Below, in pieces: positions 1 to 64,000 of a stretch of DNA of 64,000 bases. The notes beneath the pieces were generated by a model. That model searched no databases, was not told where the DNA came from, and saw only the letters and a program-made list of their open reading frames with translations. This DNA comes from an uncultured Pelagibacteraceae bacterium (GTDB lineage: Bacteria > Pseudomonadota > Alphaproteobacteria > Pelagibacterales > Pelagibacteraceae). The stretch is from NCBI GenBank assembly GCA_902512765.1, contig CABXKF010000001.1, forward strand, positions 17,465 through 81,464. Direction: 5' to 3'. The position numbers were made by a program, and so were the translations under genes. Numbering within the stretch: the stretch's first letter is position 1; every line of letters begins with the position of its first letter.

Positions 1-929
1 ACCCTGCTAAAACAGGATTTCTTGGAGGTTTTGGATTACCAATTATCTTTTCATGGATCGTTGGAGCTTTCTTTGCAGCGGGTTTAGCTTTTATAGTTGG
101 AAAAGTTGCCTTAGGTTTAAGAGCTGACTATTTAGCAATTGCAACATTGCTTATTTCTGAAATTGTTATTGCAATAATTAAACATGAGGACTGGTTAACA
201 AGAGGTGTTAAAAATGTAATTGGCCTTAAAAGACCAGCACCATACGAAGTGGATCTTCAAACAACTGATTGGTTTATTAATTTAGTTGAAAAATTTAATT
301 CTGGAAAATTAGCTTTAATTTCTAATTTAGCAGATCGACAGGCTGCACTTAATCAACTTGTTATAGAAGGATCATCTGTATTTGTTAAACTTTGTTATTC
401 TGGACTATTTTTAGTTGTTGTGATTGTCCTTTTAATTTTAACTCAAAAAGCTCTTTACTCTCCTTGGGGTAGAATGATGAGAGCAATTAGAGACAATGAG
501 GAAGCTGCAAATGCAATGGGAAAAAATGTTGTTAAACAACATTTGTTAATTTTCATTTTAGGTTCGGCAATTGTTGGAATAGCTGGAGCTATGTTAGTTA
601 CTCAAGATGGGTTATTCACACCAGGAAGTTATAGACCCATGAGGTATACTTTTCTTATTTGGGTTATGGTTATAGTGGGTGGTAGTGGTAACAACTTTGG
701 AGCAATATTAGGTGGATTTGCAGTATGGTTTTTATGGATAGAAGCTGCACCAATTGCATTATTTTTAATCAATTTATTCACTTCTGGAATGGCAGATACA
801 CACGTTTTAAAAATTCATTTAATAGAAAGTGTTCCTTATTTTAGATATTTAATGATGGGTCTTGGTTTGTTGTTGATAATGAGATATCGACCTAAAGGTA
901 TACTTCCAGAGAAAATAGAAATAAAATAA
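1..929 (+). CDS. livM: Branched-chain amino acid ABC transporter permease LivM, 5' truncated by window
   Basis: Inner-membrane permease of a LivFGHM-type branched-chain amino acid importer. The frame is open from base 3, so the 5' end lies outside the window; 308 residues are visible. Hydrophobic helices alternate with the family hallmarks LRADYLAIATLLISE near the start, SPWGRMMRAIRDNEEAANAMG in the cytoplasmic loop that contacts the ATPases, and GGSGNNFGAILGG further on. The C-terminus ends in RYRPKGILPEKIEIK, the usual LivM tail. A TTG at 147 could be mistaken for a start, but the conserved residues before it show it is internal. The cognate-type binding protein lies nearby on the other strand (1868-3058). 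Confidence 0.93.
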   Translation, partial: PAKTGFLGGFGLPIIFSWIVGAFFAAGLAFIVGKVALGLRADYLAIATLLISEIVIAIIKHEDWLTRGVKNVIGLKRPAPYEVDLQTTDWFINLVEKFNSGKLALISNLADRQAALNQLVIEGSSVFVKLCYSGLFLVVVIVLLILTQKALYSPWGRMMRAIRDNEEAANAMGKNVVKQHLLIFILGSAIVGIAGAMLVTQDGLFTPGSYRPMRYTFLIWVMVIVGGSGNNFGAILGGFAVWFLWIEAAPIALFLINLFTSGMADTHVLKIHLIESVPYFRYLMMGLGLLLIMRYRPKGILPEKIEIK

Positions 930-936
930 CCAATAA

Positions 937-1005
937 ATGAAATATATTATATTAGGTGCCGCAATAGCTTGGGCTATGTATATAGCAGACAAGTATATGT
1001 TTTAA
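937..1005 (+). CDS. Tiny predicted membrane peptide (22 aa)
   Basis: A 22-codon ATG-to-TAA reading frame starts 7 bases after the livM stop. The peptide begins MKYIILGAAIAWAMYIADKY and is hydrophobic enough for one short transmembrane helix. I see no clear Shine-Dalgarno sequence, so expression would rely on coupling to livM. It may be a real small membrane protein of the liv operon or a chance ORF; only its position and amphipathic composition support it. Confidence 0.35.
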   Translation: MKYIILGAAIAWAMYIADKYMF

Positions 1006-1049
1006 TTAATAAAGTTAAGACCAATATTTTAACAAAGCTCTAAATCAAA

Positions 1050-1811
1050 ATGATTTTATTAGATTATCTAAACTTCAGTCTATTTGAGCTTTTTCTAATA
1101 AGTTTGATTATACTAGTTGCATCTATAATTAGAGGGTTTAATGGTTTTGGGTTTTCGGCTACTTCTGTTTCAGGACTGGCGTTTATCTTGCCAGCTATAG
1201 AAATTGTTCCAATTATTCTGATACTTGAAGTGGCAATTAGTATTTTTATGGTTCCTTATATTTGGAATAAGATTAATTGGAAATTTGTGTTTCAAATTTT
1301 AATAGGTATTGCTATTGGCTCACCAATTGGACTTTATCTTTTAAAAATTTTTTCACCAAATTTAACTCACTTATTAATTTGTATTATTATAATATTTTTT
1401 TCAATTCTTTTAATGAAAGGTTATTCAAATAAAAAAATTGATAATAATTTTATAAAGATTTTAACTGGGATTATTTCTGGTGCATTAAATGGATTATCAA
1501 CATTGGGTGGTTTGCCAGTAGCTTTATTTTTACTTATCACAAGTATGCAACCAATTTTTATAAGGGGTTCTTTAGCAGCATTATTTTTTATAACTGATAC
1601 TTATGCATTTTTTTTAAGTTATTTTGGGGGAATTGTTGATATGACTACTTTGTATAGATCTATTCCACTTATAGTTATTTTACCTTTAGGTGTTTTTATT
1701 GGTAATAAATTTTTTGTTAAAAGTAGAGAAGAAACTTACAGAAAAGTAGTTTTTTATTTTTTGATAACCATCTCAATAATTGGTATTTTTAGAATATTGT
1801 ATAATTTTTAA
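1050..1811 (+). CDS. TauE/SafE-family membrane transporter
   Basis: 253-residue integral membrane protein of the TauE/SafE (sulfite exporter / anion permease) family, made almost entirely of hydrophobic helices. An early RGFNGFGFS segment and the repeat-like GALNGLSTLGGLPVALFLL in the second half are the family's two paired glycine-rich motifs. Members export sulfite, sulfoacetate or other organosulfur anions; the substrate here cannot be read from sequence. It lies downstream of livM on the same strand with a 120-bp gap and converges on the binding-protein gene at 1868. Start ATG at 1050; no strong ribosome-binding site is visible. Confidence 0.8.
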   Translation: MILLDYLNFSLFELFLISLIILVASIIRGFNGFGFSATSVSGLAFILPAIEIVPIILILEVAISIFMVPYIWNKINWKFVFQILIGIAIGSPIGLYLLKIFSPNLTHLLICIIIIFFSILLMKGYSNKKIDNNFIKILTGIISGALNGLSTLGGLPVALFLLITSMQPIFIRGSLAALFFITDTYAFFLSYFGGIVDMTTLYRSIPLIVILPLGVFIGNKFFVKSREETYRKVVFYFLITISIIGIFRILYNF

Positions 1812-1812
1812 A

Positions 1813-1848
1813 TAAAAAAAACCCCCAGCAATTTTCAATGCTGAGGGC
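1813..1848 (-). terminator. Intrinsic terminator between convergent genes
   Basis: Inverted repeat 1822-1830 / 1839-1847 (CCCCCAGCA and TGCTGAGGG, one mismatch) with an 8-base loop. Read on the minus strand the stem is followed by a run of eight T, ideal for ending the 1868-3058 transcript. On the plus strand the T-run is poor, so termination there would be weaker. Confidence 0.85.
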
Positions 1849-1867
1849 TTTAAAATTAAGATATTAA

Positions 1868-3058
1868 TTATCTTTGTTTTTTAGTTTTGAATTTTCCACC
1901 TTTAATTTCTTGCTCTAAGAAAGAACCTTCAGCTTCACCAACATTAGTAAAAGTTACTCCAGTTGCACCTTCGTAATTTATCTTTTTACCTTTTGCTAAT
2001 AAATCTAGTCCTTTTTTAAGCTCACCTGGATAAATTTTTGTTCCAGGAGCGTTAGCAACACCCATTACATTTTTTGCAATTGATGCTCTGTCAGCAGAGT
2101 TACCTGCTTGCATTGCTAAAACTATTAATGCAGCTGCGTCGTATGACTCACCTGTGTATGGACCAGAAGAATCAATGCCACCAGCTTTTGCTACTTCAGC
2201 AAATACTCCAGCACCTTTTCCAGTTGATCCAGGCATAGTTCCAAAAGATTTATTTAAACCTTTTCCAAATGCATCAACAAGTGATTGTCCAATCATACCA
2301 TCTGATAAAACAAAAGTATCAAAAGCACCTGAGTCTAATGCAGCTTGAATCATACCTTTTCCACCTTGGTCAAGGTAACCGATTACAGCCATAGCATCAC
2401 CACCAGCAGAAGCTAATGTTGCAACTTCAGATGAGTAGTCAGCTTTACCATCTTCGTGAGCAGTAACAGCTGTAACTTTAATACCATGAGCTTCAGCAGC
2501 AGCTTTATAAACATCTGCCAAACCTTTTCCATAGTCATTATTAGTATAAGTAATAGCTACACTTTTAACTTTTCTATCATTTGTTACGTCAGCTAAAATT
2601 TGTCCACCTCTAGCATCAGAAGGAGCTGTTCTAAAAAAGAACCCATTGTCATCTAGAGTTGTTAATCCTGGTGAAGTTGCAGAAGGTGAAATCATTACTA
2701 CACCATTTGGTACAGCAACATTTGATGCAATCGCACCTGTTACACCTGAACAGTCAGCTCCCATAATTGCTACTACACCTTGTGAAATAACACCTTCAGC
2801 TGCTGCCGTTGCTGCTGCTGAGTCAACACAAGTTGAGTCTGCTCTTACTACTTCAATTTTTTTTCCACCTAATAGTGAACCTGAGTCAGAAGCTTCTTTA
2901 AAAGCAAGCTCTGCAGATCCAGCCATAGCTGGTGTTAGCGATTCAATAGGACCCGTAAATCCTAAAATAATCCCCATCTTGATCGCATGTCCGTCTGCCA
3001 TTACATTTGTTCCAAAACTTGAAACAAGCATAAATGCAGCAATAAATAGTTTTTTCAT
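1868..3058 (-). CDS. Branched-chain amino acid ABC transporter substrate-binding protein
   Basis: Periplasmic type-1 binding protein (Peripla_BP_6, LivJ/LivK family), 396 aa, about the usual length. Residues 1-21 form a Sec signal peptide (MKKLFIAAFMLVSSFGTNVMA, cleavage before DGH). The mature part opens with IKMGIILGFTGPIESL, then a long stretch with GADCSGVTGAIAS and MISPSATSPGLT, typical of amino-acid binding LivK proteins. An A-rich region with AAGGTTAACAAT-like composition lies upstream rather than a canonical promoter. It probably serves the permease encoded at the start of the window, although it is transcribed convergently to it. It ends at the strong terminator at 1813-1848. Confidence 0.92.
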   Translation of the reverse strand: MKKLFIAAFMLVSSFGTNVMADGHAIKMGIILGFTGPIESLTPAMAGSAELAFKEASDSGSLLGGKKIEVVRADSTCVDSAAATAAAEGVISQGVVAIMGADCSGVTGAIASNVAVPNGVVMISPSATSPGLTTLDDNGFFFRTAPSDARGGQILADVTNDRKVKSVAITYTNNDYGKGLADVYKAAAEAHGIKVTAVTAHEDGKADYSSEVATLASAGGDAMAVIGYLDQGGKGMIQAALDSGAFDTFVLSDGMIGQSLVDAFGKGLNKSFGTMPGSTGKGAGVFAEVAKAGGIDSSGPYTGESYDAAALIVLAMQAGNSADRASIAKNVMGVANAPGTKIYPGELKKGLDLLAKGKKINYEGATGVTFTNVGEAEGSFLEQEIKGGKFKTKKQR

Positions 3059-3134
3059 TATCTTCCTCTTTAATTGTTAACAATTTATAAAAATGTAATT
3101 AAATTACGATTATTCTTATTTTACAATGGTTAAA

Positions 3135-4019
3135 TTATCTCGTTTTATGAAGTAAAAATACAGAAGTTAAGACAATTATGCTTCCAATAAGAAAAAGAAG
3201 CGTAGGCACTTCACCAAAAATTAAGAAAGATAACCCAATGCCAAAGATTGGGAATAATGAATATGAAGGAAAAATTTGTCCAACAGTATAAAATTTATAT
3301 AGATAAAACATTAATAGGTGTGCACCCAAAGAAACAATAACAGCCTGATAAAATATAAAAACCCAAGTGTTAATATTTATTGATTTAATATTGGAGATTG
3401 TATGACCTTCAATAAAGTAAGATAAGATCATTAATATAACAAAACCAAATAAACCAGTAAACGCATTGGTTAAGCTGATATCTAGATTCTTTAATTGTCT
3501 TGAATAAACTTGGGCTAAACCAAAAAACAATGCCATTAAGCCTGCATAAAATAAACCTAGAAAATTGTTAGCTAACTCAGGGTCAAAGAATATTATTAAT
3601 ATTCCAAAAAAAGCACAAAAAATTAAAATCCACTTTTTAGAACTGATATTTTCACCCAGCATTACTCCACTTAACAACACTCCAAAAGGTATAGCTAATT
3701 GTGAGCCAACAATTACAGGTGAAATAATTGATGAATGATAAAGGGATAAAGTCATAAACACATAAACCATTACTCCCATTGAAATTGAAAAAGAAATCAA
3801 TGATGTGAGATATTTTCTTTCTGGTATTTTAAATCGCCAGTATGGAATTAATATAATTAATACAATCCCCATTCTTAGTGAAGCCATAAGGATAGGAGGG
3901 ACTGAATTGTTTAATGCTAATTTTGTAACTGGAAATGCACTTCCGTAAGCAATTGCAATAAATAGTAAAATGAGTAAATGCTTTAAAGGCAATCTATTAT
4001 CCCATTGTAAATGGGTCAT
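3135..4019 (-). CDS. EamA/DMT-family transporter
   Basis: 294-residue drug/metabolite-type transporter with about ten hydrophobic helices and two EamA halves (first half around LLFIAIAYGSAFPVTKLAL, second with IFYQAVIVSLGAHLLMFYLYK). DMT proteins export or import small metabolites; the substrate is unknown. The ATG at 4019 overlaps the end of the aldehyde dehydrogenase gene by 23 bases; a TTG about ten codons later is an alternative start. It is the last gene of the minus-strand operon 8016 to 3135, so it may move a substrate or product of that pathway. Confidence 0.85.
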   Translation of the reverse strand: MTHLQWDNRLPLKHLLILLFIAIAYGSAFPVTKLALNNSVPPILMASLRMGIVLIILIPYWRFKIPERKYLTSLISFSISMGVMVYVFMTLSLYHSSIISPVIVGSQLAIPFGVLLSGVMLGENISSKKWILIFCAFFGILIIFFDPELANNFLGLFYAGLMALFFGLAQVYSRQLKNLDISLTNAFTGLFGFVILMILSYFIEGHTISNIKSININTWVFIFYQAVIVSLGAHLLMFYLYKFYTVGQIFPSYSLFPIFGIGLSFLIFGEVPTLLFLIGSIIVLTSVFLLHKTR

Positions 4020-5478
4020 CCATAGGATCTTCAGATGAATTAAACCAAGTAGTTTTTATTCGTGTATATTCTTTAATAGACTCTATACCAGCCTCCTTGC
4101 CGTAACCACTATCTTTAATTCCTCCAAATGGTGCTGATGGTGATATCAATCTGTATGTATTTACAAATACTATCCCAGCTCTAACAGCTTTTGATACTCT
4201 CATAGCTCTGCCTAGATTAGTAGTATAAATTCCTGAAGACAAACCATACTGGTTATCATTCATTTGATTTATTGCCTCTTCTTCATTTTCAAATTTCATT
4301 ACTGATAAAACAGGACCAAATAATTCATTTTCTGCTGTAGGTAAATTATGGTTTTCACATTCAATTATAGTTGCAGGAAAATAATAACCTTCATTTGAAA
4401 TCGATGATCTTTTTCCTCCACATCTAATCTTTCCACCTTGTTCAACTGTAGCTTTGATATTTTTTTCAATATTTTTTAATTGTTTAAAGCTATTTAAGGG
4501 CCCCATTTGGGTATCTGGATCCATAGGTGATCCTAATTTTATACCTTCTGCTTTTTTAACAAGTTTATCTAAAAATTCGTCATAAATTTTAGACTGAATA
4601 TATAATCTTGATCCAGCAATACAGCTTTGTCCACTTGCCGCAAAAATACCTGCAGTAATTCCATTTAAAGCATTTTCTTGATCGGCATCATTAAATAAAA
4701 CTACCGGACTCTTTCCACCTAATTCTAAACTTACTTGAGATAAATTTTCTGCAGAATTTTTTACAATATGACGAGCTGTTTCAGGACCTCCAGTAAAAGC
4801 AATCTTCTCAACAAGATCATGAGTAGTTAAAGCTTTACCACATGGTTCCCCTAATCCAGTAATTACATTAACTACACCTTTGGGTAAGCCTGCGCTTTCA
4901 ATTAACTTTGCAAATTCTAAAAGTGTGACAGGAGCTAATTCTGAGGCTTTGATTACAACAGTATTTCCCATCGCAAGTGCTGGTGCTAACTTCACAGCAG
5001 TTAATAGCATTTGTGAATTCCAGGGAATTATTGCAGCTATTACGCCAATAGGAATTCGTGTTGTTGTAACTTGCATATTAGGCTTATCAATAGGCACAAC
5101 TGTTCCTTCAACTTTATCAGCTAATCCTGCATAATAATCATAGTATTCAGCAATATAGCTAGCTTGAGTTTTTATTTCTTTAAATAATTTTCCAGTATCT
5201 ATTGTTTCTATTTTACCTAAATGCTCAGCATTAGTTCTTAATTGATCAGCAATGTTTCTTAAAAATTTTGCTCTTTCTTTTGGATGAAGGTTGGACCAAG
5301 AACCATTAAAAGCATCTTGGGCAGCTTTGACTGCTTTATCAACATCAACCTCACTAGCCTCTGGTACAGTAGCCCACACTTTATTGGTTTCTGGATTTAA
5401 AGTCTCGATCTTTTTACCTGATGAAGATTCAACCCATTCACCATTAATATACATTTTAAAATTTTTTATTTCGGACAT
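3997..5478 (-). CDS. NAD(P)-dependent aldehyde dehydrogenase
   Basis: 493-aa aldehyde dehydrogenase superfamily enzyme oxidising an aldehyde to the acid in the cytoplasm. Visible motifs: PWNSQMLL and KASELAPVT (cofactor binding), FTGGPETARHIV (the FTGS nucleotide loop with Gly for Ser), LELGGKSP with the general-base Glu, and FAASGQSCIAGSR with the catalytic Cys. The end of the protein has APFGGIKDSGYGKEAG. The start codon follows the stop of the upstream hydrolase directly (TAA-ATG), which implies translational coupling. The substrate is probably the aldehyde produced by the monooxygenase/hydrolase genes of the same operon. Confidence 0.92.
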   Translation of the reverse strand: MSEIKNFKMYINGEWVESSSGKKIETLNPETNKVWATVPEASEVDVDKAVKAAQDAFNGSWSNLHPKERAKFLRNIADQLRTNAEHLGKIETIDTGKLFKEIKTQASYIAEYYDYYAGLADKVEGTVVPIDKPNMQVTTTRIPIGVIAAIIPWNSQMLLTAVKLAPALAMGNTVVIKASELAPVTLLEFAKLIESAGLPKGVVNVITGLGEPCGKALTTHDLVEKIAFTGGPETARHIVKNSAENLSQVSLELGGKSPVVLFNDADQENALNGITAGIFAASGQSCIAGSRLYIQSKIYDEFLDKLVKKAEGIKLGSPMDPDTQMGPLNSFKQLKNIEKNIKATVEQGGKIRCGGKRSSISNEGYYFPATIIECENHNLPTAENELFGPVLSVMKFENEEEAINQMNDNQYGLSSGIYTTNLGRAMRVSKAVRAGIVFVNTYRLISPSAPFGGIKDSGYGKEAGIESIKEYTRIKTTWFNSSEDPMDDPFTMG

Positions 5479-6261
5479 TTAATTATAAATAAAATTCTTA
5501 AGATTTATATTTACATCATCTGCACACTCGATACTACAAAGATGTTTTCCATTTTTTACTTCAACAAATTTAGAGTTTACAAGGATTTTCGACAAAGATT
5601 CAGACATTACAACGGTTGACCCTGGGTCATCTGATCCTGTCATAATGAGCGTTTTTGTTTCAATTTTTTTAATTAACTCAATATCATCTCTATGATTTGC
5701 AAACAATTTATAAGCTTTTAAAAAATTATTATGATCGTTAGGTTTCTTGTTTAAAATATTCATGAACTCATTATAAATTTCAGGATTTTCATCTAAATAT
5801 TTGTCACTAAACCATCTTTTTAATGCTTGTCTTGATATAGGTTTATTTAATTTAGCTTGTTCAAATCTATCCAAAACTTTTGATCTTTCCTCATCAGTTC
5901 TTTGATAAGTTGTCCCCATTAAAGTTAATGTATTTAAATATTCTTTAAATTTTATTGTAAAATCTATAGCTATTAATGATCCTAAAGAAAAACCAATGAG
6001 GTTAATTTCTTTAATATCTAAAAAATCTAATAGTGACTTAAGTTGATTAGAAAAGTCATCTAAAGATACTTCATTATCTATTAATTCAGATTTTCCATGT
6101 CCCAATAAATCATAAGTTAACGTTGAAAACTCATTTAATGAATTTATTTGAGGTTTCCACATTTGATGATCAAGACCAACACCATGAATAAATACTGATG
6201 GAATTGTTTCTTTGTTTCTATAAGAGTAATAGCTACCCTTCAGGTCAAAACCTTGAGACAT
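5479..6261 (-). CDS. Alpha/beta-fold hydrolase
   Basis: 260-aa alpha/beta hydrolase resembling enol-lactonase and RutD-type enzymes. FIHGVGLDHQMW supplies the oxyanion HG region, LIGFSLGSL the nucleophilic Ser elbow, TGSDDPGST the acid and NGKHLCS the catalytic His. No signal peptide, so cytoplasmic. It sits between a DUF1185 protein and an aldehyde dehydrogenase, all on the minus strand with 0-2 base spacing, so it likely hydrolyses an ester, lactone or amide intermediate in that pathway. The exact reaction cannot be deduced. Confidence 0.85.
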   Translation of the reverse strand: MSQGFDLKGSYYSYRNKETIPSVFIHGVGLDHQMWKPQINSLNEFSTLTYDLLGHGKSELIDNEVSLDDFSNQLKSLLDFLDIKEINLIGFSLGSLIAIDFTIKFKEYLNTLTLMGTTYQRTDEERSKVLDRFEQAKLNKPISRQALKRWFSDKYLDENPEIYNEFMNILNKKPNDHNNFLKAYKLFANHRDDIELIKKIETKTLIMTGSDDPGSTVVMSESLSKILVNSKFVEVKNGKHLCSIECADDVNINLKNFIYN

Positions 6262-6262
6262 T

Positions 6263-6850
6263 TTATTTAGGATCTAGCCCCATTTCCTTCATATCTTGAT
6301 AACGGTCTCCAGTTCTTGCGTGAGCTCTACCTGATGAAGCGCCACCTATAGCAATTACAATCTCATCATCAAACGGCGCGTCATGAATGGTGAATTCGTG
6401 TGTTAAATAATAAGGTCTTAAACCAGAGTCTGTTTTATGCATCATTGGAATTGACATTTTAGATCCCGCAGGTCCTCTTGTGTTTGTAAAACTTAGGTAA
6501 GAAGTTCCACCAACTGCATCCCTGAATTTATTTCCAAATCTTAAAGTGTGAATAAATGCTGATGCATGCTCAATTTCTCCATTAAGACCAACAGTTCCAG
6601 CTTTACCGTAGGCTAAAATTTTATCAGGTGAACCAATTTCTTTTATCAATTCTGGAACCAGAATATCCCCTAACTTTGGAGCAAGATCTAAAATAATTGG
6701 TTTTAAATCTTCTACAAAACCTTGATCAGCCCATGGGTTTTTAAAAACAGCTGCAACCGATACTAACAACACAGGTTCTTTTGCTTCCTTGCCACCTTCG
6801 ATAAAAGTCTTATCTACAAACTTTGTAAATTTTCTTAATTCAAGTTTCAT
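6263..6850 (-). CDS. Amino acid synthesis family protein (DUF1185)
   Basis: 195 residues matching the DUF1185 / AA_synth family. Recognisable blocks are KEPVLLVSVAAVFKNPWAD near the N-terminus, ILAYGKAGTVGLNGEIEHASA centrally and IVIAIGGASSGRAHARTGDR near the C-terminus. The family name comes from an old annotation; its reaction is not established. Members commonly sit beside LLM-class monooxygenases in degradation clusters, as here. The start ATG overlaps the last base of the monooxygenase stop codon, showing tight coupling. Confidence 0.85.
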   Translation of the reverse strand: MKLELRKFTKFVDKTFIEGGKEAKEPVLLVSVAAVFKNPWADQGFVEDLKPIILDLAPKLGDILVPELIKEIGSPDKILAYGKAGTVGLNGEIEHASAFIHTLRFGNKFRDAVGGTSYLSFTNTRGPAGSKMSIPMMHKTDSGLRPYYLTHEFTIHDAPFDDEIVIAIGGASSGRAHARTGDRYQDMKEMGLDPK

Positions 6851-8016
6851 TAACTAGCTTTCTCCACATCATCATTATTAAAATTAATTTTTGGTATCAC
6901 TTCATCATTAAACAGTTTTATACTTCTCATACAAGCCTCATGATCTATACCAGGAAAATTAGACCATACTTGTAAATTTTGAAGATTTAACTCTGATTTA
7001 AGTTCATTAATTTTATTAACAACATATTCAGGAGTTCCAAATAATAAATTTCTTTTGTGAAGAAAATCATAATTTAATAAATCCAGTTTGTGTTTAGTCT
7101 CTGGTAATTCTTCACCTGGATCCATATGATTTCCTAAACCTCTCCAATGACATACCCATTTCATATAATTAATAATATGTTCACCAGCCATTTTTTCTGC
7201 TTCTTCCATTGTTTCAGCAACAAACATATCCCTAACTAATGATATACCTTCACCTAAAGGAACATCTCTATTCTCAGCTTTAGATTTTGCTTCCTGATAA
7301 ATTTCAAATCTCTTCTTTAATGCTTTAACTGTTGGGATCCACATAATGGTATTCAATCCATTTTGTGCTGCCCATTCAATTGATCTAGCACCATCGACAA
7401 CTTGCCATATTGGTGGATGAGGACTTTGTTTAGGTTTTGGAACAATACTTATCTTTTTAATTTCATTTGTTTTTGTATCTAAAAATTCCTCACTGGGCGG
7501 GCTCATGTCATGTTGCCATGTAAAATTTGGAGAAGGGTAGGTATAAAACTCACCTTGATGACTAAAAAACTTTTCAGTCCAAGCTTTTTTCATTATGGTT
7601 AAACTTTCTTCAAACAATCTAAAGTTTTTTGCTTGATCTTTAAGATCAGCCTCTTTGTTCATGTTAATAGCTTCTCTTCCATAAATTCCTCGACCAATTC
7701 CAACATCAACTCTTCCATTTGATAATTGATCAAGTAAAGCAATATCTTCTGCTAATCGGATAGGGTTGTGAAATGTAATTACATTGCAAGCTTGTCCAAT
7801 TCTAATTTGTTTTGTTCTTGCTGCCGCATCAACGCCCATCATCAAGGGATTTGTACAAGACTCCATTCCTTCATGATTAAAATGATGTTCAGTATACCAA
7901 ATTGAGTTCCAATTATTTTGATCACAATAAGTGGTGATCTCTTTTACCTCGTCCAATAATTGACTGTATGGTTTATGACTCCAATTAGTCGTATTACAAA
8001 AATATCCAAATTTCAT
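6850..8016 (-). CDS. LLM-class flavin-dependent monooxygenase
   Basis: 388-aa luciferase-like (bacterial luciferase / F420-FMN TIM-barrel) oxidoreductase. IWYTEHHFNHEG, RIGQACNVITFHNPIRLAEDIALLDQLSNGR and VDVGIGRGIYGREA are classic family signatures for flavin binding and barrel strands. Such enzymes use reduced FMN and O2, often to open rings or insert oxygen next to a carbonyl. It is the first gene of the five-gene minus-strand operon and has a strong AGGAGG ribosome-binding site 7 bases upstream of its ATG. No dedicated flavin reductase is encoded in the operon, so reduced flavin must come from elsewhere. Confidence 0.9.
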   Translation of the reverse strand: MKFGYFCNTTNWSHKPYSQLLDEVKEITTYCDQNNWNSIWYTEHHFNHEGMESCTNPLMMGVDAAARTKQIRIGQACNVITFHNPIRLAEDIALLDQLSNGRVDVGIGRGIYGREAINMNKEADLKDQAKNFRLFEESLTIMKKAWTEKFFSHQGEFYTYPSPNFTWQHDMSPPSEEFLDTKTNEIKKISIVPKPKQSPHPPIWQVVDGARSIEWAAQNGLNTIMWIPTVKALKKRFEIYQEAKSKAENRDVPLGEGISLVRDMFVAETMEEAEKMAGEHIINYMKWVCHWRGLGNHMDPGEELPETKHKLDLLNYDFLHKRNLLFGTPEYVVNKINELKSELNLQNLQVWSNFPGIDHEACMRSIKLFNDEVIPKINFNNDDVEKAS

Positions 8017-8161
8017 TCAAACCTCCTAAATAATTAAATTTAAGACGATCGATCCCACTTTCGTACAGCTTTGAAGTCTTACGACGAGTTATGTATCGCT
8101 ATTAATGAAACCCTAATTTAACTAGACAATTTTAGCAATATATATTTAATCTCTTTGACGT
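8017..8161. promoter_or_regulatory. Divergent intergenic regulatory region with a relatively GC-rich core
   Basis: 145-bp gap between two divergent operons. Bases 8041-8100 are about 43% G+C (26 of 60), well above the surroundings, and contain a perfect 6-bp inverted repeat (TAAGAC at 8041-8046, GTCTTA at 8076-8081). It presumably holds both promoters and possibly a structured leader for the minus-strand operon, whose AGGAGG site is at 8022-8027. No known riboswitch class was recognised. Confidence 0.4.
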
Positions 8162-8905
8162 ATGAAACTTGATAAAATTGACCCAAAATACCTTGAAAAA
8201 CCTAATCCTAGAATTGGTTTAATTACCCTTGCAAGTGATTTTAGAATTGAAAAAGATTTTAACAATGTAATTTATGGAAAGGAAATTGATTTATTTTCTA
8301 ATCGAATTCATTGTTACAATCCATTGACTAACGAAACATTAAAAAAGATGGCTGATGATATCACTGATGTCACAAAAGAAATATTACCAGATCAAAAATT
8401 AGATTGTGTTGCTTATGGCTGTACATCGGGAACAATAGCTGCAGGATATTCCTCAATTTATGAAAAAGTAAATCTTGCAAAACCCAATACCAAAGTCACA
8501 ACTCCAATCACATCAGCTATTAAAGCTTTAAAAAAATTTAACATTAACAAAATTTCTGTGTTCACACCTTATACCAATGAAATTAACCAGTCTGTTGCAC
8601 AATATTTTAAAAAAGAAAATATTGACGTTGTTTCGTTATCTTTCTTTGATATTGCATCTGATCTTGATATTGGAAAAGTAGATCAAGATTATCTATTTGA
8701 AGTATTATCTAAAATTGATCTATCTGAAAGTGATGCTTTATTTGTTTCTTGCACTGCTCTTCCTGTTTTATCACTAATAGATAAGTTAGAAAAAAAATTA
8801 GGTAAGATTGTTCTTTCAAGCAACCAAACATTGATCTGGGATACATTAAAAGAGATTAATTATAATAAAAATATTGACGGTTTCGGACAATTATTTAAAG
8901 ATTAG
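8162..8905 (+). CDS. Asp/Glu racemase-fold enzyme, EutA / arylmalonate decarboxylase-like
   Basis: 247-aa member of the family that includes maleate isomerase, arylmalonate decarboxylase and EutA of ectoine-utilisation clusters. Two cysteine motifs expected for the racemase fold are present: VAYGCTSGTIAAG (about residue 80) and FVSCTALPVL (about residue 195). It is followed 4 bases later by an ectoine-hydrolase-like gene, the pairing seen in ectoine degradation (eutA/eutD). The precise reaction is unproven; an isomerase or decarboxylase acting on a small carboxylic acid is the safest statement. Confidence 0.75.
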   Translation: MKLDKIDPKYLEKPNPRIGLITLASDFRIEKDFNNVIYGKEIDLFSNRIHCYNPLTNETLKKMADDITDVTKEILPDQKLDCVAYGCTSGTIAAGYSSIYEKVNLAKPNTKVTTPITSAIKALKKFNINKISVFTPYTNEINQSVAQYFKKENIDVVSLSFFDIASDLDIGKVDQDYLFEVLSKIDLSESDALFVSCTALPVLSLIDKLEKKLGKIVLSSNQTLIWDTLKEINYNKNIDGFGQLFKD

Positions 8906-8909
8906 GAAT

Positions 8910-10076
8910 ATGGATTTTACAAAAGAAGAATACAAACAAAGATTAACAAAAGTTCAAAAAATGATGCAAGAAAAAGGCATCGAACTATTAATCTCACATG
9001 ATACTAATAATCTAAATTATTTAACGGGTTATGATGCGTGGTCTTTTTATTATGCTCAATGTGCAATAGTCCATGTTGATGCTGAAGAACCATTATGTTT
9101 TGTCAGAGCACAAGACTCTGGTGGAGCATATATTAAAACATATTTAAAAGATGAAAATATTATTGTTTATGATGAAAATTATATTCATACGTGGCCAAAA
9201 CATCCTTATGATTACTTAGTTCAAGTAATCAAAGAGAGAAAGTGGGATAAACTTTCTGTGGGTGTCGAAATGGATGCTCATTATTATACGGCATTCTGTC
9301 ATGAAAAAATTAAACAAGGTTTACCAAATGCTAAAATTGTAGACAGTGATAGACTTGTCAACTGGGCAAGATTAGTAAAATCTGATGCTGAAATTGGATT
9401 TATGAAATCAGCTGCTTTAATTTCTCAAAAAGGAATGAAGACAGCAATGGAGGTCATTAATCCAGGTGTTAGGCAATGTGATGCTGTTGGAGAAATTCAA
9501 AAATCATTATTTTATGGAACAGAGGAATTTGGAGGAGAGTATTCAAGTATCGCAACTTTACTTCCAACAGGTAAGGGCACCTCAGCTTCACATTTAACTG
9601 CTACTCAAGATAAATTTGTAGAAGGTGAAGCAACTATTATTGAATTGTCAGGTGTTTATAAGAGATATCATGCGCCAATGGCTAGAACAGTGTTACTTGG
9701 CAAACCTGATCAATTAAAAATTGATACCATGAAAAAAACTATTGAGGCGCTAGAAACAGGAATTAGTGCTGTAAAACCTGGAAATACGGCAGATGATGTA
9801 GCGCAAGCGTTTTGGAAAATATTAGATAAATACGGAATAGATAAAAAATCCAGAACTGGATATTCAATTGGAATTGGATACCCGCCGGACTGGGGAGAGC
9901 ATACACTTAATATATATAAAGGGGACATGACTGTTTTAGAGCCCAATGTTTGTTTTCATATGATTGCAGTAATGCAATTCGGTGATTGGGGTGTTGAAGC
10001 ATCTGAGGCTATTAGAGTAACAGAAAATGGCAGTGAATTGTTTTGTAATATGAGTAAAGAGTTACATATTAAATAA
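8910..10076 (+). CDS. doeA: M24-family hydrolase, ectoine hydrolase (DoeA/EutD)-like
   Basis: 388-aa M24 (creatinase/aminopeptidase-fold) protein. The N-terminal creatinase domain has SHDTNNLNYLTGYDAWSFYY; the C-terminal pita-bread domain has EGEATIIELSGVYKRYHAPM, GYSIGIGYPPDWGEH and ends with VEASEAIRVTENG. Ligands of the usual dinuclear metal site are partly replaced, as in creatinase and DoeA, which open rings or C-N bonds without two metals. I start at ATG 8910 with GGA just upstream; an in-frame start at 8874 would overlap the preceding gene by 32 bases. Ectoine hydrolase gives N-acetyl-diaminobutyrate. The assignment is supported by the EutA-like neighbour but a classic doeB is not present here. 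Confidence 0.7.
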   Translation: MDFTKEEYKQRLTKVQKMMQEKGIELLISHDTNNLNYLTGYDAWSFYYAQCAIVHVDAEEPLCFVRAQDSGGAYIKTYLKDENIIVYDENYIHTWPKHPYDYLVQVIKERKWDKLSVGVEMDAHYYTAFCHEKIKQGLPNAKIVDSDRLVNWARLVKSDAEIGFMKSAALISQKGMKTAMEVINPGVRQCDAVGEIQKSLFYGTEEFGGEYSSIATLLPTGKGTSASHLTATQDKFVEGEATIIELSGVYKRYHAPMARTVLLGKPDQLKIDTMKKTIEALETGISAVKPGNTADDVAQAFWKILDKYGIDKKSRTGYSIGIGYPPDWGEHTLNIYKGDMTVLEPNVCFHMIAVMQFGDWGVEASEAIRVTENGSELFCNMSKELHIK

Positions 10077-10115
10077 ATTACTTGATTATCAATCTAACAA
10101 ATGTTTTAAAGTCGT

Positions 10116-11201
10116 ATGGGTAATGATCACTTTGTAAGATTCGAGAATGTAGATAAAAGTTACGACGGTAAACAACTAGTCGTAAAAGGTTTAGATCTAG
10201 ATATTGCCGAAGGTGAATTTGTAACAATGCTTGGACCCTCTGGTTCTGGAAAAACAACATGCTTGATGATGTTGGCTGGATTTGAAACTCCAACAAATGG
10301 ACAAATTTATTTAGATAACAAAGTTATCTCAGATATTCCTCCACACAAAAGAGGAATTGGAATGGTATTTCAAAATTACGCTTTGTTTCCTCATATGACT
10401 GTTTATGAAAATTTAGCATTTCCATTAAGAGTTAGAAAAATTCCAAAAGATGAAGCTGACAAAAAAGTTGATAAAGCATTATCAATGGTATCTCTTCAAG
10501 GTTTTGAGTCTAGAATGCCTATGCAATTATCAGGTGGACAACAACAAAGGGTTGCTGTTGCAAGATCATTAGTGTTTGATCCACAGTTAGTTTTGATGGA
10601 TGAACCTCTAGGTGCTTTGGATAAGAATTTAAGAGAAAGCATGCAGTATGAAATTAAACATATTCACGAAAGCATTGGTGTGACAGTTGTATATGTTACG
10701 CACGATCAAACTGAGGCTTTAACAATGTCTAATAGAATTGCAGTATTTAATGATGGAAAAGTCCAGCAACTTTCTAGTCCAGATGAGTTATATGAAAGAC
10801 CTGTTAATTCTTTTGTTGCAGAGTTCATTGGAGAAAATAATACTTTTGCAGGAGAAGTATCTGATGTTTCGGGTGACAAATGTAAAGTCAAACTAACTTC
10901 AGGTTCAGAAATTTTAGCAAATCCTATTGTTGCAAAAACAAAAGGGGAAAAAACTACAGTATCTTTGAGACCCGAAAGAGCATTGATTGATCCAGAAACT
11001 AAAATGGATAACAATCATAAAGGTAAGATTGAAGAGGTCATATACCATGGTGATCACACAAGATTAAGAGTAGATCTATTAGGTAATGATCAATTTATTT
11101 TAAAAGTTCCAAATAGCTCAAACAGAATGGACATTAAAGCAGGTAAAGAAATTAATATCGGTTGGAATAGTGTTGACTGCAGAGCTTTAGATCCCAAGTA
11201 A
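10116..11201 (+). CDS. ABC transporter ATP-binding protein, PotA-like
   Basis: 361-aa ATPase of a polyamine/amino-compound importer. Walker A GPSGSGKTT, Q-loop VFQNYALFPHMT, signature LSGGQQQRVAVARS, Walker B LVLMDEPLGALD and switch THDQTEALT are all intact. The C-terminal about 110 residues form the TOBE/OB regulatory domain (SLRPERALI, YHGDHTRLRV). It opens a potA-potD-potB-potC type operon, upstream genes being catabolic enzymes on the same strand. Polyamines or related cationic compounds are the likely cargo, given agmatinase and aldehyde dehydrogenase further on; substrate specificity is inferred. Confidence 0.92.
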   Translation: MGNDHFVRFENVDKSYDGKQLVVKGLDLDIAEGEFVTMLGPSGSGKTTCLMMLAGFETPTNGQIYLDNKVISDIPPHKRGIGMVFQNYALFPHMTVYENLAFPLRVRKIPKDEADKKVDKALSMVSLQGFESRMPMQLSGGQQQRVAVARSLVFDPQLVLMDEPLGALDKNLRESMQYEIKHIHESIGVTVVYVTHDQTEALTMSNRIAVFNDGKVQQLSSPDELYERPVNSFVAEFIGENNTFAGEVSDVSGDKCKVKLTSGSEILANPIVAKTKGEKTTVSLRPERALIDPETKMDNNHKGKIEEVIYHGDHTRLRVDLLGNDQFILKVPNSSNRMDIKAGKEINIGWNSVDCRALDPK

Positions 11202-11325
11202 TCACTCAAGTTATTCACAATATAAATAAGACAAATTAGCCATAATCAGCTGTTGACTAAGCTATTCTATATTGTTTTAGTATCACTTTATAAAATAAAA
11301 ACGTTAACGTTAAATAGGAGAATAC
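11202..11325 (+). promoter_or_regulatory. Upstream region of the PotD-like gene with a 12-bp palindrome
   Basis: 124-bp gap. A perfect palindrome AACGTTAACGTT occupies 11300-11311, directly before the ribosome-binding site AGGAG of the binding-protein gene, a plausible operator position. A TTGACT hexamer at 11253-11258 with TAGTAT at 11278-11283 (19-bp spacing) could be a promoter, which would let the highly needed binding protein be made independently of the ATPase. Confidence 0.35.
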
Positions 11326-12447
11326 ATGAAAAAAATAAGTAAATTATTACTTGCTCTTTCTTTTGTACTTTCTGTAACAACTTCAGCATTTGCAGTTACT
11401 GTAGTGTCTTGGGGTGGAGCTTACACAGAGTCACAAAAATTGGGTTACGGTGATCCTACAGCAGCGAAACTTGGAATACCTGTAAACTGGGTAGACTACA
11501 CTGGTGGATTATCAGAAATTAAAGCTCAAAAAGAAGCTGGAAAAATAACTTGGGACATTATCGATGTATACGCAAAAGATACTATCGTTGGATGTGACGA
11601 AGGTATCTTCCATGAATTCGATTTTGATAAAGACTTTGCACCTGCTCCAGATGGAACACCTGCAAGTCAAGACTTCTTTACTGGTATGCCTTCAAAATGT
11701 GCAGTTGGAAACATTCTGTACTCTTGGAACTATGCTTACAATGATGCAACAATTGGTGATAAAAAACCAACTACATTGAAAGATTTTTTTAACACTAAAA
11801 AGTTCCCTGGTAAGAGAGCTCTTTACAAAGGTGCAATGTCTAACTTAGAAATTGCTATCACTGCAGACGGTGTAAATCCTGGTAAAGGTTCTGACTTAAC
11901 TTACAGAAAACTTGATGCTGATGGTGGAATTGACAGAGCTATGAATAAACTTAAAGCTCTTTGTGAAGATCCAAACGGCGGATGTGTATTCTGGAATGCT
12001 GGAGCTCAACCACCAGAACTACTTGCTAATGGTGAAGTAGTAATGGCTACTGGTTGGAATGGTAGATTCTTTAATGCGCAAATGGAAGGAACTCCACTTG
12101 TACAAGTATGGGATGGACAAATTCTTGACTATGAATACTTTGCATTAGTTAAAGACGGTCCAGGTTATGCTGACGGTTCAGCTATGAAAGTACTTAGAGA
12201 AATGACTAGCTCAGAAGGTTTGGCTGGAAGTGCTAAGTACATTGCATACGCGCCTTGGAGAAAATCTTCAATCGCAGTTATGGAAGCTGGAGAGCCTTGG
12301 TTTAAAGATGGTAAGACTAACATGGTACCACATATGCCAACAGCGCCTGCTAACACAAAAAGATACATCCTTATGAACCCTGAGTTTTGGGCAGATAACC
12401 AAGACGAAATTGGTGAAAAATGGGAAGCTATGAAAGCTGGTCTATAA
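11326..12447 (+). CDS. ABC transporter substrate-binding protein, PotD-like
   Basis: 373-aa periplasmic binding protein (SBP_bac_8, spermidine/putrescine-like). Signal peptide residues 1-23 end at TTSAFA; the mature protein begins VTVVSWGGAYTESQ. Core elements include WDIIDVYAKDTIVGCDEG and PGKRALYKGAMSNLEIAI. Several cysteines (for example CDEG, SKCAVG, LCEDPNGGCVFW) suggest disulfides in the periplasm. An intrinsic terminator lies between this gene and the permeases, so binding protein should be in excess. The family binds polyamines, opines or other small cations; the ligand is not determined. Confidence 0.88.
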   Translation: MKKISKLLLALSFVLSVTTSAFAVTVVSWGGAYTESQKLGYGDPTAAKLGIPVNWVDYTGGLSEIKAQKEAGKITWDIIDVYAKDTIVGCDEGIFHEFDFDKDFAPAPDGTPASQDFFTGMPSKCAVGNILYSWNYAYNDATIGDKKPTTLKDFFNTKKFPGKRALYKGAMSNLEIAITADGVNPGKGSDLTYRKLDADGGIDRAMNKLKALCEDPNGGCVFWNAGAQPPELLANGEVVMATGWNGRFFNAQMEGTPLVQVWDGQILDYEYFALVKDGPGYADGSAMKVLREMTSSEGLAGSAKYIAYAPWRKSSIAVMEAGEPWFKDGKTNMVPHMPTAPANTKRYILMNPEFWADNQDEIGEKWEAMKAGL

Positions 12448-12481
12448 TTTAGTTTTATAGAATAGTTTTTTATACTATATT

Positions 12482-12513
12482 AAAGGGGCAGTTATTTATA
12501 ACTGCCCTTTTTT
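12482..12513 (+). terminator. Internal terminator/attenuator before permease genes
   Basis: Near-perfect hairpin AAAGGGGCAGTTA / TAACTGCCCTTT followed by six T (12508-12513). It ends only 3 bases before the ATG of the downstream permease, inside the transporter operon. It should reduce read-through from the abundant binding-protein mRNA into the permease genes. Confidence 0.88.
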
Positions 12514-12516
12514 ATT

Positions 12517-13764
12517 ATGAGCAAAGAACAAATATTATCATCTGACGGATTACCTTTAGAGGTTAGCTTAAAAAAAGCTGAGCGAAAAAATAAACTTAAA
12601 GCCGTTGCACTCGTTGCTCCATTATTTTTATTTATTTTAATAATTTATATATTTCCAATTGGAGATATGCTTTTTAGAAGTGTTGATGATCGAATGATTA
12701 CTAAAATGCTTCCTAAGACATTTGCTGCGATGGAAAAATGGGATGGCCAAGATTTGCCTGAAGAGCCGGTTTACAAAGGTCTGTACGAAGATTTATCTTA
12801 TTTAAAGAAAACCAAAACTTATGGTAAAATTATAGCTAGATTAAATTATGAAAAAGGTGGCTTTAGTAGCTTAATTAAAAAAACAGTTAGAAAAATTAAT
12901 AAATTTGAGGAAGGTAATTACAAAGAGCAATTTATTAAAGTTCATAAAAGGTGGGGTCAAAGTGAATATTTAGTAGCTCTTAAAAATACAGCTCCAAACT
13001 GGTCTTACGCCAAATATTTAAAAGGTATAGATAGAAAATTTGATCAAGATAGAAATATAATTCAAGTTCCAGAGGATAGAAGAATTCACAAAACTTTATG
13101 GTTAAGGACATTAAATGTAGCTTTTTGGGTTACCATATTCTGCTTTATTCTTGCTTACCCAATCTCACATTTACTAGCAACACTACCTATGAAATACAGT
13201 AATTTACTTATGATTTGTGTGTTACTTCCTTTTTGGACATCATTATTAGTAAGAACTTCTAGTTGGATGGTTTTACTCCAGCAACAAGGTCCAATTAATG
13301 ATTTAATTGTTTGGATCGGCTTAGCTGCTGACGATAATAGGCCGGAGCTTATGTATAATGTAATTGGTACATTTGTTGCAATGACACAAATATTATTACC
13401 TTTTATGGTTTTACCTCTTTATAGTGTTATGAAAACTATATCACCTAGCTTGATGAGAGCTGGAAAATCATTAGGCGGAACACCACTAGTATCTTTTGTT
13501 AAAATTTATTTTCCATTAACAATTCCTGGAATTGGTGCTGGATGTTTATTGGTATTTATTTTAGCGATAGGATATTACATTACCCCTGCATTAGTGGGTG
13601 GAGCAAGTGGATCATTAATTAGTAATACAATTGCTTATCATATGAAGAGTTCATTAGACTGGGCGTTTGCATCTGCTCTTGGAACTATGTTGTTAGTTGG
13701 GGTACTAACTATTTATTGGATTTATAATAAACTTGTAGGAATAGATAATATTAAATTAGGATAA
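12517..13764 (+). CDS. ABC transporter permease, PotB-like with large periplasmic insertion
   Basis: 415-aa permease, longer than the usual 280-310. Helix 1 (about residues 28-48, VALVAPLFLFILIIYIFPIG) is followed by roughly 130 hydrophilic residues before helix 2 (about 195-215), then the normal core. The EAA loop is LMRAGKSLGGTPLVSFVKIYFPLT. The insertion should lie in the periplasm and might contact the binding protein. No Shine-Dalgarno is visible because a terminator hairpin occupies that position. It forms a heterodimer with the next gene, 2 bases downstream. Confidence 0.88.
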   Translation: MSKEQILSSDGLPLEVSLKKAERKNKLKAVALVAPLFLFILIIYIFPIGDMLFRSVDDRMITKMLPKTFAAMEKWDGQDLPEEPVYKGLYEDLSYLKKTKTYGKIIARLNYEKGGFSSLIKKTVRKINKFEEGNYKEQFIKVHKRWGQSEYLVALKNTAPNWSYAKYLKGIDRKFDQDRNIIQVPEDRRIHKTLWLRTLNVAFWVTIFCFILAYPISHLLATLPMKYSNLLMICVLLPFWTSLLVRTSSWMVLLQQQGPINDLIVWIGLAADDNRPELMYNVIGTFVAMTQILLPFMVLPLYSVMKTISPSLMRAGKSLGGTPLVSFVKIYFPLTIPGIGAGCLLVFILAIGYYITPALVGGASGSLISNTIAYHMKSSLDWAFASALGTMLLVGVLTIYWIYNKLVGIDNIKLG

Positions 13765-13766
13765 TT

Positions 13767-14621
13767 ATGGCATTACCAAGTCACACACCTTTAAATTATA
13801 AAATTTGGCATTACACATATCTGTTCTTTTGTGGTTTAGTTTTTTTCTTTTTGATAGCACCTTTGTTTGTAATATTGCCATTGTCATTTAATGCTGAGCA
13901 ATACATTCACTTTTCTGCAAAAATGTTAGCATTAGATCCTGAAGGGTTTTCTCTAAGATGGTATGAAGATATGATTTATGGAACTAAGAATCCATGGGGA
14001 CTTGCTACTAAAAATAGTTTAATCATAGCTTTCTTTGCAACAATAGGATCAACCATTCTTGGAACTGTTGCTGCATTAGGATTAAGTAGTAGATACATGC
14101 CATATAAAGCTGCATTCATGGCTTTACTAATTTCACCCATGATTGTTCCTTTAATCATTTCAGGTACAGCAATATTTTTCTTCATGGCAAAAGTTGGCTT
14201 AGCTGCAACTCACACAGGAATTGTATTATCACATATAATCTTAGGAACTCCATTTGTAGTAATCACGGTTACCGCAACATTAACTGGTTTCGATCATAGT
14301 GTAACACGTGCTGCAGCAAGTTTAGGAAGTAATCCAGTAAACACATTTATGAAAATTACATTACCATTAATTATGCCAGGGGTTATTTCAGGAGCCCTGT
14401 TTGCTTTTGTAACTTCATTTGATGAAGTTGTGGTTGTACTATTCTTAGCTGGATTAGAGAACACTACTATTCCAATTCAAATGTGGGTAGGATTAAGAGA
14501 ACAATTAAGCCCAACTATTATGGCAGTTGCGACATGTTTGATTATTATGTCTACTTTAATCTTGGTTAGTGCAGAGCTTTTAAGAAGAAGATCTGAGAGA
14601 CTAAGAGGAATTAATAGATAA
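13767..14621 (+). CDS. ABC transporter permease, PotC-like
   Basis: 284-aa inner-membrane permease with six predicted helices. The EAA loop reads VTRAAASLGSNPVNTFMKITLPLIMPG, the coupling-helix signature. It ends with a basic tail (AELLRRRSERLRGINR). Normal length for PotC. Translation is probably coupled to the upstream permease gene. Confidence 0.9.
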   Translation: MALPSHTPLNYKIWHYTYLFFCGLVFFFLIAPLFVILPLSFNAEQYIHFSAKMLALDPEGFSLRWYEDMIYGTKNPWGLATKNSLIIAFFATIGSTILGTVAALGLSSRYMPYKAAFMALLISPMIVPLIISGTAIFFFMAKVGLAATHTGIVLSHIILGTPFVVITVTATLTGFDHSVTRAAASLGSNPVNTFMKITLPLIMPGVISGALFAFVTSFDEVVVVLFLAGLENTTIPIQMWVGLREQLSPTIMAVATCLIIMSTLILVSAELLRRRSERLRGINR

Positions 14622-14674
14622 TTAATTTACTTAATTATATTTTTTCAATATAAATTTCTTCTCAAAATTAAATT

Positions 14675-16897
14675 ATGGATATTAAAAAAGTTGTAGTAAT
14701 TGGATCAGGAACCATGGGGAGTGGGATTGCAGCTCATTTGTGTAATGCAAAAGTACCAGTTACATTGTTGGATCTTACAACAGAAATATCGGAAAAAGCG
14801 AGAGATAGAATATTCAAGTCAAAACCACCGTTACTGTTAGATAAATCACAAATTGAAAATATTAAAGTAGGTAATATTAATGATAATTTTGATGTGGTCA
14901 AAGAAGCTGATTGGGTCGTTGAAGCGGTAGTTGAGAGAATTGATATAAAGCATAATATTTACGAAAAAATTTTCAAAAATAGAAAAGAGGGAGCAATTGT
15001 TTCATCAAATACTTCATCCATTCCTATTAAAGTTTTATCTGAAAAATTAACACCAGAAGAAAAAAAAGATTTTTGTATCACTCACTTTTTTAATCCTGTG
15101 AGGTATATGGGGTTATTAGAAATAGTTAAAAATGAAAATAATGATTTAGCCAAAATAAACTCGTTAAAGAAGTTTTGTGAGGTGGAGCTTGGAAAAGGAG
15201 CAATTGTTTGTAATGATACTCCAGGATTTCTAGGGAATAGAATAGGTGTTTTTGCAATGCAAGTTGCTATGACCGAAGCTTTTAAAATGAAATTAAGTAT
15301 TGAGGAAGCGGATGCAATATTTGGAAGACCAATGGGAATTCCAAAAACAGGAGTTTTTGGCCTTTATGATTTAATTGGAATTGATTTAATGGCTGATGTT
15401 CTTAAAAGTTTCATCAAAGAATTGTCAGCAAATGATCCTTTTCAAGAAGTTGCTAAAGAAATCCCTCTTGTAAAAAAACTAATTGCAACAGGTTATACAG
15501 GTCGAAAAGGTAAGGGTGGTTTTTACCGAATGAATAAAACTGGTGCAACGAAGGTTATGGAAGCAATTAACCTTGAAACTGGTGAGTATTCTGCAAGTCA
15601 AAAAATTAATATTGGTTCTGATAAAGTTGATTTAAAATCTTTAATCTCAAGAGACGACAAATTTGGTAAGTATGCCTGGTCAGTTATCTCAAAAATTATA
15701 AAATATTCATCTTCATTAGTTCCTGGAATTACTAAAGATTTTAATGACATTGATGAAGCGATGAGATTAGGCTTTAACTGGACTAAAGGCCCATTTGAAA
15801 TGTTAGAGGAAATTGGTGTTGAGGATTTTTTTAATAAAATTGATAAGTTTGAAGGAAATGAGTTTTTAGAAAATTTATCTAAAACTAAAAACCAAGATTT
15901 TTATGGTTCTAGACAAAAATATACTGAAATTGAAACATTAGGAAAAGTTAAAAAGAAAGCAATCAGTATTGATGGAAATAATTCAGCTCAAGTTTATCGT
16001 TTCAACGGTTATAATATTGTTGAATTTACAACCAAAGCTAATGCACTTGATTATGATTCAATGGACGCACTTAAAAAAGCAACTGATAAGCCTTTAATTA
16101 TTATCAATGAGAGTATGCAGTTTTCTGCTGGAGTAAATTTAACTTACACAATGGATTTTGCAGATAAGGGTGATTTTAAATCTATCGAAAAATTCATTAA
16201 ATATTTTCAAGAAACATGCAAACATCTTAAATATTCAGATCATCCAGTAATCTCAGCACCATCAGGTTTAACTCTTGGTGGTGGATTTGAAGTAATGGTT
16301 CAAAGTAATTTTGTAGCCTCACATACAAATATTGTTGTTGGTTTAGTTGAAACTATTGTTGGATTAATTCCAGCAGGTGGGGGATGTAAAGAAATGTTAG
16401 CTAGATGGCTTGATGCCAATGAGGCTAAAAATGATCCTAATTACGCACCTCTTAAAGTATTTGATATTATTGGCTATGGTAAAACTGCAACCTCACCAAT
16501 TGAAGCGGAGCCAATGAAATATTTAAAACCTGAAGACAAAAAAATTATGAATAGAAATAGTTTGCTTGAGGTTTCAAAAGAAATTTTAAATAATAATAAA
16601 GACTTCAAAGCTCCATTAGAGACAAAATTTAATCTTCCAGGAAAAACAGTTCTTCCTGAAATGAATAAGATTTTAGATAAATTATATAATGACAAAGTAA
16701 TTTTAGATCATGGTTTAAGAGTAGCACATGAACTAGCCCATGTATTAAGTGGTGGAGATACAACAATTGATAAAACTTTAACTGAAGATGACTTATATAA
16801 ATTGGAATTAGATGCTTTTATGAGACTAATTGAGACTAAGGAAACTCAAGATAGAATTAAACACACGCTTGCAACTGGTAAACCTTTGGTAAATTAA
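14675..16897 (+). CDS. 3-hydroxyacyl-CoA dehydrogenase / enoyl-CoA hydratase fusion, FadN-like
   Basis: 740-aa bifunctional beta-oxidation enzyme. The NAD-binding domain comes first (VVIGSGTMGSGIAAHLCNA, residues about 5-190), with CITHFFNPVRYMGLLEIV containing the catalytic His, then the dimerisation domains (GFLGNRIGVFAMQVAMTEAF; GRKGKGGFYRM). An enoyl-CoA hydratase-type domain is C-terminal (about 440-640; HPVISAPSGLTLGGGFEVMV and GLIPAGGGCKEMLARW). This order is that of FadN, opposite to FadB/FadJ. No thiolase or acyl-CoA dehydrogenase is adjacent. It converges base-to-base with a thioesterase gene that could hydrolyse its acyl-CoA intermediates. Confidence 0.9.
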   Translation: MDIKKVVVIGSGTMGSGIAAHLCNAKVPVTLLDLTTEISEKARDRIFKSKPPLLLDKSQIENIKVGNINDNFDVVKEADWVVEAVVERIDIKHNIYEKIFKNRKEGAIVSSNTSSIPIKVLSEKLTPEEKKDFCITHFFNPVRYMGLLEIVKNENNDLAKINSLKKFCEVELGKGAIVCNDTPGFLGNRIGVFAMQVAMTEAFKMKLSIEEADAIFGRPMGIPKTGVFGLYDLIGIDLMADVLKSFIKELSANDPFQEVAKEIPLVKKLIATGYTGRKGKGGFYRMNKTGATKVMEAINLETGEYSASQKINIGSDKVDLKSLISRDDKFGKYAWSVISKIIKYSSSLVPGITKDFNDIDEAMRLGFNWTKGPFEMLEEIGVEDFFNKIDKFEGNEFLENLSKTKNQDFYGSRQKYTEIETLGKVKKKAISIDGNNSAQVYRFNGYNIVEFTTKANALDYDSMDALKKATDKPLIIINESMQFSAGVNLTYTMDFADKGDFKSIEKFIKYFQETCKHLKYSDHPVISAPSGLTLGGGFEVMVQSNFVASHTNIVVGLVETIVGLIPAGGGCKEMLARWLDANEAKNDPNYAPLKVFDIIGYGKTATSPIEAEPMKYLKPEDKKIMNRNSLLEVSKEILNNNKDFKAPLETKFNLPGKTVLPEMNKILDKLYNDKVILDHGLRVAHELAHVLSGGDTTIDKTLTEDDLYKLELDAFMRLIETKETQDRIKHTLATGKPLVN

Positions 16898-17365
16898 TTA
16901 TTTTTTTAATTTATCAGTAATCACTAAATTATTACTTTCAAATTGATCTTTATTGGTTGCTATAAATTTATCCATAATATCTATTTTTTCTTGCTCAAAC
17001 TCAGCAACTTTCCGTTTTTTAAGATCGATATATAAGGATAACATTTCAAGTGTAGCAGATAATTTTTTTGAAGATTTTTCAATCATTTCCATTTTAAAGT
17101 GTAATCTTTTTTTATCATGATCAAAAAAAGTTAGATTAATTTCAACTTCATCTCCTAATTTAACTTCACTATTGTATGTTGTATGAGTTTCAACAACCAT
17201 AGTGCTCATGTTAGTTGATTTAGCTGAGCTTTCCCCCATTTTAAATTTTTTTAAAATAATTTCCCAAATATCATCAAAAACCAAAACATAATATGCCATG
17301 TTCATGTGGTTATTGTAATCTATCCACTCTTTCTTAATTATTTGGTCTGATATATGAACTGTCAT
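16898..17365 (-). CDS. Acyl-CoA thioesterase, hot-dog fold (4HBT-like)
   Basis: 155-aa hot-dog thioesterase. IKKEWIDYNNHMNMAYYVLVFDD carries the Asp/Asn-His-Met-N-Y pattern of the 4-hydroxybenzoyl-CoA thioesterase-like active site at about residues 14-30. The remainder has the expected strand pattern (HTTYNSEVKLGDEVEINLTF). It is directly convergent with the FadN-like gene with no intervening base. The acyl substrate is unknown; similar proteins in alphaproteobacteria sit with carnitine or betaine degradation genes. Confidence 0.78.
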   Translation of the reverse strand: MTVHISDQIIKKEWIDYNNHMNMAYYVLVFDDIWEIILKKFKMGESSAKSTNMSTMVVETHTTYNSEVKLGDEVEINLTFFDHDKKRLHFKMEMIEKSSKKLSATLEMLSLYIDLKKRKVAEFEQEKIDIMDKFIATNKDQFESNNLVITDKLKK

Positions 17366-17419
17366 CTTAAAAATATATCATAAATTTATTATTAAATTAA
17401 TAACAAGTAGATAATTATT

Positions 17420-18064
17420 TTATTTAAACATTCTTACAGTATTAATAAAATCTGGTCTTAATATGTATTCTGATCGATGAGAGTATTTAATTTTTTCTAA
17501 TACCTGAATTCCATAGATTACTTTTCCTATAGGAGTGTATTCACCCTCAAATAATGGTTCATCATCTAGTATTATAAAAAATTGACTATCCTCTGTATTA
17601 TATTTTAGTGATCTTGCTAGACCGACACTGCCCTTATCAAAATTAAATTCAGCATCTATTTCAGATTTAATAGTACCAAGACCAGATTTACCAGTTCCAA
17701 TTTTTCCATAATCTATTTGATCTTTTTTGCCAAACTGAATATCTCCAGTTTGAACAAGTTTATCTTTGATAACTCTATGGAAAGCTACATTGTCATATGA
17801 TTTTGAATTAATTAATTTTTTAAATCTTTCAACCCCGTTTGGAGATATTTCAGGATAAAGTTCAATGATAACATTTCCACACTCAACATTAAGCACAACA
17901 ATATTATTTGGTTTTGAATAATTAATTTTTTGAGGATCAAAATTTTTTACAAATAAACATTTGTTTTTGATTAAAATGGTAAAACTTAAAGCAAAAACCC
18001 CTAATAGTATTAGAAATATTAAAATTAATTTTTCATGAAGTGAGGCTTTAACTTTTTCAATCAT
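17420..18064 (-). CDS. Membrane-anchored cyclophilin-type peptidyl-prolyl isomerase
   Basis: 214 aa. Residues about 13-33 form one hydrophobic helix (LILIFLILLGVFALSFTILI), likely a signal anchor putting the catalytic domain in the periplasm. The cyclophilin domain starts at IVVLNVECGNVIIELYPE and includes VAFHRVIKDKLVQTGDI with the catalytic Arg of the FHRV motif, and SQFFIILDDEPLFEGEYTPIG. It would accelerate proline isomerisation in exported proteins. The gene begins 2 bases after the metallopeptidase-like gene, so the two are probably co-transcribed. Confidence 0.87.
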   Translation of the reverse strand: MIEKVKASLHEKLILIFLILLGVFALSFTILIKNKCLFVKNFDPQKINYSKPNNIVVLNVECGNVIIELYPEISPNGVERFKKLINSKSYDNVAFHRVIKDKLVQTGDIQFGKKDQIDYGKIGTGKSGLGTIKSEIDAEFNFDKGSVGLARSLKYNTEDSQFFIILDDEPLFEGEYTPIGKVIYGIQVLEKIKYSHRSEYILRPDFINTVRMFK

Positions 18065-18066
18065 AT

Positions 18067-18795
18067 CTAAAATACAAAAGTATTATCAATTTCATTCAAT
18101 TTATCTTTGATAAATTTAATTTTTTTATTAAGAATTTTATCATCTAAATTTTTATAATTACCCATTATTAAGTGTGAATATACTTCTGCCATATCTTCAG
18201 ATGGAATTGTCATTGAGTATTCAGTAAAAAAACCATTAGTATTTTTATAAGTATCAAGTCCTATTTTTTTTGAACAAGTAGAACACTCTGCATATTTAAA
18301 ATTTGGTTCATTAAATTTTTTCCATTCATTCTCATTAAATAAATTTTTAAAACCATCGTTTATAATATGAAACAGCTCATGGTGAATTACTCGTTCAAAA
18401 TATTTTTCATTAAATTTTAGATCTATAATTAATGTTTTCATTACATGATCTGGAATTCCAGCTGTATTTATTCCTGAAATAGATAGGTTTTCACACATTA
18501 CAATATATTTAAGATTAATTTTTTTTAGAAATTCTTTTGAATATCTGCTCAAATTTTTAGATATAGTTTGATATTTTTTATCGTAAGTTTTTTTGTCAGA
18601 ATTAATGCAAGAAATGTTTTTCTGAACTCCAAGCCTAAAGGGTTTGGTTGCATAAAAATATTTCAGTTTATTGGCAGTTTTTAATTCATAGATTTCTAAA
18701 TTTGGGATTTTGATTAGATTATAAATTGAATTAGAATTTGCAGATGTTATTAAAAAAAATGATATTAAAAGTAGCTTAAAAATCCTCATATGCAT
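18067..18795 (-). CDS. Secreted putative zinc metallopeptidase (HExxH)
   Basis: 242 aa, not assigned to a named family with confidence. A signal peptide covers about residues 3-22 (RIFKLLLISFFLITSANS). The key feature is RVIHHELFHIINDG, an HExxH zincin motif, followed by a CSTCSKK cysteine pair and, about 60 residues on, SEDMAEVYSHLI whose Glu could be the third zinc ligand. Expected to be a periplasmic or cell-surface metallopeptidase. ATG at 18789 is an alternative start. It pairs with a membrane cyclophilin, suggesting a role in envelope protein processing or folding. Confidence 0.6.
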   Translation of the reverse strand: MHMRIFKLLLISFFLITSANSNSIYNLIKIPNLEIYELKTANKLKYFYATKPFRLGVQKNISCINSDKKTYDKKYQTISKNLSRYSKEFLKKINLKYIVMCENLSISGINTAGIPDHVMKTLIIDLKFNEKYFERVIHHELFHIINDGFKNLFNENEWKKFNEPNFKYAECSTCSKKIGLDTYKNTNGFFTEYSMTIPSEDMAEVYSHLIMGNYKNLDDKILNKKIKFIKDKLNEIDNTFVF

Positions 18796-18845
18796 AATTT
18801 AGATGATATTCGATTTAAAAAGAATGTGGTACATTTTGTTTATAA

Positions 18846-19805
18846 ATGAAAAAAGAACGTAATAAAAATCCAGTTCAGCCTGTTAGTGGAACAAAGGTCC
18901 CAAGATTTGCTGGCCCATCAACTTTTGCAAGATTGCCAGAATTAAGAGATGTTGAAAGTTGTGATGTTGCAATTGTAGGAGTACCATTTGATGCTGGCAC
19001 GAGTTATAGACCAGGCGCAAGATTTGGCCCACAAAGTATTCGACAAGCCTCGAGACATTTAAGAACTAACTATCATCCCAGTTATGATGTGGAACCCTTT
19101 AAAGTTCAGCAAGTAGCAGATGCAGGTGACATTACTTGCAACCCTTTTAGTATCGATGAAGCCATAAAACAAATTGAAGTGGGTGCCACAGATTTATTAA
19201 ATAAAGTAGGTGGTATAATTAGTTTAGGCGGTGATCACACAATAGCAGTACCACTTCTTAGAGCGATTAATAAAAAATGTAATGGACCAGTTGCATTAGT
19301 ACATTTTGATGCTCATCTAGATACTTGGGACACTTATTTTGGAGCGCCTTACACTCATGGAACTCCTTTTAGAAGAGCGAGAGAAGAAGGTTTATTTTTA
19401 GATGATGCATCGATGCATGTGGGTATTAGAGGCCCTTTATATAGTAGAGATGATATTAAAAATGATGAAAGTTTTGGATTTAAGATAATTCATTGTGATG
19501 AATTTCAAACTGAGGGAACAGATAAAATTGCAGAGCGAATTAAAAAGAGAGTAGGTGATAATCCTTTATATTTATCAATAGATATTGATGTACTTGATCC
19601 AGCTTTTGCACCAGGCACAGGAACACCAGAGATTGCTGGAATGACCACAAGAGAGATGGTTAATGTTTTAAGAGGCCTTTCAGGATTAAACTTAGTTTCT
19701 GCTGATGTGGTAGAAGTCTCACCAGCATACGATCATGCTGAAGTTACATCATTGGCGGCTGCAACAATTGTTTACGAATTAACAAATCTATTTGCAAAAT
19801 CATAA
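18846..19805 (+). CDS. speB: Agmatinase / ureohydrolase
   Basis: 319-aa arginase-superfamily enzyme that removes urea from a guanidino compound using two Mn ions. Metal-binding motifs are intact: GGDHTIAVPLL, VHFDAHLDTWD, and SIDIDVLDPAFAPGTGTPE. The length and N-terminus (PRFAGPSTFARLPE) fit bacterial agmatinase, but guanidinobutyrase or guanidinopropionase cannot be excluded. It is followed 20 bases later by an aldehyde dehydrogenase and lies near a PotABCD-type importer, which supports polyamine or guanidino-compound catabolism. Confidence 0.85.
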   Translation: MKKERNKNPVQPVSGTKVPRFAGPSTFARLPELRDVESCDVAIVGVPFDAGTSYRPGARFGPQSIRQASRHLRTNYHPSYDVEPFKVQQVADAGDITCNPFSIDEAIKQIEVGATDLLNKVGGIISLGGDHTIAVPLLRAINKKCNGPVALVHFDAHLDTWDTYFGAPYTHGTPFRRAREEGLFLDDASMHVGIRGPLYSRDDIKNDESFGFKIIHCDEFQTEGTDKIAERIKKRVGDNPLYLSIDIDVLDPAFAPGTGTPEIAGMTTREMVNVLRGLSGLNLVSADVVEVSPAYDHAEVTSLAAATIVYELTNLFAKS

Positions 19806-19825
19806 AGAAAGGATAGTTTCTCAAA

Positions 19826-21262
19826 ATGCTAGATAAGAAAAAATTTTATATAAATGGTGAATGGGTTTCTCCAAAAAAACCTAACGAGATAAAAGTAATA
19901 GATCCTTCAACAGAAGAAGAATGTGCAATAATATCTTTAGGTGGAGTTGAGGATGTTAATGATGCGGTAAGTGCAGCAAAAAAAGCGTTTGAGACTTGGG
20001 CGTTTTCCTCAAAAGAAGAAAGATTAAAATATCTAGAAGCTTTGTACGATGTGTATAAAAAGAGATGGGCAGATATGGCTCAAGCAATTTCTCTTGAAAT
20101 GGGAGCACCAATAGATTTTTCAACTCAGCTTCAAGCCGGTACAGGGGCAAGTCATATCAAAACATTTATTAAGGTATTAAAAGAATATAATTTTGAAGAA
20201 AATCTTGGAGAACATGCACCTAACTGTAAGATTTTACATGAACCAAAAGGTGTTTGTGCGCTAATTACTCCATGGAATTGGCCAATGAACCAAACATGTT
20301 TAAAAGTAATTCCTGCAATAGCGAGCGGATGTACTATGGTTCTTAAACCATCTGAAATTTCACCTCTATCTTCTATAATATTAGCTGAAATGATAGATGA
20401 AATTAAATTACCAAAAGGTGTGTTTAATTTAGTAAATGGGGATGGAGCAGTTACAGGTAATACTTTAACAAGTCATCCAGATGTAGATATGATTTCTTTT
20501 ACTGGATCTACTAGAGCTGGAGCTTTAATTTCTGAAAACGCATCAAAAGATTTTAAGAGAGTAAGTCTAGAGCTTGGAGGAAAAGGGGCAAATATTATTT
20601 TTAAAGACGCAGATGCTGAAGCAGTAGAGAGAGGAGCTTTAAGATGCTTTAGAAATACAGGTCAATCTTGTAATGCACCAACAAGAATGCTAGTTGAAAA
20701 ATCAATGTATGATGAGGCAGTTGAGAGAGTTAAAAATTTTGCTAATTCAATGAAAGTTGATGTTGCAACAAAAGAAGGAGATCACATTGGACCTGTGGTT
20801 TCTAAAACTCAGTTTGATAAAATTCAATCATTAATCCAAGTTGGAATTGATGAAGGGGCAAAACTAGTTGCGGGTGGAACAGGTAAGCCAGATGGTTTAG
20901 ATAAAGGATACTTTGTTAAACCTACAGCTTTTGCGGATGTTAATAATCAAATGCAAATTGCAAGAACTGAAATTTTTGGACCAGTGCTATCTATTATTCC
21001 TTTTGAAACAGAGGAAGAAGCAATAACAATAGCAAATGACACTCCGTACGGACTTTTAAATTTTATACAAACTCAAGATAAAGAAAAAGCTAATCGTGTG
21101 GCTAAAAAATTAAGATCAGGAATGGTTGATATTAATGGTGCAGGTCCTGCACCTGACGCACCTTTTGGTGGTTATAAACATTCTGGGATCGGTCGAGAAG
21201 CTGGAAAATATGGTCTTGAAGAATTTCTTGAAGTTAAATCAGTTAGTGGTTGGAGCGATTAA
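19826..21262 (+). CDS. Aldehyde dehydrogenase
   Basis: 478-aa NAD(P)-dependent aldehyde dehydrogenase. Motifs: TPWNWPMNQTCLKVIPA, LKPSEISPLS, SFTGSTRAGALI, LELGGKGANIIF (general-base Glu) and RNTGQSCNAPTRM (catalytic Cys). A ribosome-binding site AAAGGA precedes the ATG by about 13 bases. The gene is downstream of agmatinase, so an aminoaldehyde or semialdehyde of polyamine breakdown is a reasonable substrate. It differs clearly from the other aldehyde dehydrogenase at 3997-5478. The stop overlaps the end of the convergent deacetylase gene by 4 bases. Confidence 0.92.
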   Translation: MLDKKKFYINGEWVSPKKPNEIKVIDPSTEEECAIISLGGVEDVNDAVSAAKKAFETWAFSSKEERLKYLEALYDVYKKRWADMAQAISLEMGAPIDFSTQLQAGTGASHIKTFIKVLKEYNFEENLGEHAPNCKILHEPKGVCALITPWNWPMNQTCLKVIPAIASGCTMVLKPSEISPLSSIILAEMIDEIKLPKGVFNLVNGDGAVTGNTLTSHPDVDMISFTGSTRAGALISENASKDFKRVSLELGGKGANIIFKDADAEAVERGALRCFRNTGQSCNAPTRMLVEKSMYDEAVERVKNFANSMKVDVATKEGDHIGPVVSKTQFDKIQSLIQVGIDEGAKLVAGGTGKPDGLDKGYFVKPTAFADVNNQMQIARTEIFGPVLSIIPFETEEEAITIANDTPYGLLNFIQTQDKEKANRVAKKLRSGMVDINGAGPAPDAPFGGYKHSGIGREAGKYGLEEFLEVKSVSGWSD

Positions 21263-22449
21263 TTAGGAATAGAATTTTTTTTTATCCCATCCAATAAATC
21301 TAAACACTTTTTAAGCTCATCTAGAACGATAAACTCATCAATTTTATGAGCTTGTTCTATTGATCCAGGACCACAGACCACCGTACTAATTCCAATTTCT
21401 TGAAATAAACCTGCCTCAGTTCCAAATGATACAACTTGTCTAGAATTATCACCAGTCAGACTTGAGATTAATTCACAGGCATCTGATTTATCCTCTCTAT
21501 CAAATCCAACTATTTCACCAATAATATTTTTTTCAATTGAAGCATTAGTAAAAATTTTTTTCATATCTGGGAGCAAGACTTCATTTGCATATTTGTCTAT
21601 TTCTTGATTTAAAAATACACCGTCTTCTTTTACAACAGGTCTTGTTTCCCAATTAACATGACACTTATCAGCTATTACATTATGAGCTATCCCACCAAAG
21701 ATGCCACCGATAGAAAGAGTAGAATGGGGTGGATCAAAAATAGAGTCTTTTGGTGCTCTTTCTCTAAGTTTTTCTCTTAATTCAATTAATTTATTTACAT
21801 ATCTTGAAGCATACTCAACAGCGCTTACCCCTTTGTGGGGAGCTGAACTATGACCTGCTAAACCTTTAAAGTAAGTTGTGTATTCATAACAACCTTTATG
21901 AGCATCAATGATTTTCATATTGGTTGGTTCACCAATAATACAAATGCCATCTTTAATATTTCTTTTTTTTAATTCTTCAATTAATATTGGGGCTCCCTGA
22001 CACGCGGTCTCCTCATCAAAGGTAAAAGAAAAATGGATGTCTCGGTTTAAATTTGATTTAGAAAAAATAGGAGCATAAGCTAAAGCGCAAGCAATAAATC
22101 CTTTCATATCACATGAGCCTCTTCCATATAATTTGTCTCCCTTAACTGTAGCTGTAAAAGGATCAGAGCTCCAACCTTTCGAAACAGGTACAACATCTGT
22201 ATGGCCTGATAAAATTATTGATTTTTTTGTGTTAGAATTCTTAGATTTAAGTGTCGCAAATAGATTTACTCTTTTTTTTTCATCATCATATGTTCTAAAA
22301 GAAGTTGCACCAAGTTTTTTTAAAATATTATCACAGTAGTCAATTAAAGAACTATTATCTTCTCCTGAAATAGTTTTAAAACCTATTAAGTCTGTTAAAA
22401 TTTTAACTGAATTATCAAATAATAGCTTTGAATTATTTTCTGTACTCAT
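21259..22449 (-). CDS. argE: M20 deacetylase, acetylornithine deacetylase (ArgE)-like
   Basis: 396-aa M20 metallopeptidase-family deacetylase. Zinc-site blocks: ILSGHTDVVPVSKGW, LYGRGSCDMKGFIACALAY, FTFDEETACQGAP (catalytic Glu pair) and GEPTNMKIIDAHKG, with a C-terminal GPGSIEQAHKIDEFI His. ArgE releases ornithine from N-acetylornithine. Because agmatinase and an ectoine-hydrolase-like gene are nearby, it could alternatively deacetylate N-acetyl-diaminobutyrate or an acetylated polyamine; this is inference only. Confidence 0.85.
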   Translation of the reverse strand: MSTENNSKLLFDNSVKILTDLIGFKTISGEDNSSLIDYCDNILKKLGATSFRTYDDEKKRVNLFATLKSKNSNTKKSIILSGHTDVVPVSKGWSSDPFTATVKGDKLYGRGSCDMKGFIACALAYAPIFSKSNLNRDIHFSFTFDEETACQGAPILIEELKKRNIKDGICIIGEPTNMKIIDAHKGCYEYTTYFKGLAGHSSAPHKGVSAVEYASRYVNKLIELREKLRERAPKDSIFDPPHSTLSIGGIFGGIAHNVIADKCHVNWETRPVVKEDGVFLNQEIDKYANEVLLPDMKKIFTNASIEKNIIGEIVGFDREDKSDACELISSLTGDNSRQVVSFGTEAGLFQEIGISTVVCGPGSIEQAHKIDEFIVLDELKKCLDLLDGIKKNSIPN

Positions 22450-22476
22450 ATTTAGGTTCTATTATATATTAAATAT

Positions 22477-22818
22477 ATGAAAGAACAAATTACCTTTGAT
22501 GACTTTGACAAAATAGACATTCGTGTAGGAACTGTCATTTCAGTTAAAAAAAATGAAAAAGCTAGAAAACCATCTTTAGTAGTTGAGGTTGATTTTGGAC
22601 ACGAAATAGGAATTAAGCAATCTTCAGCTCAAATTACCCATTATTACAATGAAGAAAATCTAAAAGGCAAACAAGTAATTGGTGTTTGTAATTTTGCTGA
22701 AAAAAATATTGCAGGCGTGGTATCTCAAGTGCTTATTTTAGGATCAATAGACAAAGAAGGAAAAGTAATTTTAGTTCATCCGTCTCAAAAATCTGAGAAC
22801 GGTCTACCTATAGCATAA
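22477..22818 (+). CDS. csaA: CsaA-type tRNA-binding protein
   Basis: 113-aa single OB-fold protein, the usual CsaA length. FDKIDIRVGTVISVKKNEKAR at the N-terminus, KQSSAQITHYYNEENLKGKQV in the middle and the C-terminal NGLPIA are typical of this tRNA-binding domain (also found in MetRS C-termini). CsaA has reported chaperone-like activity. It is divergent from the deacetylase gene and 2 bases upstream of a LysE exporter. Confidence 0.9.
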   Translation: MKEQITFDDFDKIDIRVGTVISVKKNEKARKPSLVVEVDFGHEIGIKQSSAQITHYYNEENLKGKQVIGVCNFAEKNIAGVVSQVLILGSIDKEGKVILVHPSQKSENGLPIA

Positions 22819-22820
22819 GA

Positions 22821-23411
22821 ATGCATCCAGAAATTCTATCACTTTCTTTGTTTATGTTTGTAACTAGTTGTTCGCCTGGTCCCAATAATGTTGTTGCATC
22901 TCATTCTGGATTTAATCACGGAATAAAAAAATCAGTTCCATTAATGCTGGGCGTTATATTTGGGTTTACAACGATGTTGGCAATAGTTAATTTTGGATTA
23001 ATTAATATTTTCAATATATATCCAATTATACAAAAAATTTTAATTGGAACGGGAACAATTTTTTTAATTTATCTTGCATATAAAATTTCATTTTCAAAAT
23101 CATCTGACAAAAAAAATAATCTTGAACCTGTTAGTTTTGTTGAAACTTTTTTTTATCAATTTTTAAATCCAAAAGGTGTGATTGTTGCTGTAATAGCAGC
23201 ATCAACCTATACAGAATCAGGAATTAATTTTATTAAATATTCATTATGGATGTTAGGAGTTGCTTTTTTATTTGCAATCATAAGCATTATTTTTTGGACT
23301 GTTTTAGGTAAATTTATGAGGAAATTCGCGACAAATGAGAAATTTATTAAATGGTTTAATTATGTTATGTCAACGCTCCTAATAAGTTGTATAGCAACTT
23401 TTTATTACTAA
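22821..23411 (+). CDS. LysE/RhtB-family amino acid exporter
   Basis: 196-aa membrane protein with about six helices. SCSPGPNNVVASHSGFNHGIKKS near the N-terminus is the LysE family signature (the PGP-N motif), followed by LIYLAYKISFS and FLNPKGVI. It likely exports an amino acid or derivative. It begins 2 bases after csaA. Confidence 0.88.
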   Translation: MHPEILSLSLFMFVTSCSPGPNNVVASHSGFNHGIKKSVPLMLGVIFGFTTMLAIVNFGLINIFNIYPIIQKILIGTGTIFLIYLAYKISFSKSSDKKNNLEPVSFVETFFYQFLNPKGVIVAVIAASTYTESGINFIKYSLWMLGVAFLFAIISIIFWTVLGKFMRKFATNEKFIKWFNYVMSTLLISCIATFYY

Positions 23412-23418
23412 AGAAATT

Positions 23419-26089
23419 ATGAAACCAGGAACAAAAAAATTCTTACAAATCTCTTGCTGATATATCAATCAGTGACAAAAACTATAAATATTATTCACTT
23501 AAAAAAGCTGAAGAAAATGGTCTTGAAGGTATTTCGAAATTACCAAAATCTTTAAAGGTTCTTTTAGAAAATTTATTAAGATATGAGGATGATTTATCTG
23601 TAAATAAAAATCAAATTAATTCAATTAAAGAGTGGTTAAAATCAAAAAAATCAAATACTGAAATTGCATACCGACCAGCTAGAGTTTTACTTCAAGATTA
23701 TACAGGTATTCCTGCTGTTGCTGATTTAGCTGCTATGAGAGAAGCAGTAAAAGATAAAAATAAAGATCCAAATACTATTAATCCATTATCTGCGGTAGAC
23801 CTTGTAATTGATCACTCTGTTCAAGTAGATCAGTCTGCTAAATCAGATTCTTTTGAAAATAATGTTGATATAGAATTTGAAAGAAATGGAGAAAGATATT
23901 CTTTTTTAAAATGGGGCCAACAAGCATTTAATAACTTTAGAATAGTTCCACCAGGAACTGGTATTTGTCATCAGGTAAATTTAGAATATTTATCTAAAGT
24001 AGTTTGGTCTGAAGAGTTCCAAGGAGATAAGTATTTATTTCCAGATACTTTAGTTGGCACTGATAGTCATACTACCATGGTCAATGGATTGTCTGTACTG
24101 GGTTGGGGCGTCGGAGGGATTGAGGCTGAAGCAGGAATGTTAGGTCAGCCAATTTCTATGTTAATTCCTGAGGTAATAGGCTTCGAAGTTAAAAACAAAA
24201 TGCCCGAAGGAACAACAGCAACTGATTTAGTTTTAACAGTAGTTAAAATGTTAAGAGACAAAGGTGTAGTTGGAAAATTTGTAGAATTTTATGGAGAGGG
24301 TTTAAAAAATTTAACTCTTGCTGATAGAGCAACGATTGCGAACATGGCTCCAGAGTATGGTGCAACATGTGGCTTTTTTCCAATCGATGATGAAACATTA
24401 AAATATTTAAAATTTTCTGGACGAGATCAGCACACAGTCGATGTAGTTGAGCAATATGCAAAAGAACAAGGTTTATGGGCAAGTGATGAAATAGAATTTA
24501 CAGATACAATCTCATTAGACATGTCTACAGTAGTTCCAACAATTTCTGGACCTAAAAGACCCCAAGATAAAGTGTTGTTAACTGATGCACCCAATTCATT
24601 TAAAAAAGTTCTAGAAGATGCAACAAATAAAAAAGATCATTCTATTTCTAAAGTTTCTAATACTGATTATGAAATTAAAGATGGTTCAATTTTAATTGCA
24701 GCAATAACTTCATGTACCAATACTTCAAACCCAAATGTTTTAATTGGTGCTGGATTACTTGCCAAGAAGGCTGTTGAATTAGGACTTGAAGTAAAACCCT
24801 GGGTTAAAACTTCTTTAGCACCGGGTTCTCAAGTAGTAACTGATTACTTAGCAAAAGCTGGATTGAACACTTATTTAGACAAGCTAGGCTTTAATCTCGT
24901 AGGCTATGGCTGCACAACTTGTATTGGTAACTCAGGTCCATTACCTGAAAATATAGTGGATGCGATCCAAAAGGAAAATATTTACTCAGTTTCTGTTTTA
25001 TCTGGAAATAGAAATTTTGAAGGAAGAATTTCTCCTCACATCAAGGCTAATTATTTAGCATCTCCTCCATTGGTTGTTGCTTACGCAATTGCTGGTCATA
25101 TGGAAGTTGATTTATATAAGGATGCACTTGGTAAAGATAAAGAAGGTAATGATGTTTACTTAAAAGATATCTGGCCATCAAATAAAGAAATTGAAGATAC
25201 TTTAAAACACTCGTTAAACGCAGAAATGTTTATTCAAAGATATTCAAATGTTTCAGAAGGACCTAGTCAATGGCAAAAAATTAAAACAGAAGAAAGTAGT
25301 ATTTACAGCTGGGATGAGGGATCAACTTATGTAAAAAAACCTCCTTTCTTTGACAATTTACCAGACGAGCCTGAAGGATTTAAAGAAATCAAAGACGCAA
25401 GACCATTATTGATTTTAGGAGATATGGTTACAACGGATCATATTTCACCTGCAGGAAACATCCAAAAAGAAAGTCCAACTGGAGAATATTTTATGGAACA
25501 CCAAATTCTTCCAAAAGATTATAACTCTTATGGATCAAGAAGAGGAAATCATGAAGTAATGATGAGAGGCACTTTCGCAAATATTAGAATTAGAAATGAA
25601 ATGGCACCGGGAACCGAAGGTGGTTTTACAAAAATTTATCCAGAAGAAAAAGTATTACCTGTTTATGATGCGGTTGTTGAGTATAAAAAAAGAGGCACAG
25701 ATTTAGTTGTAATAGGTGGTAAAGAGTATGGAACTGGTTCTTCAAGAGACTGGGCTGCAAAAGGAACAAAATTATTAGGTGTTAAGGCAGTTATTGCTGA
25801 AAGCTTTGAGCGTATTCATAGATCAAATTTAATAGGCATGGGAATTTTACCCCTACAATTTACGAATGATATAAATAGAAAAAATTTAGATCTAACTGGA
25901 TCAGAATTAATAAGCGTTCTTGATGTTGAAAAAGGTATCAATCCATCTGATGAAGTGACAGTTGAGATAAAATATGCTTCAGGAGATATCAAAAAAGTTA
26001 AAACATTATGCAGAATTGATACTAAAAATGAATTAGAATATTATAAAAATGGAGGCATACTCCAATATGTTTTAAGGAACATGATTTAA
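23419..26089 (+). CDS. acnA: Aconitate hydratase A, with a +1 frame break near the 5' end
   Basis: TCA-cycle aconitase (citrate to isocitrate) with a [4Fe-4S] cluster. The ATG at 23419 reads MKPGTK, then a run of seven A (23433-23439) shifts the frame and a TGA follows at 23458-23460. Dropping one A restores a continuous 889-codon frame (NSYKSLADIS...), the normal AcnA size. Downstream, ARVLLQDYTGIPAVADLAAM and IDHSVQVD carry N-terminal active-site residues; SCTNTSNPN and YGCTTCIGNSGP supply the three cluster cysteines; the swivel domain has GSRRGNHEVMMRGTFAN and GTGSSRDWAAKG. The first downstream ATG in the intact frame is 23735, which would remove 105 conserved residues including the LLQDYTG glutamine. 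Confidence 0.9.
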
Positions 26090-26091
26090 TT

Positions 26092-26736
26092 ATGGAAGAA
26101 GATATTTCAATTATAAATAGTAGTACTAGAAATGAAAAAGTTAGAAACTTTTTTATTAATAATAAAAATAAAATTATCTCAACAGTGGTAATTCTGATTT
26201 TTATTCTAATAGGAGCTTACAGTTTTGACAAATATAAAACTAATAAAAAAAGAGAAATATCTAATAAATTTAATTCAACTACATTAGCCTACTCAGAAAA
26301 TACTAAAAATAAAACAGTTCAAAATTTAATTGAAATTATTAATGAACAAGACCCAACCTATTCTCCTTTATCTTTGTATTTTATTATCGATAATGAATTA
26401 GTTTCTAATCAAAATGATATAAATAGCTATTTTGATATTCTGATTGAAAACACATCTTTAGAAAATGAAATAAAGAATTTAATTATTTATAAAAAAGCTT
26501 TATTTAACGCTGATCAAGCTCAAGAAAGCGATCTATTAAATATTTTGAACCCATTGATTAATTCTAAAAGTGTATGGAAATCACATGCTTTGTACTTAAT
26601 GGCTGAGTATTTTTATTCAAAAGATCAAAAACAAAAATCAAAAGAATTTTTCAATCAAATTGCTATTTTAGAAAATCCCAATCCAGACATTAAGCTTCAG
26701 GCACAAAAAAGATTGAACAGAGATTTAAGTGATTAA
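26092..26736 (+). CDS. YfgM-like membrane protein with TPR-type periplasmic domain
   Basis: 214 aa. A single transmembrane helix at about residues 29-46 (TVVILIFILIGAYS) follows a short cytoplasmic N-terminus, and the remainder is a helical periplasmic domain like YfgM/DUF2659. ALYLMAEYFYSKDQKQKSKEF looks like a tetratricopeptide-type helix pair. YfgM genes typically precede bamB, and here a BamB-like gene overlaps its end by 8 bases. The likely role is as an ancillary factor of periplasmic chaperone networks near the Sec translocon. Confidence 0.75.
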   Translation: MEEDISIINSSTRNEKVRNFFINNKNKIISTVVILIFILIGAYSFDKYKTNKKREISNKFNSTTLAYSENTKNKTVQNLIEIINEQDPTYSPLSLYFIIDNELVSNQNDINSYFDILIENTSLENEIKNLIIYKKALFNADQAQESDLLNILNPLINSKSVWKSHALYLMAEYFYSKDQKQKSKEFFNQIAILENPNPDIKLQAQKRLNRDLSD

Positions 26737-28027
26737 ATTAATTTTCTTAATTTTTACATTATTTTTTTTATCCAATTGCTCTATTAGTGAAACCACCCGT
26801 ATTTGGGATAATAAAGATGAAAATATAGATAATAAAAAAAATATAAAAAAACTATTTACTAAAGAAAAAAAAATAATCACTGAGTTTAATCCTGAGTTAA
26901 AGATAGATTTATCTAAGATTGAGATTAACTCTTACACTATAGATAATCAAAATAATTATGGTTCACAAAATTATAGTGGTTTCAATGATAAAATTAGATC
27001 TTATAAATTTTCAAAAATAGAAGATGCTAACCAATTAAATTATAAACCAATATTTTTAAATGATGGGCTTATATTTTTTGACAAAAAGGGAACCATCACT
27101 AGATACGATAAAAATAGTAAAGTTATTTGGAAAAAAAATCATTACTCAAAGTCAGAAAAAAAACTAAGTCCTAAATTATATTTTGCCTTAGATGATCAAA
27201 ATTTATTTGTTACAGACAGTATTGCAAAATATTATTCTATTAACATTAAATCCGGTGAACTAAATTGGTCAAATAATGGAAATTACCCCTTTAATTCAGA
27301 TGTAAAAAAAAGAGGAAATAAATTTTTTGTAATTGATTATAAAAATACTTTAAGATCATTTAGTGGATATGATGGTTCTGAATTATGGAATTTTCAAACC
27401 CAAGATTCTTTTGCAAGATCTGATTCAAGAAATTCTCTTATTATTGTTGGTGATTTAGTTATTTTTAATAATTCTCTTGGAGACATTACTGCAGTCGATA
27501 TAGAAACGGGCCTGATCACTTGGCAACTACCAACTCAAAGTAGCAATATAATTAATGAGTCTTATAATTTTAAAACTTCTAAATTAGTTTCTGATGGAAA
27601 ATCTATTTATTTTTCTAATAATAAAGACGAATTTTATTCAGTAGATATTAAAACTGGAGTTACAAATTGGATTAATGAGATTAATTCTAGCATATTGCCG
27701 GCCATTATAGGGAATCTGATTTTTACTGTATCTGATAATGGTTACTTATTTGTATTAGAAAAAAATAATGGAAATATTATTCGCGTAACAAATCTTTATA
27801 ATATTTATAAAGAAAAAAAGCGACCATATATAAAACCAATTGGTTTTGTCATAGGTAAAACAAACTTATATTTAACAAATAGCGATGGTAAAATGATTAT
27901 GGCAGATTTAATAACTGGAAACACGGTAAATATTGTTAAAGTTTCTAGTAACCTGATGTCTGAACCCTATATTTTTAATAAAAACTTATTTGTAATTAAA
28001 AATGGCTCTGTTGTTCAGTATAATTAA
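26729..28027 (+). CDS. bamB: Outer membrane assembly lipoprotein BamB-like (PQQ-type beta-propeller)
   Basis: 432-aa lipoprotein with a GTG start. Residues 1-18 form a lipoprotein signal with lipobox LSNC. The remainder shows repeated beta-propeller blades with W-motifs: YSINIKSGELNWSNNG, FSGYDGSELWNFQTQ, VDIETGLITWQLPTQ, VDIKTGVTNWINE. BamB scaffolds the BAM complex that inserts outer-membrane proteins. The overlap with the YfgM-like gene supports the assignment. The gene der, which often follows bamB, is not present; a cupin-like gene is. Confidence 0.82.
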   Translation: MIKLIFLIFTLFFLSNCSISETTRIWDNKDENIDNKKNIKKLFTKEKKIITEFNPELKIDLSKIEINSYTIDNQNNYGSQNYSGFNDKIRSYKFSKIEDANQLNYKPIFLNDGLIFFDKKGTITRYDKNSKVIWKKNHYSKSEKKLSPKLYFALDDQNLFVTDSIAKYYSINIKSGELNWSNNGNYPFNSDVKKRGNKFFVIDYKNTLRSFSGYDGSELWNFQTQDSFARSDSRNSLIIVGDLVIFNNSLGDITAVDIETGLITWQLPTQSSNIINESYNFKTSKLVSDGKSIYFSNNKDEFYSVDIKTGVTNWINEINSSILPAIIGNLIFTVSDNGYLFVLEKNNGNIIRVTNLYNIYKEKKRPYIKPIGFVIGKTNLYLTNSDGKMIMADLITGNTVNIVKVSSNLMSEPYIFNKNLFVIKNGSVVQYN

Positions 28028-28029
28028 GA

Positions 28030-28461
28030 ATGTTCTTAAAATTTTTAGATAAAATTGGAAGAAAAAAAATTGTTTTAGACCGAGGACCCTCCCACCCAAG
28101 ATATAACGAGGCTAAACCTTGGCTAAATAGATATTATGTTTTGTTTCGATACAGACCTAAATGGTTTCCATTTAACATTTTAATTCATGAAATGCTTGCA
28201 GACGACCATGGAGAAGGTGTTCATAATCATCTATGCCCTTACATTACTATTATTTTAAGAGGAGGATATTGGGAAACTACCAAAAAAGGTAAGTTTTGGA
28301 GAAGACCTGGTTACATAGGATTTCGTTCTGCAAATGCTCATCATAGAGTAGACTTAAAAGAAGATACAAAACCGATAACAATTTTTATTCCTGGTCCTTT
28401 TGGTTTACGAAAAGGTTCTAGATCAGAATATGGTATCGATTTTAAAACTAAAAAAAATTAA
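28030..28461 (+). CDS. Cupin-like conserved protein of unknown function
   Basis: 143 aa, mostly beta strand. ILIHEMLADDHGEGVHNHLCPYITIIL has clustered histidines (HxH) as in cupin metal sites, followed by GGYWE, a GYIGFRSANAHHRVDL strand that could give the last His ligand, and a basic C-terminus. I do not recognise a characterised family member. It overlaps the ZapE-like gene by one base (TAATG). Confidence 0.6.
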   Translation: MFLKFLDKIGRKKIVLDRGPSHPRYNEAKPWLNRYYVLFRYRPKWFPFNILIHEMLADDHGEGVHNHLCPYITIILRGGYWETTKKGKFWRRPGYIGFRSANAHHRVDLKEDTKPITIFIPGPFGLRKGSRSEYGIDFKTKKN

Positions 28462-29516
28462 TGGTAAAAAAATTTCAAAAAGAATTTATATCGTATTGCA
28501 ACAATCAACAATTAGAAGTTAATTCAAATCAAATAGAAGTTGTTAAGAGATTAGAGCAATACCACCAAGGGAATTTTCAATCTTATTTTTCAAAATTGTT
28601 TTCAAAAAAATCATCTAAAAAAGGTTTTTATTTATATGGTGATGTTGGTGTAGGCAAAACGATGATTTTAAATTTTTTTTTTAATCATTTAAAGGAAAAA
28701 AAGTTAAGACTACACTTCAATGAGTTTATGTTAAGCTTTCATGACTTTGTTTATCAAAAAAAAGAAAAAGAAGAAAATATAATCAATCAATTTGTAAAAA
28801 ATTTAAAATTAAAGTCTTCATTAATTTATTTTGATGAATTTCAAGTCACAAATATAGTTGATGCTATGATTTTAGGAAAATTGTTTGATCAAATTTTTAA
28901 AGAAGATATTAAAATTATTGTAACTTCTAATACTAAAATCTCTGAATTATATAAAGACGGTCTTCAAAGGGATCAATTTAAACCATTCATTAAGATTATG
29001 GAGCAAAAGTCTATAGAATGTGAGCTTAAGATTGAAGATGATTATAGAAAATCAAACAATAATCAAAAACAAAGATATTTTTATCCACTTAATCAAGAAA
29101 CTAATTTTAAAATAAATAAATTTTTTAGAACTATTACAAAAGATAAAAAACACTCGTTCAAAATAATCAATGTCAAAGGTAGGGATTTTAAAATAGAAAA
29201 TTTTTATGAAGGAGTTGTAAGATTTAACTTTAATGAGTTGTGTGATAAAAATTTAGGTGCAGAAGATTATTTAGAAATCATAAAAAATTGTAAATTTATG
29301 GTAATAAATCAAATACCACAATTTAATGATACTAATTCAAATCAACAACAACGATTCATTACTTTATTAGATGTAATTTATGACAAAAATATTCCAATAT
29401 CAGTTACAGCAAATCAAAATCTAGATGAATTTACTTCATCAAAATTATTAGAAAAACCATTTAAACGTACTATTAGCCGGTTGTATGAGCTAACATCAAT
29501 TAACAAAAATCAATGA
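28461..29516 (+). CDS. zapE: AFG1/ZapE-family ATPase
   Basis: 351-aa P-loop ATPase. Walker A is GFYLYGDVGVGKTM and Walker B LIYFDEFQVTNIVDAMILGKLF, followed by sensor-like IIVTSNTKISELYKDGLQR; ZapE/AFG1 hallmarks. ZapE modulates the division ring in gammaproteobacteria; mitochondrial AFG1 handles membrane protein quality control. Length matches the family. The stop overlaps the next gene by 4 bases. Confidence 0.88.
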   Translation: MVKKFQKEFISYCNNQQLEVNSNQIEVVKRLEQYHQGNFQSYFSKLFSKKSSKKGFYLYGDVGVGKTMILNFFFNHLKEKKLRLHFNEFMLSFHDFVYQKKEKEENIINQFVKNLKLKSSLIYFDEFQVTNIVDAMILGKLFDQIFKEDIKIIVTSNTKISELYKDGLQRDQFKPFIKIMEQKSIECELKIEDDYRKSNNNQKQRYFYPLNQETNFKINKFFRTITKDKKHSFKIINVKGRDFKIENFYEGVVRFNFNELCDKNLGAEDYLEIIKNCKFMVINQIPQFNDTNSNQQQRFITLLDVIYDKNIPISVTANQNLDEFTSSKLLEKPFKRTISRLYELTSINKNQ

Positions 29517-29932
29517 AACAAGAATTTTATAATCTTCAAATAGATACTAATGGTCAAAAATTATATGAATTTACCAATCAGACAATTGAATGGATTAGCA
29601 AAAATAATTTTAAAAATGGTATACTTAATTTAAGTATTCAGCACACCAGTGCATCTTTAATTGTACAAGAAAATGCTGACCCAGATGTTCAAACAGATTT
29701 AATAAATTATTTTGATAAATTAGCTCCTATGGATAACAAACTATATGTCCATACCACCGAAGGAAAGGATGATATGCCTGCGCACATCAAGTCTGCATTA
29801 ACCAATAATCAAATTTCATTAAGTATTAGAGAAGGCGAATTATTACTAGGCACCTGGCAGGGCTTATATTTATTTGAACATCGGCTAAACCCTCAAAATA
29901 GAGCAATAATTCATCATTTTATTGGGAATTAA
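29513..29932 (+). CDS. YjbQ-family protein (UPF0047)
   Basis: 139 aa, matching the YjbQ/UPF0047 family: LNLSIQHTSASLIVQENADPDV and the C-terminal GTWQGLYLFEHRL, with PAHIKSAL in the middle. These carry the conserved histidines of the family. A weak thiamine-phosphate synthase activity has been attributed to some members, but the role is unclear. It ends 12 bases from the convergent photolyase gene. Confidence 0.88.
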   Translation: MKQEFYNLQIDTNGQKLYEFTNQTIEWISKNNFKNGILNLSIQHTSASLIVQENADPDVQTDLINYFDKLAPMDNKLYVHTTEGKDDMPAHIKSALTNNQISLSIREGELLLGTWQGLYLFEHRLNPQNRAIIHHFIGN

Positions 29933-29944
29933 TCTATTAAATGC

Positions 29945-31363
29945 TTATTTTTTTAAGGTCTTAAAGGCCTCTAGGGCAGAGGCTCTAGCTTTTTCATGGA
30001 TCACAATTGGTTGAGGATAATCTTTACCAATTATAGTTTTAATAGCTTGTTGGTATTTTAATTCCATTTCCCAAGGCTTATGAACAAATTTATTTGGCAC
30101 TTTATCTAATTCTGGCACCCATTTTTTTACATAATGTCCTTCTTTATCAAATTTTTCTCCCTGTAAAATAGGATTAAAAATTCTAAAATAAGGTGCAGCA
30201 TCCGCGCCACAACCAGCAACCCACTGCCACTGTGCAACATTATTTGCTTTATTAAAATCTAACAAACAATTTCTGAAATATTTTTCTCCTTCGATCCAAT
30301 TAATTCTCAAATGTTTAACTAAAAAAGACCCAACTACCATACGAACCCTATTATGCATCCAGCCAGTTTCGTATAATTCTCTCATACCTGCATCAACTAT
30401 TGGATAACCAGTCATTCCTGTTTTCCATGCTTTAAGATATTTGTCATTTTTGACCCAAGGAAATTTATCAAAATCTTTCCTATAATTACCTTTCAAAAAT
30501 TCTGGAAAATAATTAATTAAACTATGTGAAAATTCTCTCCACCCAAGTTCATTAATATATTTTCTGTAACCAATTCCTTTAGATTTGATTTCACCACATT
30601 TTTTCCAAATACTTGCTACATGAATTTGACCGTGTTTAATATAAGGTGAAAGTTTTGAAGTTCCTTCAACTGATGGAATGTCTCTTGTAGTTCCATAGTC
30701 TTTAATTTTACTCTCTATTAAATCATTTAAAATTTTTTTTGAATTACTCTCAGAAATTTTCCAGTATTTATCAAATTTTTTATACCAATTGTTTTTGGGT
30801 AAAATATTTTTTGGTTCAATGCAGTTTTTAAAAAAAGTTTTTTCTTTAGTCTTTTTTTTAACAATATAATTTTTAGCAGGAGCTAAACTTAAATATTTTT
30901 GCTCAGCAGTTCGCCAAAAGGGAGTAAATACTTTGAAGGGTGTTCCATCATTTTTAGTTACTTCCTGAAATTCATTTAAAATATTTCCTTTGAAATATTT
31001 AAAGTTTATTTCATTTTTAATAAAAACATCTCTAATTTTTTTTCCTTTAGCAATTACATCTGGTTCGTAAACTTTATTCCAATATACTGTAAGATTGTCC
31101 TTTTTTTTGATCTTAGAGAAAATATCCAATTCATCACCCTTAACTATTTGAAGATTGATATTATATTTTGATAAGTCTGTTTTAAAAACTTCTAATGATT
31201 TTGAGACCCACCATTTTTGAGCTTCAGTTTGATTATCAAAATTTTTATTATTATAGATAAATAAAGCAATTACATTGTCATGATTTTGAGTTGCAAATGA
31301 CAATGCAGGATTATTTTCTATTCTAAAATCATCTCTTATCCAAAAAATCCCTGTATCAGACAT
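29945..31363 (-). CDS. phrB: Deoxyribodipyrimidine photo-lyase
   Basis: 472-aa light-dependent DNA repair flavoprotein. The N-terminal antenna-binding domain begins TGIFWIRDDFRIENNPAL. The C-terminal FAD domain contains GWREFSHSLINYFPEFL, TGYPIVDAGMRELYETGWMHNR and NVAQWQWVAGCGADAAPYFR, which bind FAD and the dimer and include Trp residues of the electron-transfer chain. Photorepair fits a surface-ocean bacterium. Start is 5 bases downstream of the lyase gene stop on the same strand. Confidence 0.93.
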   Translation of the reverse strand: MSDTGIFWIRDDFRIENNPALSFATQNHDNVIALFIYNNKNFDNQTEAQKWWVSKSLEVFKTDLSKYNINLQIVKGDELDIFSKIKKKDNLTVYWNKVYEPDVIAKGKKIRDVFIKNEINFKYFKGNILNEFQEVTKNDGTPFKVFTPFWRTAEQKYLSLAPAKNYIVKKKTKEKTFFKNCIEPKNILPKNNWYKKFDKYWKISESNSKKILNDLIESKIKDYGTTRDIPSVEGTSKLSPYIKHGQIHVASIWKKCGEIKSKGIGYRKYINELGWREFSHSLINYFPEFLKGNYRKDFDKFPWVKNDKYLKAWKTGMTGYPIVDAGMRELYETGWMHNRVRMVVGSFLVKHLRINWIEGEKYFRNCLLDFNKANNVAQWQWVAGCGADAAPYFRIFNPILQGEKFDKEGHYVKKWVPELDKVPNKFVHKPWEMELKYQQAIKTIIGKDYPQPIVIHEKARASALEAFKTLKK

Positions 31364-31367
31364 GCAA

Positions 31368-32498
31368 TTAATTTTGATTAACTAATTTTTGGTACATTTC
31401 TTGATCTGTATCACCCTCACAACCAATAACTAAAACATTAGAATTTTGATCTAATTTTAAATTTTGTTTTAAATTTTGATCCTCACAACTAGCAATTAAG
31501 CTAATCACTCCTGGTGCAGAATTTTCTCCGGCTATAATAGGTTCATCACTAAAACCTGAGTTTCCAAGTAATTTCATAGTTTTTGCAATATCATCATCGG
31601 GTAAACTGATGCAATGTTTAACTGAATTTTTTAGAATTTCCCATGGGACTAATGACACTTCTCCACATGACATACCACCCATAAGACTTTCTCTTTTAAT
31701 ATCAATTTTTTCTATTTTTCCTGTTTTAATACTTTCTAAAACACAAGCTGCACTATCAGGTTCAACAATTAATGTAATGGGAACGTTATCTAAGTATCTT
31801 GCAATACCCGCAACCATTGCGCCAGCCATTCCACCAACACCTGCCTGTAAAATTATATGAGAAATTTTTTCATTTTTAATTTGATCAATAATTTCTTTCA
31901 TCATAACTGTATAACCAGCCATCGTGTATGTTGGAACTTGCATATAATTTTTCCAAGCAACATCTTGTACTATTTGCCAATTATTTTCTGTGGATTGCTT
32001 AATGCATTCTATTAGTGATTTTTCATAATTGCCTTTCACTTTAATTACATCTGCACCAAGGTCTGCCATAGCTTGACCTCTAGCATCACTAACAAACTCA
32101 CTAATAAAGATTTTACACTTAAGTCCTAATCTTCTAGCACCCCATGCAACAGATCTTCCATGATTTCCAGCAGTTGCAGTTGCAACAGTGATATTTTTAT
32201 TTCCTTGTGATACTTTTTCAACAGCATAGGCACCTCCCAGTGCTTTAAATGATTTTAAATCAAATCTTTTACTTTCATCTTTGTAATAAATTTTATTTAA
32301 ATCTAACTCATTAGATAATTTATTAAGAGATATTAATGGAGTAGGGGAATATCCTTCCCATTTTGAAATACTAGAATAAGCATCATCAATTTCTTTTTCG
32401 GATAGTGAGTTGAAAATTTGTTTTTTATCAAACGAATAATTTTTATTATCTAAAAATTCAGAATACTTCCATTGATGACCATTAGATAAAGTTGCCAT
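31368..32498 (-). CDS. PLP-dependent diaminopropionate ammonia-lyase-like enzyme
   Basis: 376-aa fold-type II PLP enzyme. YYKDESKRFDLKSFKALGGAYA contains the PLP Lys (KSFKALG), ATATAGNHGRSVAWGARRLG the phosphate loop, and LQAGVGGMAGAMVAG, LMGGMSCGEVS and IGCEGDTDQEMY the features of diaminopropionate ammonia-lyase rather than plain threonine dehydratase. EutB of ectoine clusters is a relative. It lies 3 bases after a glutamine-synthetase-like gene and in the same direction as cassette A, so a role with amino-group release from a diamino acid is plausible. Confidence 0.8.
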   Translation of the reverse strand: MATLSNGHQWKYSEFLDNKNYSFDKKQIFNSLSEKEIDDAYSSISKWEGYSPTPLISLNKLSNELDLNKIYYKDESKRFDLKSFKALGGAYAVEKVSQGNKNITVATATAGNHGRSVAWGARRLGLKCKIFISEFVSDARGQAMADLGADVIKVKGNYEKSLIECIKQSTENNWQIVQDVAWKNYMQVPTYTMAGYTVMMKEIIDQIKNEKISHIILQAGVGGMAGAMVAGIARYLDNVPITLIVEPDSAACVLESIKTGKIEKIDIKRESLMGGMSCGEVSLVPWEILKNSVKHCISLPDDDIAKTMKLLGNSGFSDEPIIAGENSAPGVISLIASCEDQNLKQNLKLDQNSNVLVIGCEGDTDQEMYQKLVNQN

Positions 32499-32501
32499 AA
32501 T

Positions 32502-33827
32502 CTAACAGTCTAAAGTATTATCTTTTTCCCACTTAGTGACTGGTTTTTTCTTATTAAATGAAAACTTGCTCTTAAAGTCTTTTATCTCAGAATTTTTAAG
32601 CTTTATGTAGCTTTCAATTACATCTTTTCCAAAGGCATCAGCTAGAGATTTACTTTTTTGAAGCATAGAAATTGCTTGATTAACATCATTAGGTAATTTT
32701 TTTAGTTTTGGATATTTTTTATAATCCTTGTACATATTGCAATGTAGTGGTTTTCCAGGATTTAATTTTTTATTAATTCCCTCAAGACCTGCAGCAATTA
32801 TTCCTGCTTGAAGTAAATATGGGTTGGCAGCACCATCCATTAATCTTAATTCAAATCTTCCTTGATCTGGAATTCTAATCATGTGTGTTCTGTTATTTCC
32901 TGTATAAGAAATACTACTTGGCGACCAAGTTGCACCAGACTTTGTCGGTGGAGCATTAATTCTTCTGTAACTATTGATTGTTGGATTAAAAAAGGCTGAT
33001 AAAGCTTGAGTATTGTTCATTACGCCTCCTAAAAAATTGTAAGCTAATTTACTTAAACCAAGCGTATCTTTTTTATCTAAAAATTTATTATCTTTACCAT
33101 TCCATACTGAAACGTGAGCATGACAACCGTTTCCAGTTAAATTATGAAAGGGTTTTGGCATGAAGGTTGCTCTTAAACCATGTTTTTCAGCTAAACTTTT
33201 AACCATATATTTAAAAAATACATGTCTATCAGCTGTAATCAATGAATCTGTATAATCCCAATTCATCTCAAATTGACCATTAGCGTCTTCATGATCATTT
33301 TGATAGGGCTTCCAGCCCATTGTAATCATGCAGTCACATATCTCTTTAATTAAATCATATCTTCTCATTAAAGCTGATTGATCATAACAAGGCTTAGATT
33401 GAATATCTCTTTGATCAGCAATTGACGATCCATCCTCTGAAATTAAAAAATATTCACATTCAACTCCAGACTTCATCTGTAATTTTTTTTGAGACATTTT
33501 TTTAATTTGCTCTTTAAGCATCACTCTTGGTGAAGCCTTTACAGGTTTTCCGTCCATGTATAAATCTGATGCCAGCCAACCAATTTCTTTATTCCATGGT
33601 AATTGAATTAAACTATCAGGATCAGGCACACCAAACATATCACTGTCAGCAGGTGTCATGTCTAACCATGTAGCAAACCCAGCAAAGCCAGCTCCATTTT
33701 TTTGCATCTCACCTATGGCTTGAGCTGGAACTAATTTAGATCTTAAAACTCCAAAAAGATCGACAAAACTTATTAGAAAATATTTTATTTTTTTTTGTTT
33801 GGCAATTTGTGAAAGATTTTTTGGCAT
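32502..33827 (-). CDS. Glutamine synthetase-like ligase of cassette A (GmaS/GlnT family)
   Basis: 441-aa glutamine-synthetase-fold protein of the GlnT/type III-like group that contains gamma-glutamylmethylamide synthetase. SGVECEYFLISEDG carries metal-binding Glu, NDHEDANGQFEMNWDYTDSL matches the GS core, GNGCHAHVSVWNGKD the ATP/glutamate loop, and SYTGNNRTHMIRIPDQGRFELRLMDG the catalytic Arg region. It would ligate glutamate with ammonia or an amine using ATP. It is the last of four cassette genes (36734 to 32502), the opposite position from its paralogue at 42371-43840. Confidence 0.85.
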   Translation of the reverse strand: MPKNLSQIAKQKKIKYFLISFVDLFGVLRSKLVPAQAIGEMQKNGAGFAGFATWLDMTPADSDMFGVPDPDSLIQLPWNKEIGWLASDLYMDGKPVKASPRVMLKEQIKKMSQKKLQMKSGVECEYFLISEDGSSIADQRDIQSKPCYDQSALMRRYDLIKEICDCMITMGWKPYQNDHEDANGQFEMNWDYTDSLITADRHVFFKYMVKSLAEKHGLRATFMPKPFHNLTGNGCHAHVSVWNGKDNKFLDKKDTLGLSKLAYNFLGGVMNNTQALSAFFNPTINSYRRINAPPTKSGATWSPSSISYTGNNRTHMIRIPDQGRFELRLMDGAANPYLLQAGIIAAGLEGINKKLNPGKPLHCNMYKDYKKYPKLKKLPNDVNQAISMLQKSKSLADAFGKDVIESYIKLKNSEIKDFKSKFSFNKKKPVTKWEKDNTLDC

Positions 33828-33861
33828 GATTAATCCTACTTGTTTAAAAAGTTTTATTCAA

Positions 33862-35169
33862 TTATTTTTTTCCAGGTATCCAATCTGTGCCAGCTAGAGG
33901 AACTCTTGCCATAGCAGCGGCCTCAACTGTTAAGGCAGCTAGATCTTCAGGTTCTAAGTTTCTAACATCTGATTTACCATTAGCTCTAGCTAACGTTTGC
34001 AACTCTAGGGTTAAAGTTGTTAAATAATTTTTAATTCTTTTGCCAGCTTCAATTGGGTTTAATCTTTTTTCTAGTTTAGGATCTTGTGTTGCAACACCTA
34101 CTGGACATCTTCCTGTATGACAGTGATGACAATAACCAGGTTCGGTTCCAAGTTTTTTATAATCTTCAACATATAAGTCGGCATTACAGTTTAAAGCCAT
34201 CATTGCAGCAGAACCGATTGATACAGCATCTGCACCCATTGCCATTGCTTTTGCAACATCTGCACCAGTTCTAATACCACCCGAAACAACAAGCTGAACT
34301 TTTCTATGCATATTTAATTCTTTTAAAGCATCAACAGCTTCTCTTAATGCACCTAAGGTTGGAATTCCAACGTGTTCAATAAAAACATCTTGAGTAGCAG
34401 CTGTTCCACCTTGCATTCCATCAAGTACAACAACATCTGCACCAGCTTTTACAGCTAATGTGGTATCGTAAAAAGGTCTTGCAGCTCCAACTTTTATATA
34501 AATTGGTTTTTCCCAATTTGTAATTTCTCTAAGTTCTTGAATTTTAATTTCTAAATCATCTGGGCCAGTCCAGTCAGGATGTCTACAAGCACTTCTTTGA
34601 TCAATTCCTTCTGGCAAGGTTCTCATTCCTGCAACTCTTTTATTAATTTTTTGACCGAGCAACATTCCGCCACCACCAGGTTTTGCTCCTTGTCCAACTA
34701 CAACTTCAATAGCGTCCGCTTTTCTTAAATCATCAGGATTCATGCCATATCTAGAAGGTAGCAATTGATAAACTAAATATTTTGAAGAACCTCTCTCTTC
34801 TTGCGTCATACCACCATCACCAGTAGTTGTTGAGGTTCCCATTGCAGATGCTCCTCTACCTAAAGCTTCTTTTGCATTAGCACCGAGTGCTCCAAAACTC
34901 ATCCCAGCAATTGTAATTGGAATATCTAGTTTGATCGGTTTTTTTGCAAATCGATCTCCTAAAATAACTGAAGTGTTACATGTTTCTCTGTAACCTTCTA
35001 ATGGGTACCTGGACATCGATGCGCCTAAAAAAACAAGATCATCAAAATCAGGAACTTTTCTTTTAGCACCCAATCCTCTTATTTGATAAATCCCTTCGTT
35101 TGCTGCTCTTTGAATTTCTTTTATTGTAGAGCTTGGAAATGTTTTAAATTCTTTAAGATCTTTTTTCAT
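33862..35169 (-). CDS. FMN/Fe-S glutamate-synthase domain protein of cassette A (MgsC-like)
   Basis: 435-aa stand-alone glutamate synthase central FMN domain (GltB2/GltS barrel). PITIAGMSFGALGANAKEALGRGA, YIKVGAARPFYDTTLAVKAGADVVVLDGMQGG and LVVSGGIRTGADVAKAMAMGADAV bind FMN; CHHCHTGRCPVGVATQDPKL is the Fe-S cysteine cluster. In N-methylglutamate synthase this is subunit C. It starts 3 bases after the GXGXG gene. Whether the amine acceptor yields glutamate or N-methylglutamate is not readable from sequence. Confidence 0.88.
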   Translation of the reverse strand: MKKDLKEFKTFPSSTIKEIQRAANEGIYQIRGLGAKRKVPDFDDLVFLGASMSRYPLEGYRETCNTSVILGDRFAKKPIKLDIPITIAGMSFGALGANAKEALGRGASAMGTSTTTGDGGMTQEERGSSKYLVYQLLPSRYGMNPDDLRKADAIEVVVGQGAKPGGGGMLLGQKINKRVAGMRTLPEGIDQRSACRHPDWTGPDDLEIKIQELREITNWEKPIYIKVGAARPFYDTTLAVKAGADVVVLDGMQGGTAATQDVFIEHVGIPTLGALREAVDALKELNMHRKVQLVVSGGIRTGADVAKAMAMGADAVSIGSAAMMALNCNADLYVEDYKKLGTEPGYCHHCHTGRCPVGVATQDPKLEKRLNPIEAGKRIKNYLTTLTLELQTLARANGKSDVRNLEPEDLAALTVEAAAMARVPLAGTDWIPGKK

Positions 35170-35171
35170 AT

Positions 35172-35852
35172 TTAGTATGCACCCACATTATCAATTTTAA
35201 AATTATATAAATTTCTAGCAGAACCATATCTTTTAAATTTTTTAGGATCTTCTGAAATATTGAGTTTTTTAAATAGTTTTGTTAATTCACCTATATTCTT
35301 TTTATCCATTTTCTTTTCCACACAATCTGCACCTAAGCTTTTAACTTTTCCTTTTACAAATATCTTAGCTTCATAAATTGAGTCTCCAAGATCTGCATCT
35401 GCATCACCCATTACAACTAAATTACCTTTTTGTGCCATAAAAGCTGACATATGGCCAACAGAACCTTTAACTACTATATCAATTCCTTTCATTGATATCC
35501 CACATCTAGAGCTTGCATCTCCTTCTATAATTAATGCACCCCCATGACCTGTCGCACCAGCTGATTGAGAGGCGTTACCTTTAACAACAATTTTACCTGA
35601 CATCATATTTTCAGCGACACCAGTTCCAACGTTTCCATGAACTGTAACAGTTGCTTTTTGATTCATACCTGCACAGTAATATCCTGTATGACCTTTGACT
35701 GTTACATCAATATCATCTTTCAAACCTGCACATATAGCGTGTTGTCCTTGAGGGTTTAAAATTTCGAACTTTCTAGTATTTTTTTTTCTATCAACATTTT
35801 GTAGATGTTGATTTACTTCTCTTAAAGTTTTTTTGTTTAAATCAAAGTTCAT
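35172..35852 (-). CDS. GXGXG glutamate-synthase domain protein of cassette A (MgsB-like)
   Basis: 226-aa right-handed beta-helix protein equivalent to the C-terminal (alpha-helix-less) domain of glutamate synthase and to subunit B of N-methylglutamate synthase. Repeated G-x-G-x-G turns appear throughout, e.g. VTVHGNVGTGVAENMMSGKIVVKG, SAGATGHGGALIIEGDASSRCG and MGDADADLGDSIYEAKIFVKG. It provides structural contacts and helps channel ammonia. Four bases separate it from the amidotransferase gene upstream. Confidence 0.88.
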   Translation of the reverse strand: MNFDLNKKTLREVNQHLQNVDRKKNTRKFEILNPQGQHAICAGLKDDIDVTVKGHTGYYCAGMNQKATVTVHGNVGTGVAENMMSGKIVVKGNASQSAGATGHGGALIIEGDASSRCGISMKGIDIVVKGSVGHMSAFMAQKGNLVVMGDADADLGDSIYEAKIFVKGKVKSLGADCVEKKMDKKNIGELTKLFKKLNISEDPKKFKRYGSARNLYNFKIDNVGAY

Positions 35853-35855
35853 AAA

Positions 35856-36734
35856 TTACCAGTGATATACTACACCAGGTTTTGGTTCAAAAATTTTTGC
35901 TGAATTTACATTTGGAAGATGCGCCATAGCTTGAAACTCAGATGCAACCGCAACATAATCTTTAGTCTCAGCAACAACAGCTGGCTTGCAAGCAATTTCA
36001 TCTCTCAATAATGCAAAGCCATCTTTTGTACCTGCAATAAAAGTATAAAACCCATCTAAATCTTTTAAACTGTTTTTTAATGTTTTTTCTAAGTCCTTAC
36101 CTTTTGATATTTGATTTGAAATATATCCAGCAGCAACCTCAGTATCATTTTCAGAATTAAAGCTTTGACCATCTTTTACAAGAGATCTTCTTACATTATT
36201 ATGATTTGATAGTGATCCATTATGAACCAAACATTCATCTTCTGATGTGGAGTAGGGGTGAGAACCTTGTGTAGTTATTGCACTTTCAGTAGCCATTCTT
36301 GTATGACCAATTCCATGCGTACCTGAAAAAGAGGATAATTTAAATTTTTTAACCACATCTTTTGGGTTACCAGTTTGTTTGAAAATATTTATACTTTTTC
36401 CATAACCTACTAACGATACTTCTGAAGTCTCTTTTTTTAATAAATCTAATATTTTAGAGGGTTTTTCGTTAGTTTCCAAAACAACATGATCCGCATAACT
36501 AGTTAACTTAATCTTTTTTATAAATTTTGATATTTTCTTTTTGAAATCTTTTTCTTTTATTTCATTAAGACAGATAGAATATTTAAATGTATTTTTATGT
36601 TCTTTCGTGTAAATCGCAAAACCTGCACTATCAGGTCCCCTTGTTGCCATGCCATCTAACATTCCAGATAAAAATTTACCTAAATGTTTTTCATATTTTT
36701 TTGTTTTTAAATAAATGCCAACAATCCCACACAT
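35856..36734 (-). CDS. Class II glutamine amidotransferase of cassette A (MgsA-like)
   Basis: 292-aa Ntn-type amidotransferase. MCGIVGIY places the catalytic Cys at residue 2 after Met removal; TRGPDSAGFAI, GTHGIGHTRMATESAITTQGSHPYS and ECLVHNGSLSNHNNVRR form the glutamine site. It resembles the N-terminal domain of glutamate synthase as a stand-alone subunit (MgsA/GlxB). The enzyme would hydrolyse glutamine or gamma-glutamylmethylamide and pass the amine to the FMN subunit. It begins 10 bases after a small membrane-protein ORF (36745-36897). Confidence 0.88.
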   Translation of the reverse strand: MCGIVGIYLKTKKYEKHLGKFLSGMLDGMATRGPDSAGFAIYTKEHKNTFKYSICLNEIKEKDFKKKISKFIKKIKLTSYADHVVLETNEKPSKILDLLKKETSEVSLVGYGKSINIFKQTGNPKDVVKKFKLSSFSGTHGIGHTRMATESAITTQGSHPYSTSEDECLVHNGSLSNHNNVRRSLVKDGQSFNSENDTEVAAGYISNQISKGKDLEKTLKNSLKDLDGFYTFIAGTKDGFALLRDEIACKPAVVAETKDYVAVASEFQAMAHLPNVNSAKIFEPKPGVVYHW

Positions 36735-36744
36735 AAGTTTTGGT

Positions 36745-36897
36745 TTAGTTTATTAAAGAAATTATAAAATCCTTATAGTAGATTAGATTAACTACTACAA
36801 TGATGATAATGGCCGCTATCACTCCATATTTAGCTTTAGGGAAAGCTACTCCTCTCATTTTGCTAGGTCGAAGTTCTTCGTTATTTTTATCTGTCAT
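36745..36897 (-). CDS. Small single-pass membrane protein (50 aa)
   Basis: A 51-codon frame (ATG at 36897, TAA at 36745) between the terminator at 36906 and the amidotransferase gene. The peptide opens with MTDKNNEELRPSKMRGVAFP and then one strongly hydrophobic helix (YGVIAAIIIIVVVNLIYY), finishing with a short tail. Composition and position suggest a real membrane protein that opens the cassette A transcript. It is not a member of any family I recognise; no Shine-Dalgarno is obvious. Confidence 0.6.
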   Translation of the reverse strand: MTDKNNEELRPSKMRGVAFPKAKYGVIAAIIIIVVVNLIYYKDFIISLIN

Positions 36898-36905
36898 ATT
36901 TTTAT

Positions 36906-36939
36906 CAAAAAAAAAGGGCGCCACAATTAAGTAGCGCCC
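36906..36939 (-). terminator. Intrinsic terminator after the amt-linked small gene
   Basis: Stem 36916-36924 / 36931-36939 (GGGCGCCAC with GTAGCGCCC, one mismatch) and a 9-base A run at 36907-36915, which is a T-run on the minus strand. It separates the amt transcript from cassette A. Confidence 0.9.
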
Positions 36940-36955
36940 AGATTTTTATATTATT

Positions 36956-37180
36956 TTACCAATCGGTAATATTACTTTTATAGTCATTTCCACCACGTCT
37001 TTTTCTAGCTTGTTTAGCGAGTTTCTCACTCTCCGAATTGCCAGTTAAAACATGCCAGCCTATCCACAAAACAATACCAAGTACAACTAGTAAAGTTTCG
37101 CTAGAACCAGCTCCCGGATAAACTGCTCCGACAACCTCTTTAGCACTTAAATGATCTATCCAGTTTGTTACTGTAGCCAT
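36956..37180 (-). CDS. Small single-pass membrane protein next to amt
   Basis: 74 aa. Hydrophilic N-terminus, a hydrophobic helix around residues 28-46 (ETLLVVLGIVLWIGWHVLTG) and a strongly basic tail (KLAKQARKRRGGNDYKSN). It starts 11 bases after the amt stop and has GGAG upstream, and a terminator follows it, so it is the last gene of the Amt transcript. Function unknown; a partner or regulator of the transporter is a reasonable guess from position only. Confidence 0.8.
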   Translation of the reverse strand: MATVTNWIDHLSAKEVVGAVYPGAGSSETLLVVLGIVLWIGWHVLTGNSESEKLAKQARKRRGGNDYKSNITDW

Positions 37181-37191
37181 ATTTTTCTCCT

Positions 37192-38592
37192 TTACCTAGT
37201 TGAAGAGGAGACCGCTTTTTCAGCTTCTTTGTCATCCTCCATCATTTCATAGTCTAGTCCAGCTATTTCTACTTCACGTGGTATTCTTAATTTACCAAAA
37301 GCGCTTAGTATTTTAGCTATGACATAGCCTGGTATTAGTCCAAGAACTACGAACATTATTATTGCTCCTAGAAATTGTCCTAATGGGTTAATAGATGCGT
37401 AAGTTGATCCGTCCCACATAGCGCCAACACTGTATCCAGATGATGGGTAACCATTTAAAACAAATCCACAAATCACAAGACCAACAAAACCAGCATAACC
37501 ATGTACTGCTACAGCACCAACTGCATCATCGATTTTGAACTTACGTTCAACCCAGTAATGTAGTTTGTATGCAATAACAACACCGATCATACCAATGATC
37601 ATTGCTTGAATTGGATGATATAAATCATTTCCAGCTGAAGCACAGATGACACCTGCTAGTCCACTTGAGTAAGTCCAGAAAGGATCACCTTTAGCAATCC
37701 AGTATCCAGCTAATAACCCACCTGATAATGACATCAAGAAGTTAAAAGTAATACCACTAAGTGTAGTAGGGGTTACATATATGTTTGTAGCTGTCCAGTA
37801 TGTTACACCTTCCATTCCATATTCAGGTCCAAGATCAAATATCGGTATATTACATGCCGCATAAAATCCCCAGAAACCAGTATAGATTAAGAATAATCCA
37901 ACTGTAACTAACCAAGGGTTTCTTGGTCCTATATTTCTTGGCTCACCACTTGATGAGAATTTTCCAATTCTTGGTCCTAAAACCATAAGAACACCTAAAG
38001 CAAATCCACCCGCAATTGCGTGAATTACTCCTGATGCATAAGCATCGTGATATCCTAAAATTTTAAGCATCCAGCCATCAAAGTGCCATCCCCAAGCAGC
38101 ATCAATTACCCAGAAACACGAACCTATTGCAATTGCTAAAATTCCAAATGCAAAAGTTGTAATTCTTTCAATGATTGCTCCTGAAACAATAGAAGCAGCT
38201 GTCCATGAAAATAGTAAGAACGCAGCCCAGAATACACCACTTATGTGGTCACCTAAATTAATAGCCATGAATTCTGAGTTAGCCAAATACCATTTAGCAC
38301 TAAAAGTACTTTCATCGGTTATCAATGCAGCACTTTCATTCATTATTGAAGGTGCAATTCCAGGTCCTGTTGGAAATGCCCAGTAAATCCACCAACCAAA
38401 GAAAAACCAAGTTACTGTTACCAAAGGTATCAGCATTGTATTTTTCATAAGAGTATGTTGGTGATGTTTGTATCGAGAAGCTCCAACTTCATACATACAG
38501 AAACCGACGTGAATTAAAAACATCAGTACCACTGTTACCCAGTAGTAAAATTCTGTAAATATGGTTGTAAGAGCACCTAACTGATCAGTCAT
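37192..38592 (-). CDS. amt: Ammonium transporter Amt
   Basis: 466-aa polytopic membrane protein with about eleven helices. Typical segments: FLIHVGFCMYEVGASRYKHH, WHFDGWMLKILGYHDAYASGVIHAIAGGFALG, VAVHGYAGFVGLVICGFVLNGYP. The twin-His pore residues lie in the GVIHAIAGG and AVHGYAGF helices. Larger than E. coli AmtB, as in other alphaproteobacteria. SD GGGAGAG is upstream of the ATG. Placement between two amine-assimilation cassettes and without glnK nearby suggests it supplies ammonium or methylammonium to them. Confidence 0.94.
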   Translation of the reverse strand: MTDQLGALTTIFTEFYYWVTVVLMFLIHVGFCMYEVGASRYKHHQHTLMKNTMLIPLVTVTWFFFGWWIYWAFPTGPGIAPSIMNESAALITDESTFSAKWYLANSEFMAINLGDHISGVFWAAFLLFSWTAASIVSGAIIERITTFAFGILAIAIGSCFWVIDAAWGWHFDGWMLKILGYHDAYASGVIHAIAGGFALGVLMVLGPRIGKFSSSGEPRNIGPRNPWLVTVGLFLIYTGFWGFYAACNIPIFDLGPEYGMEGVTYWTATNIYVTPTTLSGITFNFLMSLSGGLLAGYWIAKGDPFWTYSSGLAGVICASAGNDLYHPIQAMIIGMIGVVIAYKLHYWVERKFKIDDAVGAVAVHGYAGFVGLVICGFVLNGYPSSGYSVGAMWDGSTYASINPLGQFLGAIIMFVVLGLIPGYVIAKILSAFGKLRIPREVEIAGLDYEMMEDDKEAEKAVSSSTR

Positions 38593-38662
38593 AATCTCTC
38601 TCCCATATTAGTTTATAGAACCCTATAAAATTTTGTAAGGTGTGACAAACAAAACAATGCTT

Positions 38663-38690
38663 AAAAACCTAGCGTGAACACTAGGTTTTT
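38663..38690 (-). terminator. Intrinsic terminator upstream of amt
   Basis: Perfect 10-bp inverted repeat AAAAACCTAG (38663-38672) / CTAGGTTTTT (38681-38690) with an 8-base loop. In the minus direction it ends the cassette B transcript just after the 140-aa gene, so amt presumably has its own promoter in 38593-38660. Confidence 0.85.
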
Positions 38691-38718
38691 AATTAATTAT
38701 CAACTTAAGATTGTTTTA

Positions 38719-39141
38719 TTAGAATTTTAAGTAAGCTTTTTTCAAATCAACAAGAGGATGTTTTGGAGACATTTGAAACTTAACCAAAAGTTCTCTTGCA
38801 ATCATATCTCTATCTTGTTGGTTGTTAGGAAGTTTAATAGATTTTGGAATAGTAACCCAGCCATTTGCGTTTCTGCAAAATACAGCTGGTTTTCCTTCTT
38901 CATAACCCATATGAACATCTTCTAACCAGTTAAGATCATCCCAACCCATAGCTTCTACATATTTTTTAAGAAATGGAGTAATTCTTTTATAATCAGGAAG
39001 TAAGTTTACATCATATCTATAACCAATATGTTGGCCAATTAGTTTTTCTCTTGCTGTTTCTTTAAAAGTACCAAGCTTTAGTTTTTTCTCTTTTTTAACT
39101 TTGCTTTTTGCTTTTGTTTTTTTTGTTTTTTTCTTAGCCAT
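38719..39141 (-). CDS. Conserved protein with lysine-rich N-terminus linked to cassette B
   Basis: 140 aa of unknown function. Residues 1-22 are almost all Lys/Thr/Ala (KKKTKKTKAKSKVKKEKK), then a globular part with IGYRYDVNLLPDYKRIT, AMGWDDLNWLEDVHMGYEEGKPAVFC and a C-terminal KKAYLKF. The neighbouring FMN subunit also begins with a KKKTKK tail, an unusual shared property. It starts 8 bases after that gene and is the last gene before the terminator, so it is probably a cassette-specific accessory protein. Confidence 0.7.
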   Translation of the reverse strand: MAKKKTKKTKAKSKVKKEKKLKLGTFKETAREKLIGQHIGYRYDVNLLPDYKRITPFLKKYVEAMGWDDLNWLEDVHMGYEEGKPAVFCRNANGWVTIPKSIKLPNNQQDRDMIARELLVKFQMSPKHPLVDLKKAYLKF

Positions 39142-39149
39142 AGTTACCT

Positions 39150-40553
39150 CTATATTTTGTGATAGTTATCAACACCAACTGTGTAGTTTGTTCCAGCTAA
39201 TGGAACTTTTGCTAAAGCAGATGCTTCCGTAGTTAATGCAGCTAAATCTTCAGGCTCTAAAGAGTGAATATTAGTTTTACCACATGCTCTTGCTAAAAGT
39301 TGAGCTTCTAACGTCATTGAATGAAGATAGTTGTAAACTCTAAGTGCAGCATCATCAGGATTTAATCTTGCTCTTAGTTTAGGATCCTGTGTTGCAACAC
39401 CAACTGGACAACGACCAGTATGACAGTGATAACATTCACCAGCTTTTACACCCATTTCTTTTTCAAAGTTAGCTTCTGGGATATCTTTATTACAGTTTAA
39501 GGCGATCATTGATCCAGTACCTATTGCAATTGCATCAGCACCTAACGCTAAAGCTTTTGCCATATCAGCACCATCTCTTACACCACCAGCATAAATTAAA
39601 GTAACTTTACCAGTTTTACCCACATCGTCGATTGCTCTTCTTGCTTCTCTAATTGCAGCTATTCCTGGAATACCAGTATTTGCAGCAGCAATGTGTGGTC
39701 CAGCTCCAGTAGAACCTTCCATTCCATCTAAATAGATAGAGTCGGGGTCACATTTTGCAGCCATACGAACATCATCATAAACTTTTGATGCACCAAGTTT
39801 TAACTGAATTGGCACTTTGTTTTTTGTTAATTGTCTTAATTCTTCAACTTTTAAAGCTAAATCATCTGGACCTAACCAGTCAGGGTGTCTAGCAGGTGAT
39901 CTTTGATCGATACCTGAAGGTAATGATCTCATCTCAGCTACTTGGTCAGTTACTTTTTGACCCATTAAGTGTCCACCCATTCCAACTTTTTGACCTTGAC
40001 CAATGAAAACTTCAATTCCATCTGCTAGTTGAGCGTGATGTGGATTAAAACCGTATCTTGATTGAATACATTGGTAGTACCATTTTTCAGAATATCTTCT
40101 TTCATCAGGTATCATTCCACCTTCTCCTGAACAAGTTGCACTACCAGCCATAGTAGCTCCTCTTGCTAAAGCAGTTTTTGCTTCATAAGAAAGTGCTCCA
40201 AAACTCATACCAGTAATGTAAACAGGTATATCAAGTTCAATTGGGTTTTCACATCTTGGTCCAATTACAGTCTTAGTTTCACATTTTTCTCTGTAACCTT
40301 CGATTACAAATCTTGTAAGTGTTCCAGGTAGAAAAACTAGATCATCAAATGTTGGAATTTTTTTCATTAATGCCATTCCACGCATTCGGTATCTACCTAA
40401 CTGAGATTTGATATGAATATCGTCTATTACCTCAGGAGTAAAAATAGCATTATGACCTAATAAACTTTTATTTCTTTTTCCATCTTCATGTGCATGAACG
40501 TCTGCTTTTCCACCAACGCCCTTACCATTTTTTTTTGTTTTTTTCTTAGGCAT
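39150..40553 (-). CDS. FMN/Fe-S glutamate-synthase domain protein of cassette B (MgsC-like)
   Basis: 467 aa, about 30 longer than its cassette A paralogue because of a lysine- and glycine-rich N-terminal tail (PKKKTKKNGKGVGGK). Barrel and FMN motifs: PVYITGMSFGALSYEAKTALARGA, IQLKLGASKVYDDVRMAAKC and LIYAGGVRDGADMAKALALGADAI. The Fe-S cluster motif is CYHCHTGRCPVGVATQDPKLRARL. Likely the catalytic synthase subunit with 40553-41407 and 41395-42339. Sequence identity to the cassette A protein is high in these motifs but it is clearly diverged. Confidence 0.88.
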   Translation of the reverse strand: MPKKKTKKNGKGVGGKADVHAHEDGKRNKSLLGHNAIFTPEVIDDIHIKSQLGRYRMRGMALMKKIPTFDDLVFLPGTLTRFVIEGYREKCETKTVIGPRCENPIELDIPVYITGMSFGALSYEAKTALARGATMAGSATCSGEGGMIPDERRYSEKWYYQCIQSRYGFNPHHAQLADGIEVFIGQGQKVGMGGHLMGQKVTDQVAEMRSLPSGIDQRSPARHPDWLGPDDLALKVEELRQLTKNKVPIQLKLGASKVYDDVRMAAKCDPDSIYLDGMEGSTGAGPHIAAANTGIPGIAAIREARRAIDDVGKTGKVTLIYAGGVRDGADMAKALALGADAIAIGTGSMIALNCNKDIPEANFEKEMGVKAGECYHCHTGRCPVGVATQDPKLRARLNPDDAALRVYNYLHSMTLEAQLLARACGKTNIHSLEPEDLAALTTEASALAKVPLAGTNYTVGVDNYHKI

Positions 40554-41407
40554 TAAATTGCTCCTTTCTTCTCTGTAGGTTCTAAATTATCGTAATTCCA
40601 AAGTTTTTTACCAGCTACAATTTTTTTCATTTTGCTTACATCAAAATTTTCACCGATTTCTGCAACTTTTAATTTTCGTTTTAACCAGTCTTGGTCACTT
40701 TTTGAAAGATCAGCATCAACAGCATCACTACCATATGAGCCAATACTTCCGCCAACAAAAATAGTACCATCATACATAGAGTCACCTAAATTTATTCCAA
40801 CATCCCCAAGAATAATTATTCTACCTCTTTGCATCATGAAACCTGTAAATGCACCAGCGTCACCACCAACAATAATTGTTCCACCTTTCATATCAATACC
40901 AGTTCTAGCACCAACACTACCTTTGCAAATTAAGTCTCCACCTCTGATAGCTGCTCCAAAACATGATCCTGCATTTTTTTCGATTACAACTTTACCAGCC
41001 ATTAAGTTTTCAGCACAAGACCAACCAACTCTACCATTAATTCTAACAGTAGGGCCATCACATGAACCCATACCAAAATAACCTAAACTTCCTTCAAAAA
41101 TTAAGTTTAATTTATTCAAAATTCCAACACCTAAACTATGTTTTCCTTGTGGGTTTTTAATAACAATAGTTCCATAACCTTGACTCATTAAATTATCGAT
41201 TTCCTTATTAGCTTCTGGAGCCGACATATCTTTTACATCAAGATCTGTTCTTTTATTGAAATCAACATCATAAGTACCAAAGTAATAAAAGTTTTCAGCT
41301 TCATCAGGGTTAAAAAACTTTTGTTGAGTTCTTCCTGTTAAAACTTCACTGTGCATCCCCATTGACTGGGCTTTTGATTTCTTCTCGCTTGTTTTTAGAT
41401 TTGCCAT
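40553..41407 (-). CDS. GXGXG glutamate-synthase domain protein of cassette B (MgsB-like)
   Basis: 284 aa: an N-terminal extension of roughly 60 residues absent from the cassette A copy, then the beta-helix with repeated G-x-G-x-G turns (GMGSCDGPTVRINGRVGWS, GSVGARTGIDMKGGTIIVGGDAG, LGDVGINLGDSMYDGTIFVGG). It overlaps the FMN gene by one base and the amidotransferase gene by 13, typical of a co-translated complex. Confidence 0.88.
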   Translation of the reverse strand: MANLKTSEKKSKAQSMGMHSEVLTGRTQQKFFNPDEAENFYYFGTYDVDFNKRTDLDVKDMSAPEANKEIDNLMSQGYGTIVIKNPQGKHSLGVGILNKLNLIFEGSLGYFGMGSCDGPTVRINGRVGWSCAENLMAGKVVIEKNAGSCFGAAIRGGDLICKGSVGARTGIDMKGGTIIVGGDAGAFTGFMMQRGRIIILGDVGINLGDSMYDGTIFVGGSIGSYGSDAVDADLSKSDQDWLKRKLKVAEIGENFDVSKMKKIVAGKKLWNYDNLEPTEKKGAI

Positions 41408-42339
41408 ACTTTTACCTCTCCATCAAATGGATCATATGTATCAATTTCTTGTGGAAGAACTGATCTGATCGCTATTTCTTCTGAACCCATTGCAACTAAA
41501 TCATCTGACTCGTAAAGAACTAATGGTTTTGCAGCCATAGTATCTTTTGCCATTCCTAACGAGTCGCTTGTTGCAACAAAATAAGTAAATACTCCATCAA
41601 GTCCTGTTAAAGAGTCTCTCATACCTTCTTCAAGACTTGCTCCCTCTCTCATTTTTTGAGCAATATAAACTGCGATTAATTCTGAGTCACACTCAGACAT
41701 AAATCTCATACCTTTATTTTCTAATGCTCTTCTATTGTTCCAATAATTTGTAAGTTGTCCGTTATGAACCACCGATACATCACTAAAAGGATAACCCCAA
41801 AAAGGGTGGGCTGATTTAATATCAACACCAGACTCTGTTGCCATTCTAGCATGACCAATTGCATGAGTTCCAACAAGTTTATCTAATGAATATCTATCAC
41901 AAACTGCTTTAGCATTTCCAAGATCTTTAATTACTTCTAAAGATTTACCCATAGAAAGAATTTCAACACCTGGAATACTTTCAATTTTTTGTGAAAAATC
42001 TAATAGATCTTTTTTATCATAAGAGATTTCATATCTTAGTGAATAGGGTAGAGTTCTTTCTTCTTTTAGAACTTTAGCCCCTAACTCTGCTAAATATTGA
42101 TCTACTATTTTCTTTCTTTCATCGTAAACAGAAACATCTTCCATAATAGACGAGCTTCCTTCACCAACATTTTCTCCTACTTTGAAACGCATGATAAAAT
42201 TTTTACCATCTGTATCACCGTATAAAGCGTAACCTGTTGAGTCTTCACCTCTATGTTTTAATGCTTGAAGCATACCCTGTAGTTCACTTCCTACGTTTGA
42301 AGATTTGCCTCTATGTATTAGTCCAGCTATCCCACACAT
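41395..42339 (-). CDS. Class II glutamine amidotransferase of cassette B (MgsA-like)
   Basis: 314 aa. MCGIAGLIHRG supplies the Cys nucleophile; KHRGEDSTGYALYG, GTHAIGHARMATESGVDIKSAHPFW and SVVHNGQLTNYWNNRR form the glutamine-binding pocket. It is a separate subunit, as in N-methylglutamate synthase and unlike ordinary GltB, where this domain is fused to the rest. It starts about 30 bases after the ligase gene. Confidence 0.88.
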   Translation of the reverse strand: MCGIAGLIHRGKSSNVGSELQGMLQALKHRGEDSTGYALYGDTDGKNFIMRFKVGENVGEGSSSIMEDVSVYDERKKIVDQYLAELGAKVLKEERTLPYSLRYEISYDKKDLLDFSQKIESIPGVEILSMGKSLEVIKDLGNAKAVCDRYSLDKLVGTHAIGHARMATESGVDIKSAHPFWGYPFSDVSVVHNGQLTNYWNNRRALENKGMRFMSECDSELIAVYIAQKMREGASLEEGMRDSLTGLDGVFTYFVATSDSLGMAKDTMAAKPLVLYESDDLVAMGSEEIAIRSVLPQEIDTYDPFDGEVKVWQI

Positions 42340-42370
42340 ATATTTTACCCCTTTTATTTATTTTTAAGAC

Positions 42371-43840
42371 CTACGGTAGACAATCAAGATAAGTGTCCAG
42401 ATCCCATTGAGTTGTTGCACCTAAAAATCTTTCCCATTCATCATTTTTATACCAATGAAATACTTTGTACATTTCATCTGGCATAGCTGATTTAATAACC
42501 TCATCCTCAGCTAAACGGTCAAGTGCTTGACCAAGACTTAAAGGTAATTTTTTAACTTCTTTACCAGCTGCTTGAGCTTCGTACATACTTCTAGACTCTG
42601 GTTTTCCTGGATCAATGTTGTTTGATATCCCATCTTCAAAACATTTTAATAATCCTGAACCCATCAAGTAAGGATTATGCATCGAGTCAACTGAACGATA
42701 TTCAAATCTTCCTGGTGCTGATACTCTTAATCCACAAGTTCTATTTTGATATCCCCAGTCTGCATAAACTGGTGCCCAAAAACCTGTATCCCATAATCTT
42801 CTATAAGAGTTTACTGTTGATGATCCAATAGCAGTCAAAGCACCTAAGTGTTTCATAACACCACCAATAGCTTTTAATCCAACTTTACCTGGTAACTGGA
42901 CATCTTTAGTATCTGGCATAAAAGTATTTGTTCCACCCTCAACATAAGTAAATACTTCGTCCATTGCAGGGATAGATTTATGAGATAATTTATTAACTTT
43001 ATCTTTTCCACCTTTCCACAAAGACATGTTGGTGTGACAACCACTTGCAGACACGCCCATAAAAGGTTTTGTCATAAAGCAAGCAATCAAATTAAATTCT
43101 CTAGCAACTTGAGCACAAATTTGCCTATAAGTTGAAAGTCTGTCTGCATTTCTTAAAACATCATCATACATCCAGTTTAATTCTAATTGACCTGGTGCAT
43201 CTTCATGGTCACCTTGAATCATATCAAGACCCATGGCTCTTGCATATTTCATTACTTGCATGAAAACAGGTCTTAAAGACTCAAATTGATCTATGTGATA
43301 ACAATAGGGTTTAGAAAAACCTTTACCAGTCGGCGTTCCATCTTCATTTTTAGTTAGCCACATCATTTCTGGTTCAGTTCCAACTCTTAACTGATATCCA
43401 TGTTTTTTCTTAAATTCTTGAGCGTGAATTCTTAGGTTTCCACGGCAATCTGAGGTTAAATGAGCACCTGGATTATCTCTTTCTTCTCTGTTTCTAAAAC
43501 AAGTAACAAATACTCTTGCAACTTTTTTATCCCAAGGCAACTGACAAAAAGTTTCTGGATCTGGAATTCCAACTAATTCTTTTGCTTCTGGTCCATACCC
43601 AATATAATTTCCGTGACGATCAACAAATAAGTTTGCTGTTGCACCATAAACTAATTGAAATCCTTTTTCACAAGTTCTTTCCCAGTGATCAGTAGGAATA
43701 CCTTTACCTACAACTCTTCCAGTAACAGAAATAAATTGAAAAAAAATATATTCAATACCAAGTTCATTAATCTTAGCTCTAACTTGCTTTACTAACTTTG
43801 CTCTACCTGGTTGGTTAACGTGTTTGTCTAGATCAGTCAT
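42371..43840 (-). CDS. glnT: Type III-like glutamine synthetase of cassette B (GmaS/GlnT family)
   Basis: 489 aa using the ATG at 43840; the ATG at 43849 would leave no spacing after GGGGGA, whereas 43840 gives eight bases. LRVGTEPEMMWLTKNEDGTPTG, GDHEDAPGQLELNWMYDDV, SGCHTNMSLWKGG and APGRFEYRSVDSMHNPYLMG correspond to the metal, ATP and glutamate sites of the GS fold. Members include gamma-glutamylmethylamide synthetase and ammonia-dependent GlnT. It is the first gene of cassette B, whereas the cassette A ligase is last. Confidence 0.87.
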   Translation of the reverse strand: MTDLDKHVNQPGRAKLVKQVRAKINELGIEYIFFQFISVTGRVVGKGIPTDHWERTCEKGFQLVYGATANLFVDRHGNYIGYGPEAKELVGIPDPETFCQLPWDKKVARVFVTCFRNREERDNPGAHLTSDCRGNLRIHAQEFKKKHGYQLRVGTEPEMMWLTKNEDGTPTGKGFSKPYCYHIDQFESLRPVFMQVMKYARAMGLDMIQGDHEDAPGQLELNWMYDDVLRNADRLSTYRQICAQVAREFNLIACFMTKPFMGVSASGCHTNMSLWKGGKDKVNKLSHKSIPAMDEVFTYVEGGTNTFMPDTKDVQLPGKVGLKAIGGVMKHLGALTAIGSSTVNSYRRLWDTGFWAPVYADWGYQNRTCGLRVSAPGRFEYRSVDSMHNPYLMGSGLLKCFEDGISNNIDPGKPESRSMYEAQAAGKEVKKLPLSLGQALDRLAEDEVIKSAMPDEMYKVFHWYKNDEWERFLGATTQWDLDTYLDCLP

Positions 43841-43912
43841 TATTTTCATCCCCCAATGAATTTTATTTATTCAAAGTTAGCTGAAAAACTTATTAGTGTC
43901 TAGGCTTGAAGT

Positions 43913-45241
43913 TTAACTCCAAGGGAACGGACTGTTCGATGTAGGGTGAAGTTCACCTTTCTCGTAACGGTTGAATCTAAACGGTTTCAATAAATCACTC
44001 TCAGTACCAAGAATTTCTTTTGCAACAAGTTCACCCACACCAATCATTTTATAACCGTGATTAGCATCAGCAATCATGTAAACATTTTCTAAAAATCTAT
44101 CAAAGATTGGAAATGAGTCTGGCGTCATACATCCAAGACCACCGGATGGTCCTTTTCTATAAAGATCTGATTTACCTTCAAATCTTTTTTGGCAATGAGC
44201 TAATGCAGAACACCACATATCATTAAATGCTTCAGTAGTTTGAAATTCTGGTGAGTCTAAACCGTATGGATCTACATTAACTTTATCAAAATGTTTATCA
44301 ACTATGTATGGAGAAGTTCCACCTTGAACTCCCAAACCTTCAATATCAGGTTTATAATAAATTCCCCAAATTTTTTCTGTGATTAATTTTTTTGTTTTGT
44401 CTGAGTATAATGGCGCAGTAGAGTCAACGTGGATTACTGGTGGTTGTTTTCCATTATTCATCTTTAAAAAATCTGGCTCAACACCAATTACACCTTCTTG
44501 AAGCATCCAATATGTCCACATATCAGTTTCGTGAAACTTACCATCTTTGCCTTTAATATTAGCTTTCTTAGGAAGTTCTAACATGTTCCAAAAGTCTCTA
44601 GCCCATGGACCTGCTCCAACAACTACTTGTTCACACTCTATTGTACCTTTGTCAGTTTCAACTCCTGTAACTGCTTTACTATTACTGCCTCTTTTAAATC
44701 CTTTAACTGTTACACCCTTCATAACCTGGACTCCATTTGAAGTAGACTTATCTTCAAGTGCTCTAATTGAGTCTTTATTAAATGCGTACCCACCTTTTTT
44801 TTCATGAAGTACTGATGTGATTCCTTGAGCTTGCCAATCATCAAACATACCTTTCATGTAATCCATGCAATCTTTTTCACCTTCAATAAATTCTGATTCG
44901 TAACCAATTGCTTTTTGTTGTTCATAGATAGTTGCAACATCTTCGTGCATTACTTCTGGTGAAATTTGTAAATAACCAACTGGGTTATATTTAAATGCTT
45001 TAGGATCGCTCTCCCAAACAGAAACAGAGTGAGCCATTAATTCTCTCATAGCTGGTTGGAAGTAATTATTTCTAACAACTCCACAAGCAATACCACTTGC
45101 TCCAGCTGCAATATCTTTTTTTTCAAGAACTACAATGTCGCCAGGATTTTTATAAGTCTCTGAAAGTTTCCAGGCTGTACTTAAACCGTGGATACCACCG
45201 CCTATAATTACTACTTTTGCTTTTGATGGTAATGTAGACAT
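43913..45241 (-). CDS. SoxB-like FAD-dependent oxidoreductase
   Basis: 442-aa DadA/SoxB-family flavoenzyme. The dinucleotide site is KVVIIGGGIHGLSTAWKLSE, with AAGASGIACGVVRNNYF next to the flavin. Middle: VVVGAGPWARDFW; C-terminal: SGGLGCMTPDSFPIFDRF and ANHGYKMIGVGELVAKE. It resembles sarcosine oxidase beta subunits and dimethylglycine-oxidising enzymes, here without its own alpha, gamma or delta genes. It follows a regulator-like gene and a DUF1989-GcvT fusion gene on the same strand, consistent with oxidation of an N-methylated amino acid with formyl transfer to tetrahydrofolate. Confidence 0.85.
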   Translation of the reverse strand: MSTLPSKAKVVIIGGGIHGLSTAWKLSETYKNPGDIVVLEKKDIAAGASGIACGVVRNNYFQPAMRELMAHSVSVWESDPKAFKYNPVGYLQISPEVMHEDVATIYEQQKAIGYESEFIEGEKDCMDYMKGMFDDWQAQGITSVLHEKKGGYAFNKDSIRALEDKSTSNGVQVMKGVTVKGFKRGSNSKAVTGVETDKGTIECEQVVVGAGPWARDFWNMLELPKKANIKGKDGKFHETDMWTYWMLQEGVIGVEPDFLKMNNGKQPPVIHVDSTAPLYSDKTKKLITEKIWGIYYKPDIEGLGVQGGTSPYIVDKHFDKVNVDPYGLDSPEFQTTEAFNDMWCSALAHCQKRFEGKSDLYRKGPSGGLGCMTPDSFPIFDRFLENVYMIADANHGYKMIGVGELVAKEILGTESDLLKPFRFNRYEKGELHPTSNSPFPWS

Positions 45242-45344
45242 AACAAAACATTATTTTTTGGAACAAGTAATTAATATAATTTTTTATAGAACTAAAAATT
45301 ATATATAAAATTTATATATTTTGAAAAATTTCAAAAAAAACTGG
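45242..45344 (-). promoter_or_regulatory. AT-rich promoter region of the SoxB-like gene
   Basis: 103 bp containing an AT-only palindromic tract (AAAATTATATATAAAATTTATATATTTT, about 45291-45321, listed by position rather than as an operator). It is the only gap long enough for an independent promoter of the 43913-45241 gene and is a plausible target for the regulator-like protein encoded just upstream. No hexamers were identified with confidence. Confidence 0.25.
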
Positions 45345-45695
45345 CTAATAACTTATGTTTTTTAAGGTGGTTAAATAATCATTAAACTCATTAATAAAGG
45401 ACTCACTTGGCATAATATTTTTTATTCTCTGATCAGTTGAAGTTTTTTCTAATCTAAAGAATCCTTTTTCACAAGCTTCGGTAATTATAAGAGCTGATTT
45501 TGGCCGAGAGGTTTTAAATAATTTTGTTTTAAGTTCCTCAACAGATAATTTTTTATTTTCTTTGTATGCCGACATTACTAATAGCATCATATGATAGTGA
45601 GAAGGTGATTTTCTAAAAAAATAGTTGCTTGATGTATGGGATTGTTTCATCTGATCTTCCCAAAAGTTTAATAGAGTTTTTTTATCCTTAGACAT
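45345..45695 (-). CDS. Putative winged-helix (MarR-like) regulator
   Basis: 116 aa. A helical segment is followed by KLSVEELKTKLFKTSRPKSALIITEACEKGFFRLE and STDQRIKNIMPSESF, which resemble a helix-turn-helix plus wing with the D-x-R...P-S-E pattern of MarR proteins. It is short and diverged, so DNA binding is a prediction. The gene lies 5 bases after the DUF1989-GcvT fusion, so local control of betaine or methylamine genes is plausible. Confidence 0.5.
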   Translation of the reverse strand: MSKDKKTLLNFWEDQMKQSHTSSNYFFRKSPSHYHMMLLVMSAYKENKKLSVEELKTKLFKTSRPKSALIITEACEKGFFRLEKTSTDQRIKNIMPSESFINEFNDYLTTLKNISY

Positions 45696-45700
45696 TAAAT

Positions 45701-48028
45701 TTATGCTCTTACTCTAGATTTTGTTGGATCGTAGAATGGAAAAGCAATAACCTTAGCGCCAATTCTTTTTTGATGACCATCTAGTTTCCCTATTTCAACA
45801 TCAGTTCCAATTTCAGAATATTTTACATCTATTCTACAAAGAGCAATATTCTTTCCAAGTTTTGGAGAAAGCATAGCACTAGTTATGACACCAATTTGTG
45901 CACGACCTATGTGAACGCAGTCTCCGTGAACCGCTGGTTCGTGACCGACTAACTCTAGTCCTACTAATTTTTTTTGTGGATTTGCTTTTCTCTTAATTAA
46001 TTCTTCTTTGCCGATAAAATCATCTTCTTTTGTTTTAAGTGGAACGGTAAAACCAATTCCAGCTTCAAAAGGATCTGTTTGATCATCAAATTCATAGCCA
46101 TAAAAAATTAGTCCAGCTTCAATACGAACCATGTCTAAAGCCTCTAAACCAAGCGGTGTGATATCAAACTCTTTTCCTGCTTCCCAAACTTTATCCCAAA
46201 CTTCAGCAGCATCTTTTGGATGGCACCAGATTTCGTATCCAAGTTCACCAGTGTAACCTGTTCTTGAAATAACAATTGGTGTTCCAGTTTCATGATCTAT
46301 TCGTGCAATATTAAATCTAAACCACTCAAGTTCGGTTATTGATGGCTGAATTGGAGCTGTCCAAACAAATTTTTCTAAAATTTTTCTGCTATTAGGTCCT
46401 TGAACAGCAATATTATGAATATGATCCGTAGCTGATTTGATCCAAACTTTATAGTTTTTCTTTTTAGCTTGTTCTTTTAACCATTCACCACTGTACTCAT
46501 CTCCACCAATCCATCTAAAGTTATCCTGTCCAAATTTAAATAAAGTACCATCATCTAACATGCATCCATTTTCATAACACATAGCAGTGTAAACAACTTG
46601 TCCGACTGATAGTTTTTTAACATTTCTTGTTAAGGTATATTGCATTAGGTTTTCAGCATCTGGTCCTAAAATTTCAAATTTTCTTAATGGCGAAAGATCT
46701 GTTGCTATCGCACTTTCTCTACATGCGTTATATTCTTTTATCGTTCCAGAATTTGTAAAATTATTAGCTAGCCAAAAACCTTTATATTCAACAAAGTTTC
46801 TAGTTAGTTCAGATGTTTTTTTATGAAAACCTGTCTCTTGAGTAAGTTTTGGTTCAGCGTCTGTTTTCATTCTAAATGCAATTGCTTTTGAGTATTTTTC
46901 ATTCTTTGCATAAGTTCTAACAAATATATCTGTGGGGTTCCAGCCATTTGCGGCATCAACATCACAAGGACAAGCGGATGAAACACATGTTAAATCTTTT
47001 AAAGCTCTGAACAAAACATAATCACCAGGTCTTGACCAGGGTTCATCAAATGTTGCAACATTATTTGCATCTATTGCTGTATTAAAAAAAAGATTTATAG
47101 CTGACCAACTTTTTCTAGCATTAACATCATATTTTTCTAATTCTTTATTAAAATTATCAGTACAATTAATATGACCCATGTAACCCAAATCTTCGTAGTA
47201 TTTTGAAGTACAGGCTAGATTAAAAGTATCATGTCTTCCAACAGTATCTCTAACCACTTCAACCATTGCCTCATGATCACCATCATAGAATTTCGAAAAT
47301 AAACCTGGACCAGGGTAAGCGCTACCCATAAAAGTTCTAGTTGCTTTATCATCAATAATACTTTCAACACCATCATTTAATTTATGAGTATCAAAAGCTA
47401 AAAAATCAGAGCATTGCCTTCCTCCTGTATCAATTATTTGAATATACTCCCCAGCTTTAACTTCATAAGTTTCTGCAGTTCTTCTTTTAACAAGTTGCTC
47501 AACTAATGGATCACTTAAAGGATCAGGTAAAATAAATTGCTCTTCTGTTTCTGAAAACTGGGCTTTATTTAAAAAGATTGTTAGATCAGTTGGTGGATTT
47601 TGTTCGTGAACATTAAGAGGATTACCAGGTGCTGCAATCAAAACAAAACATTTATCTTTTGCTAATAAAGTTATTTTTTCTCCCATTACACAATCTTCAT
47701 TAAAAATAATTGAAGATTTAGCTTTATTTAGTTCAAAGTTCTTTTTTTTGAATATTTTTGAAATTTTTTCATCATTAGCTATAGCTCTTCTTGAAAAATC
47801 TGCGTTTGAATTTCCTTTTAAATTTAATATTGATAAATCTGATTTCCCCTTGGAATTAAAAACAATTATTTCACTAACTTGTTTTCCTTCATCATTAATA
47901 ATTTCGATTTTATCTTCTTGAGAAACTTCAATTACAGATAAACCGCCACCCTTAACATAATATTTTTCAACTCCTGGTGGTAAAACTCTTAATCCAGGAT
48001 TTTTGATATTATTGCTAGTTCCTAACAT
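45701..48028 (-). CDS. DUF1989-GcvT fusion protein
   Basis: 775 aa. Residues about 180-385 are a DUF1989 (urea-carboxylase-associated) domain: EYIQIIDTGGRQCSDFLAF, SSACPCDVDAANGWNPTDIF and metal-binding Cys/His; the N-terminal 170 residues look like a second, diverged copy (DKIEIINDEGKQVSEIIVF). From about 390 onward is a glycine-cleavage T-type aminomethyltransferase: SPLRKFEILGPDAENLMQYTLTR, RTGYTGELGYEIWCHP, GLEALDMVRIEAGLI with a GCV_T_C end. T-domains of this kind transfer methyl or methylene groups to tetrahydrofolate. The divergent betaine-binding gene and adjacent SoxB-like gene suggest a role in N- or S-methyl demethylation. Confidence 0.8.
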   Translation of the reverse strand: MLGTSNNIKNPGLRVLPPGVEKYYVKGGGLSVIEVSQEDKIEIINDEGKQVSEIIVFNSKGKSDLSILNLKGNSNADFSRRAIANDEKISKIFKKKNFELNKAKSSIIFNEDCVMGEKITLLAKDKCFVLIAAPGNPLNVHEQNPPTDLTIFLNKAQFSETEEQFILPDPLSDPLVEQLVKRRTAETYEVKAGEYIQIIDTGGRQCSDFLAFDTHKLNDGVESIIDDKATRTFMGSAYPGPGLFSKFYDGDHEAMVEVVRDTVGRHDTFNLACTSKYYEDLGYMGHINCTDNFNKELEKYDVNARKSWSAINLFFNTAIDANNVATFDEPWSRPGDYVLFRALKDLTCVSSACPCDVDAANGWNPTDIFVRTYAKNEKYSKAIAFRMKTDAEPKLTQETGFHKKTSELTRNFVEYKGFWLANNFTNSGTIKEYNACRESAIATDLSPLRKFEILGPDAENLMQYTLTRNVKKLSVGQVVYTAMCYENGCMLDDGTLFKFGQDNFRWIGGDEYSGEWLKEQAKKKNYKVWIKSATDHIHNIAVQGPNSRKILEKFVWTAPIQPSITELEWFRFNIARIDHETGTPIVISRTGYTGELGYEIWCHPKDAAEVWDKVWEAGKEFDITPLGLEALDMVRIEAGLIFYGYEFDDQTDPFEAGIGFTVPLKTKEDDFIGKEELIKRKANPQKKLVGLELVGHEPAVHGDCVHIGRAQIGVITSAMLSPKLGKNIALCRIDVKYSEIGTDVEIGKLDGHQKRIGAKVIAFPFYDPTKSRVRA

Positions 48029-48142
48029 CTACAGTGCTTTTTTAATATTTTTTATTAACCATAATATAATCATAGGGGATTGACTATAAATTTAATAAGT
48101 GAGAACATACTTTATTAAACTTAATATTAAGGGAGATAGAAT

Positions 48143-49114
48143 ATGAAGAAGAATCAATTGCCGATAATAATCGGTGCGGTAGTAATAGTTGTTGCCGCAA
48201 TTTTTTTCATGCAAGGTGGAGACAAAACTGCCAAAAAAGGTGGTGATAGTGCTCAACCAATAATTATTGCTACTCATAACTGGTCAAGTCAAATTGTAAT
48301 GGCTCATGTTATTGGTGGAATTTTTGAAAGCATGGGTAACAATGTAAGTTACGTAAATACAGACTCACAAGCTGTGTACGAGTCAATTCGTATTGGCGAT
48401 GTAACTCTAGCACATGAAGTATGGGAATCTGCTTTTGGTAAATCATTCACTACAGCACTAGAGAAAGGTGGAATAGTTGATTGGGGTGATCACGAAGCAA
48501 GAACTCTTGAAGATATGGGATATCCTAACTGGGTTGCAGACAAAGGATTATGTCCAGGTCTACCAGATTGGACTGCTTTAAAGAATCCAGACTGTGCTGC
48601 AAACTTTGCAACACCGGATTCAGGTGGAAAAGGAAGAATGTTAGAAGGTCCACAAACTTGGCACGGAGATTTAATACCTCAGAGGGTTGATGCTCTTGGG
48701 TTAGGAGATCTTTGGACAGTTAAATTTGCTGGAAGTGCAGATGCACTTTGGGCAGAACTCAAGGCTGCTGAGAAAGAAGGAAGAGGAACTATAATATTCA
48801 ACTGGACTCCAAACTTTACGGATGGAAAAGGTTTCACATTTATTGATTTTCCTCCATATTCTGCTGGTTGTAGACCAGAAGATGGCGGTGATGGAAAATG
48901 TGGATCTCCAGATGGTTATTTGAAAAAAGCTGTAAATGAGGATTTTCCTAATACTCATCCAGGTGCAGCTGCAGTTTTCAAAAAAATGTCATTTTCAACA
49001 AGTCACATCGGAGCAATGGCTGCTTTAGTTGACGAAGATAAAATGACACATGAAGATGCTGCAAAAAAATGGTTAGCAGACAATAAAAGTGTTTGGGAAC
49101 CATTTACTAAATAA
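48143..49114 (+). CDS. opuAC: Glycine betaine/proline-type ABC binding protein (OpuAC-like)
   Basis: 323-aa binding protein anchored or secreted through a hydrophobic N-terminus (PIIIGAVVIVVAAIFFMQGG). Ligand-binding parts include IATHNWSSQIVMAHVIGGI, DSQAVYESIRIGDVTLAHEVW and GTIIFNWTPNF, with Trp residues that form the aromatic cage for quaternary ammonium or sulfonium groups. AGGGAGA ribosome-binding site 6 bases before ATG. It is divergent from the DUF1989-GcvT gene. Probably binds glycine betaine and perhaps DMSP; its ATPase and permease are at 50667-53855. Confidence 0.92.
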   Translation: MKKNQLPIIIGAVVIVVAAIFFMQGGDKTAKKGGDSAQPIIIATHNWSSQIVMAHVIGGIFESMGNNVSYVNTDSQAVYESIRIGDVTLAHEVWESAFGKSFTTALEKGGIVDWGDHEARTLEDMGYPNWVADKGLCPGLPDWTALKNPDCAANFATPDSGGKGRMLEGPQTWHGDLIPQRVDALGLGDLWTVKFAGSADALWAELKAAEKEGRGTIIFNWTPNFTDGKGFTFIDFPPYSAGCRPEDGGDGKCGSPDGYLKKAVNEDFPNTHPGAAAVFKKMSFSTSHIGAMAALVDEDKMTHEDAAKKWLADNKSVWEPFTK

Positions 49115-49130
49115 AGTAAAAAAATAATTG

Positions 49131-49167
49131 TAAAATCTCCCCCAACAAATTTGGGGGGGATTTTTTT
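49131..49167 (+). terminator. Strong terminator after the OpuAC-like gene
   Basis: AAAATCTCCCCCAA and TTGGGGGGGATTTT arms around a short loop with seven T after the stem. It ends the single-gene opuAC transcript; the permease operon is therefore separate. Confidence 0.92.
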
Positions 49168-49215
49168 ATGTTAGTAAATCTAGTGAAGTTTCAAATTATA
49201 AATTTTATTAAAAAA

Positions 49216-49659
49216 ATGACGAAGTGCTCTATTTATATATTTTTAAGCCTGTTTATTTTTAATTTATCCTTAGCAAAAAATATCGACATACAAGAAGATA
49301 TTGAAATTGGTTATGTATGTGAGTTAGAAAAAAAAATACTTAAGAACTCAGAGTATAATTATAAAACTTTTTTAGCAAAAGATTTAAATGAAAAAAATTT
49401 AGAACAATTTAAGATTGATGCAAAGCAACCTGAAAAACTTTCGATTAATGGATTATCAGTATTTCTCTCTGAAAATACAAAGTTTGATGTAAAGGTTGTT
49501 AATAAGGATATAGTTTTATTTAAAGCTTTTGATAATGACAAAAATTATTCCGAGTCTGGTATAATTAATAGAAAATCGGGTGAATTAGTTCATGAAATTA
49601 CAAAAGATTTAAAAAGTGAAAATTTTGAAAAGGATATTTCTTTTTATGTATGTAGCTAA
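49216..49659 (+). CDS. Secreted protein of unknown function
   Basis: 147 aa from the ATG at 49216; an ATG at 49168 lies in the terminator T-run and is unlikely. A signal peptide (TKCSIYIFLSLFIFNLSLA) is followed by a hydrophilic domain with two cysteines (GYVCELE and the C-terminal FYVCS), possibly disulfide-linked. No family recognised. It inserts between the betaine-binding gene and the rest of the transporter. Confidence 0.65.
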   Translation: MTKCSIYIFLSLFIFNLSLAKNIDIQEDIEIGYVCELEKKILKNSEYNYKTFLAKDLNEKNLEQFKIDAKQPEKLSINGLSVFLSENTKFDVKVVNKDIVLFKAFDNDKNYSESGIINRKSGELVHEITKDLKSENFEKDISFYVCS

Positions 49660-49660
49660 A

Positions 49661-50035
49661 ATGAAAAAATATATTTTTTATATAACTTTGAGCTTTTTAA
49701 TCGCAACTTCAGCATCAGCTCGAAAAACAGGCTGTGAAGGAGACTGCGAAAATGGTTTTGGTAAATGGACCTATACAGACAAAACGACTTATGAAGGTAA
49801 TTGGGTAGGAACACAAAAACATGGACAGGGTGTTGAAACTTGGCCCAATGGATACATTTATAAAGGTGAATTTAAAAATAGTGAATGGAGTGGTCAGGGA
49901 GTTTTAACTTTTCCAGACGGCTCTATCTACGAAGGGGAATGGGCCAACGGCTTTATGAATGGAAGAGGTAAATTTATTTGGTCTGATGGAAAAGAAAAAG
50001 TAGGAATTTGGAAAAATGGCAAAATACAAGAATAA
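49661..50035 (+). CDS. MORN-repeat secreted protein
   Basis: 124 aa from the ATG at 49661. Signal peptide MKKYIFYITLSFLIATSASA, then at least three MORN repeats (TYEGNWVGTQKHGQGVETW, YKGEFKNSEWSGQGVLTF, YEGEWANGFMNGRGKFIW). MORN repeats mediate membrane or protein contacts; the bacterial role is unknown. It starts 1 base after the previous gene and overlaps the frame of none. Confidence 0.82.
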   Translation: MKKYIFYITLSFLIATSASARKTGCEGDCENGFGKWTYTDKTTYEGNWVGTQKHGQGVETWPNGYIYKGEFKNSEWSGQGVLTFPDGSIYEGEWANGFMNGRGKFIWSDGKEKVGIWKNGKIQE

Positions 50036-50037
50036 TT

Positions 50038-50592
50038 ATGATTGATAGATATTTGAATAAATTTAAAGGACTGTTGCCTGAGCCTATTCAACAATTTGGT
50101 GGTCTTGTACTATTAACATTTATTGTAATTTTTTCTTTTGGTATTTTAAATATTTTTTTTGGTCAAGGTGAAGAACTGGTAGAAAAAATGAAAAAGGAAG
50201 AAGCAAGAATTGCCGAGGCAAACAAACTAAGCAAAATAATCTCCACACTACCATCTGGTATTTTAACTTTTTATGAAGGAAGTGATCATTACAAATTATC
50301 TAAAGAGCAATATGAAACAGTATGCAAAATAACAAAAATTATTCCCCAACGAGCTGTTATGGGTGCGAATTTAATAAATTTTAAAGCAAAGCAAATATAT
50401 ACTACCAATGGCAATCAAATAGCCAAAACATTTGTAAATTGGGACAAAGAAAACAGCAAGTGTATTGCTGGTTTTGTTTTAAGTGGAAGCATGAATGGTG
50501 GGGAAAAAGAGAAAATTACTGTTAGTGGAGAAGTTTTAAATTTTTTAAGCACAGGAATTGATACCAGAGTTTATTTTATTAAAAATTTTTAA
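50038..50592 (+). CDS. Single-pass membrane protein of unknown function
   Basis: 184 aa from ATG 50038. Residues about 20-43 are a hydrophobic helix (FGGLVLLTFIVIFSFGILNIFFG), then a coiled-coil-like charged stretch (EELVEKMKKEEARIAEANKL) and a C-terminal domain with CKITKIIPQRAVMG. No family recognised. The third in a run of three short envelope genes. Confidence 0.65.
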   Translation: MIDRYLNKFKGLLPEPIQQFGGLVLLTFIVIFSFGILNIFFGQGEELVEKMKKEEARIAEANKLSKIISTLPSGILTFYEGSDHYKLSKEQYETVCKITKIIPQRAVMGANLINFKAKQIYTTNGNQIAKTFVNWDKENSKCIAGFVLSGSMNGGEKEKITVSGEVLNFLSTGIDTRVYFIKNF

Positions 50593-50666
50593 AGGAGGAA
50601 AACAATAAATTGAAATAATATAAAAAGTGTATTTTATTTTTATTTCGTATAACTTATTAAAACAAT

Positions 50667-51698
50667 ATGACCAATACTGTTATCAAATGTGAGTCTGTTT
50701 ACAAAATTTTTGGAGCAAATGCAGAAAAGATGCTTCAAGAAGCTAATGGAAACGTTGATGCAAAAACATTTCAAGAAAATGGATGTATAGTTGGAGTGAA
50801 TAATGCTTCCTTTGAAGTTTCAAAAGGAGAAATGTTAGTTGTAATGGGTTTATCAGGCTCTGGAAAATCAACTTTATTAAGATGTATTTCAAGATTAACA
50901 GACGCAACAGGTGGAAAAATTTTTATAGAAGGTCAAGATTTACTTTCATTAAATAATAAAGAGCTAATAGATATTAGAAGAAATAAAATGGGGATGGTAT
51001 TCCAAAGTTTCGCATTACTTCCACATAAAACAGTTTTAGAAAACATTGCATTTCCTCTTCAAATAAAAGGAATTGAAGATCAAGAAAGCATAAATAAAGC
51101 TATGGACATGGTTAAACTTGTTGGCCTTGATGGAAGGGAAAATTATTTTCCAAGAGAACTTTCTGGTGGGCAACAGCAAAGAGTTGGAATCGCTCGGTCT
51201 TTAGCTGTTGAACCTGATATCTGGTTTTTAGATGAACCGTTTTCAGCACTAGACCCATTAATTAGAAAAGAAATGCAAGATGAGTTTTTAAGGCTTCAAG
51301 AAAAATTACAAAAAACAATTATGTTTATTACTCATGATTTTGATGAAGCATTAAAGCTTGCCGATCGAATTGCAATTATGAAAGATGGAATAATAGAGCA
51401 GCTTGATACACCAGCAAATATTGTTTTAAATCCAGCAACTGAGTATGTCAGAAAATTTACAGAAGAAGTTCCTAGGGAAAAAGTATTAAAGATAGAAGAT
51501 ATTATGGATAAACCCCATAATGAAAATTTAAGTGAATTAAAAGTTTCAAAAGATGAAATAATTGAAAATGTTGCTGAAAAGATTTTAAACCAAGAAAGAT
51601 CTGTTGGTGTAATAGATAAAAACAATCAAATTGTTGGAACTGTTCATCCTTCAAAAATAATTAATACTGTGTTTGGCGGAAAAAAAAATAATGATTAA
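50667..51698 (+). CDS. Glycine betaine/proline ABC ATP-binding protein (ProV/OpuAA-like)
   Basis: 343-aa ATPase. Walker A GLSGSGKST, Q-loop VFQSFALLPHKT, signature LSGGQQQRVGIARS, Walker B IWFLDEPFSALD and switch FITHDFDEA are intact; the N-terminal SVYKIFGANAEKMLQ is typical of the ProV group. The CBS region is truncated (only about 60 residues, SVGVIDKNNQIVGTVHPSKI), compared with the double CBS of ProV, so osmotic gating may differ. It lies 3 bases before the permease gene. Confidence 0.92.
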   Translation: MTNTVIKCESVYKIFGANAEKMLQEANGNVDAKTFQENGCIVGVNNASFEVSKGEMLVVMGLSGSGKSTLLRCISRLTDATGGKIFIEGQDLLSLNNKELIDIRRNKMGMVFQSFALLPHKTVLENIAFPLQIKGIEDQESINKAMDMVKLVGLDGRENYFPRELSGGQQQRVGIARSLAVEPDIWFLDEPFSALDPLIRKEMQDEFLRLQEKLQKTIMFITHDFDEALKLADRIAIMKDGIIEQLDTPANIVLNPATEYVRKFTEEVPREKVLKIEDIMDKPHNENLSELKVSKDEIIENVAEKILNQERSVGVIDKNNQIVGTVHPSKIINTVFGGKKNND

Positions 51699-51701
51699 AA
51701 T

Positions 51702-53855
51702 ATGGAATTATTAAAAAAATATCCAAAGTTATTTCAATGGTTATTTTTGTTGATTGTATTTTTTTCACTATGCTTTGCAATTGACGTCCCGGAAACTTAC
51801 AAATTTATAAGAGGCCAAGCAGAATTTATTAAAGACCCAAATCAAAGTACCTACACACTGTTTGGTGCAGAAGTAAGATATTATGCATTTGATGTTTTTT
51901 GGAGATTACCACCTCTTTTGGGATGGTTGCCTATTTGGATAAATGACTCTTTATTTTTTTTGATGAATGAGTGGATGCCAATGGAGTTTTGGAATGAAAA
52001 TACTCAATCATACAAAACTAGGCCTTTAGTTCTTCAATTAACACGAAATATAACAGCGTTTATGACATTTCTAATTGAACTAATTAGAGAAGTTATATTA
52101 GGAGGAGTTCAAACAGTTGTAGCATTTACTAGTTGGGATTGGATAGGAGCAAATCCATGGGCAAAATTACCAGGTTTACCTTGGACCATTGTTGCAGCGG
52201 GAGCAGTAATACTTGGTTATAATTTGAGTGGAAAAGGCTTAGCTTTATTTGCTGGTATAGTCATGATTTATATTTCCATATTTGGCCAATGGAAACCATC
52301 AATGCAAACTCTCTCTTTTATATTGGTTGCAGCACCACTATCTTTTATTTTTGGTTTGGGTCTAGGTATTGCAGCATTTAAAAGTAAACGAGTTGAAAAA
52401 GCTTTGTATCCAATACTTTTGGTTATGCAAACTATGCCTCAATATGCTGTATTAGTTCCTGCAATTGTTTTATTTGGTGTAGGCGATCATGCGGCTGTAA
52501 TCATAACGATGGTTGTAGCAGTTCCACCAATGATATTATTAACTTTACTAGGCCTTAGAGGTATTCCTCCTGAAGTTATTGAAGCTGGTAGAATGAGTGG
52601 ATGCACAAATTCTCAACTCATGTTCAAAGTATTAATTCCAACTGCAAGAAGAGATATTTTAATAGGAGTAAACCAAGTGATTATGGTGTGTTTCTCTATG
52701 GCTGTTATTTCAGCTTTCATCGGTGCGAAAGGTTTAGGGTTTAATTTGTTACTTGCGCTAAACCAATTAAATATTGGATTAGCACTTGAGGCGGGTTTGT
52801 GTATTAGTTTGATTGCAATATTATTGGATAAATTATCTTTAGCTTGGGCAAATAAACAAATCGATTATTTTGGTAATCTAACTTTTTTCGAGCAACACAA
52901 AAATAGTATTTTTTTTGGTGGTGCAGTATTAATTGGAATTATACTTGCTTTTGTGGGTTCTTTTTTCTTTAAAGAAGGTTTTAACTATCTATATGAAATT
53001 CCACACAACAAAGGAATATCAACAGCAGATTTTTGGAATAAAGGTGTTGATTGGGTTTGGGATACTTTCTTTCAAACTTTAAAAATATTTAATACCTGGT
53101 TAATTACAGAAGTTCTTCAGCCAATGAGAGCTTTATATTTAAGGATGCCAGCTGTTGCTACTTTAGTTTTAGTTATTGGTGCCGGTTATATAATCGGTGG
53201 AATACGTTCAGCTTTTGTAGTAGGTGGATTAACATTATTTATAGCACTTAGTCCTTGGTGGGATAGAGCTTTAGTAACCACTTATATGGCAACATTTGGC
53301 GTAATTATTTCTTGCGCTATTGGCTTCACAGTTGGAACTTTATGTTTTCAAAATAAATACACTACTAATTTTATGTTGGGAGTTTGTGATATTTTTCAAA
53401 CTTTTCCTTCATTTGTATATTTAATTCCAGTAATGATGCTTTTTGGTGTTACTGATACATCGGTATTAATCGCAGTAATCGTCTATGCAACGATACCTGC
53501 AACAAGGTACACAATTGAAGGATTAAGAAGTGTTCCAGCTTCATTGCATGATGCCGGCTCAATGTCAGGTGTAACGAAACTACAAAGATTGATGAAAATA
53601 GAATTTCCATTAGCTTTTCCTCATATGATGCTTGGTTTAAACCAAACAATTGTATTTGCTTTATTTATGGTAATTATTGGGGCATTTATTGGAACAGAGG
53701 ATTTAGGACAATATATCTTAAAAGCCCTATCTGATAAAAAGGGTGCTGGAATAGGATTAACGCTTGGTGTTTGTGTAGCTTTTATAGGTTTGGTGTTTGA
53801 TCATTTAATTCGAACATGGGTAGATCAACGAAAAAAACACTTGGGCATCAACTAG
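51702..53855 (+). CDS. Fused double permease of the glycine betaine-type importer
   Basis: 717 aa carrying two complete ProW-like permease modules in one chain. The first EAA loop is VIEAGRMSGCTNSQLMFKVLIP (about residue 295), the second LHDAGSMSGVTKLQRLMKIEFP (about residue 620), so the normal homodimer is covalently linked. Both copies keep the LGFGLG-like and TMPQYAVLVPAIVLFGVG / QTFPSFVYLIPVMMLFGV segments before the loop. With the ATPase and OpuAC-like protein it forms a betaine/DMSP-class importer. It overlaps the convergent cupin gene by 4 bases. Confidence 0.92.
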   Translation: MELLKKYPKLFQWLFLLIVFFSLCFAIDVPETYKFIRGQAEFIKDPNQSTYTLFGAEVRYYAFDVFWRLPPLLGWLPIWINDSLFFLMNEWMPMEFWNENTQSYKTRPLVLQLTRNITAFMTFLIELIREVILGGVQTVVAFTSWDWIGANPWAKLPGLPWTIVAAGAVILGYNLSGKGLALFAGIVMIYISIFGQWKPSMQTLSFILVAAPLSFIFGLGLGIAAFKSKRVEKALYPILLVMQTMPQYAVLVPAIVLFGVGDHAAVIITMVVAVPPMILLTLLGLRGIPPEVIEAGRMSGCTNSQLMFKVLIPTARRDILIGVNQVIMVCFSMAVISAFIGAKGLGFNLLLALNQLNIGLALEAGLCISLIAILLDKLSLAWANKQIDYFGNLTFFEQHKNSIFFGGAVLIGIILAFVGSFFFKEGFNYLYEIPHNKGISTADFWNKGVDWVWDTFFQTLKIFNTWLITEVLQPMRALYLRMPAVATLVLVIGAGYIIGGIRSAFVVGGLTLFIALSPWWDRALVTTYMATFGVIISCAIGFTVGTLCFQNKYTTNFMLGVCDIFQTFPSFVYLIPVMMLFGVTDTSVLIAVIVYATIPATRYTIEGLRSVPASLHDAGSMSGVTKLQRLMKIEFPLAFPHMMLGLNQTIVFALFMVIIGAFIGTEDLGQYILKALSDKKGAGIGLTLGVCVAFIGLVFDHLIRTWVDQRKKHLGIN

Positions 53856-54226
53856 GATAAATACTCGACCTCAGAAAAACGATCTGTTGGAAAAATCCAA
53901 TAAAATTCTAAAGTTTCTTTTCCATTATTTTTTAAAGCATGTTTTGCATTCCCGGCTATATAAACTACATCACCTTTCTTAATTTCTTCTAGCTCACCAG
54001 ACTTATTCAATATTCCACAACCATTAGTCACCACATATATCTCTGCGGGCGAATGATAATGTAGAGTTAAATCTCCTCCTGGGGCTATTTCAGCAAAACC
54101 AAGAGAAAGTCCAGAACTTTCTGTATAGTCTGCATCTATTAAGAATTTCCATCTTACACCTGGATATTTCTCAGTTGTTTGCCATTTTTGATCAGAAATT
54201 GATTTAAGATTTTTTACAAACAACAT
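53852..54226 (-). CDS. dddK: DMSP lyase DddK-type cupin
   Basis: 124 aa, single cupin domain. The metal ligands expected for SAR11 DddK are present at the published positions: His56 and His58 in LTLHYHSPAEIY, Glu62, and His96 in NAKHALKN, along with the catalytic Tyr64 and Tyr122 near the C-terminus (FSEVEYLS). The DddK N-terminus (KYPGVRWKFLIDADY) also matches what I recall of the Pelagibacter enzyme. It cleaves DMSP to dimethylsulfide and acrylate. Its location beside a betaine/DMSP-class importer makes functional sense. Recognition is from memory of the family, not from a search. Confidence 0.85.
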   Translation of the reverse strand: MLFVKNLKSISDQKWQTTEKYPGVRWKFLIDADYTESSGLSLGFAEIAPGGDLTLHYHSPAEIYVVTNGCGILNKSGELEEIKKGDVVYIAGNAKHALKNNGKETLEFYWIFPTDRFSEVEYLS

Positions 54227-54252
54227 ATCTTTAAAATAATAGTGATAAAAAA

Positions 54253-54633
54253 TTATTTTATGTATGCCTTCATGGAATCATCTAACTCATCTAACCATTC
54301 TGTATGATGTAAAGGAGATTTATTTCCAGTAATTAGAGATTTATAACTATTATTTCTAAAAGTCATAATATCTTCATGTTTATGATGCTCCCACTCCATA
54401 AAAGTTTTATTTACTCCCTCTATATCAAAATCAGGATAATCTGTAGCCTCAATAAGTTCTTTTGTATAATCACCTTGGAACCAAATCTTTTGCTCATCGT
54501 CTTGTAACGAATCTTCTCTTTTTTTCCATTCAAGACTATTTTTTGTCATTTCATCTTTTGAAGGTAATGAAATTTTTCCAAGAATAAAATCTCTTGCATA
54601 CCAAGCATGAAGATCAAATATTAAAATTTTCAA
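54253..54633 (-). pseudogene. tmm: Trimethylamine monooxygenase (tmm) C-terminal remnant
   Basis: About 120 residues matching only the last quarter of Tmm/FMO: FDLHAWYARDFILGKISLPS, DYTKELIEATDYPDFDIEGV, FMEWEHHKHEDIMTFRNNSY and HHTEWLDELDDSMKAYI. The FAD and NADPH-binding N-terminal domains (about 320 residues) are missing. The only usable start is a TTG at 54633 at the point where the homology begins, so the gene is truncated, not reading through from elsewhere. It abuts, in opposite orientation, a purK remnant truncated at the same spot. Confidence 0.85.
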
Positions 54634-55040
54634 AAATTCCTGCAGATATTGATAAAAAAATTTATAATCAATCTAAAGATTGGGCAATGTCTATAGCTGA
54701 AGAGCTAAAATATGTCGGAACATTATGTGTAGAATTTTTTATTGATAGAAATGACAATTTATATGTTAATGAAATTGCTCCAAGAGTTCACAATTCTGGC
54801 CATCTCACAATTAACGCATATAACGTAAGTCAATTTGAAAACCATATTAGAGCAGTATGTGGATTAGAACAACTACCGTTAAAGAAATTATCTAATGCAA
54901 CAATGGTTAATTTAATTGGAGATCAAATATCTGAATATAGAAAATTACATAAATTTAAAGAAAATGAATTCTTTTTTGATTATCTTAAAAAGGAGATTAA
55001 AGAAAAAAGAAAAATGGGTCACCTAACAACTTTAGTATAA
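54620..55040 (+). pseudogene. purK: purK C-terminal remnant
   Basis: About 140 residues of the end of N5-carboxyaminoimidazole ribonucleotide synthase: WAMSIAEELKYVGTLCVEFF, YVNEIAPRVHNSGHLTINAY and NHIRAVCGLEQLPL, the ATP-grasp C-terminal part. The N-terminal domain is absent. Translation upstream of about 54621 corresponds only to the antisense of tmm; a TTG at 54594 is the nearest start. The gene is therefore broken at the same junction as tmm. An acetyltransferase gene starts directly after its stop. Confidence 0.82.
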
Positions 55041-55499
55041 ATGTTAAAATCAATAGAAGGTAATTTTGATGATCCTAAAGTACATGAGCTGCTTACGAAG
55101 CATTTTATTGAATTAAGAGCTGCCTCACCTGAAGGGAGTGCTCACGTTTTAGATATTCCTGGATTAAAAGTTTCATCAATAAAATTTTGGAGTTTATGGC
55201 AAGAAGATATGTTGATGGGCTGTGGTGCTTTAAAGTTTTTGGATAAAGAGCATGGAGAATTCAAATCAATTAGAATTCATGATAATTTTAGAAGAATGGG
55301 AAATGGTATTAACGTAATTAATCATTTAATTAATGAAGCTAAAAGGCTAGATATTAAAAAGTTAAGTATAGAAACTGGTGCTGGTGATTTCTTCAAGCCT
55401 GCTAGAAGATTATTTAAACAATGTGGTTTTGAAATATGTGACCCATTTGCTCATTATAAAGAGGATGTAAACTCTGTTTATCTGACTAAGACCTTATAA
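55041..55499 (+). CDS. GNAT-family N-acetyltransferase
   Basis: 152 aa. FKSIRIHDNFRRMGNGINVINHLINEAK holds the acetyl-CoA loop (R-R-M-G-N-G, a variant of the Q/RxxGxG/A motif), followed by LSIETGAGDFFKPARRLFKQCGFEIC. It resembles YedL/PaiA-like enzymes. Its ATG follows the purK stop with no spacing, suggesting it was originally co-translated with purK. Substrate unknown. Confidence 0.82.
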   Translation: MLKSIEGNFDDPKVHELLTKHFIELRAASPEGSAHVLDIPGLKVSSIKFWSLWQEDMLMGCGALKFLDKEHGEFKSIRIHDNFRRMGNGINVINHLINEAKRLDIKKLSIETGAGDFFKPARRLFKQCGFEICDPFAHYKEDVNSVYLTKTL

Positions 55500-55525
55500 A
55501 AAAAATCAAAATTTAATCAATTTTG

Positions 55526-55612
55526 TTGACAAAACCCTAATTAATCTAAACAAAGCCAGAATTACTTAATTATAAGTAATAAATTAATACAACGAAAAGT
55601 AAGAAGATAAAT
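55526..55612 (+). promoter_or_regulatory. Cold-shock gene leader with palindrome
   Basis: Perfect -35-like TTGACA at 55526-55531 without a convincing -10. An 8-bp inverted repeat ATTACTTA (55561-55568) / TAAGTAAT (55573-55580) lies in the presumed 5' UTR. Cold-shock genes often have long structured leaders, so this could be a temperature-sensitive element. Confidence 0.3.
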
Positions 55613-55819
55613 ATGAGTCTACAAGGAAAAGTAAAATGGTTCAATCCAACTAAAGGTTTTGGTTTTATTGAAAGAGAAGACAAAGAAAAAGATGTGTTTG
55701 TACACGTTTCAGCAGTAAGAGATGCTGGTATGAACGGTTTAGATGAGGGTCAAGCTTTGACTTTCGATGTTGAAGATGGTCCTAAAGGTCCTTCAGCAGT
55801 TAACTTAAAAACTGCATAA
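55613..55819 (+). CDS. Cold shock protein CspA-like
   Basis: 68-aa single cold-shock domain, the standard length. RNP1 is [10 protein letters not shown] and RNP2 VFVHVSAV, the aromatic residues that bind single-stranded nucleic acid. Acts as an RNA chaperone in the cytoplasm. Monocistronic, with a 113-bp upstream gap. Confidence 0.95.
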
Positions 55820-55921
55820 TTCACACTTCCTATTGGCTGAGATTTTTTAATTAAATTAATTTTTTAATTATTTAGCTAAATATTTCAGCCAATACCAATT
55901 AGTCAAAAAAAATTCACACTT
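55818..55921. repeat. Inverted repeat flanked by direct repeats
   Basis: Direct repeat AATTCACACTT at 55818-55828 and 55911-55921 brackets a perfect 10-bp inverted repeat TATTGGCTGA (55831-55840) / TCAGCCAATA (55885-55894). The arms do not carry a T-run, so it is not a standard terminator, although it lies between convergent genes. Confidence 0.5.
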
Positions 55922-56831
55922 AAAAAATTTCCTCTAAGTATTTAGCAATTTCTTTACTTTTTGGATCTTTATCTGCAAAACATTTTGTTAATGCTAATCC
56001 GTGATAACCGCCAAGAGTTGCTTTCTTTTTGCATTCTGAAGATGTTATATTAACAAATTTAACTTCAGTAAGATTTTTAAACATAGAATAATCGTCGGGA
56101 CTATTAAAATTATCTTTATCATGAGTAACTATCAATGCATTTAAATTTGATAAATTTCCAAAGCCATAATTTCTAACTTCTTCCCACCAAGGCCAATCCT
56201 TTCTGTTTTTTTTTGTTCCTCCAGATCCAGGGTGAAGACCAATTGAACCCTCTATTAAATTAGGATGGATTGTTTTAAATTTAAGTGATGCCCACCCTCC
56301 CATCGAATGTCCAGCTAAAACTATATTTTCAAATCCATCTGATTTAAATTGATCAATTTTTGCTTTTATAATTTTTATTCTAAGAAAATCTTTAACTTTA
56401 TGGAATAAAAGTTCTCCTTCACTATTCTTTAATGTAAGCCTCTTTTTAGAAGTTGATTTCCACATTTTATCTTGTTCAGCTTTAGACCATCCTCTTACTC
56501 CAGTACAAAGGCGGTAAATTTTAATTTGATAATTTTTTATTCTTTTATCATGTAAGTTTCTAATTACAGGCGCTACCAAATTCCATTTTTTTAAGCATTT
56601 ATCTAAAGTTTGATCACCCATTCCACCATGAGTATAGATAATTAAAATAGTTTTTGATTTATCCGTAATTTTATCATCTGAATAAATATTTCCAAAATTA
56701 TCAATAAATCCATTATCTTTTGAAATTTTTTTTAAATCCTTTTCAAATTTTTTATCTGCAAATGATTGACTGAATAACAGTAAACTAAAGATAATTATTA
56801 CTAAAAATTTTATATGCCTTAAATTTATCAT
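55920..56831 (-). CDS. Secreted alpha/beta hydrolase-like protein
   Basis: 303 aa with a signal peptide (KFLVIIIFSLLLFSQSFADK). ILIIYTHGGMGDQT suggests an oxyanion loop and VLAGHSMGGWASLKF the nucleophile elbow with Ser in GHSMGG; LIVTHDKDNFNSP could provide the acid and YHGLALTKCF the His. Likely a periplasmic esterase or thioesterase-like enzyme; the substrate is unknown. Stop lies within the second copy of the direct repeat. Confidence 0.7.
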   Translation of the reverse strand: MINLRHIKFLVIIIFSLLLFSQSFADKKFEKDLKKISKDNGFIDNFGNIYSDDKITDKSKTILIIYTHGGMGDQTLDKCLKKWNLVAPVIRNLHDKRIKNYQIKIYRLCTGVRGWSKAEQDKMWKSTSKKRLTLKNSEGELLFHKVKDFLRIKIIKAKIDQFKSDGFENIVLAGHSMGGWASLKFKTIHPNLIEGSIGLHPGSGGTKKNRKDWPWWEEVRNYGFGNLSNLNALIVTHDKDNFNSPDDYSMFKNLTEVKFVNITSSECKKKATLGGYHGLALTKCFADKDPKSKEIAKYLEEIF

Positions 56832-56873
56832 AAAGAGATTGCAAATATTGTTATATTGTTATTACAATAAATT

Positions 56874-57221
56874 ATGGAAAAAAGACAAATAATAGACTTT
56901 AATAATCTTAAATTTGAGCCTTTTGATAATTACGGTGTTGTTGTGCCTGGTATGAGTTGGCATAAAATTAGCTATAATAGAGAAAATGGTGGTCAGGGTA
57001 CATATGTTCTTAAGATGGAGCCAGGTTCAAAAAGTTTACCTCATGAGCACACTGGGTTTGAAGAATTTTTAATGTTAGATGGAGAATTAATCGATCCTGA
57101 TGGTAAGATTTTTAAAAAAGGAGACTTTATATCTTTTAAGCCAGGTTCAAAACACTCATCACACACAATAAATGGTTGCTTGGTTCTAGTTTTTATGAGA
57201 GGAATTAATAAAGCAATCTAA
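56874..57221 (+). CDS. Small cupin protein (ChrR-like)
   Basis: 115 aa cupin. PHEHTGFEEFLMLDGEL carries two His and Glu of the first metal motif; GDFISFKPGSKHSSH supplies the last His. Length and the KMEPGSKSLPHEH turn resemble ChrR-type cupins. Function unknown. It is distinct from DddK (no EIYVV motif). Confidence 0.75.
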   Translation: MEKRQIIDFNNLKFEPFDNYGVVVPGMSWHKISYNRENGGQGTYVLKMEPGSKSLPHEHTGFEEFLMLDGELIDPDGKIFKKGDFISFKPGSKHSSHTINGCLVLVFMRGINKAI

Positions 57222-57245
57222 TTAAATTAATTTCAAAAATATATT

Positions 57246-57992
57246 ATGATCGGTATCTTAGGTGGAATGGGAACGCAAGCAGGTTTGGACTTTTGTAATA
57301 AACTTGCGATTTTAAATAGAGGAAAAATTGATCAAGAGTACCCCTTATTCATTCTTTATAACAAATCAAACATACCTGGTAGACCAGAGTCTATTGGGGT
57401 ACAAACTGGAAATTTATCAAATAAATCCTCAAATAATGCTAGTAAAAAGAAATATAACAATGTTTTAAAAAGTTTACTCCATGGATGTAAATTACTTGAA
57501 AAAAATGAATGTAAATTTATTGTTATTCCATGTAACACGGCTCATTATTGGTTTGATGATTTGCAAAAAAAAATTAACATTCCAATTATAAATATGCCAA
57601 AGGAAGTTTTTAAATTTACAAAAAAAAATTGTAAGAAAAATTCAAAAGTTGGCTTATTAGCTACTGAAGGAACATTAAAAACTGGTGTATACAATAAAAT
57701 TTTTAATAAAGATTATAATTTAATACAACCCTCTCAAAATCTTCAAAAAAAATCTGTAAATAAAGCCATAAAATGTGTGAAAATGGGTGACGTCAAAGCT
57801 GCTGCAAAAGCAATAAAACCTGCAATTAATGAATTAATAAAAATGAAATGTAAAAAAATAATATTAGGCTGCACAGAGCTTCCAATTGCAATTTTTGCTT
57901 TTAAATCATTCAGTAATGTAAAATCATCTAAAATTTTTTTAGACCCTAATTTAATACTCGCAAATTCTGCGATGGCTAAACACAAAAGTTAA
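57246..57992 (+). CDS. Aspartate/glutamate racemase-family protein
   Basis: 248 aa. MIGILGGMGTQAGLDFCNKL opens the fold; the two catalytic cysteines lie in VIPCNTAHYWFDDL and LGCTELPIAIF, the pattern of aspartate racemases. Cofactor-independent racemisation of aspartate or a related acid is likely. It lies 24 bases after the cupin gene. Confidence 0.85.
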   Translation: MIGILGGMGTQAGLDFCNKLAILNRGKIDQEYPLFILYNKSNIPGRPESIGVQTGNLSNKSSNNASKKKYNNVLKSLLHGCKLLEKNECKFIVIPCNTAHYWFDDLQKKINIPIINMPKEVFKFTKKNCKKNSKVGLLATEGTLKTGVYNKIFNKDYNLIQPSQNLQKKSVNKAIKCVKMGDVKAAAKAIKPAINELIKMKCKKIILGCTELPIAIFAFKSFSNVKSSKIFLDPNLILANSAMAKHKS

Positions 57993-57995
57993 TTC

Positions 57996-58436
57996 ATGCC
58001 AATTGATAACGACAAGCCTTACGTTCTAAGAGTTGCAGAATTAATTTACTCTAAAGTAGTAAATATTAAAAAAGAAAACTCTGAAATGACTAACATTCAA
58101 GCATTTGAAGTTTTTATGACAACAAAAGATTATGATTTAATAAGTTCTGGAGAATTTCATAATCAATGGTTTTTAGAATTAAAAAAAAATGATTTTATAG
58201 ACAAACAGACTGGTAAAAAAATTAACGATGAGACAATGAGACTTTTAGAGATTCAGAAAGACTCGATGGTTAAGTTTTTGATGAAAATTCCAAAACTTTA
58301 TTATACAAAAAGTCACTTTCCCTTAGAAATATCTCAAAGAGCTTTTGATCATTTGTGGAGAGTTTGTGAGAGTTATGAAATGTGGTGCAAAGAAACAAAA
58401 CAAAAAGAATTAATTCTTTTAAATATATTAGACTAG
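57996..58436 (+). CDS. Hypothetical protein
   Basis: 146 aa, predicted helical, with no family recognised. Features seen: a KKENSEMTNIQAFEVFM helix, GKKINDETMRLLEIQKDSMVKFL, and a C-terminal WRVCESYEMWCKET with two cysteines. The gene begins 3 bases after the racemase gene and overlaps the end of the convergent lipoprotein gene by 4 bases, so it is probably translated with the racemase. Confidence 0.65.
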   Translation: MPIDNDKPYVLRVAELIYSKVVNIKKENSEMTNIQAFEVFMTTKDYDLISSGEFHNQWFLELKKNDFIDKQTGKKINDETMRLLEIQKDSMVKFLMKIPKLYYTKSHFPLEISQRAFDHLWRVCESYEMWCKETKQKELILLNILD

Positions 58437-58735
58437 TTTGTTAATTTTTTTCTGACTAAAAAAGCTTTATTTTCTGCCCATTCTTTTAAATCTTTAAGAG
58501 ATCTTTCATTTTCAATATCATTTTCAATGTTATCAACTGCATCTAACATGTGATTAAATGGATCTTTACCAGTCTCTTTTTTAATTGCTGTATTAGCCCC
58601 ATATTGAAATCCAGCTTGTAGGATGTTACCTGATGTTACTACTGTAATTCCGGGGCCAAGCAATGCTGTAGATTGAGCGCATCCGCTTAAGACGATAAGA
58701 GTTACAAGTATTATTGATATTTTTGAAAATTTCAT
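58433..58735 (-). CDS. Small lipoprotein
   Basis: 100 aa from ATG 58735. Signal MKFSKISIILVTLIVLSGC with lipobox LSGC, then a glycine-rich stretch (STALLGPGITVVTSGNILQ) and a helical acidic region (NIENDIENERSLKDL). Expected in the outer or inner membrane. Upstream in-frame starts to 58792 are less likely because they would bury the signal peptide. Confidence 0.75.
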   Translation of the reverse strand: MKFSKISIILVTLIVLSGCAQSTALLGPGITVVTSGNILQAGFQYGANTAIKKETGKDPFNHMLDAVDNIENDIENERSLKDLKEWAENKAFLVRKKLTN

Positions 58736-58842
58736 AAGATATATTGAAGTGATACATATTTTAAGATTCAACTCAAGATAGAATAAGTCCAATTTGAGTA
58801 TAATTTAAGAGAATAAGAATAATATTCATCTATAAAACAAAA

Positions 58843-59691
58843 ATGGTCAAAATTTTTCCGTTTATTTTTATTTTATTGTGGTCATCAGCCTTCATTACTA
58901 CAAAACCAATAATAGATAACAGTGATCCATTTTCAGCACTTGCGTTTAGATTTTCAATTGTTGCTATTGGTTTTTTTTTATTTTCTATCTATTCAAGACA
59001 AAAAATTTTAATAAATAAAAAAAACTTTATTGAGTCTTTTTTTAGTGGGATTCTTTTTCATGGATTTTATTTAGGTGGGGTTTTTTATTCAATTTCAAAA
59101 GGAATGCCTACAGGAATCGCTGCTTTAATAGTTACTCTTCAGCCAATTTTAACAAATGCTCTAAGTGGGCCAATTTTAAATGAAAAAGTGTCAATTAAAC
59201 GATGGATTGGGGTTTTGCTTGGGTTTGTTGGGGCAACCTTAGTTTTAGGTTTGGATATTGGTTCAGAAATTCCAATAGCTGGTTTGGTTGCAACCATAAT
59301 AGCTTTAATTGCAATAACATCTTCGACTATTTGGCAAAAGAAACTTAGTAATAATTTACCTCTATCAGTAAGTAATATGTATCAAGCTATAGGTGGTTTT
59401 ACTTTTCATTTATTAGTCATAATATTTTTTGTAAAACCTTATATTAATTTTTCAGAAACATTTATAATAGCAATGAGTCATCAAATATTCTTAGTATCAT
59501 TTGGTGCTTTTACAATATTGATGTATTTAATTAAAAATAACTCAGCAAGTAAAACTGTTTCTATATTTTTTTTAATACCAACAACATCCGCTCTCATGGC
59601 TTGGTTGTTTTTAAACGAAAGTTTAACTAATCTAGATTTATTAGGGTTTTTAATAACCACAATAGGTGTTTACATTGCTACAAGAGATTAA
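58843..59691 (+). CDS. EamA/DMT-family transporter
   Basis: 282 aa with about ten helices in two EamA halves: FIFILLWSSAFITTKPIID and PTGIAALIVTLQPILTNALSG in the first; TSSTIWQKKLSNNLPLSVSN and TSALMAWLFLNESLTNLDL in the second. Unrelated in sequence detail to the DMT gene at 3135-4019. Substrate unknown. Confidence 0.88.
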   Translation: MVKIFPFIFILLWSSAFITTKPIIDNSDPFSALAFRFSIVAIGFFLFSIYSRQKILINKKNFIESFFSGILFHGFYLGGVFYSISKGMPTGIAALIVTLQPILTNALSGPILNEKVSIKRWIGVLLGFVGATLVLGLDIGSEIPIAGLVATIIALIAITSSTIWQKKLSNNLPLSVSNMYQAIGGFTFHLLVIIFFVKPYINFSETFIIAMSHQIFLVSFGAFTILMYLIKNNSASKTVSIFFLIPTTSALMAWLFLNESLTNLDLLGFLITTIGVYIATRD

Positions 59692-59718
59692 AAATATTTA
59701 GATAGAATGTTTTAAACC

Positions 59719-60306
59719 TTACAAAGATTTAAAGCCAAACTCTAAAGAAGCATCTGTAATAGAGTGATACAAAGATTCACCAAAGCTTCTAAGAGCAAAT
59801 AATCTTACTTTATCTGAATTGTCGTCTAGCATATCAACCGTGAAAGCTATTCCATTATAAGTAGAATTTATTGAATTATTTTTTTCTAAAGTATTAAAAT
59901 TAAAAGGACAGCCTTTCTTTAAAACTTCTTTAGCATCCTGACCTTCTATTTCAATTATCGCTTTTGAGTGAGATAAATCAGTTACCGCAAAATCTGTTTC
60001 ATTTAAATTTTGTGAAATATTTTTAAGTAAATCTTTTTTTGTTGAAACTAAAAGCCAATTTTTTGGTCCATTCCATAAAATTCTTGTATCATTATTATTT
60101 GATACATTTAATGGCTCATCTTTTAATTTTAAACCATCAATATCAACACTTTCAATTGAAACTGTAGAACTTTTATACTGAACTATTTGAAGTATTAATA
60201 AATTCTTTATCTCAGAAATTTTTAAAAGATTATCTTCATTTTTACCTTCATGATCACCAAATTGACCTGTTACATGAACATTTGCTAAAGCTGATATTAA
60301 ACTCAT
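59719..60306 (-). CDS. soxG: Sarcosine oxidase gamma subunit-like protein
   Basis: 195 aa, resembling SoxG/MgdD: short T-protein-like fold with [17 protein letters not shown]-like strands, [46 protein letters not shown] and [24 protein letters not shown]. It is the last gene of the operon and overlaps the alpha gene by 4 bases. Confidence 0.8.
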
Positions 60307-63299
60307 GATCTAACCCTCTCCCCTTTTGGATCAACATAGTGCGAAGAAACTATCTCTACTGGAATTACTTTATTTTTAACTGGAGACATTACAAATAATT
60401 TTTCACCAATCATGTTTTTTCCATCTTTTAGTATTGCTAAAGAAAATGGATTATCATGTTCTACACTCCAACAAGAAGCTGAAATATAACCTAATTTTGG
60501 ATTTGGTAGTGGTGCATTTGAATCTTTAACTAAATGCGATCCTTCGGGAATACTTGTTTTTTTATCTAATGGAACAACGCCTACAACCTTTTGTCTATCT
60601 TCAGCTACAAATGCTTCTCTAGTTAAAGATCTTTTTCCGATAAAATCTTTCTTTTTACTTAATAATCCTTCTAGAGAATTATCATAAGGTATTGTTCTTC
60701 CATCAAGCTCAGATCCTGCAACGTGTCCCATTTCAATTCTAAGAGTTGATAATGCCTCTGTTCCATATGGTTGAATTTTAAATTGTTGACCAACTTCCAT
60801 AATTTTTTTCCACATAAAGTTTCCGTTATCAGACTCAACATTTACTTCATATGCAAGCTCACCAGAAAATGAAATTCTAAAAATTCTAGCCTTAACTCCA
60901 AACAAATCTCCCTCCATGTAACCCATAAAAGGCAATCCTTCATTTGACACATCAGAATTTGGAAATAGTTTTTGTAATAAATCTCTAGATTTAGGTCCAG
61001 CAACTGCAGCTCCTGCCCATTGCTCTGTAGTTGAAACTACATTCACATTTAATTCGGGCCATACTAGTTGTAAATAATATTCTAAATGTGAAAGAACGTT
61101 TGCAGCTTGTGCGGTAGTAGTTGTCATGTGATAATGATTTTCTGAAATTCTAGTAGTTGTTCCATCATCCATAACAATCCCATCTTCTCTTAACATCACA
61201 CCATATCTTGCTTTACCAACTGGTAACTTTAACCATGCATTTGTATAAACTCTATTTAAAAGTTCTGCTGCATCTGGTCCTTTAATATCTATTTTACCTA
61301 ATGTAGTTACATCACAAACGCCTACATTTGTTCTTACATTTTTTGCTTCCCTTTTTGATCCCTCAAATAAATTTTCATTTCCCTGCTTATAGTATCTAGG
61401 TCTCAACCACACACCTGCATCAACAAAAACTGCATTGTTTTTTTCATGCCAAGAGTGCATTGGTGATTTTCGTGTTGGTTTTGAGTGTTTACCAACCTCT
61501 CTTCCAACAATTGCTCCTATAGAAACTGGCGTATATGGAGGTCTAAAAGTAGTGTGACCAACATTTGGTACTACTTTATTTTCAATATTTGATACTAATT
61601 GTAAGCCATTTAAATTACTCGTCTTGCCTTGGTCAGTTGCCATACCAAGCGTTGTATATCTTTTTACATGTTCAATTGATCGATAACCCTCTTTAAGCGC
61701 TATCTCTACATCAGAAACCGCAACATCATTTTGAAAATCTAAAAATCTTTTATAATTTTTTCCCTCAGGTAATGGCACACACCAAAACTTGTCGTGAGTT
61801 GTTGATTTTTTTTCGACTACATTTGGAAATGAAATTTCATTATTATTGTTAGTAATTTTTTTTGATAACTCATGACCAGTTTCAAAAGAACTTTTCAAAG
61901 TTTCCTCTAAAGTATAAGTTCCATTTGCAGCGCCTAAAGTTGTTTCGTTTTGTTTTGATGTTCCTGGAACAAATGCATCAATATCTTCATTGAATTTTGT
62001 TTTATTTCCAGATTGTGAAGCTAAATGAATTGTTGGTGTCCAAAAACCTGAAACACATATACAATCACATTTAATATTTTCTACCGTACCAAGCTGCTCT
62101 TTATCATCTGAAATTTTTGCAATATCTGCTGATTTTACTTTTTTATAACCTTGAGCGGCGACTACCACATAAGAAAACTTAATATTAATTCCTAAATTTT
62201 TTGCTTCATCGACTACTTCCGATTGAGGATCTTTTCTTGTATCTAAAATAATTGGTTCAACACCTTTTTTTTTAAATTCAATTGCAGTTTCATAACCACT
62301 ATCGTTATTCGTAAATATTAAAGGATTTCTTCCGACTAATACTCCATAAACTTTAAGGTATTCTTTTGCTGCTGATGAAAGCATTACTCCTGGTGTATCA
62401 TTGTTTCCAAAAACAATTGGTCTTTCAATTGATCCTGAAGAAATTAAAACCTCTTTTGCTCTAATGTACCAAAGTCTTTGTTTTGGATGGTATTTTTTTG
62501 TCTGTGGAAGGTGATCACTAATTCTTTCAGACATTACCAGCATGTTATGATCATAATATCCAAAAACCTGTGATCTGTTTTTAACAACAACGTTAGGCAT
62601 TTCTTTAAGTTCTGAAATTATTCCATCAGCCCACTCTTTGCCTGATTGATTTCCTATATTAGCATCACTAGTTAATAAAGTTCCTCCATGTCTAGCTTTA
62701 TCTTCAGCTAAAATAACTCTTGCTCCATTTTTTGCTGCAGCGTATGCACTCGCTAAACCTGATGGGCCTGAACCAGCTATTAATAAATCACAATATTCAT
62801 ATTTATGTTCATATCTCTCTTTATCATGTTTAGTAGATGCAACACCAAGACCTGCTGCTTTTCTAATAAATGGTTCATAAACTTTGTACCAAAAGCTTTT
62901 CGGCCACATAAAAGTTTTGTAATAAAACCCAGCAGGTAAAAACATTTTAAAGAAATTATTTATTGCTCCAATATCAAAGTTTACACTTGGCCAGCAATTT
63001 ACACTTGTTGCCTCTAACCCTTCAAAAAGCTCTTGTTCTGTGGCTTTAATATTAGGTTCAGTTTCACCATTTCTATATAATTGAACAATTGCATAAGGTT
63101 CATCAACTCCTGCACCAAAAAAACCTCTTGGCCTATGGTATTTAAAGCTTCTACCGATTAAATGAACACCATTAGCTATTAAAGCTGAGGCTAAAGTGTC
63201 TCCCTCATAACCATAATAAGTTTTACCATTAAACTTAAAAGATAATTTCTTATCTCTATTTATTAAACCAACATCTGATAATCGATAACTTTGATCCAT
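60303..63299 (-). CDS. soxA: Sarcosine oxidase alpha subunit-type multidomain flavoprotein
   Basis: 998 aa. N-terminal ferredoxin-like domain (about 15-110; [27 protein letters not shown]), then a pyridine-nucleotide flavoprotein domain with [28 protein letters not shown] and [18 protein letters not shown], and a C-terminal GcvT-type tetrahydrofolate domain (about 600-900; [20 protein letters not shown]-like, [15 protein letters not shown]) that captures the released C1 unit. Length and order match SoxA and the alpha/gamma-type subunits of N-methylglutamate dehydrogenase. Which substrate is used cannot be read from the sequence. Confidence 0.9.
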
Positions 63300-63568
63300 T
63301 ATGAATTATCCTCATTAGCTTTTAGTGTTCTAAATATTTCATGAGTTGCAGTATCTCTTTCAACTTTTATCCATTGTCTGCACCCTGATAAATGTTGCCA
63401 TAACTCTAAATGTTTTCCTCTTAAACTTTTTCTATTATAGACAAAGTTATTCCAATCTTGATCTGTTACCTCTTTATTAAGTTCTGGTCTTTTAACAGTT
63501 GCATCACCACCATAAGAAAATTCATTTTGTGATCTCATTCCACAGTGTGGACATTTAATATGAAGCAT
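63299..63568 (-). CDS. soxD: Sarcosine oxidase delta subunit-like zinc protein
   Basis: 89 aa. Zinc-binding N-terminus (LHIKCPHCGMRSQNEFSYGG) and a WQHLSGCRQWIKVERDTATHEI C-terminus, the SoxD/MgdC pattern. It overlaps the alpha gene start by one base and lies 0 bases from the beta gene, as in heterotetrameric operons. Confidence 0.9.
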   Translation of the reverse strand: MLHIKCPHCGMRSQNEFSYGGDATVKRPELNKEVTDQDWNNFVYNRKSLRGKHLELWQHLSGCRQWIKVERDTATHEIFRTLKANEDNS

Positions 63569-64000
63569 TTATGAAATCCAAGTTTTTGTTCCAAGTCCTT
63601 TTTCATCAAGTAAGTGACCTGTGTTAAATCTATTTAAACTATAACCAGCATTTAATTTATGAACTCTGTCTTGAGCAATTGTATGAGCGAATGTCCAACC
63701 CGATGCAGGAGTTGCTTTAAATCCACCGTAGCACCATCCACAATTTAAATATAAACCTTCAATATGTGTTTTATCAATTATTGGAGAACCATCCATAGAC
63801 ATATCCATTATTCCACCCCAAGTTCTCAACATTTTTAATTTACTTAAGAACGGCATCATTGCTATTCCTTCTGTTAACACATGTTGTAAAGTTGGTAGGT
63901 TACCTCTTTGTGCATAACTATTATATCCATCAAGATCTCCACCCATTACCATTTCACCTTTGTCAGATTGACTAATATAAAAGTGTCCAGCTCCAAAAGT
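63569..64000 (-). CDS. soxB: Sarcosine oxidase beta subunit, 5' truncated by window end
   Basis: C-terminal 144 residues (143 codons to 64000) of the FAD-containing beta subunit. AGHFYISQSDKGEMVMGGDL, GGIMDMSMDGSPIIDKTHIEGL and LNCGWCYGGFKATPASGWTFA are the SoxB C-terminal flavin and substrate-binding elements, with the HNGWCYGGFK-type turn. The reading frame stays open to the last base, so the gene continues outside the window. An ATG at 63952 is internal. Confidence 0.92.
   Translation of the reverse strand, partial: TFGAGHFYISQSDKGEMVMGGDLDGYNSYAQRGNLPTLQHVLTEGIAMMPFLSKLKMLRTWGGIMDMSMDGSPIIDKTHIEGLYLNCGWCYGGFKATPASGWTFAHTIAQDRVHKLNAGYSLNRFNTGHLLDEKGLGTKTWIS

Follow-up and report, generated by a model that had tools for sequence, protein, structure and literature searches.

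Dimethylamine (DMA) acts as an aerosol precursor in the atmosphere. Genes for its production from TMAO are carried by the SAR11 bacteria, which have been called the most abundant heterotrophs in the sea. What they could do with the DMA is the question raised by the locus studied here. DmmDABC serves the DMA step after the TMAO demethylase Tdm, and SAR11 was described as being without a DMA-demethylating enzyme, a 'metabolic bottleneck' (both in passages of PMC5520151). Strain HTCC1062 showed weak growth with TMAO as the sole nitrogen source though it is without dmmDABC, for which it 'may recruit an isoenzyme' (passages of PMC8918994). We analysed a window of 64,000 nucleotides from a SAR11 bacterium (Pelagibacteraceae), in which tdm is accompanied by two amine cassettes, A and B (Table 1).

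Table 1. Features of the window, grouped by cassette and neighbourhood
Feature	Position	Strand	Evidence
mgsA-like amidotransferase (GATase_6), 292 aa	35856..36734	-	PF13522 63.8 bits
mgsB-like GXGXG subunit, 226 aa	35172..35852	-	PF01493 53.7 bits
mgsC-like FMN/Fe-S synthase (Glu_synthase), 435 aa	33862..35169	-	PF01645 318.4 bits
gmaS, gamma-glutamylmethylamide synthetase (Gln-synt_C), 441 aa	32502..33827	-	TIGR03105 627.6 bits, cut-off 469.6
Amt-family transporter	37192..38592	-	PF00909 179.6 bits; TIGR00836 181.7 bits, below 343.3 cut-off
Cassette B ligase (GS-B, Gln-synt_C), 489 aa; SAR11_1305 by gene order	42371..43840	-	PF00120
Cassette B amidotransferase subunit (GATase_6), 314 aa	41395..42339	-	PF13522/PF13537; MCG motif in 35/35 homologues
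Cassette B GXGXG subunit, 284 aa	40553..41407	-	PF01493 55.7 bits
Cassette B FMN/Fe-S synthase subunit, 467 aa	39150..40553	-	PF01645 298 bits
Cassette B small conserved protein, 140 aa	38719..39141	-	Gene conserved in cassette; no Pfam/NCBIfam match
DAO, FAD amino-acid oxidase; SAR11_1304	43913..45241	-	PF01266; sarcosine oxidase beta/DMGDH fold
Small protein, 116 aa	45345..45695	-	No family match; 79 % identity in G207, adjoins DAO in G297
tdm, TMAO demethylase (products dimethylamine and formaldehyde)	45701..48028	-	NF053776 1176.4 bits, cut-off 1100
tmoX-like TMAO binding protein; SAR11_1302	48143..49114	+	PF04069 135.6 bits
ATPase and permease genes, tmoV/tmoW-like, transporter type as tmoX-like protein	50667..53855	+	TIGR01186 347.4 bits, over cut-off; TIGR03416 326.6 bits, cut-off 363
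soxG-, soxA- and end of soxB-like genes	59719..63952	-	TIGR01375 71.9, TIGR01372 1323.2, TIGR01373 186.3 bits

An earlier note on this DNA had claimed two cassettes of different gene order around amt. Both are real, with all frames on the minus strand where the note had placed them, 2 to 34 bases between the genes of A and -13 to 31 bases between those of B from ligase to small protein, and the Amt gene lies between them. The gene order of SAR11_1302-1304 was taken from passages of PMC3160333. The sox-like genes appear to be of the N-methylglutamate or the sarcosine dehydrogenase type, either one being possible, and the 116 aa protein may, from its look only, be regulator-like. Elsewhere in the genome, glnA (441.5 bits) and gltB (486.6 bits) are separately present. 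For the Amt protein, a widened Phe gate passing methylated ammonium was considered and rejected, as the gate Phe is kept in 13/13 sequences; one His, the Asp and the Trp are also present in 13/13, a second Phe and His in 12/13 (gap in one row), and the Ser219 position falls in an alignment gap.

Cassette A (36734-32502) holds mgsA, mgsB, mgsC and gmaS side by side and matches SAR11_1313-1316 of HTCC1062 (gene set as given in part of PMC3160333). Its ligase reached 571.7 bits against the solved RhGmaS (7cql) and shared one clade with it in the ligase tree (support 98/92). Judged from its sequence, cassette A is the known gmaS-mgsABC monomethylamine pathway. An A-type synthase was absent at the gmaS locus in 37/53 SAR11 loci with room for it, and no second mgs set was detected in two stretches of genome G207, one of them around its other sox locus.

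Cassette B (43840-38719) corresponds by gene order to SAR11_1305-1309. The longest frame of its ligase opens at 43849 (492 aa), and homologues align from the ATG at 43840 (489 aa), in agreement with the start given before. The amidotransferases of both cassettes start with Met-Cys-Gly, and both FMN subunits carry the motif CHTGRCPVG, found in 34/35 B homologues. Against the glutamate synthase model the FMN subunits scored 133.6 (B) and 151.5 bits (A) with a cut-off of 1047 bits, which says little about them because a single domain is compared with a 1490-residue model. Identities between A and B were 36.7 % (amidotransferase), 34.7 % (GXGXG), 51.4 % (FMN) and 29.2 % (ligase), compared with 64-76 % between the window B ligase and cassette-B ligases of other alphaproteobacterial families; with 29-51 % identity to A, cassette B is by these values a paralogous set of long standing, and the old duplication proposed earlier is borne out. 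The earlier argument from four pieces to specialisation carries little weight by itself, since MgsABC is known in just this split form; specialisation of the two cassettes as such is supported.

Among 80 SAR11 loci, all of them picked by their B ligase, the four genes following the ligase were found in 67/67 with enough DNA, DAO in 57/57 and Tdm in 56/57. The small protein encoded last, present in 67/67 SAR11 loci with room and in 32/40 fetched loci, had been called lysine-rich, which is true of its N-terminal tail, the remainder being a conserved core (52 invariant columns over 24 sequences). Its model (pLDDT 70.8) gave no fold match at E<=0.001, and we propose it as a candidate fourth subunit of synthase B. 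Another protein of 182-217 aa recurs beside cassette B elsewhere and gave no Pfam match for the two scanned.

The B ligase scored 290.5 bits with the GmaS family model, below the cut-off of 469.6. In a tree of 40 of the 70 ligases, in which the single GlnA row forms a very long branch, B ligases and GS-B2 (other members of the B-ligase family with different neighbours) stood on their own branch outside the GmaS clade with a support of 100/99. Grouping of GS-B without GS-B2 was supported at 46/74 only. Neighbours of GS-B2 include another GS-like gene and, on one Paracoccus plasmid, genes for an aldehyde dehydrogenase and a gamma-glutamyl-GABA hydrolase. In the residue table, which leaves out G194 and G071 (frames broken or cut), K30', Y147, Q175, D177, E179, E186 and N188 of RhGmaS were identical in 35/35 B ligases, where the organism's own GlnA has L, Y, K, H, E, E and G. 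The Glu-flap position of glutamine synthetase is Trp300 in 35/35 (E in own GlnA), and the Asp of the Asp50 loop is replaced by V in 35/35 (D in own GlnA), the alignment being gapped in the Asp loop. Besides, B ligases differ from GmaS in 35/35 cases by Y174I, N176G, G231A, H237N and A48V. As the first-shell pocket is that of GmaS, sequence alone shows no preference for DMA. RhGmaS has a Km of 27 uM for methylamine and 16 mM for DMA (passage of PMC7948447), and hence a GmaS can ligate DMA, though poorly.

We then turned to the distribution of the genes, those of high-GC loci being located by tblastn. Of 385 alphaproteobacterial genomes in a first sample, 34 had full-length Tdm, 40 a B-type ligase and 27 both; the association of Tdm with cassette B had p 2e-26, or 2e-25 if two paralogue-only genomes are included (G373 and G266, with GS-B2 and no synthase subunits, which were excluded from cassette-B counts). 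Partial Tdm matches in G079 and G088 were excluded from the Tdm counts, and G193 and G346 were counted as cassette B by the ligase alone owing to contig ends. Full-length Tdm was absent from 11 cassette-B genomes. A strong DmmA-type match, defined as PF11927 with at least 220 bits by a line set after the scores were seen, occurred in 0/27 genomes with Tdm and B versus 4/7 with Tdm and no B. The 17 new Tdm-bearing genomes of a second sample, mostly from family f174 (11/17) and none of them B-positive, had PF11927 (at least 222 bits) in 17/17, a B ligase in 0/17 and DAO in 0/17. Combined, the 51 Tdm-bearing genomes comprise 27 with B only, 21 with DmmA only, 3 with neither and 0 with both (p 2e-11), that is, a B ligase in 27/30 without and 0/21 with strong PF11927; counted by family, 13 have B versus 8 DmmA and 1 neither (p 3e-5). 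The three genomes with neither system are G259, G335 and G022, the last having a PF11927 match of 172.6 bits, and matches of 51-59 bits in G259, G030 and G337 were counted as other PF11927 members. With every PF11927 match counted, 2 genomes have both, 25 B only, 23 PF11927 only and 1 neither (p 4e-11). Within 25 kb of tdm, B was found in 15/27 and DmmA in 15/21 genomes. The exclusion between B and DmmA may partly reflect ancestry or habitat.

DAO follows the same distribution, with 33/38 cassette-B genomes versus 1/24 Tdm-bearing genomes without B. G297 (SAR11, no full-length Tdm) and G159 have DAO but no cassette B; conversely, 5/38 cassette-B genomes lack DAO, G366 and G077 of these being at least 95 % complete. 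Its model (pLDDT 90.4) had SoxB beta, L-proline dehydrogenase, DMGDH and monomeric sarcosine oxidase as best folds, and we propose it as a candidate N,N-dimethylglutamate dehydrogenase. A gmaS gene was found in 29/38 cassette-B genomes and none in 9/38. Cassette B adjoins sox/mgd-type genes in G048, G269 and G194 and lies 13.6 kb from one in G086; this neighbourhood and the gmaS-less genomes are what one would predict for a cassette B that supplies N-methylglutamate directly.

Taken together, we favour, with a probability of about 0.62, that cassette B and DAO form a glutamate-mediated DMA route in place of DmmDABC, which SAR11 lacks. Gene identity, conservation, linkage, amine-site residues, Tdm co-occurrence and DmmA exclusion were observed, and from these we infer every chemical step and substrate. 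The B ligase would use ATP to place DMA onto the gamma-carboxyl of glutamate, giving gamma-glutamyldimethylamide, from which the B amidotransferase would free DMA within the complex. The FMN/Fe-S subunit would condense it with 2-oxoglutarate and reduce the iminium to N,N-dimethylglutamate, the small fourth protein being taken as part of the synthase B complex. DAO would then oxidise one methyl group to leave N-methylglutamate, and a soxBDAG/mgd-type dehydrogenase would take off the second, yielding glutamate. Given the many SAR11 loci with no A-type synthase by gmaS, methylamine may be a further, or even the chief, amine that synthase B turns into N-methylglutamate.

Some of these observations would also suit a second monomethylamine pathway, in which cassette B provides gamma-glutamylmethylamide synthetase and N-methylglutamate synthase while DAO alone or another enzyme demethylates DMA. 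The first-shell pocket identical to GmaS, the tracking of cassette B by DAO, the SAR11 loci without an A-type synthase by gmaS (37/53) and the nine genomes with no gmaS found that yet keep soxA/mgd-type genes all agree with it. We nevertheless consider it unlikely, as it would be redundant where gmaS is also present, leaves the B ligase/DmmA exclusion unexplained and sits badly with the five checked positions unlike GmaS, and as Tdm-bearing G366 (98 % complete) has cassette B with neither a DAO nor a PF11927 match.

Less probable still is a role for another amine (e.g. ethylamine, or sarcosine or another N-methyl amino acid) with the TMAO genes as mere neighbours; Tdm co-occurrence and DmmA exclusion speak against this, even though cassette-B genomes without full-length Tdm, the DAO of G297 and the other surroundings of GS-B2 would fit. 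A split ammonia GS/GOGAT, suggested by the glutamate synthase pieces, the GS-family ligase and the adjoining Amt, is hardly credible and was rejected, because the genome has its own glnA and gltB, the ammonia-site residues are absent in 35/35 B ligases and the seven GmaS pocket residues are kept in all of them. Of the substrates named in the earlier note, gamma-glutamylmethylamide/N-methylglutamate can be kept for A, while glutamine/glutamate cannot for B on the same grounds; a mere difference in affinity leaves the B/DmmA exclusion among Tdm-bearing genomes unexplained.

Returning to the DMA route, we are evenly divided on whether it amounts to a new DMA catabolism wholly via glutamate-bound intermediates, in which a synthase of four subunits would make dimethylglutamate and a dehydrogenase of its own would act on it. 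Such a route would supply the DMA step that SAR11 and a dozen other Tdm-bearing alphaproteobacterial families are missing, and in many SAR11 a single synthase would serve both the B ligase (for DMA) and GmaS (for methylamine). No proposal of this route was found among the literature titles and abstract openings searched, a scope outside which subscription papers and preprints lay. Cassette B is a named, directly testable operon candidate for the SAR11 DMA step, and the second SAR11 'glnT' (SAR11_1305) should be tallied neither as gmaS nor as glutamine synthetase. A second DMA pathway would imply that more DMA is consumed than metagenomic DmmA counts suggest.

Among known systems, GmaS with MgsABC (and MgdABCD) has the same parts as cassette B, i.e. 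a GS-family ligase, class II amidotransferase, GXGXG and FMN/Fe-S domains, and its amine pocket is kept by the B ligase. Cassette B differs from it in gene order, the extra conserved small protein, the associated DAO, a ligase that falls outside the GmaS clade and has altered residues next to the pocket, linkage to tdm and exclusiveness with strong DmmA. DmmDABC, likewise often near tdm, consists of proteins unrelated to B, is an O2-dependent monooxygenase and releases free methylamine, whereas cassette B would need glutamate and ATP. GS/GOGAT (GlnA, GltBD) has the two-step logic and domain families in common with cassette B, but the GltB of this genome shares no more than 32 % identity with either FMN subunit and the B ligase is without the GS ammonia-site residues. 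Finally, DAO is alike in fold to sarcosine oxidase beta and dimethylglycine dehydrogenase (Foldseek E 1e-29 for 3ada_B, 3e-25 for rat DMGDH), from which it is set apart by 17-20 % identity, a GcvT domain not being found, and its association with cassette B.

The minus-strand order in the 64 kb window, whose assembly is 61 % complete, was tdm (1176 bits against the profile NF053776), a gene for a 116 aa protein, the flavoprotein gene DAO, cassette B (ligase, amidotransferase, GXGXG, FMN/Fe-S, small protein), Amt, cassette A (amidotransferase, GXGXG, FMN/Fe-S, ligase), a diaminopropionate ammonia-lyase-like gene and a photolyase gene, with tmoX-like and tmoV/W-like genes divergent to tdm and soxG/soxA/soxB-like genes at the end of the window. 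This gene order around tdm and the cassettes places TMAO transport and demethylation, together with a likely route to glutamate, in one region. The ammonia-lyase-like gene lies closely behind gmaS, a pair kept in many SAR11 loci, and was also seen near DAO in the SAR11 genome G297; the photolyase gene keeps its place in the order across many SAR11 loci. Cassette A is an already known system: its ligase reached 627.6 bits with the type III model, whose cut-off is 469.6, and 571.7 bits with RhGmaS, a methylamine ligase of solved structure, with which it formed one group (support 98/92) in a tree of 40 ligases, and its counterpart is SAR11_1313-1316, proposed by Sun and others to encode N-methylglutamate synthase and GmaS (PMC3160333, excerpt).

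Coordinates of genes beside the cassettes and in fetched loci
Feature	Sequence	Position	Context	Score
Diaminopropionate ammonia-lyase-like gene	window	31368-32498	minus-strand run	409.5 bits (model cut-off 276)
Photolyase gene	window	29945-31363	last of the minus-strand run	
182-217 aa look-alike protein	L184	16050-16610	adjoins cassette B	
182-217 aa look-alike protein	L198	14595-15143	adjoins cassette B	
182-217 aa look-alike protein	L183	10756-11409	adjoins cassette B	
182-217 aa look-alike protein	L181	4026-4616	adjoins cassette B	
Ligase paralogue GS-B2	L149	15001-16467		
Ligase paralogue GS-B2	L216 (G373)			
Ligase paralogue GS-B2	L217 (G266)			

The old duplication behind both cassettes that the earlier note had proposed was borne out by global identities of 36.7 (amidotransferase), 34.7 (GXGXG), 51.4 (FMN) and 29.2 % (ligase), and judged from these sequences cassette B is an old paralogue of A. 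In the ligase tree a long branch (support 100/99) separated the B ligases (GS-B) and their paralogue GS-B2 from GmaS. The closest named records of the window's B ligase are from Pelagibacteraceae (SAR11; identity up to 99 %), and cassette-B ligases from outside SAR11 were 64-76 % identical to it. All 67 SAR11 loci with room carried the four genes after the B ligase, and the same order, from ligase to small protein, recurred in loci from other genomes where the contig permits. An alignment of 24 sequences of the small protein shows 52 invariant columns; the protein gave no match in Pfam or NCBIfam, nor among solved folds when searched with a moderate-quality model. The look-alike protein was seen in non-SAR11 genomes, with no Pfam match for the two copies scanned, and one contig filed as Actinomycetota (L013), whose B ligase is 98 % identical to that of SAR11, is probably mis-binned. 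GS-B2 is 53-65 % identical to the B ligase; in G266 and G373 it lies beside another GS-like gene, and on a Paracoccus plasmid genes for aldehyde dehydrogenase and gamma-glutamyl-GABA hydrolase are also nearby. GS-B2 also occurs as a second copy in G163, G165, G261, G289 and G338.

Judged by gene order, cassette B would correspond to SAR11_1305-1309 of strain HTCC1062 and is hardly discussed in the literature searched. In the excerpts consulted, SAR11_1305 is tabulated as 'glnT, Glutamine synthetase' among genes changed in sulfur-limited stationary phase (first ratio 0.19), near SAR11_1302 opuAC (0.22; PMC5069961), and SAR11_1309 appears as 'hyp. protein' ahead of amt SAR11_1310 (PMC2704228); the excerpt of Sun and others treats SAR11_1304 as monomeric sarcosine oxidase and does not mention SAR11_1305-1309 (PMC3160333).

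Among the 385 alphaproteobacterial genomes of the first sample, full-length Tdm (at least 1000 bits; 29 of 34 such genomes exceed the model's cut-off) was present in 34, a B-type ligase in 40 and both in 27; as G266 and G373 have only GS-B2, without synthase subunits, the cassette-B genomes number 38. DMA monooxygenase was marked by PF11927 (HODM/DmmA), of which we take DmmA to be a member and which matched in 49 of the 385. At 220 bits or more it was found in none of the 27 genomes with Tdm and B and in four of the seven with Tdm but no B (G283, G159, G252, G310). A second sample of 319 genomes from the phylum contained 23 with Tdm, 17 of them new and 15 of these from the same class; all 17 had PF11927 at 222 bits or more and none a B ligase or DAO, the same queries having matched B ligase in 40 genomes and DAO in 35, as positive control. 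The combined 51 Tdm genomes comprised 27 with B only, 21 with DmmA only, none with both and three with neither (Fisher p 2e-11), or 25, 23 (PF11927 only), two and one when weak PF11927 matches were counted (p 4e-11), p values made too small by related genomes and uneven family sampling (11 of the 17 in family f174). Counting families is fairer and gave 13 with B vs 8 with DmmA and one with neither (p 3e-5). B lies within 25 kb of tdm in 15/27 genomes, DmmA in 15/21. This phylogenetic profile points to dimethylamine as the substrate of cassette B.

DAO was present in 33/38 cassette-B genomes and in 1/24 Tdm genomes without B. In the loci from genomes outside SAR11 it is mostly ahead of the cassette, behind it in G286 and G075, and on a separate contig in some. 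Its predicted structure (pLDDT 90.4) resembles sarcosine oxidase beta subunit, L-proline dehydrogenase, dimethylglycine dehydrogenase and monomeric sarcosine oxidase, enzymes which oxidise N-methyl or secondary amino acids. G297, which has neither full-length Tdm nor B ligase, retains DAO next to genes for an FGGY-family kinase and a glycerol-related-looking transporter, which counts against DAO being exclusive to cassette B. At this locus (L218) DAO and the 116 aa protein directly precede the ammonia-lyase-like and photolyase genes, with the kinase and transporter genes at the other flank, possibly a site of gene exchange. soxA-type genes, by a model that cannot tell sarcosine from N-methylglutamate dehydrogenases, occurred in 42 of 44 genomes searched, including each of the 38 cassette-B genomes. 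The two without them, G098 and G375, are SAR11 genomes that likewise gave no match for gmaS, DAO, B ligase or full-length Tdm. No gmaS match was obtained in 9/38 cassette-B genomes, several of them incomplete but also G086 (100 % complete), G194 (98 %) and G077 (95 %), and three of one genus agree. sox/mgd-type genes adjoin cassette B in G048, G269 and G194, and one lies 13.6 kb from the B ligase in G086; the missing gmaS matches and this proximity fit a pathway yielding N-methylglutamate directly. Among 53 SAR11 loci (within L009-L088) in which the B ligase is followed by at least 9.9 kb of sequence, A-type synthase genes were present at the gmaS locus in 16 and missing in 37, gmaS directly following amt in most of the latter and likewise in L180 (G207, 99 % complete). 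Within 1.5 kb on either side of gmaS in 30 loci (of 40 matches in 35 genomes), an A-type subunit adjoined in 15, 10/25 in cassette-B genomes vs 5/5 in the rest (p 0.04). As the A-type set, sought at gmaS loci only, is missing at many of them, synthase B may act on what both ligases, the B ligase and GmaS, produce.

In its residues, the B ligase resembles alkylamine ligases rather than glutamine synthetases. All seven residues of the proposed methylamine pocket of RhGmaS (Lys30', Tyr147, Gln175, Asp177, Glu179, Glu186, Asn188; PMC7948447, excerpt) are identical in 35/35 aligned B ligases, whereas in the genome's own GlnA, the sole GS aligned, these positions are L, Y, K, H, E, E and G. Trp300, at the position of the GS Glu-flap glutamate, is kept in all 35, and where GS has the Asp50-loop Asp the B ligases have Val, in a gapped part of the alignment. 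The suggestion that one cassette makes glutamine/glutamate was not supported, given this GmaS-type pocket and the separate glnA and gltB of the genome, and an ammonia-using cassette B is very improbable. For RhGmaS the Km is 27 uM with methylamine, 8.7 mM with NH4Cl and 16 mM with DMA (PMC7948447, excerpt). Five checked positions differ from GmaS in all B ligases (A48V, Y174I, N176G, G231A, H237N). We regard a second methylamine pathway as unlikely and a cassette for another amine as quite unlikely.

That cassette B is a dimethylamine route we hold at a probability of about 0.6. HTCC1062, which lacks dmmDABC, can use TMAO as nitrogen source, though its growth is far weaker than on ammonium (PMC8918994, excerpt); some DMA route should therefore exist. 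By analogy with GS/GOGAT and the proposed GMAS/NMGS cascade (PMC6237917, whose excerpt calls the redox cofactors of NMGS unknown), the B ligase would first form gamma-glutamyldimethylamide, cassette B would then convert it to N,N-dimethylglutamate, and DAO with a sox/mgd enzyme would remove the two methyl groups. The parts of cassette B are relatives of known parts; the dimethylamine pathway, if real, would be new as far as the literature searched reaches.
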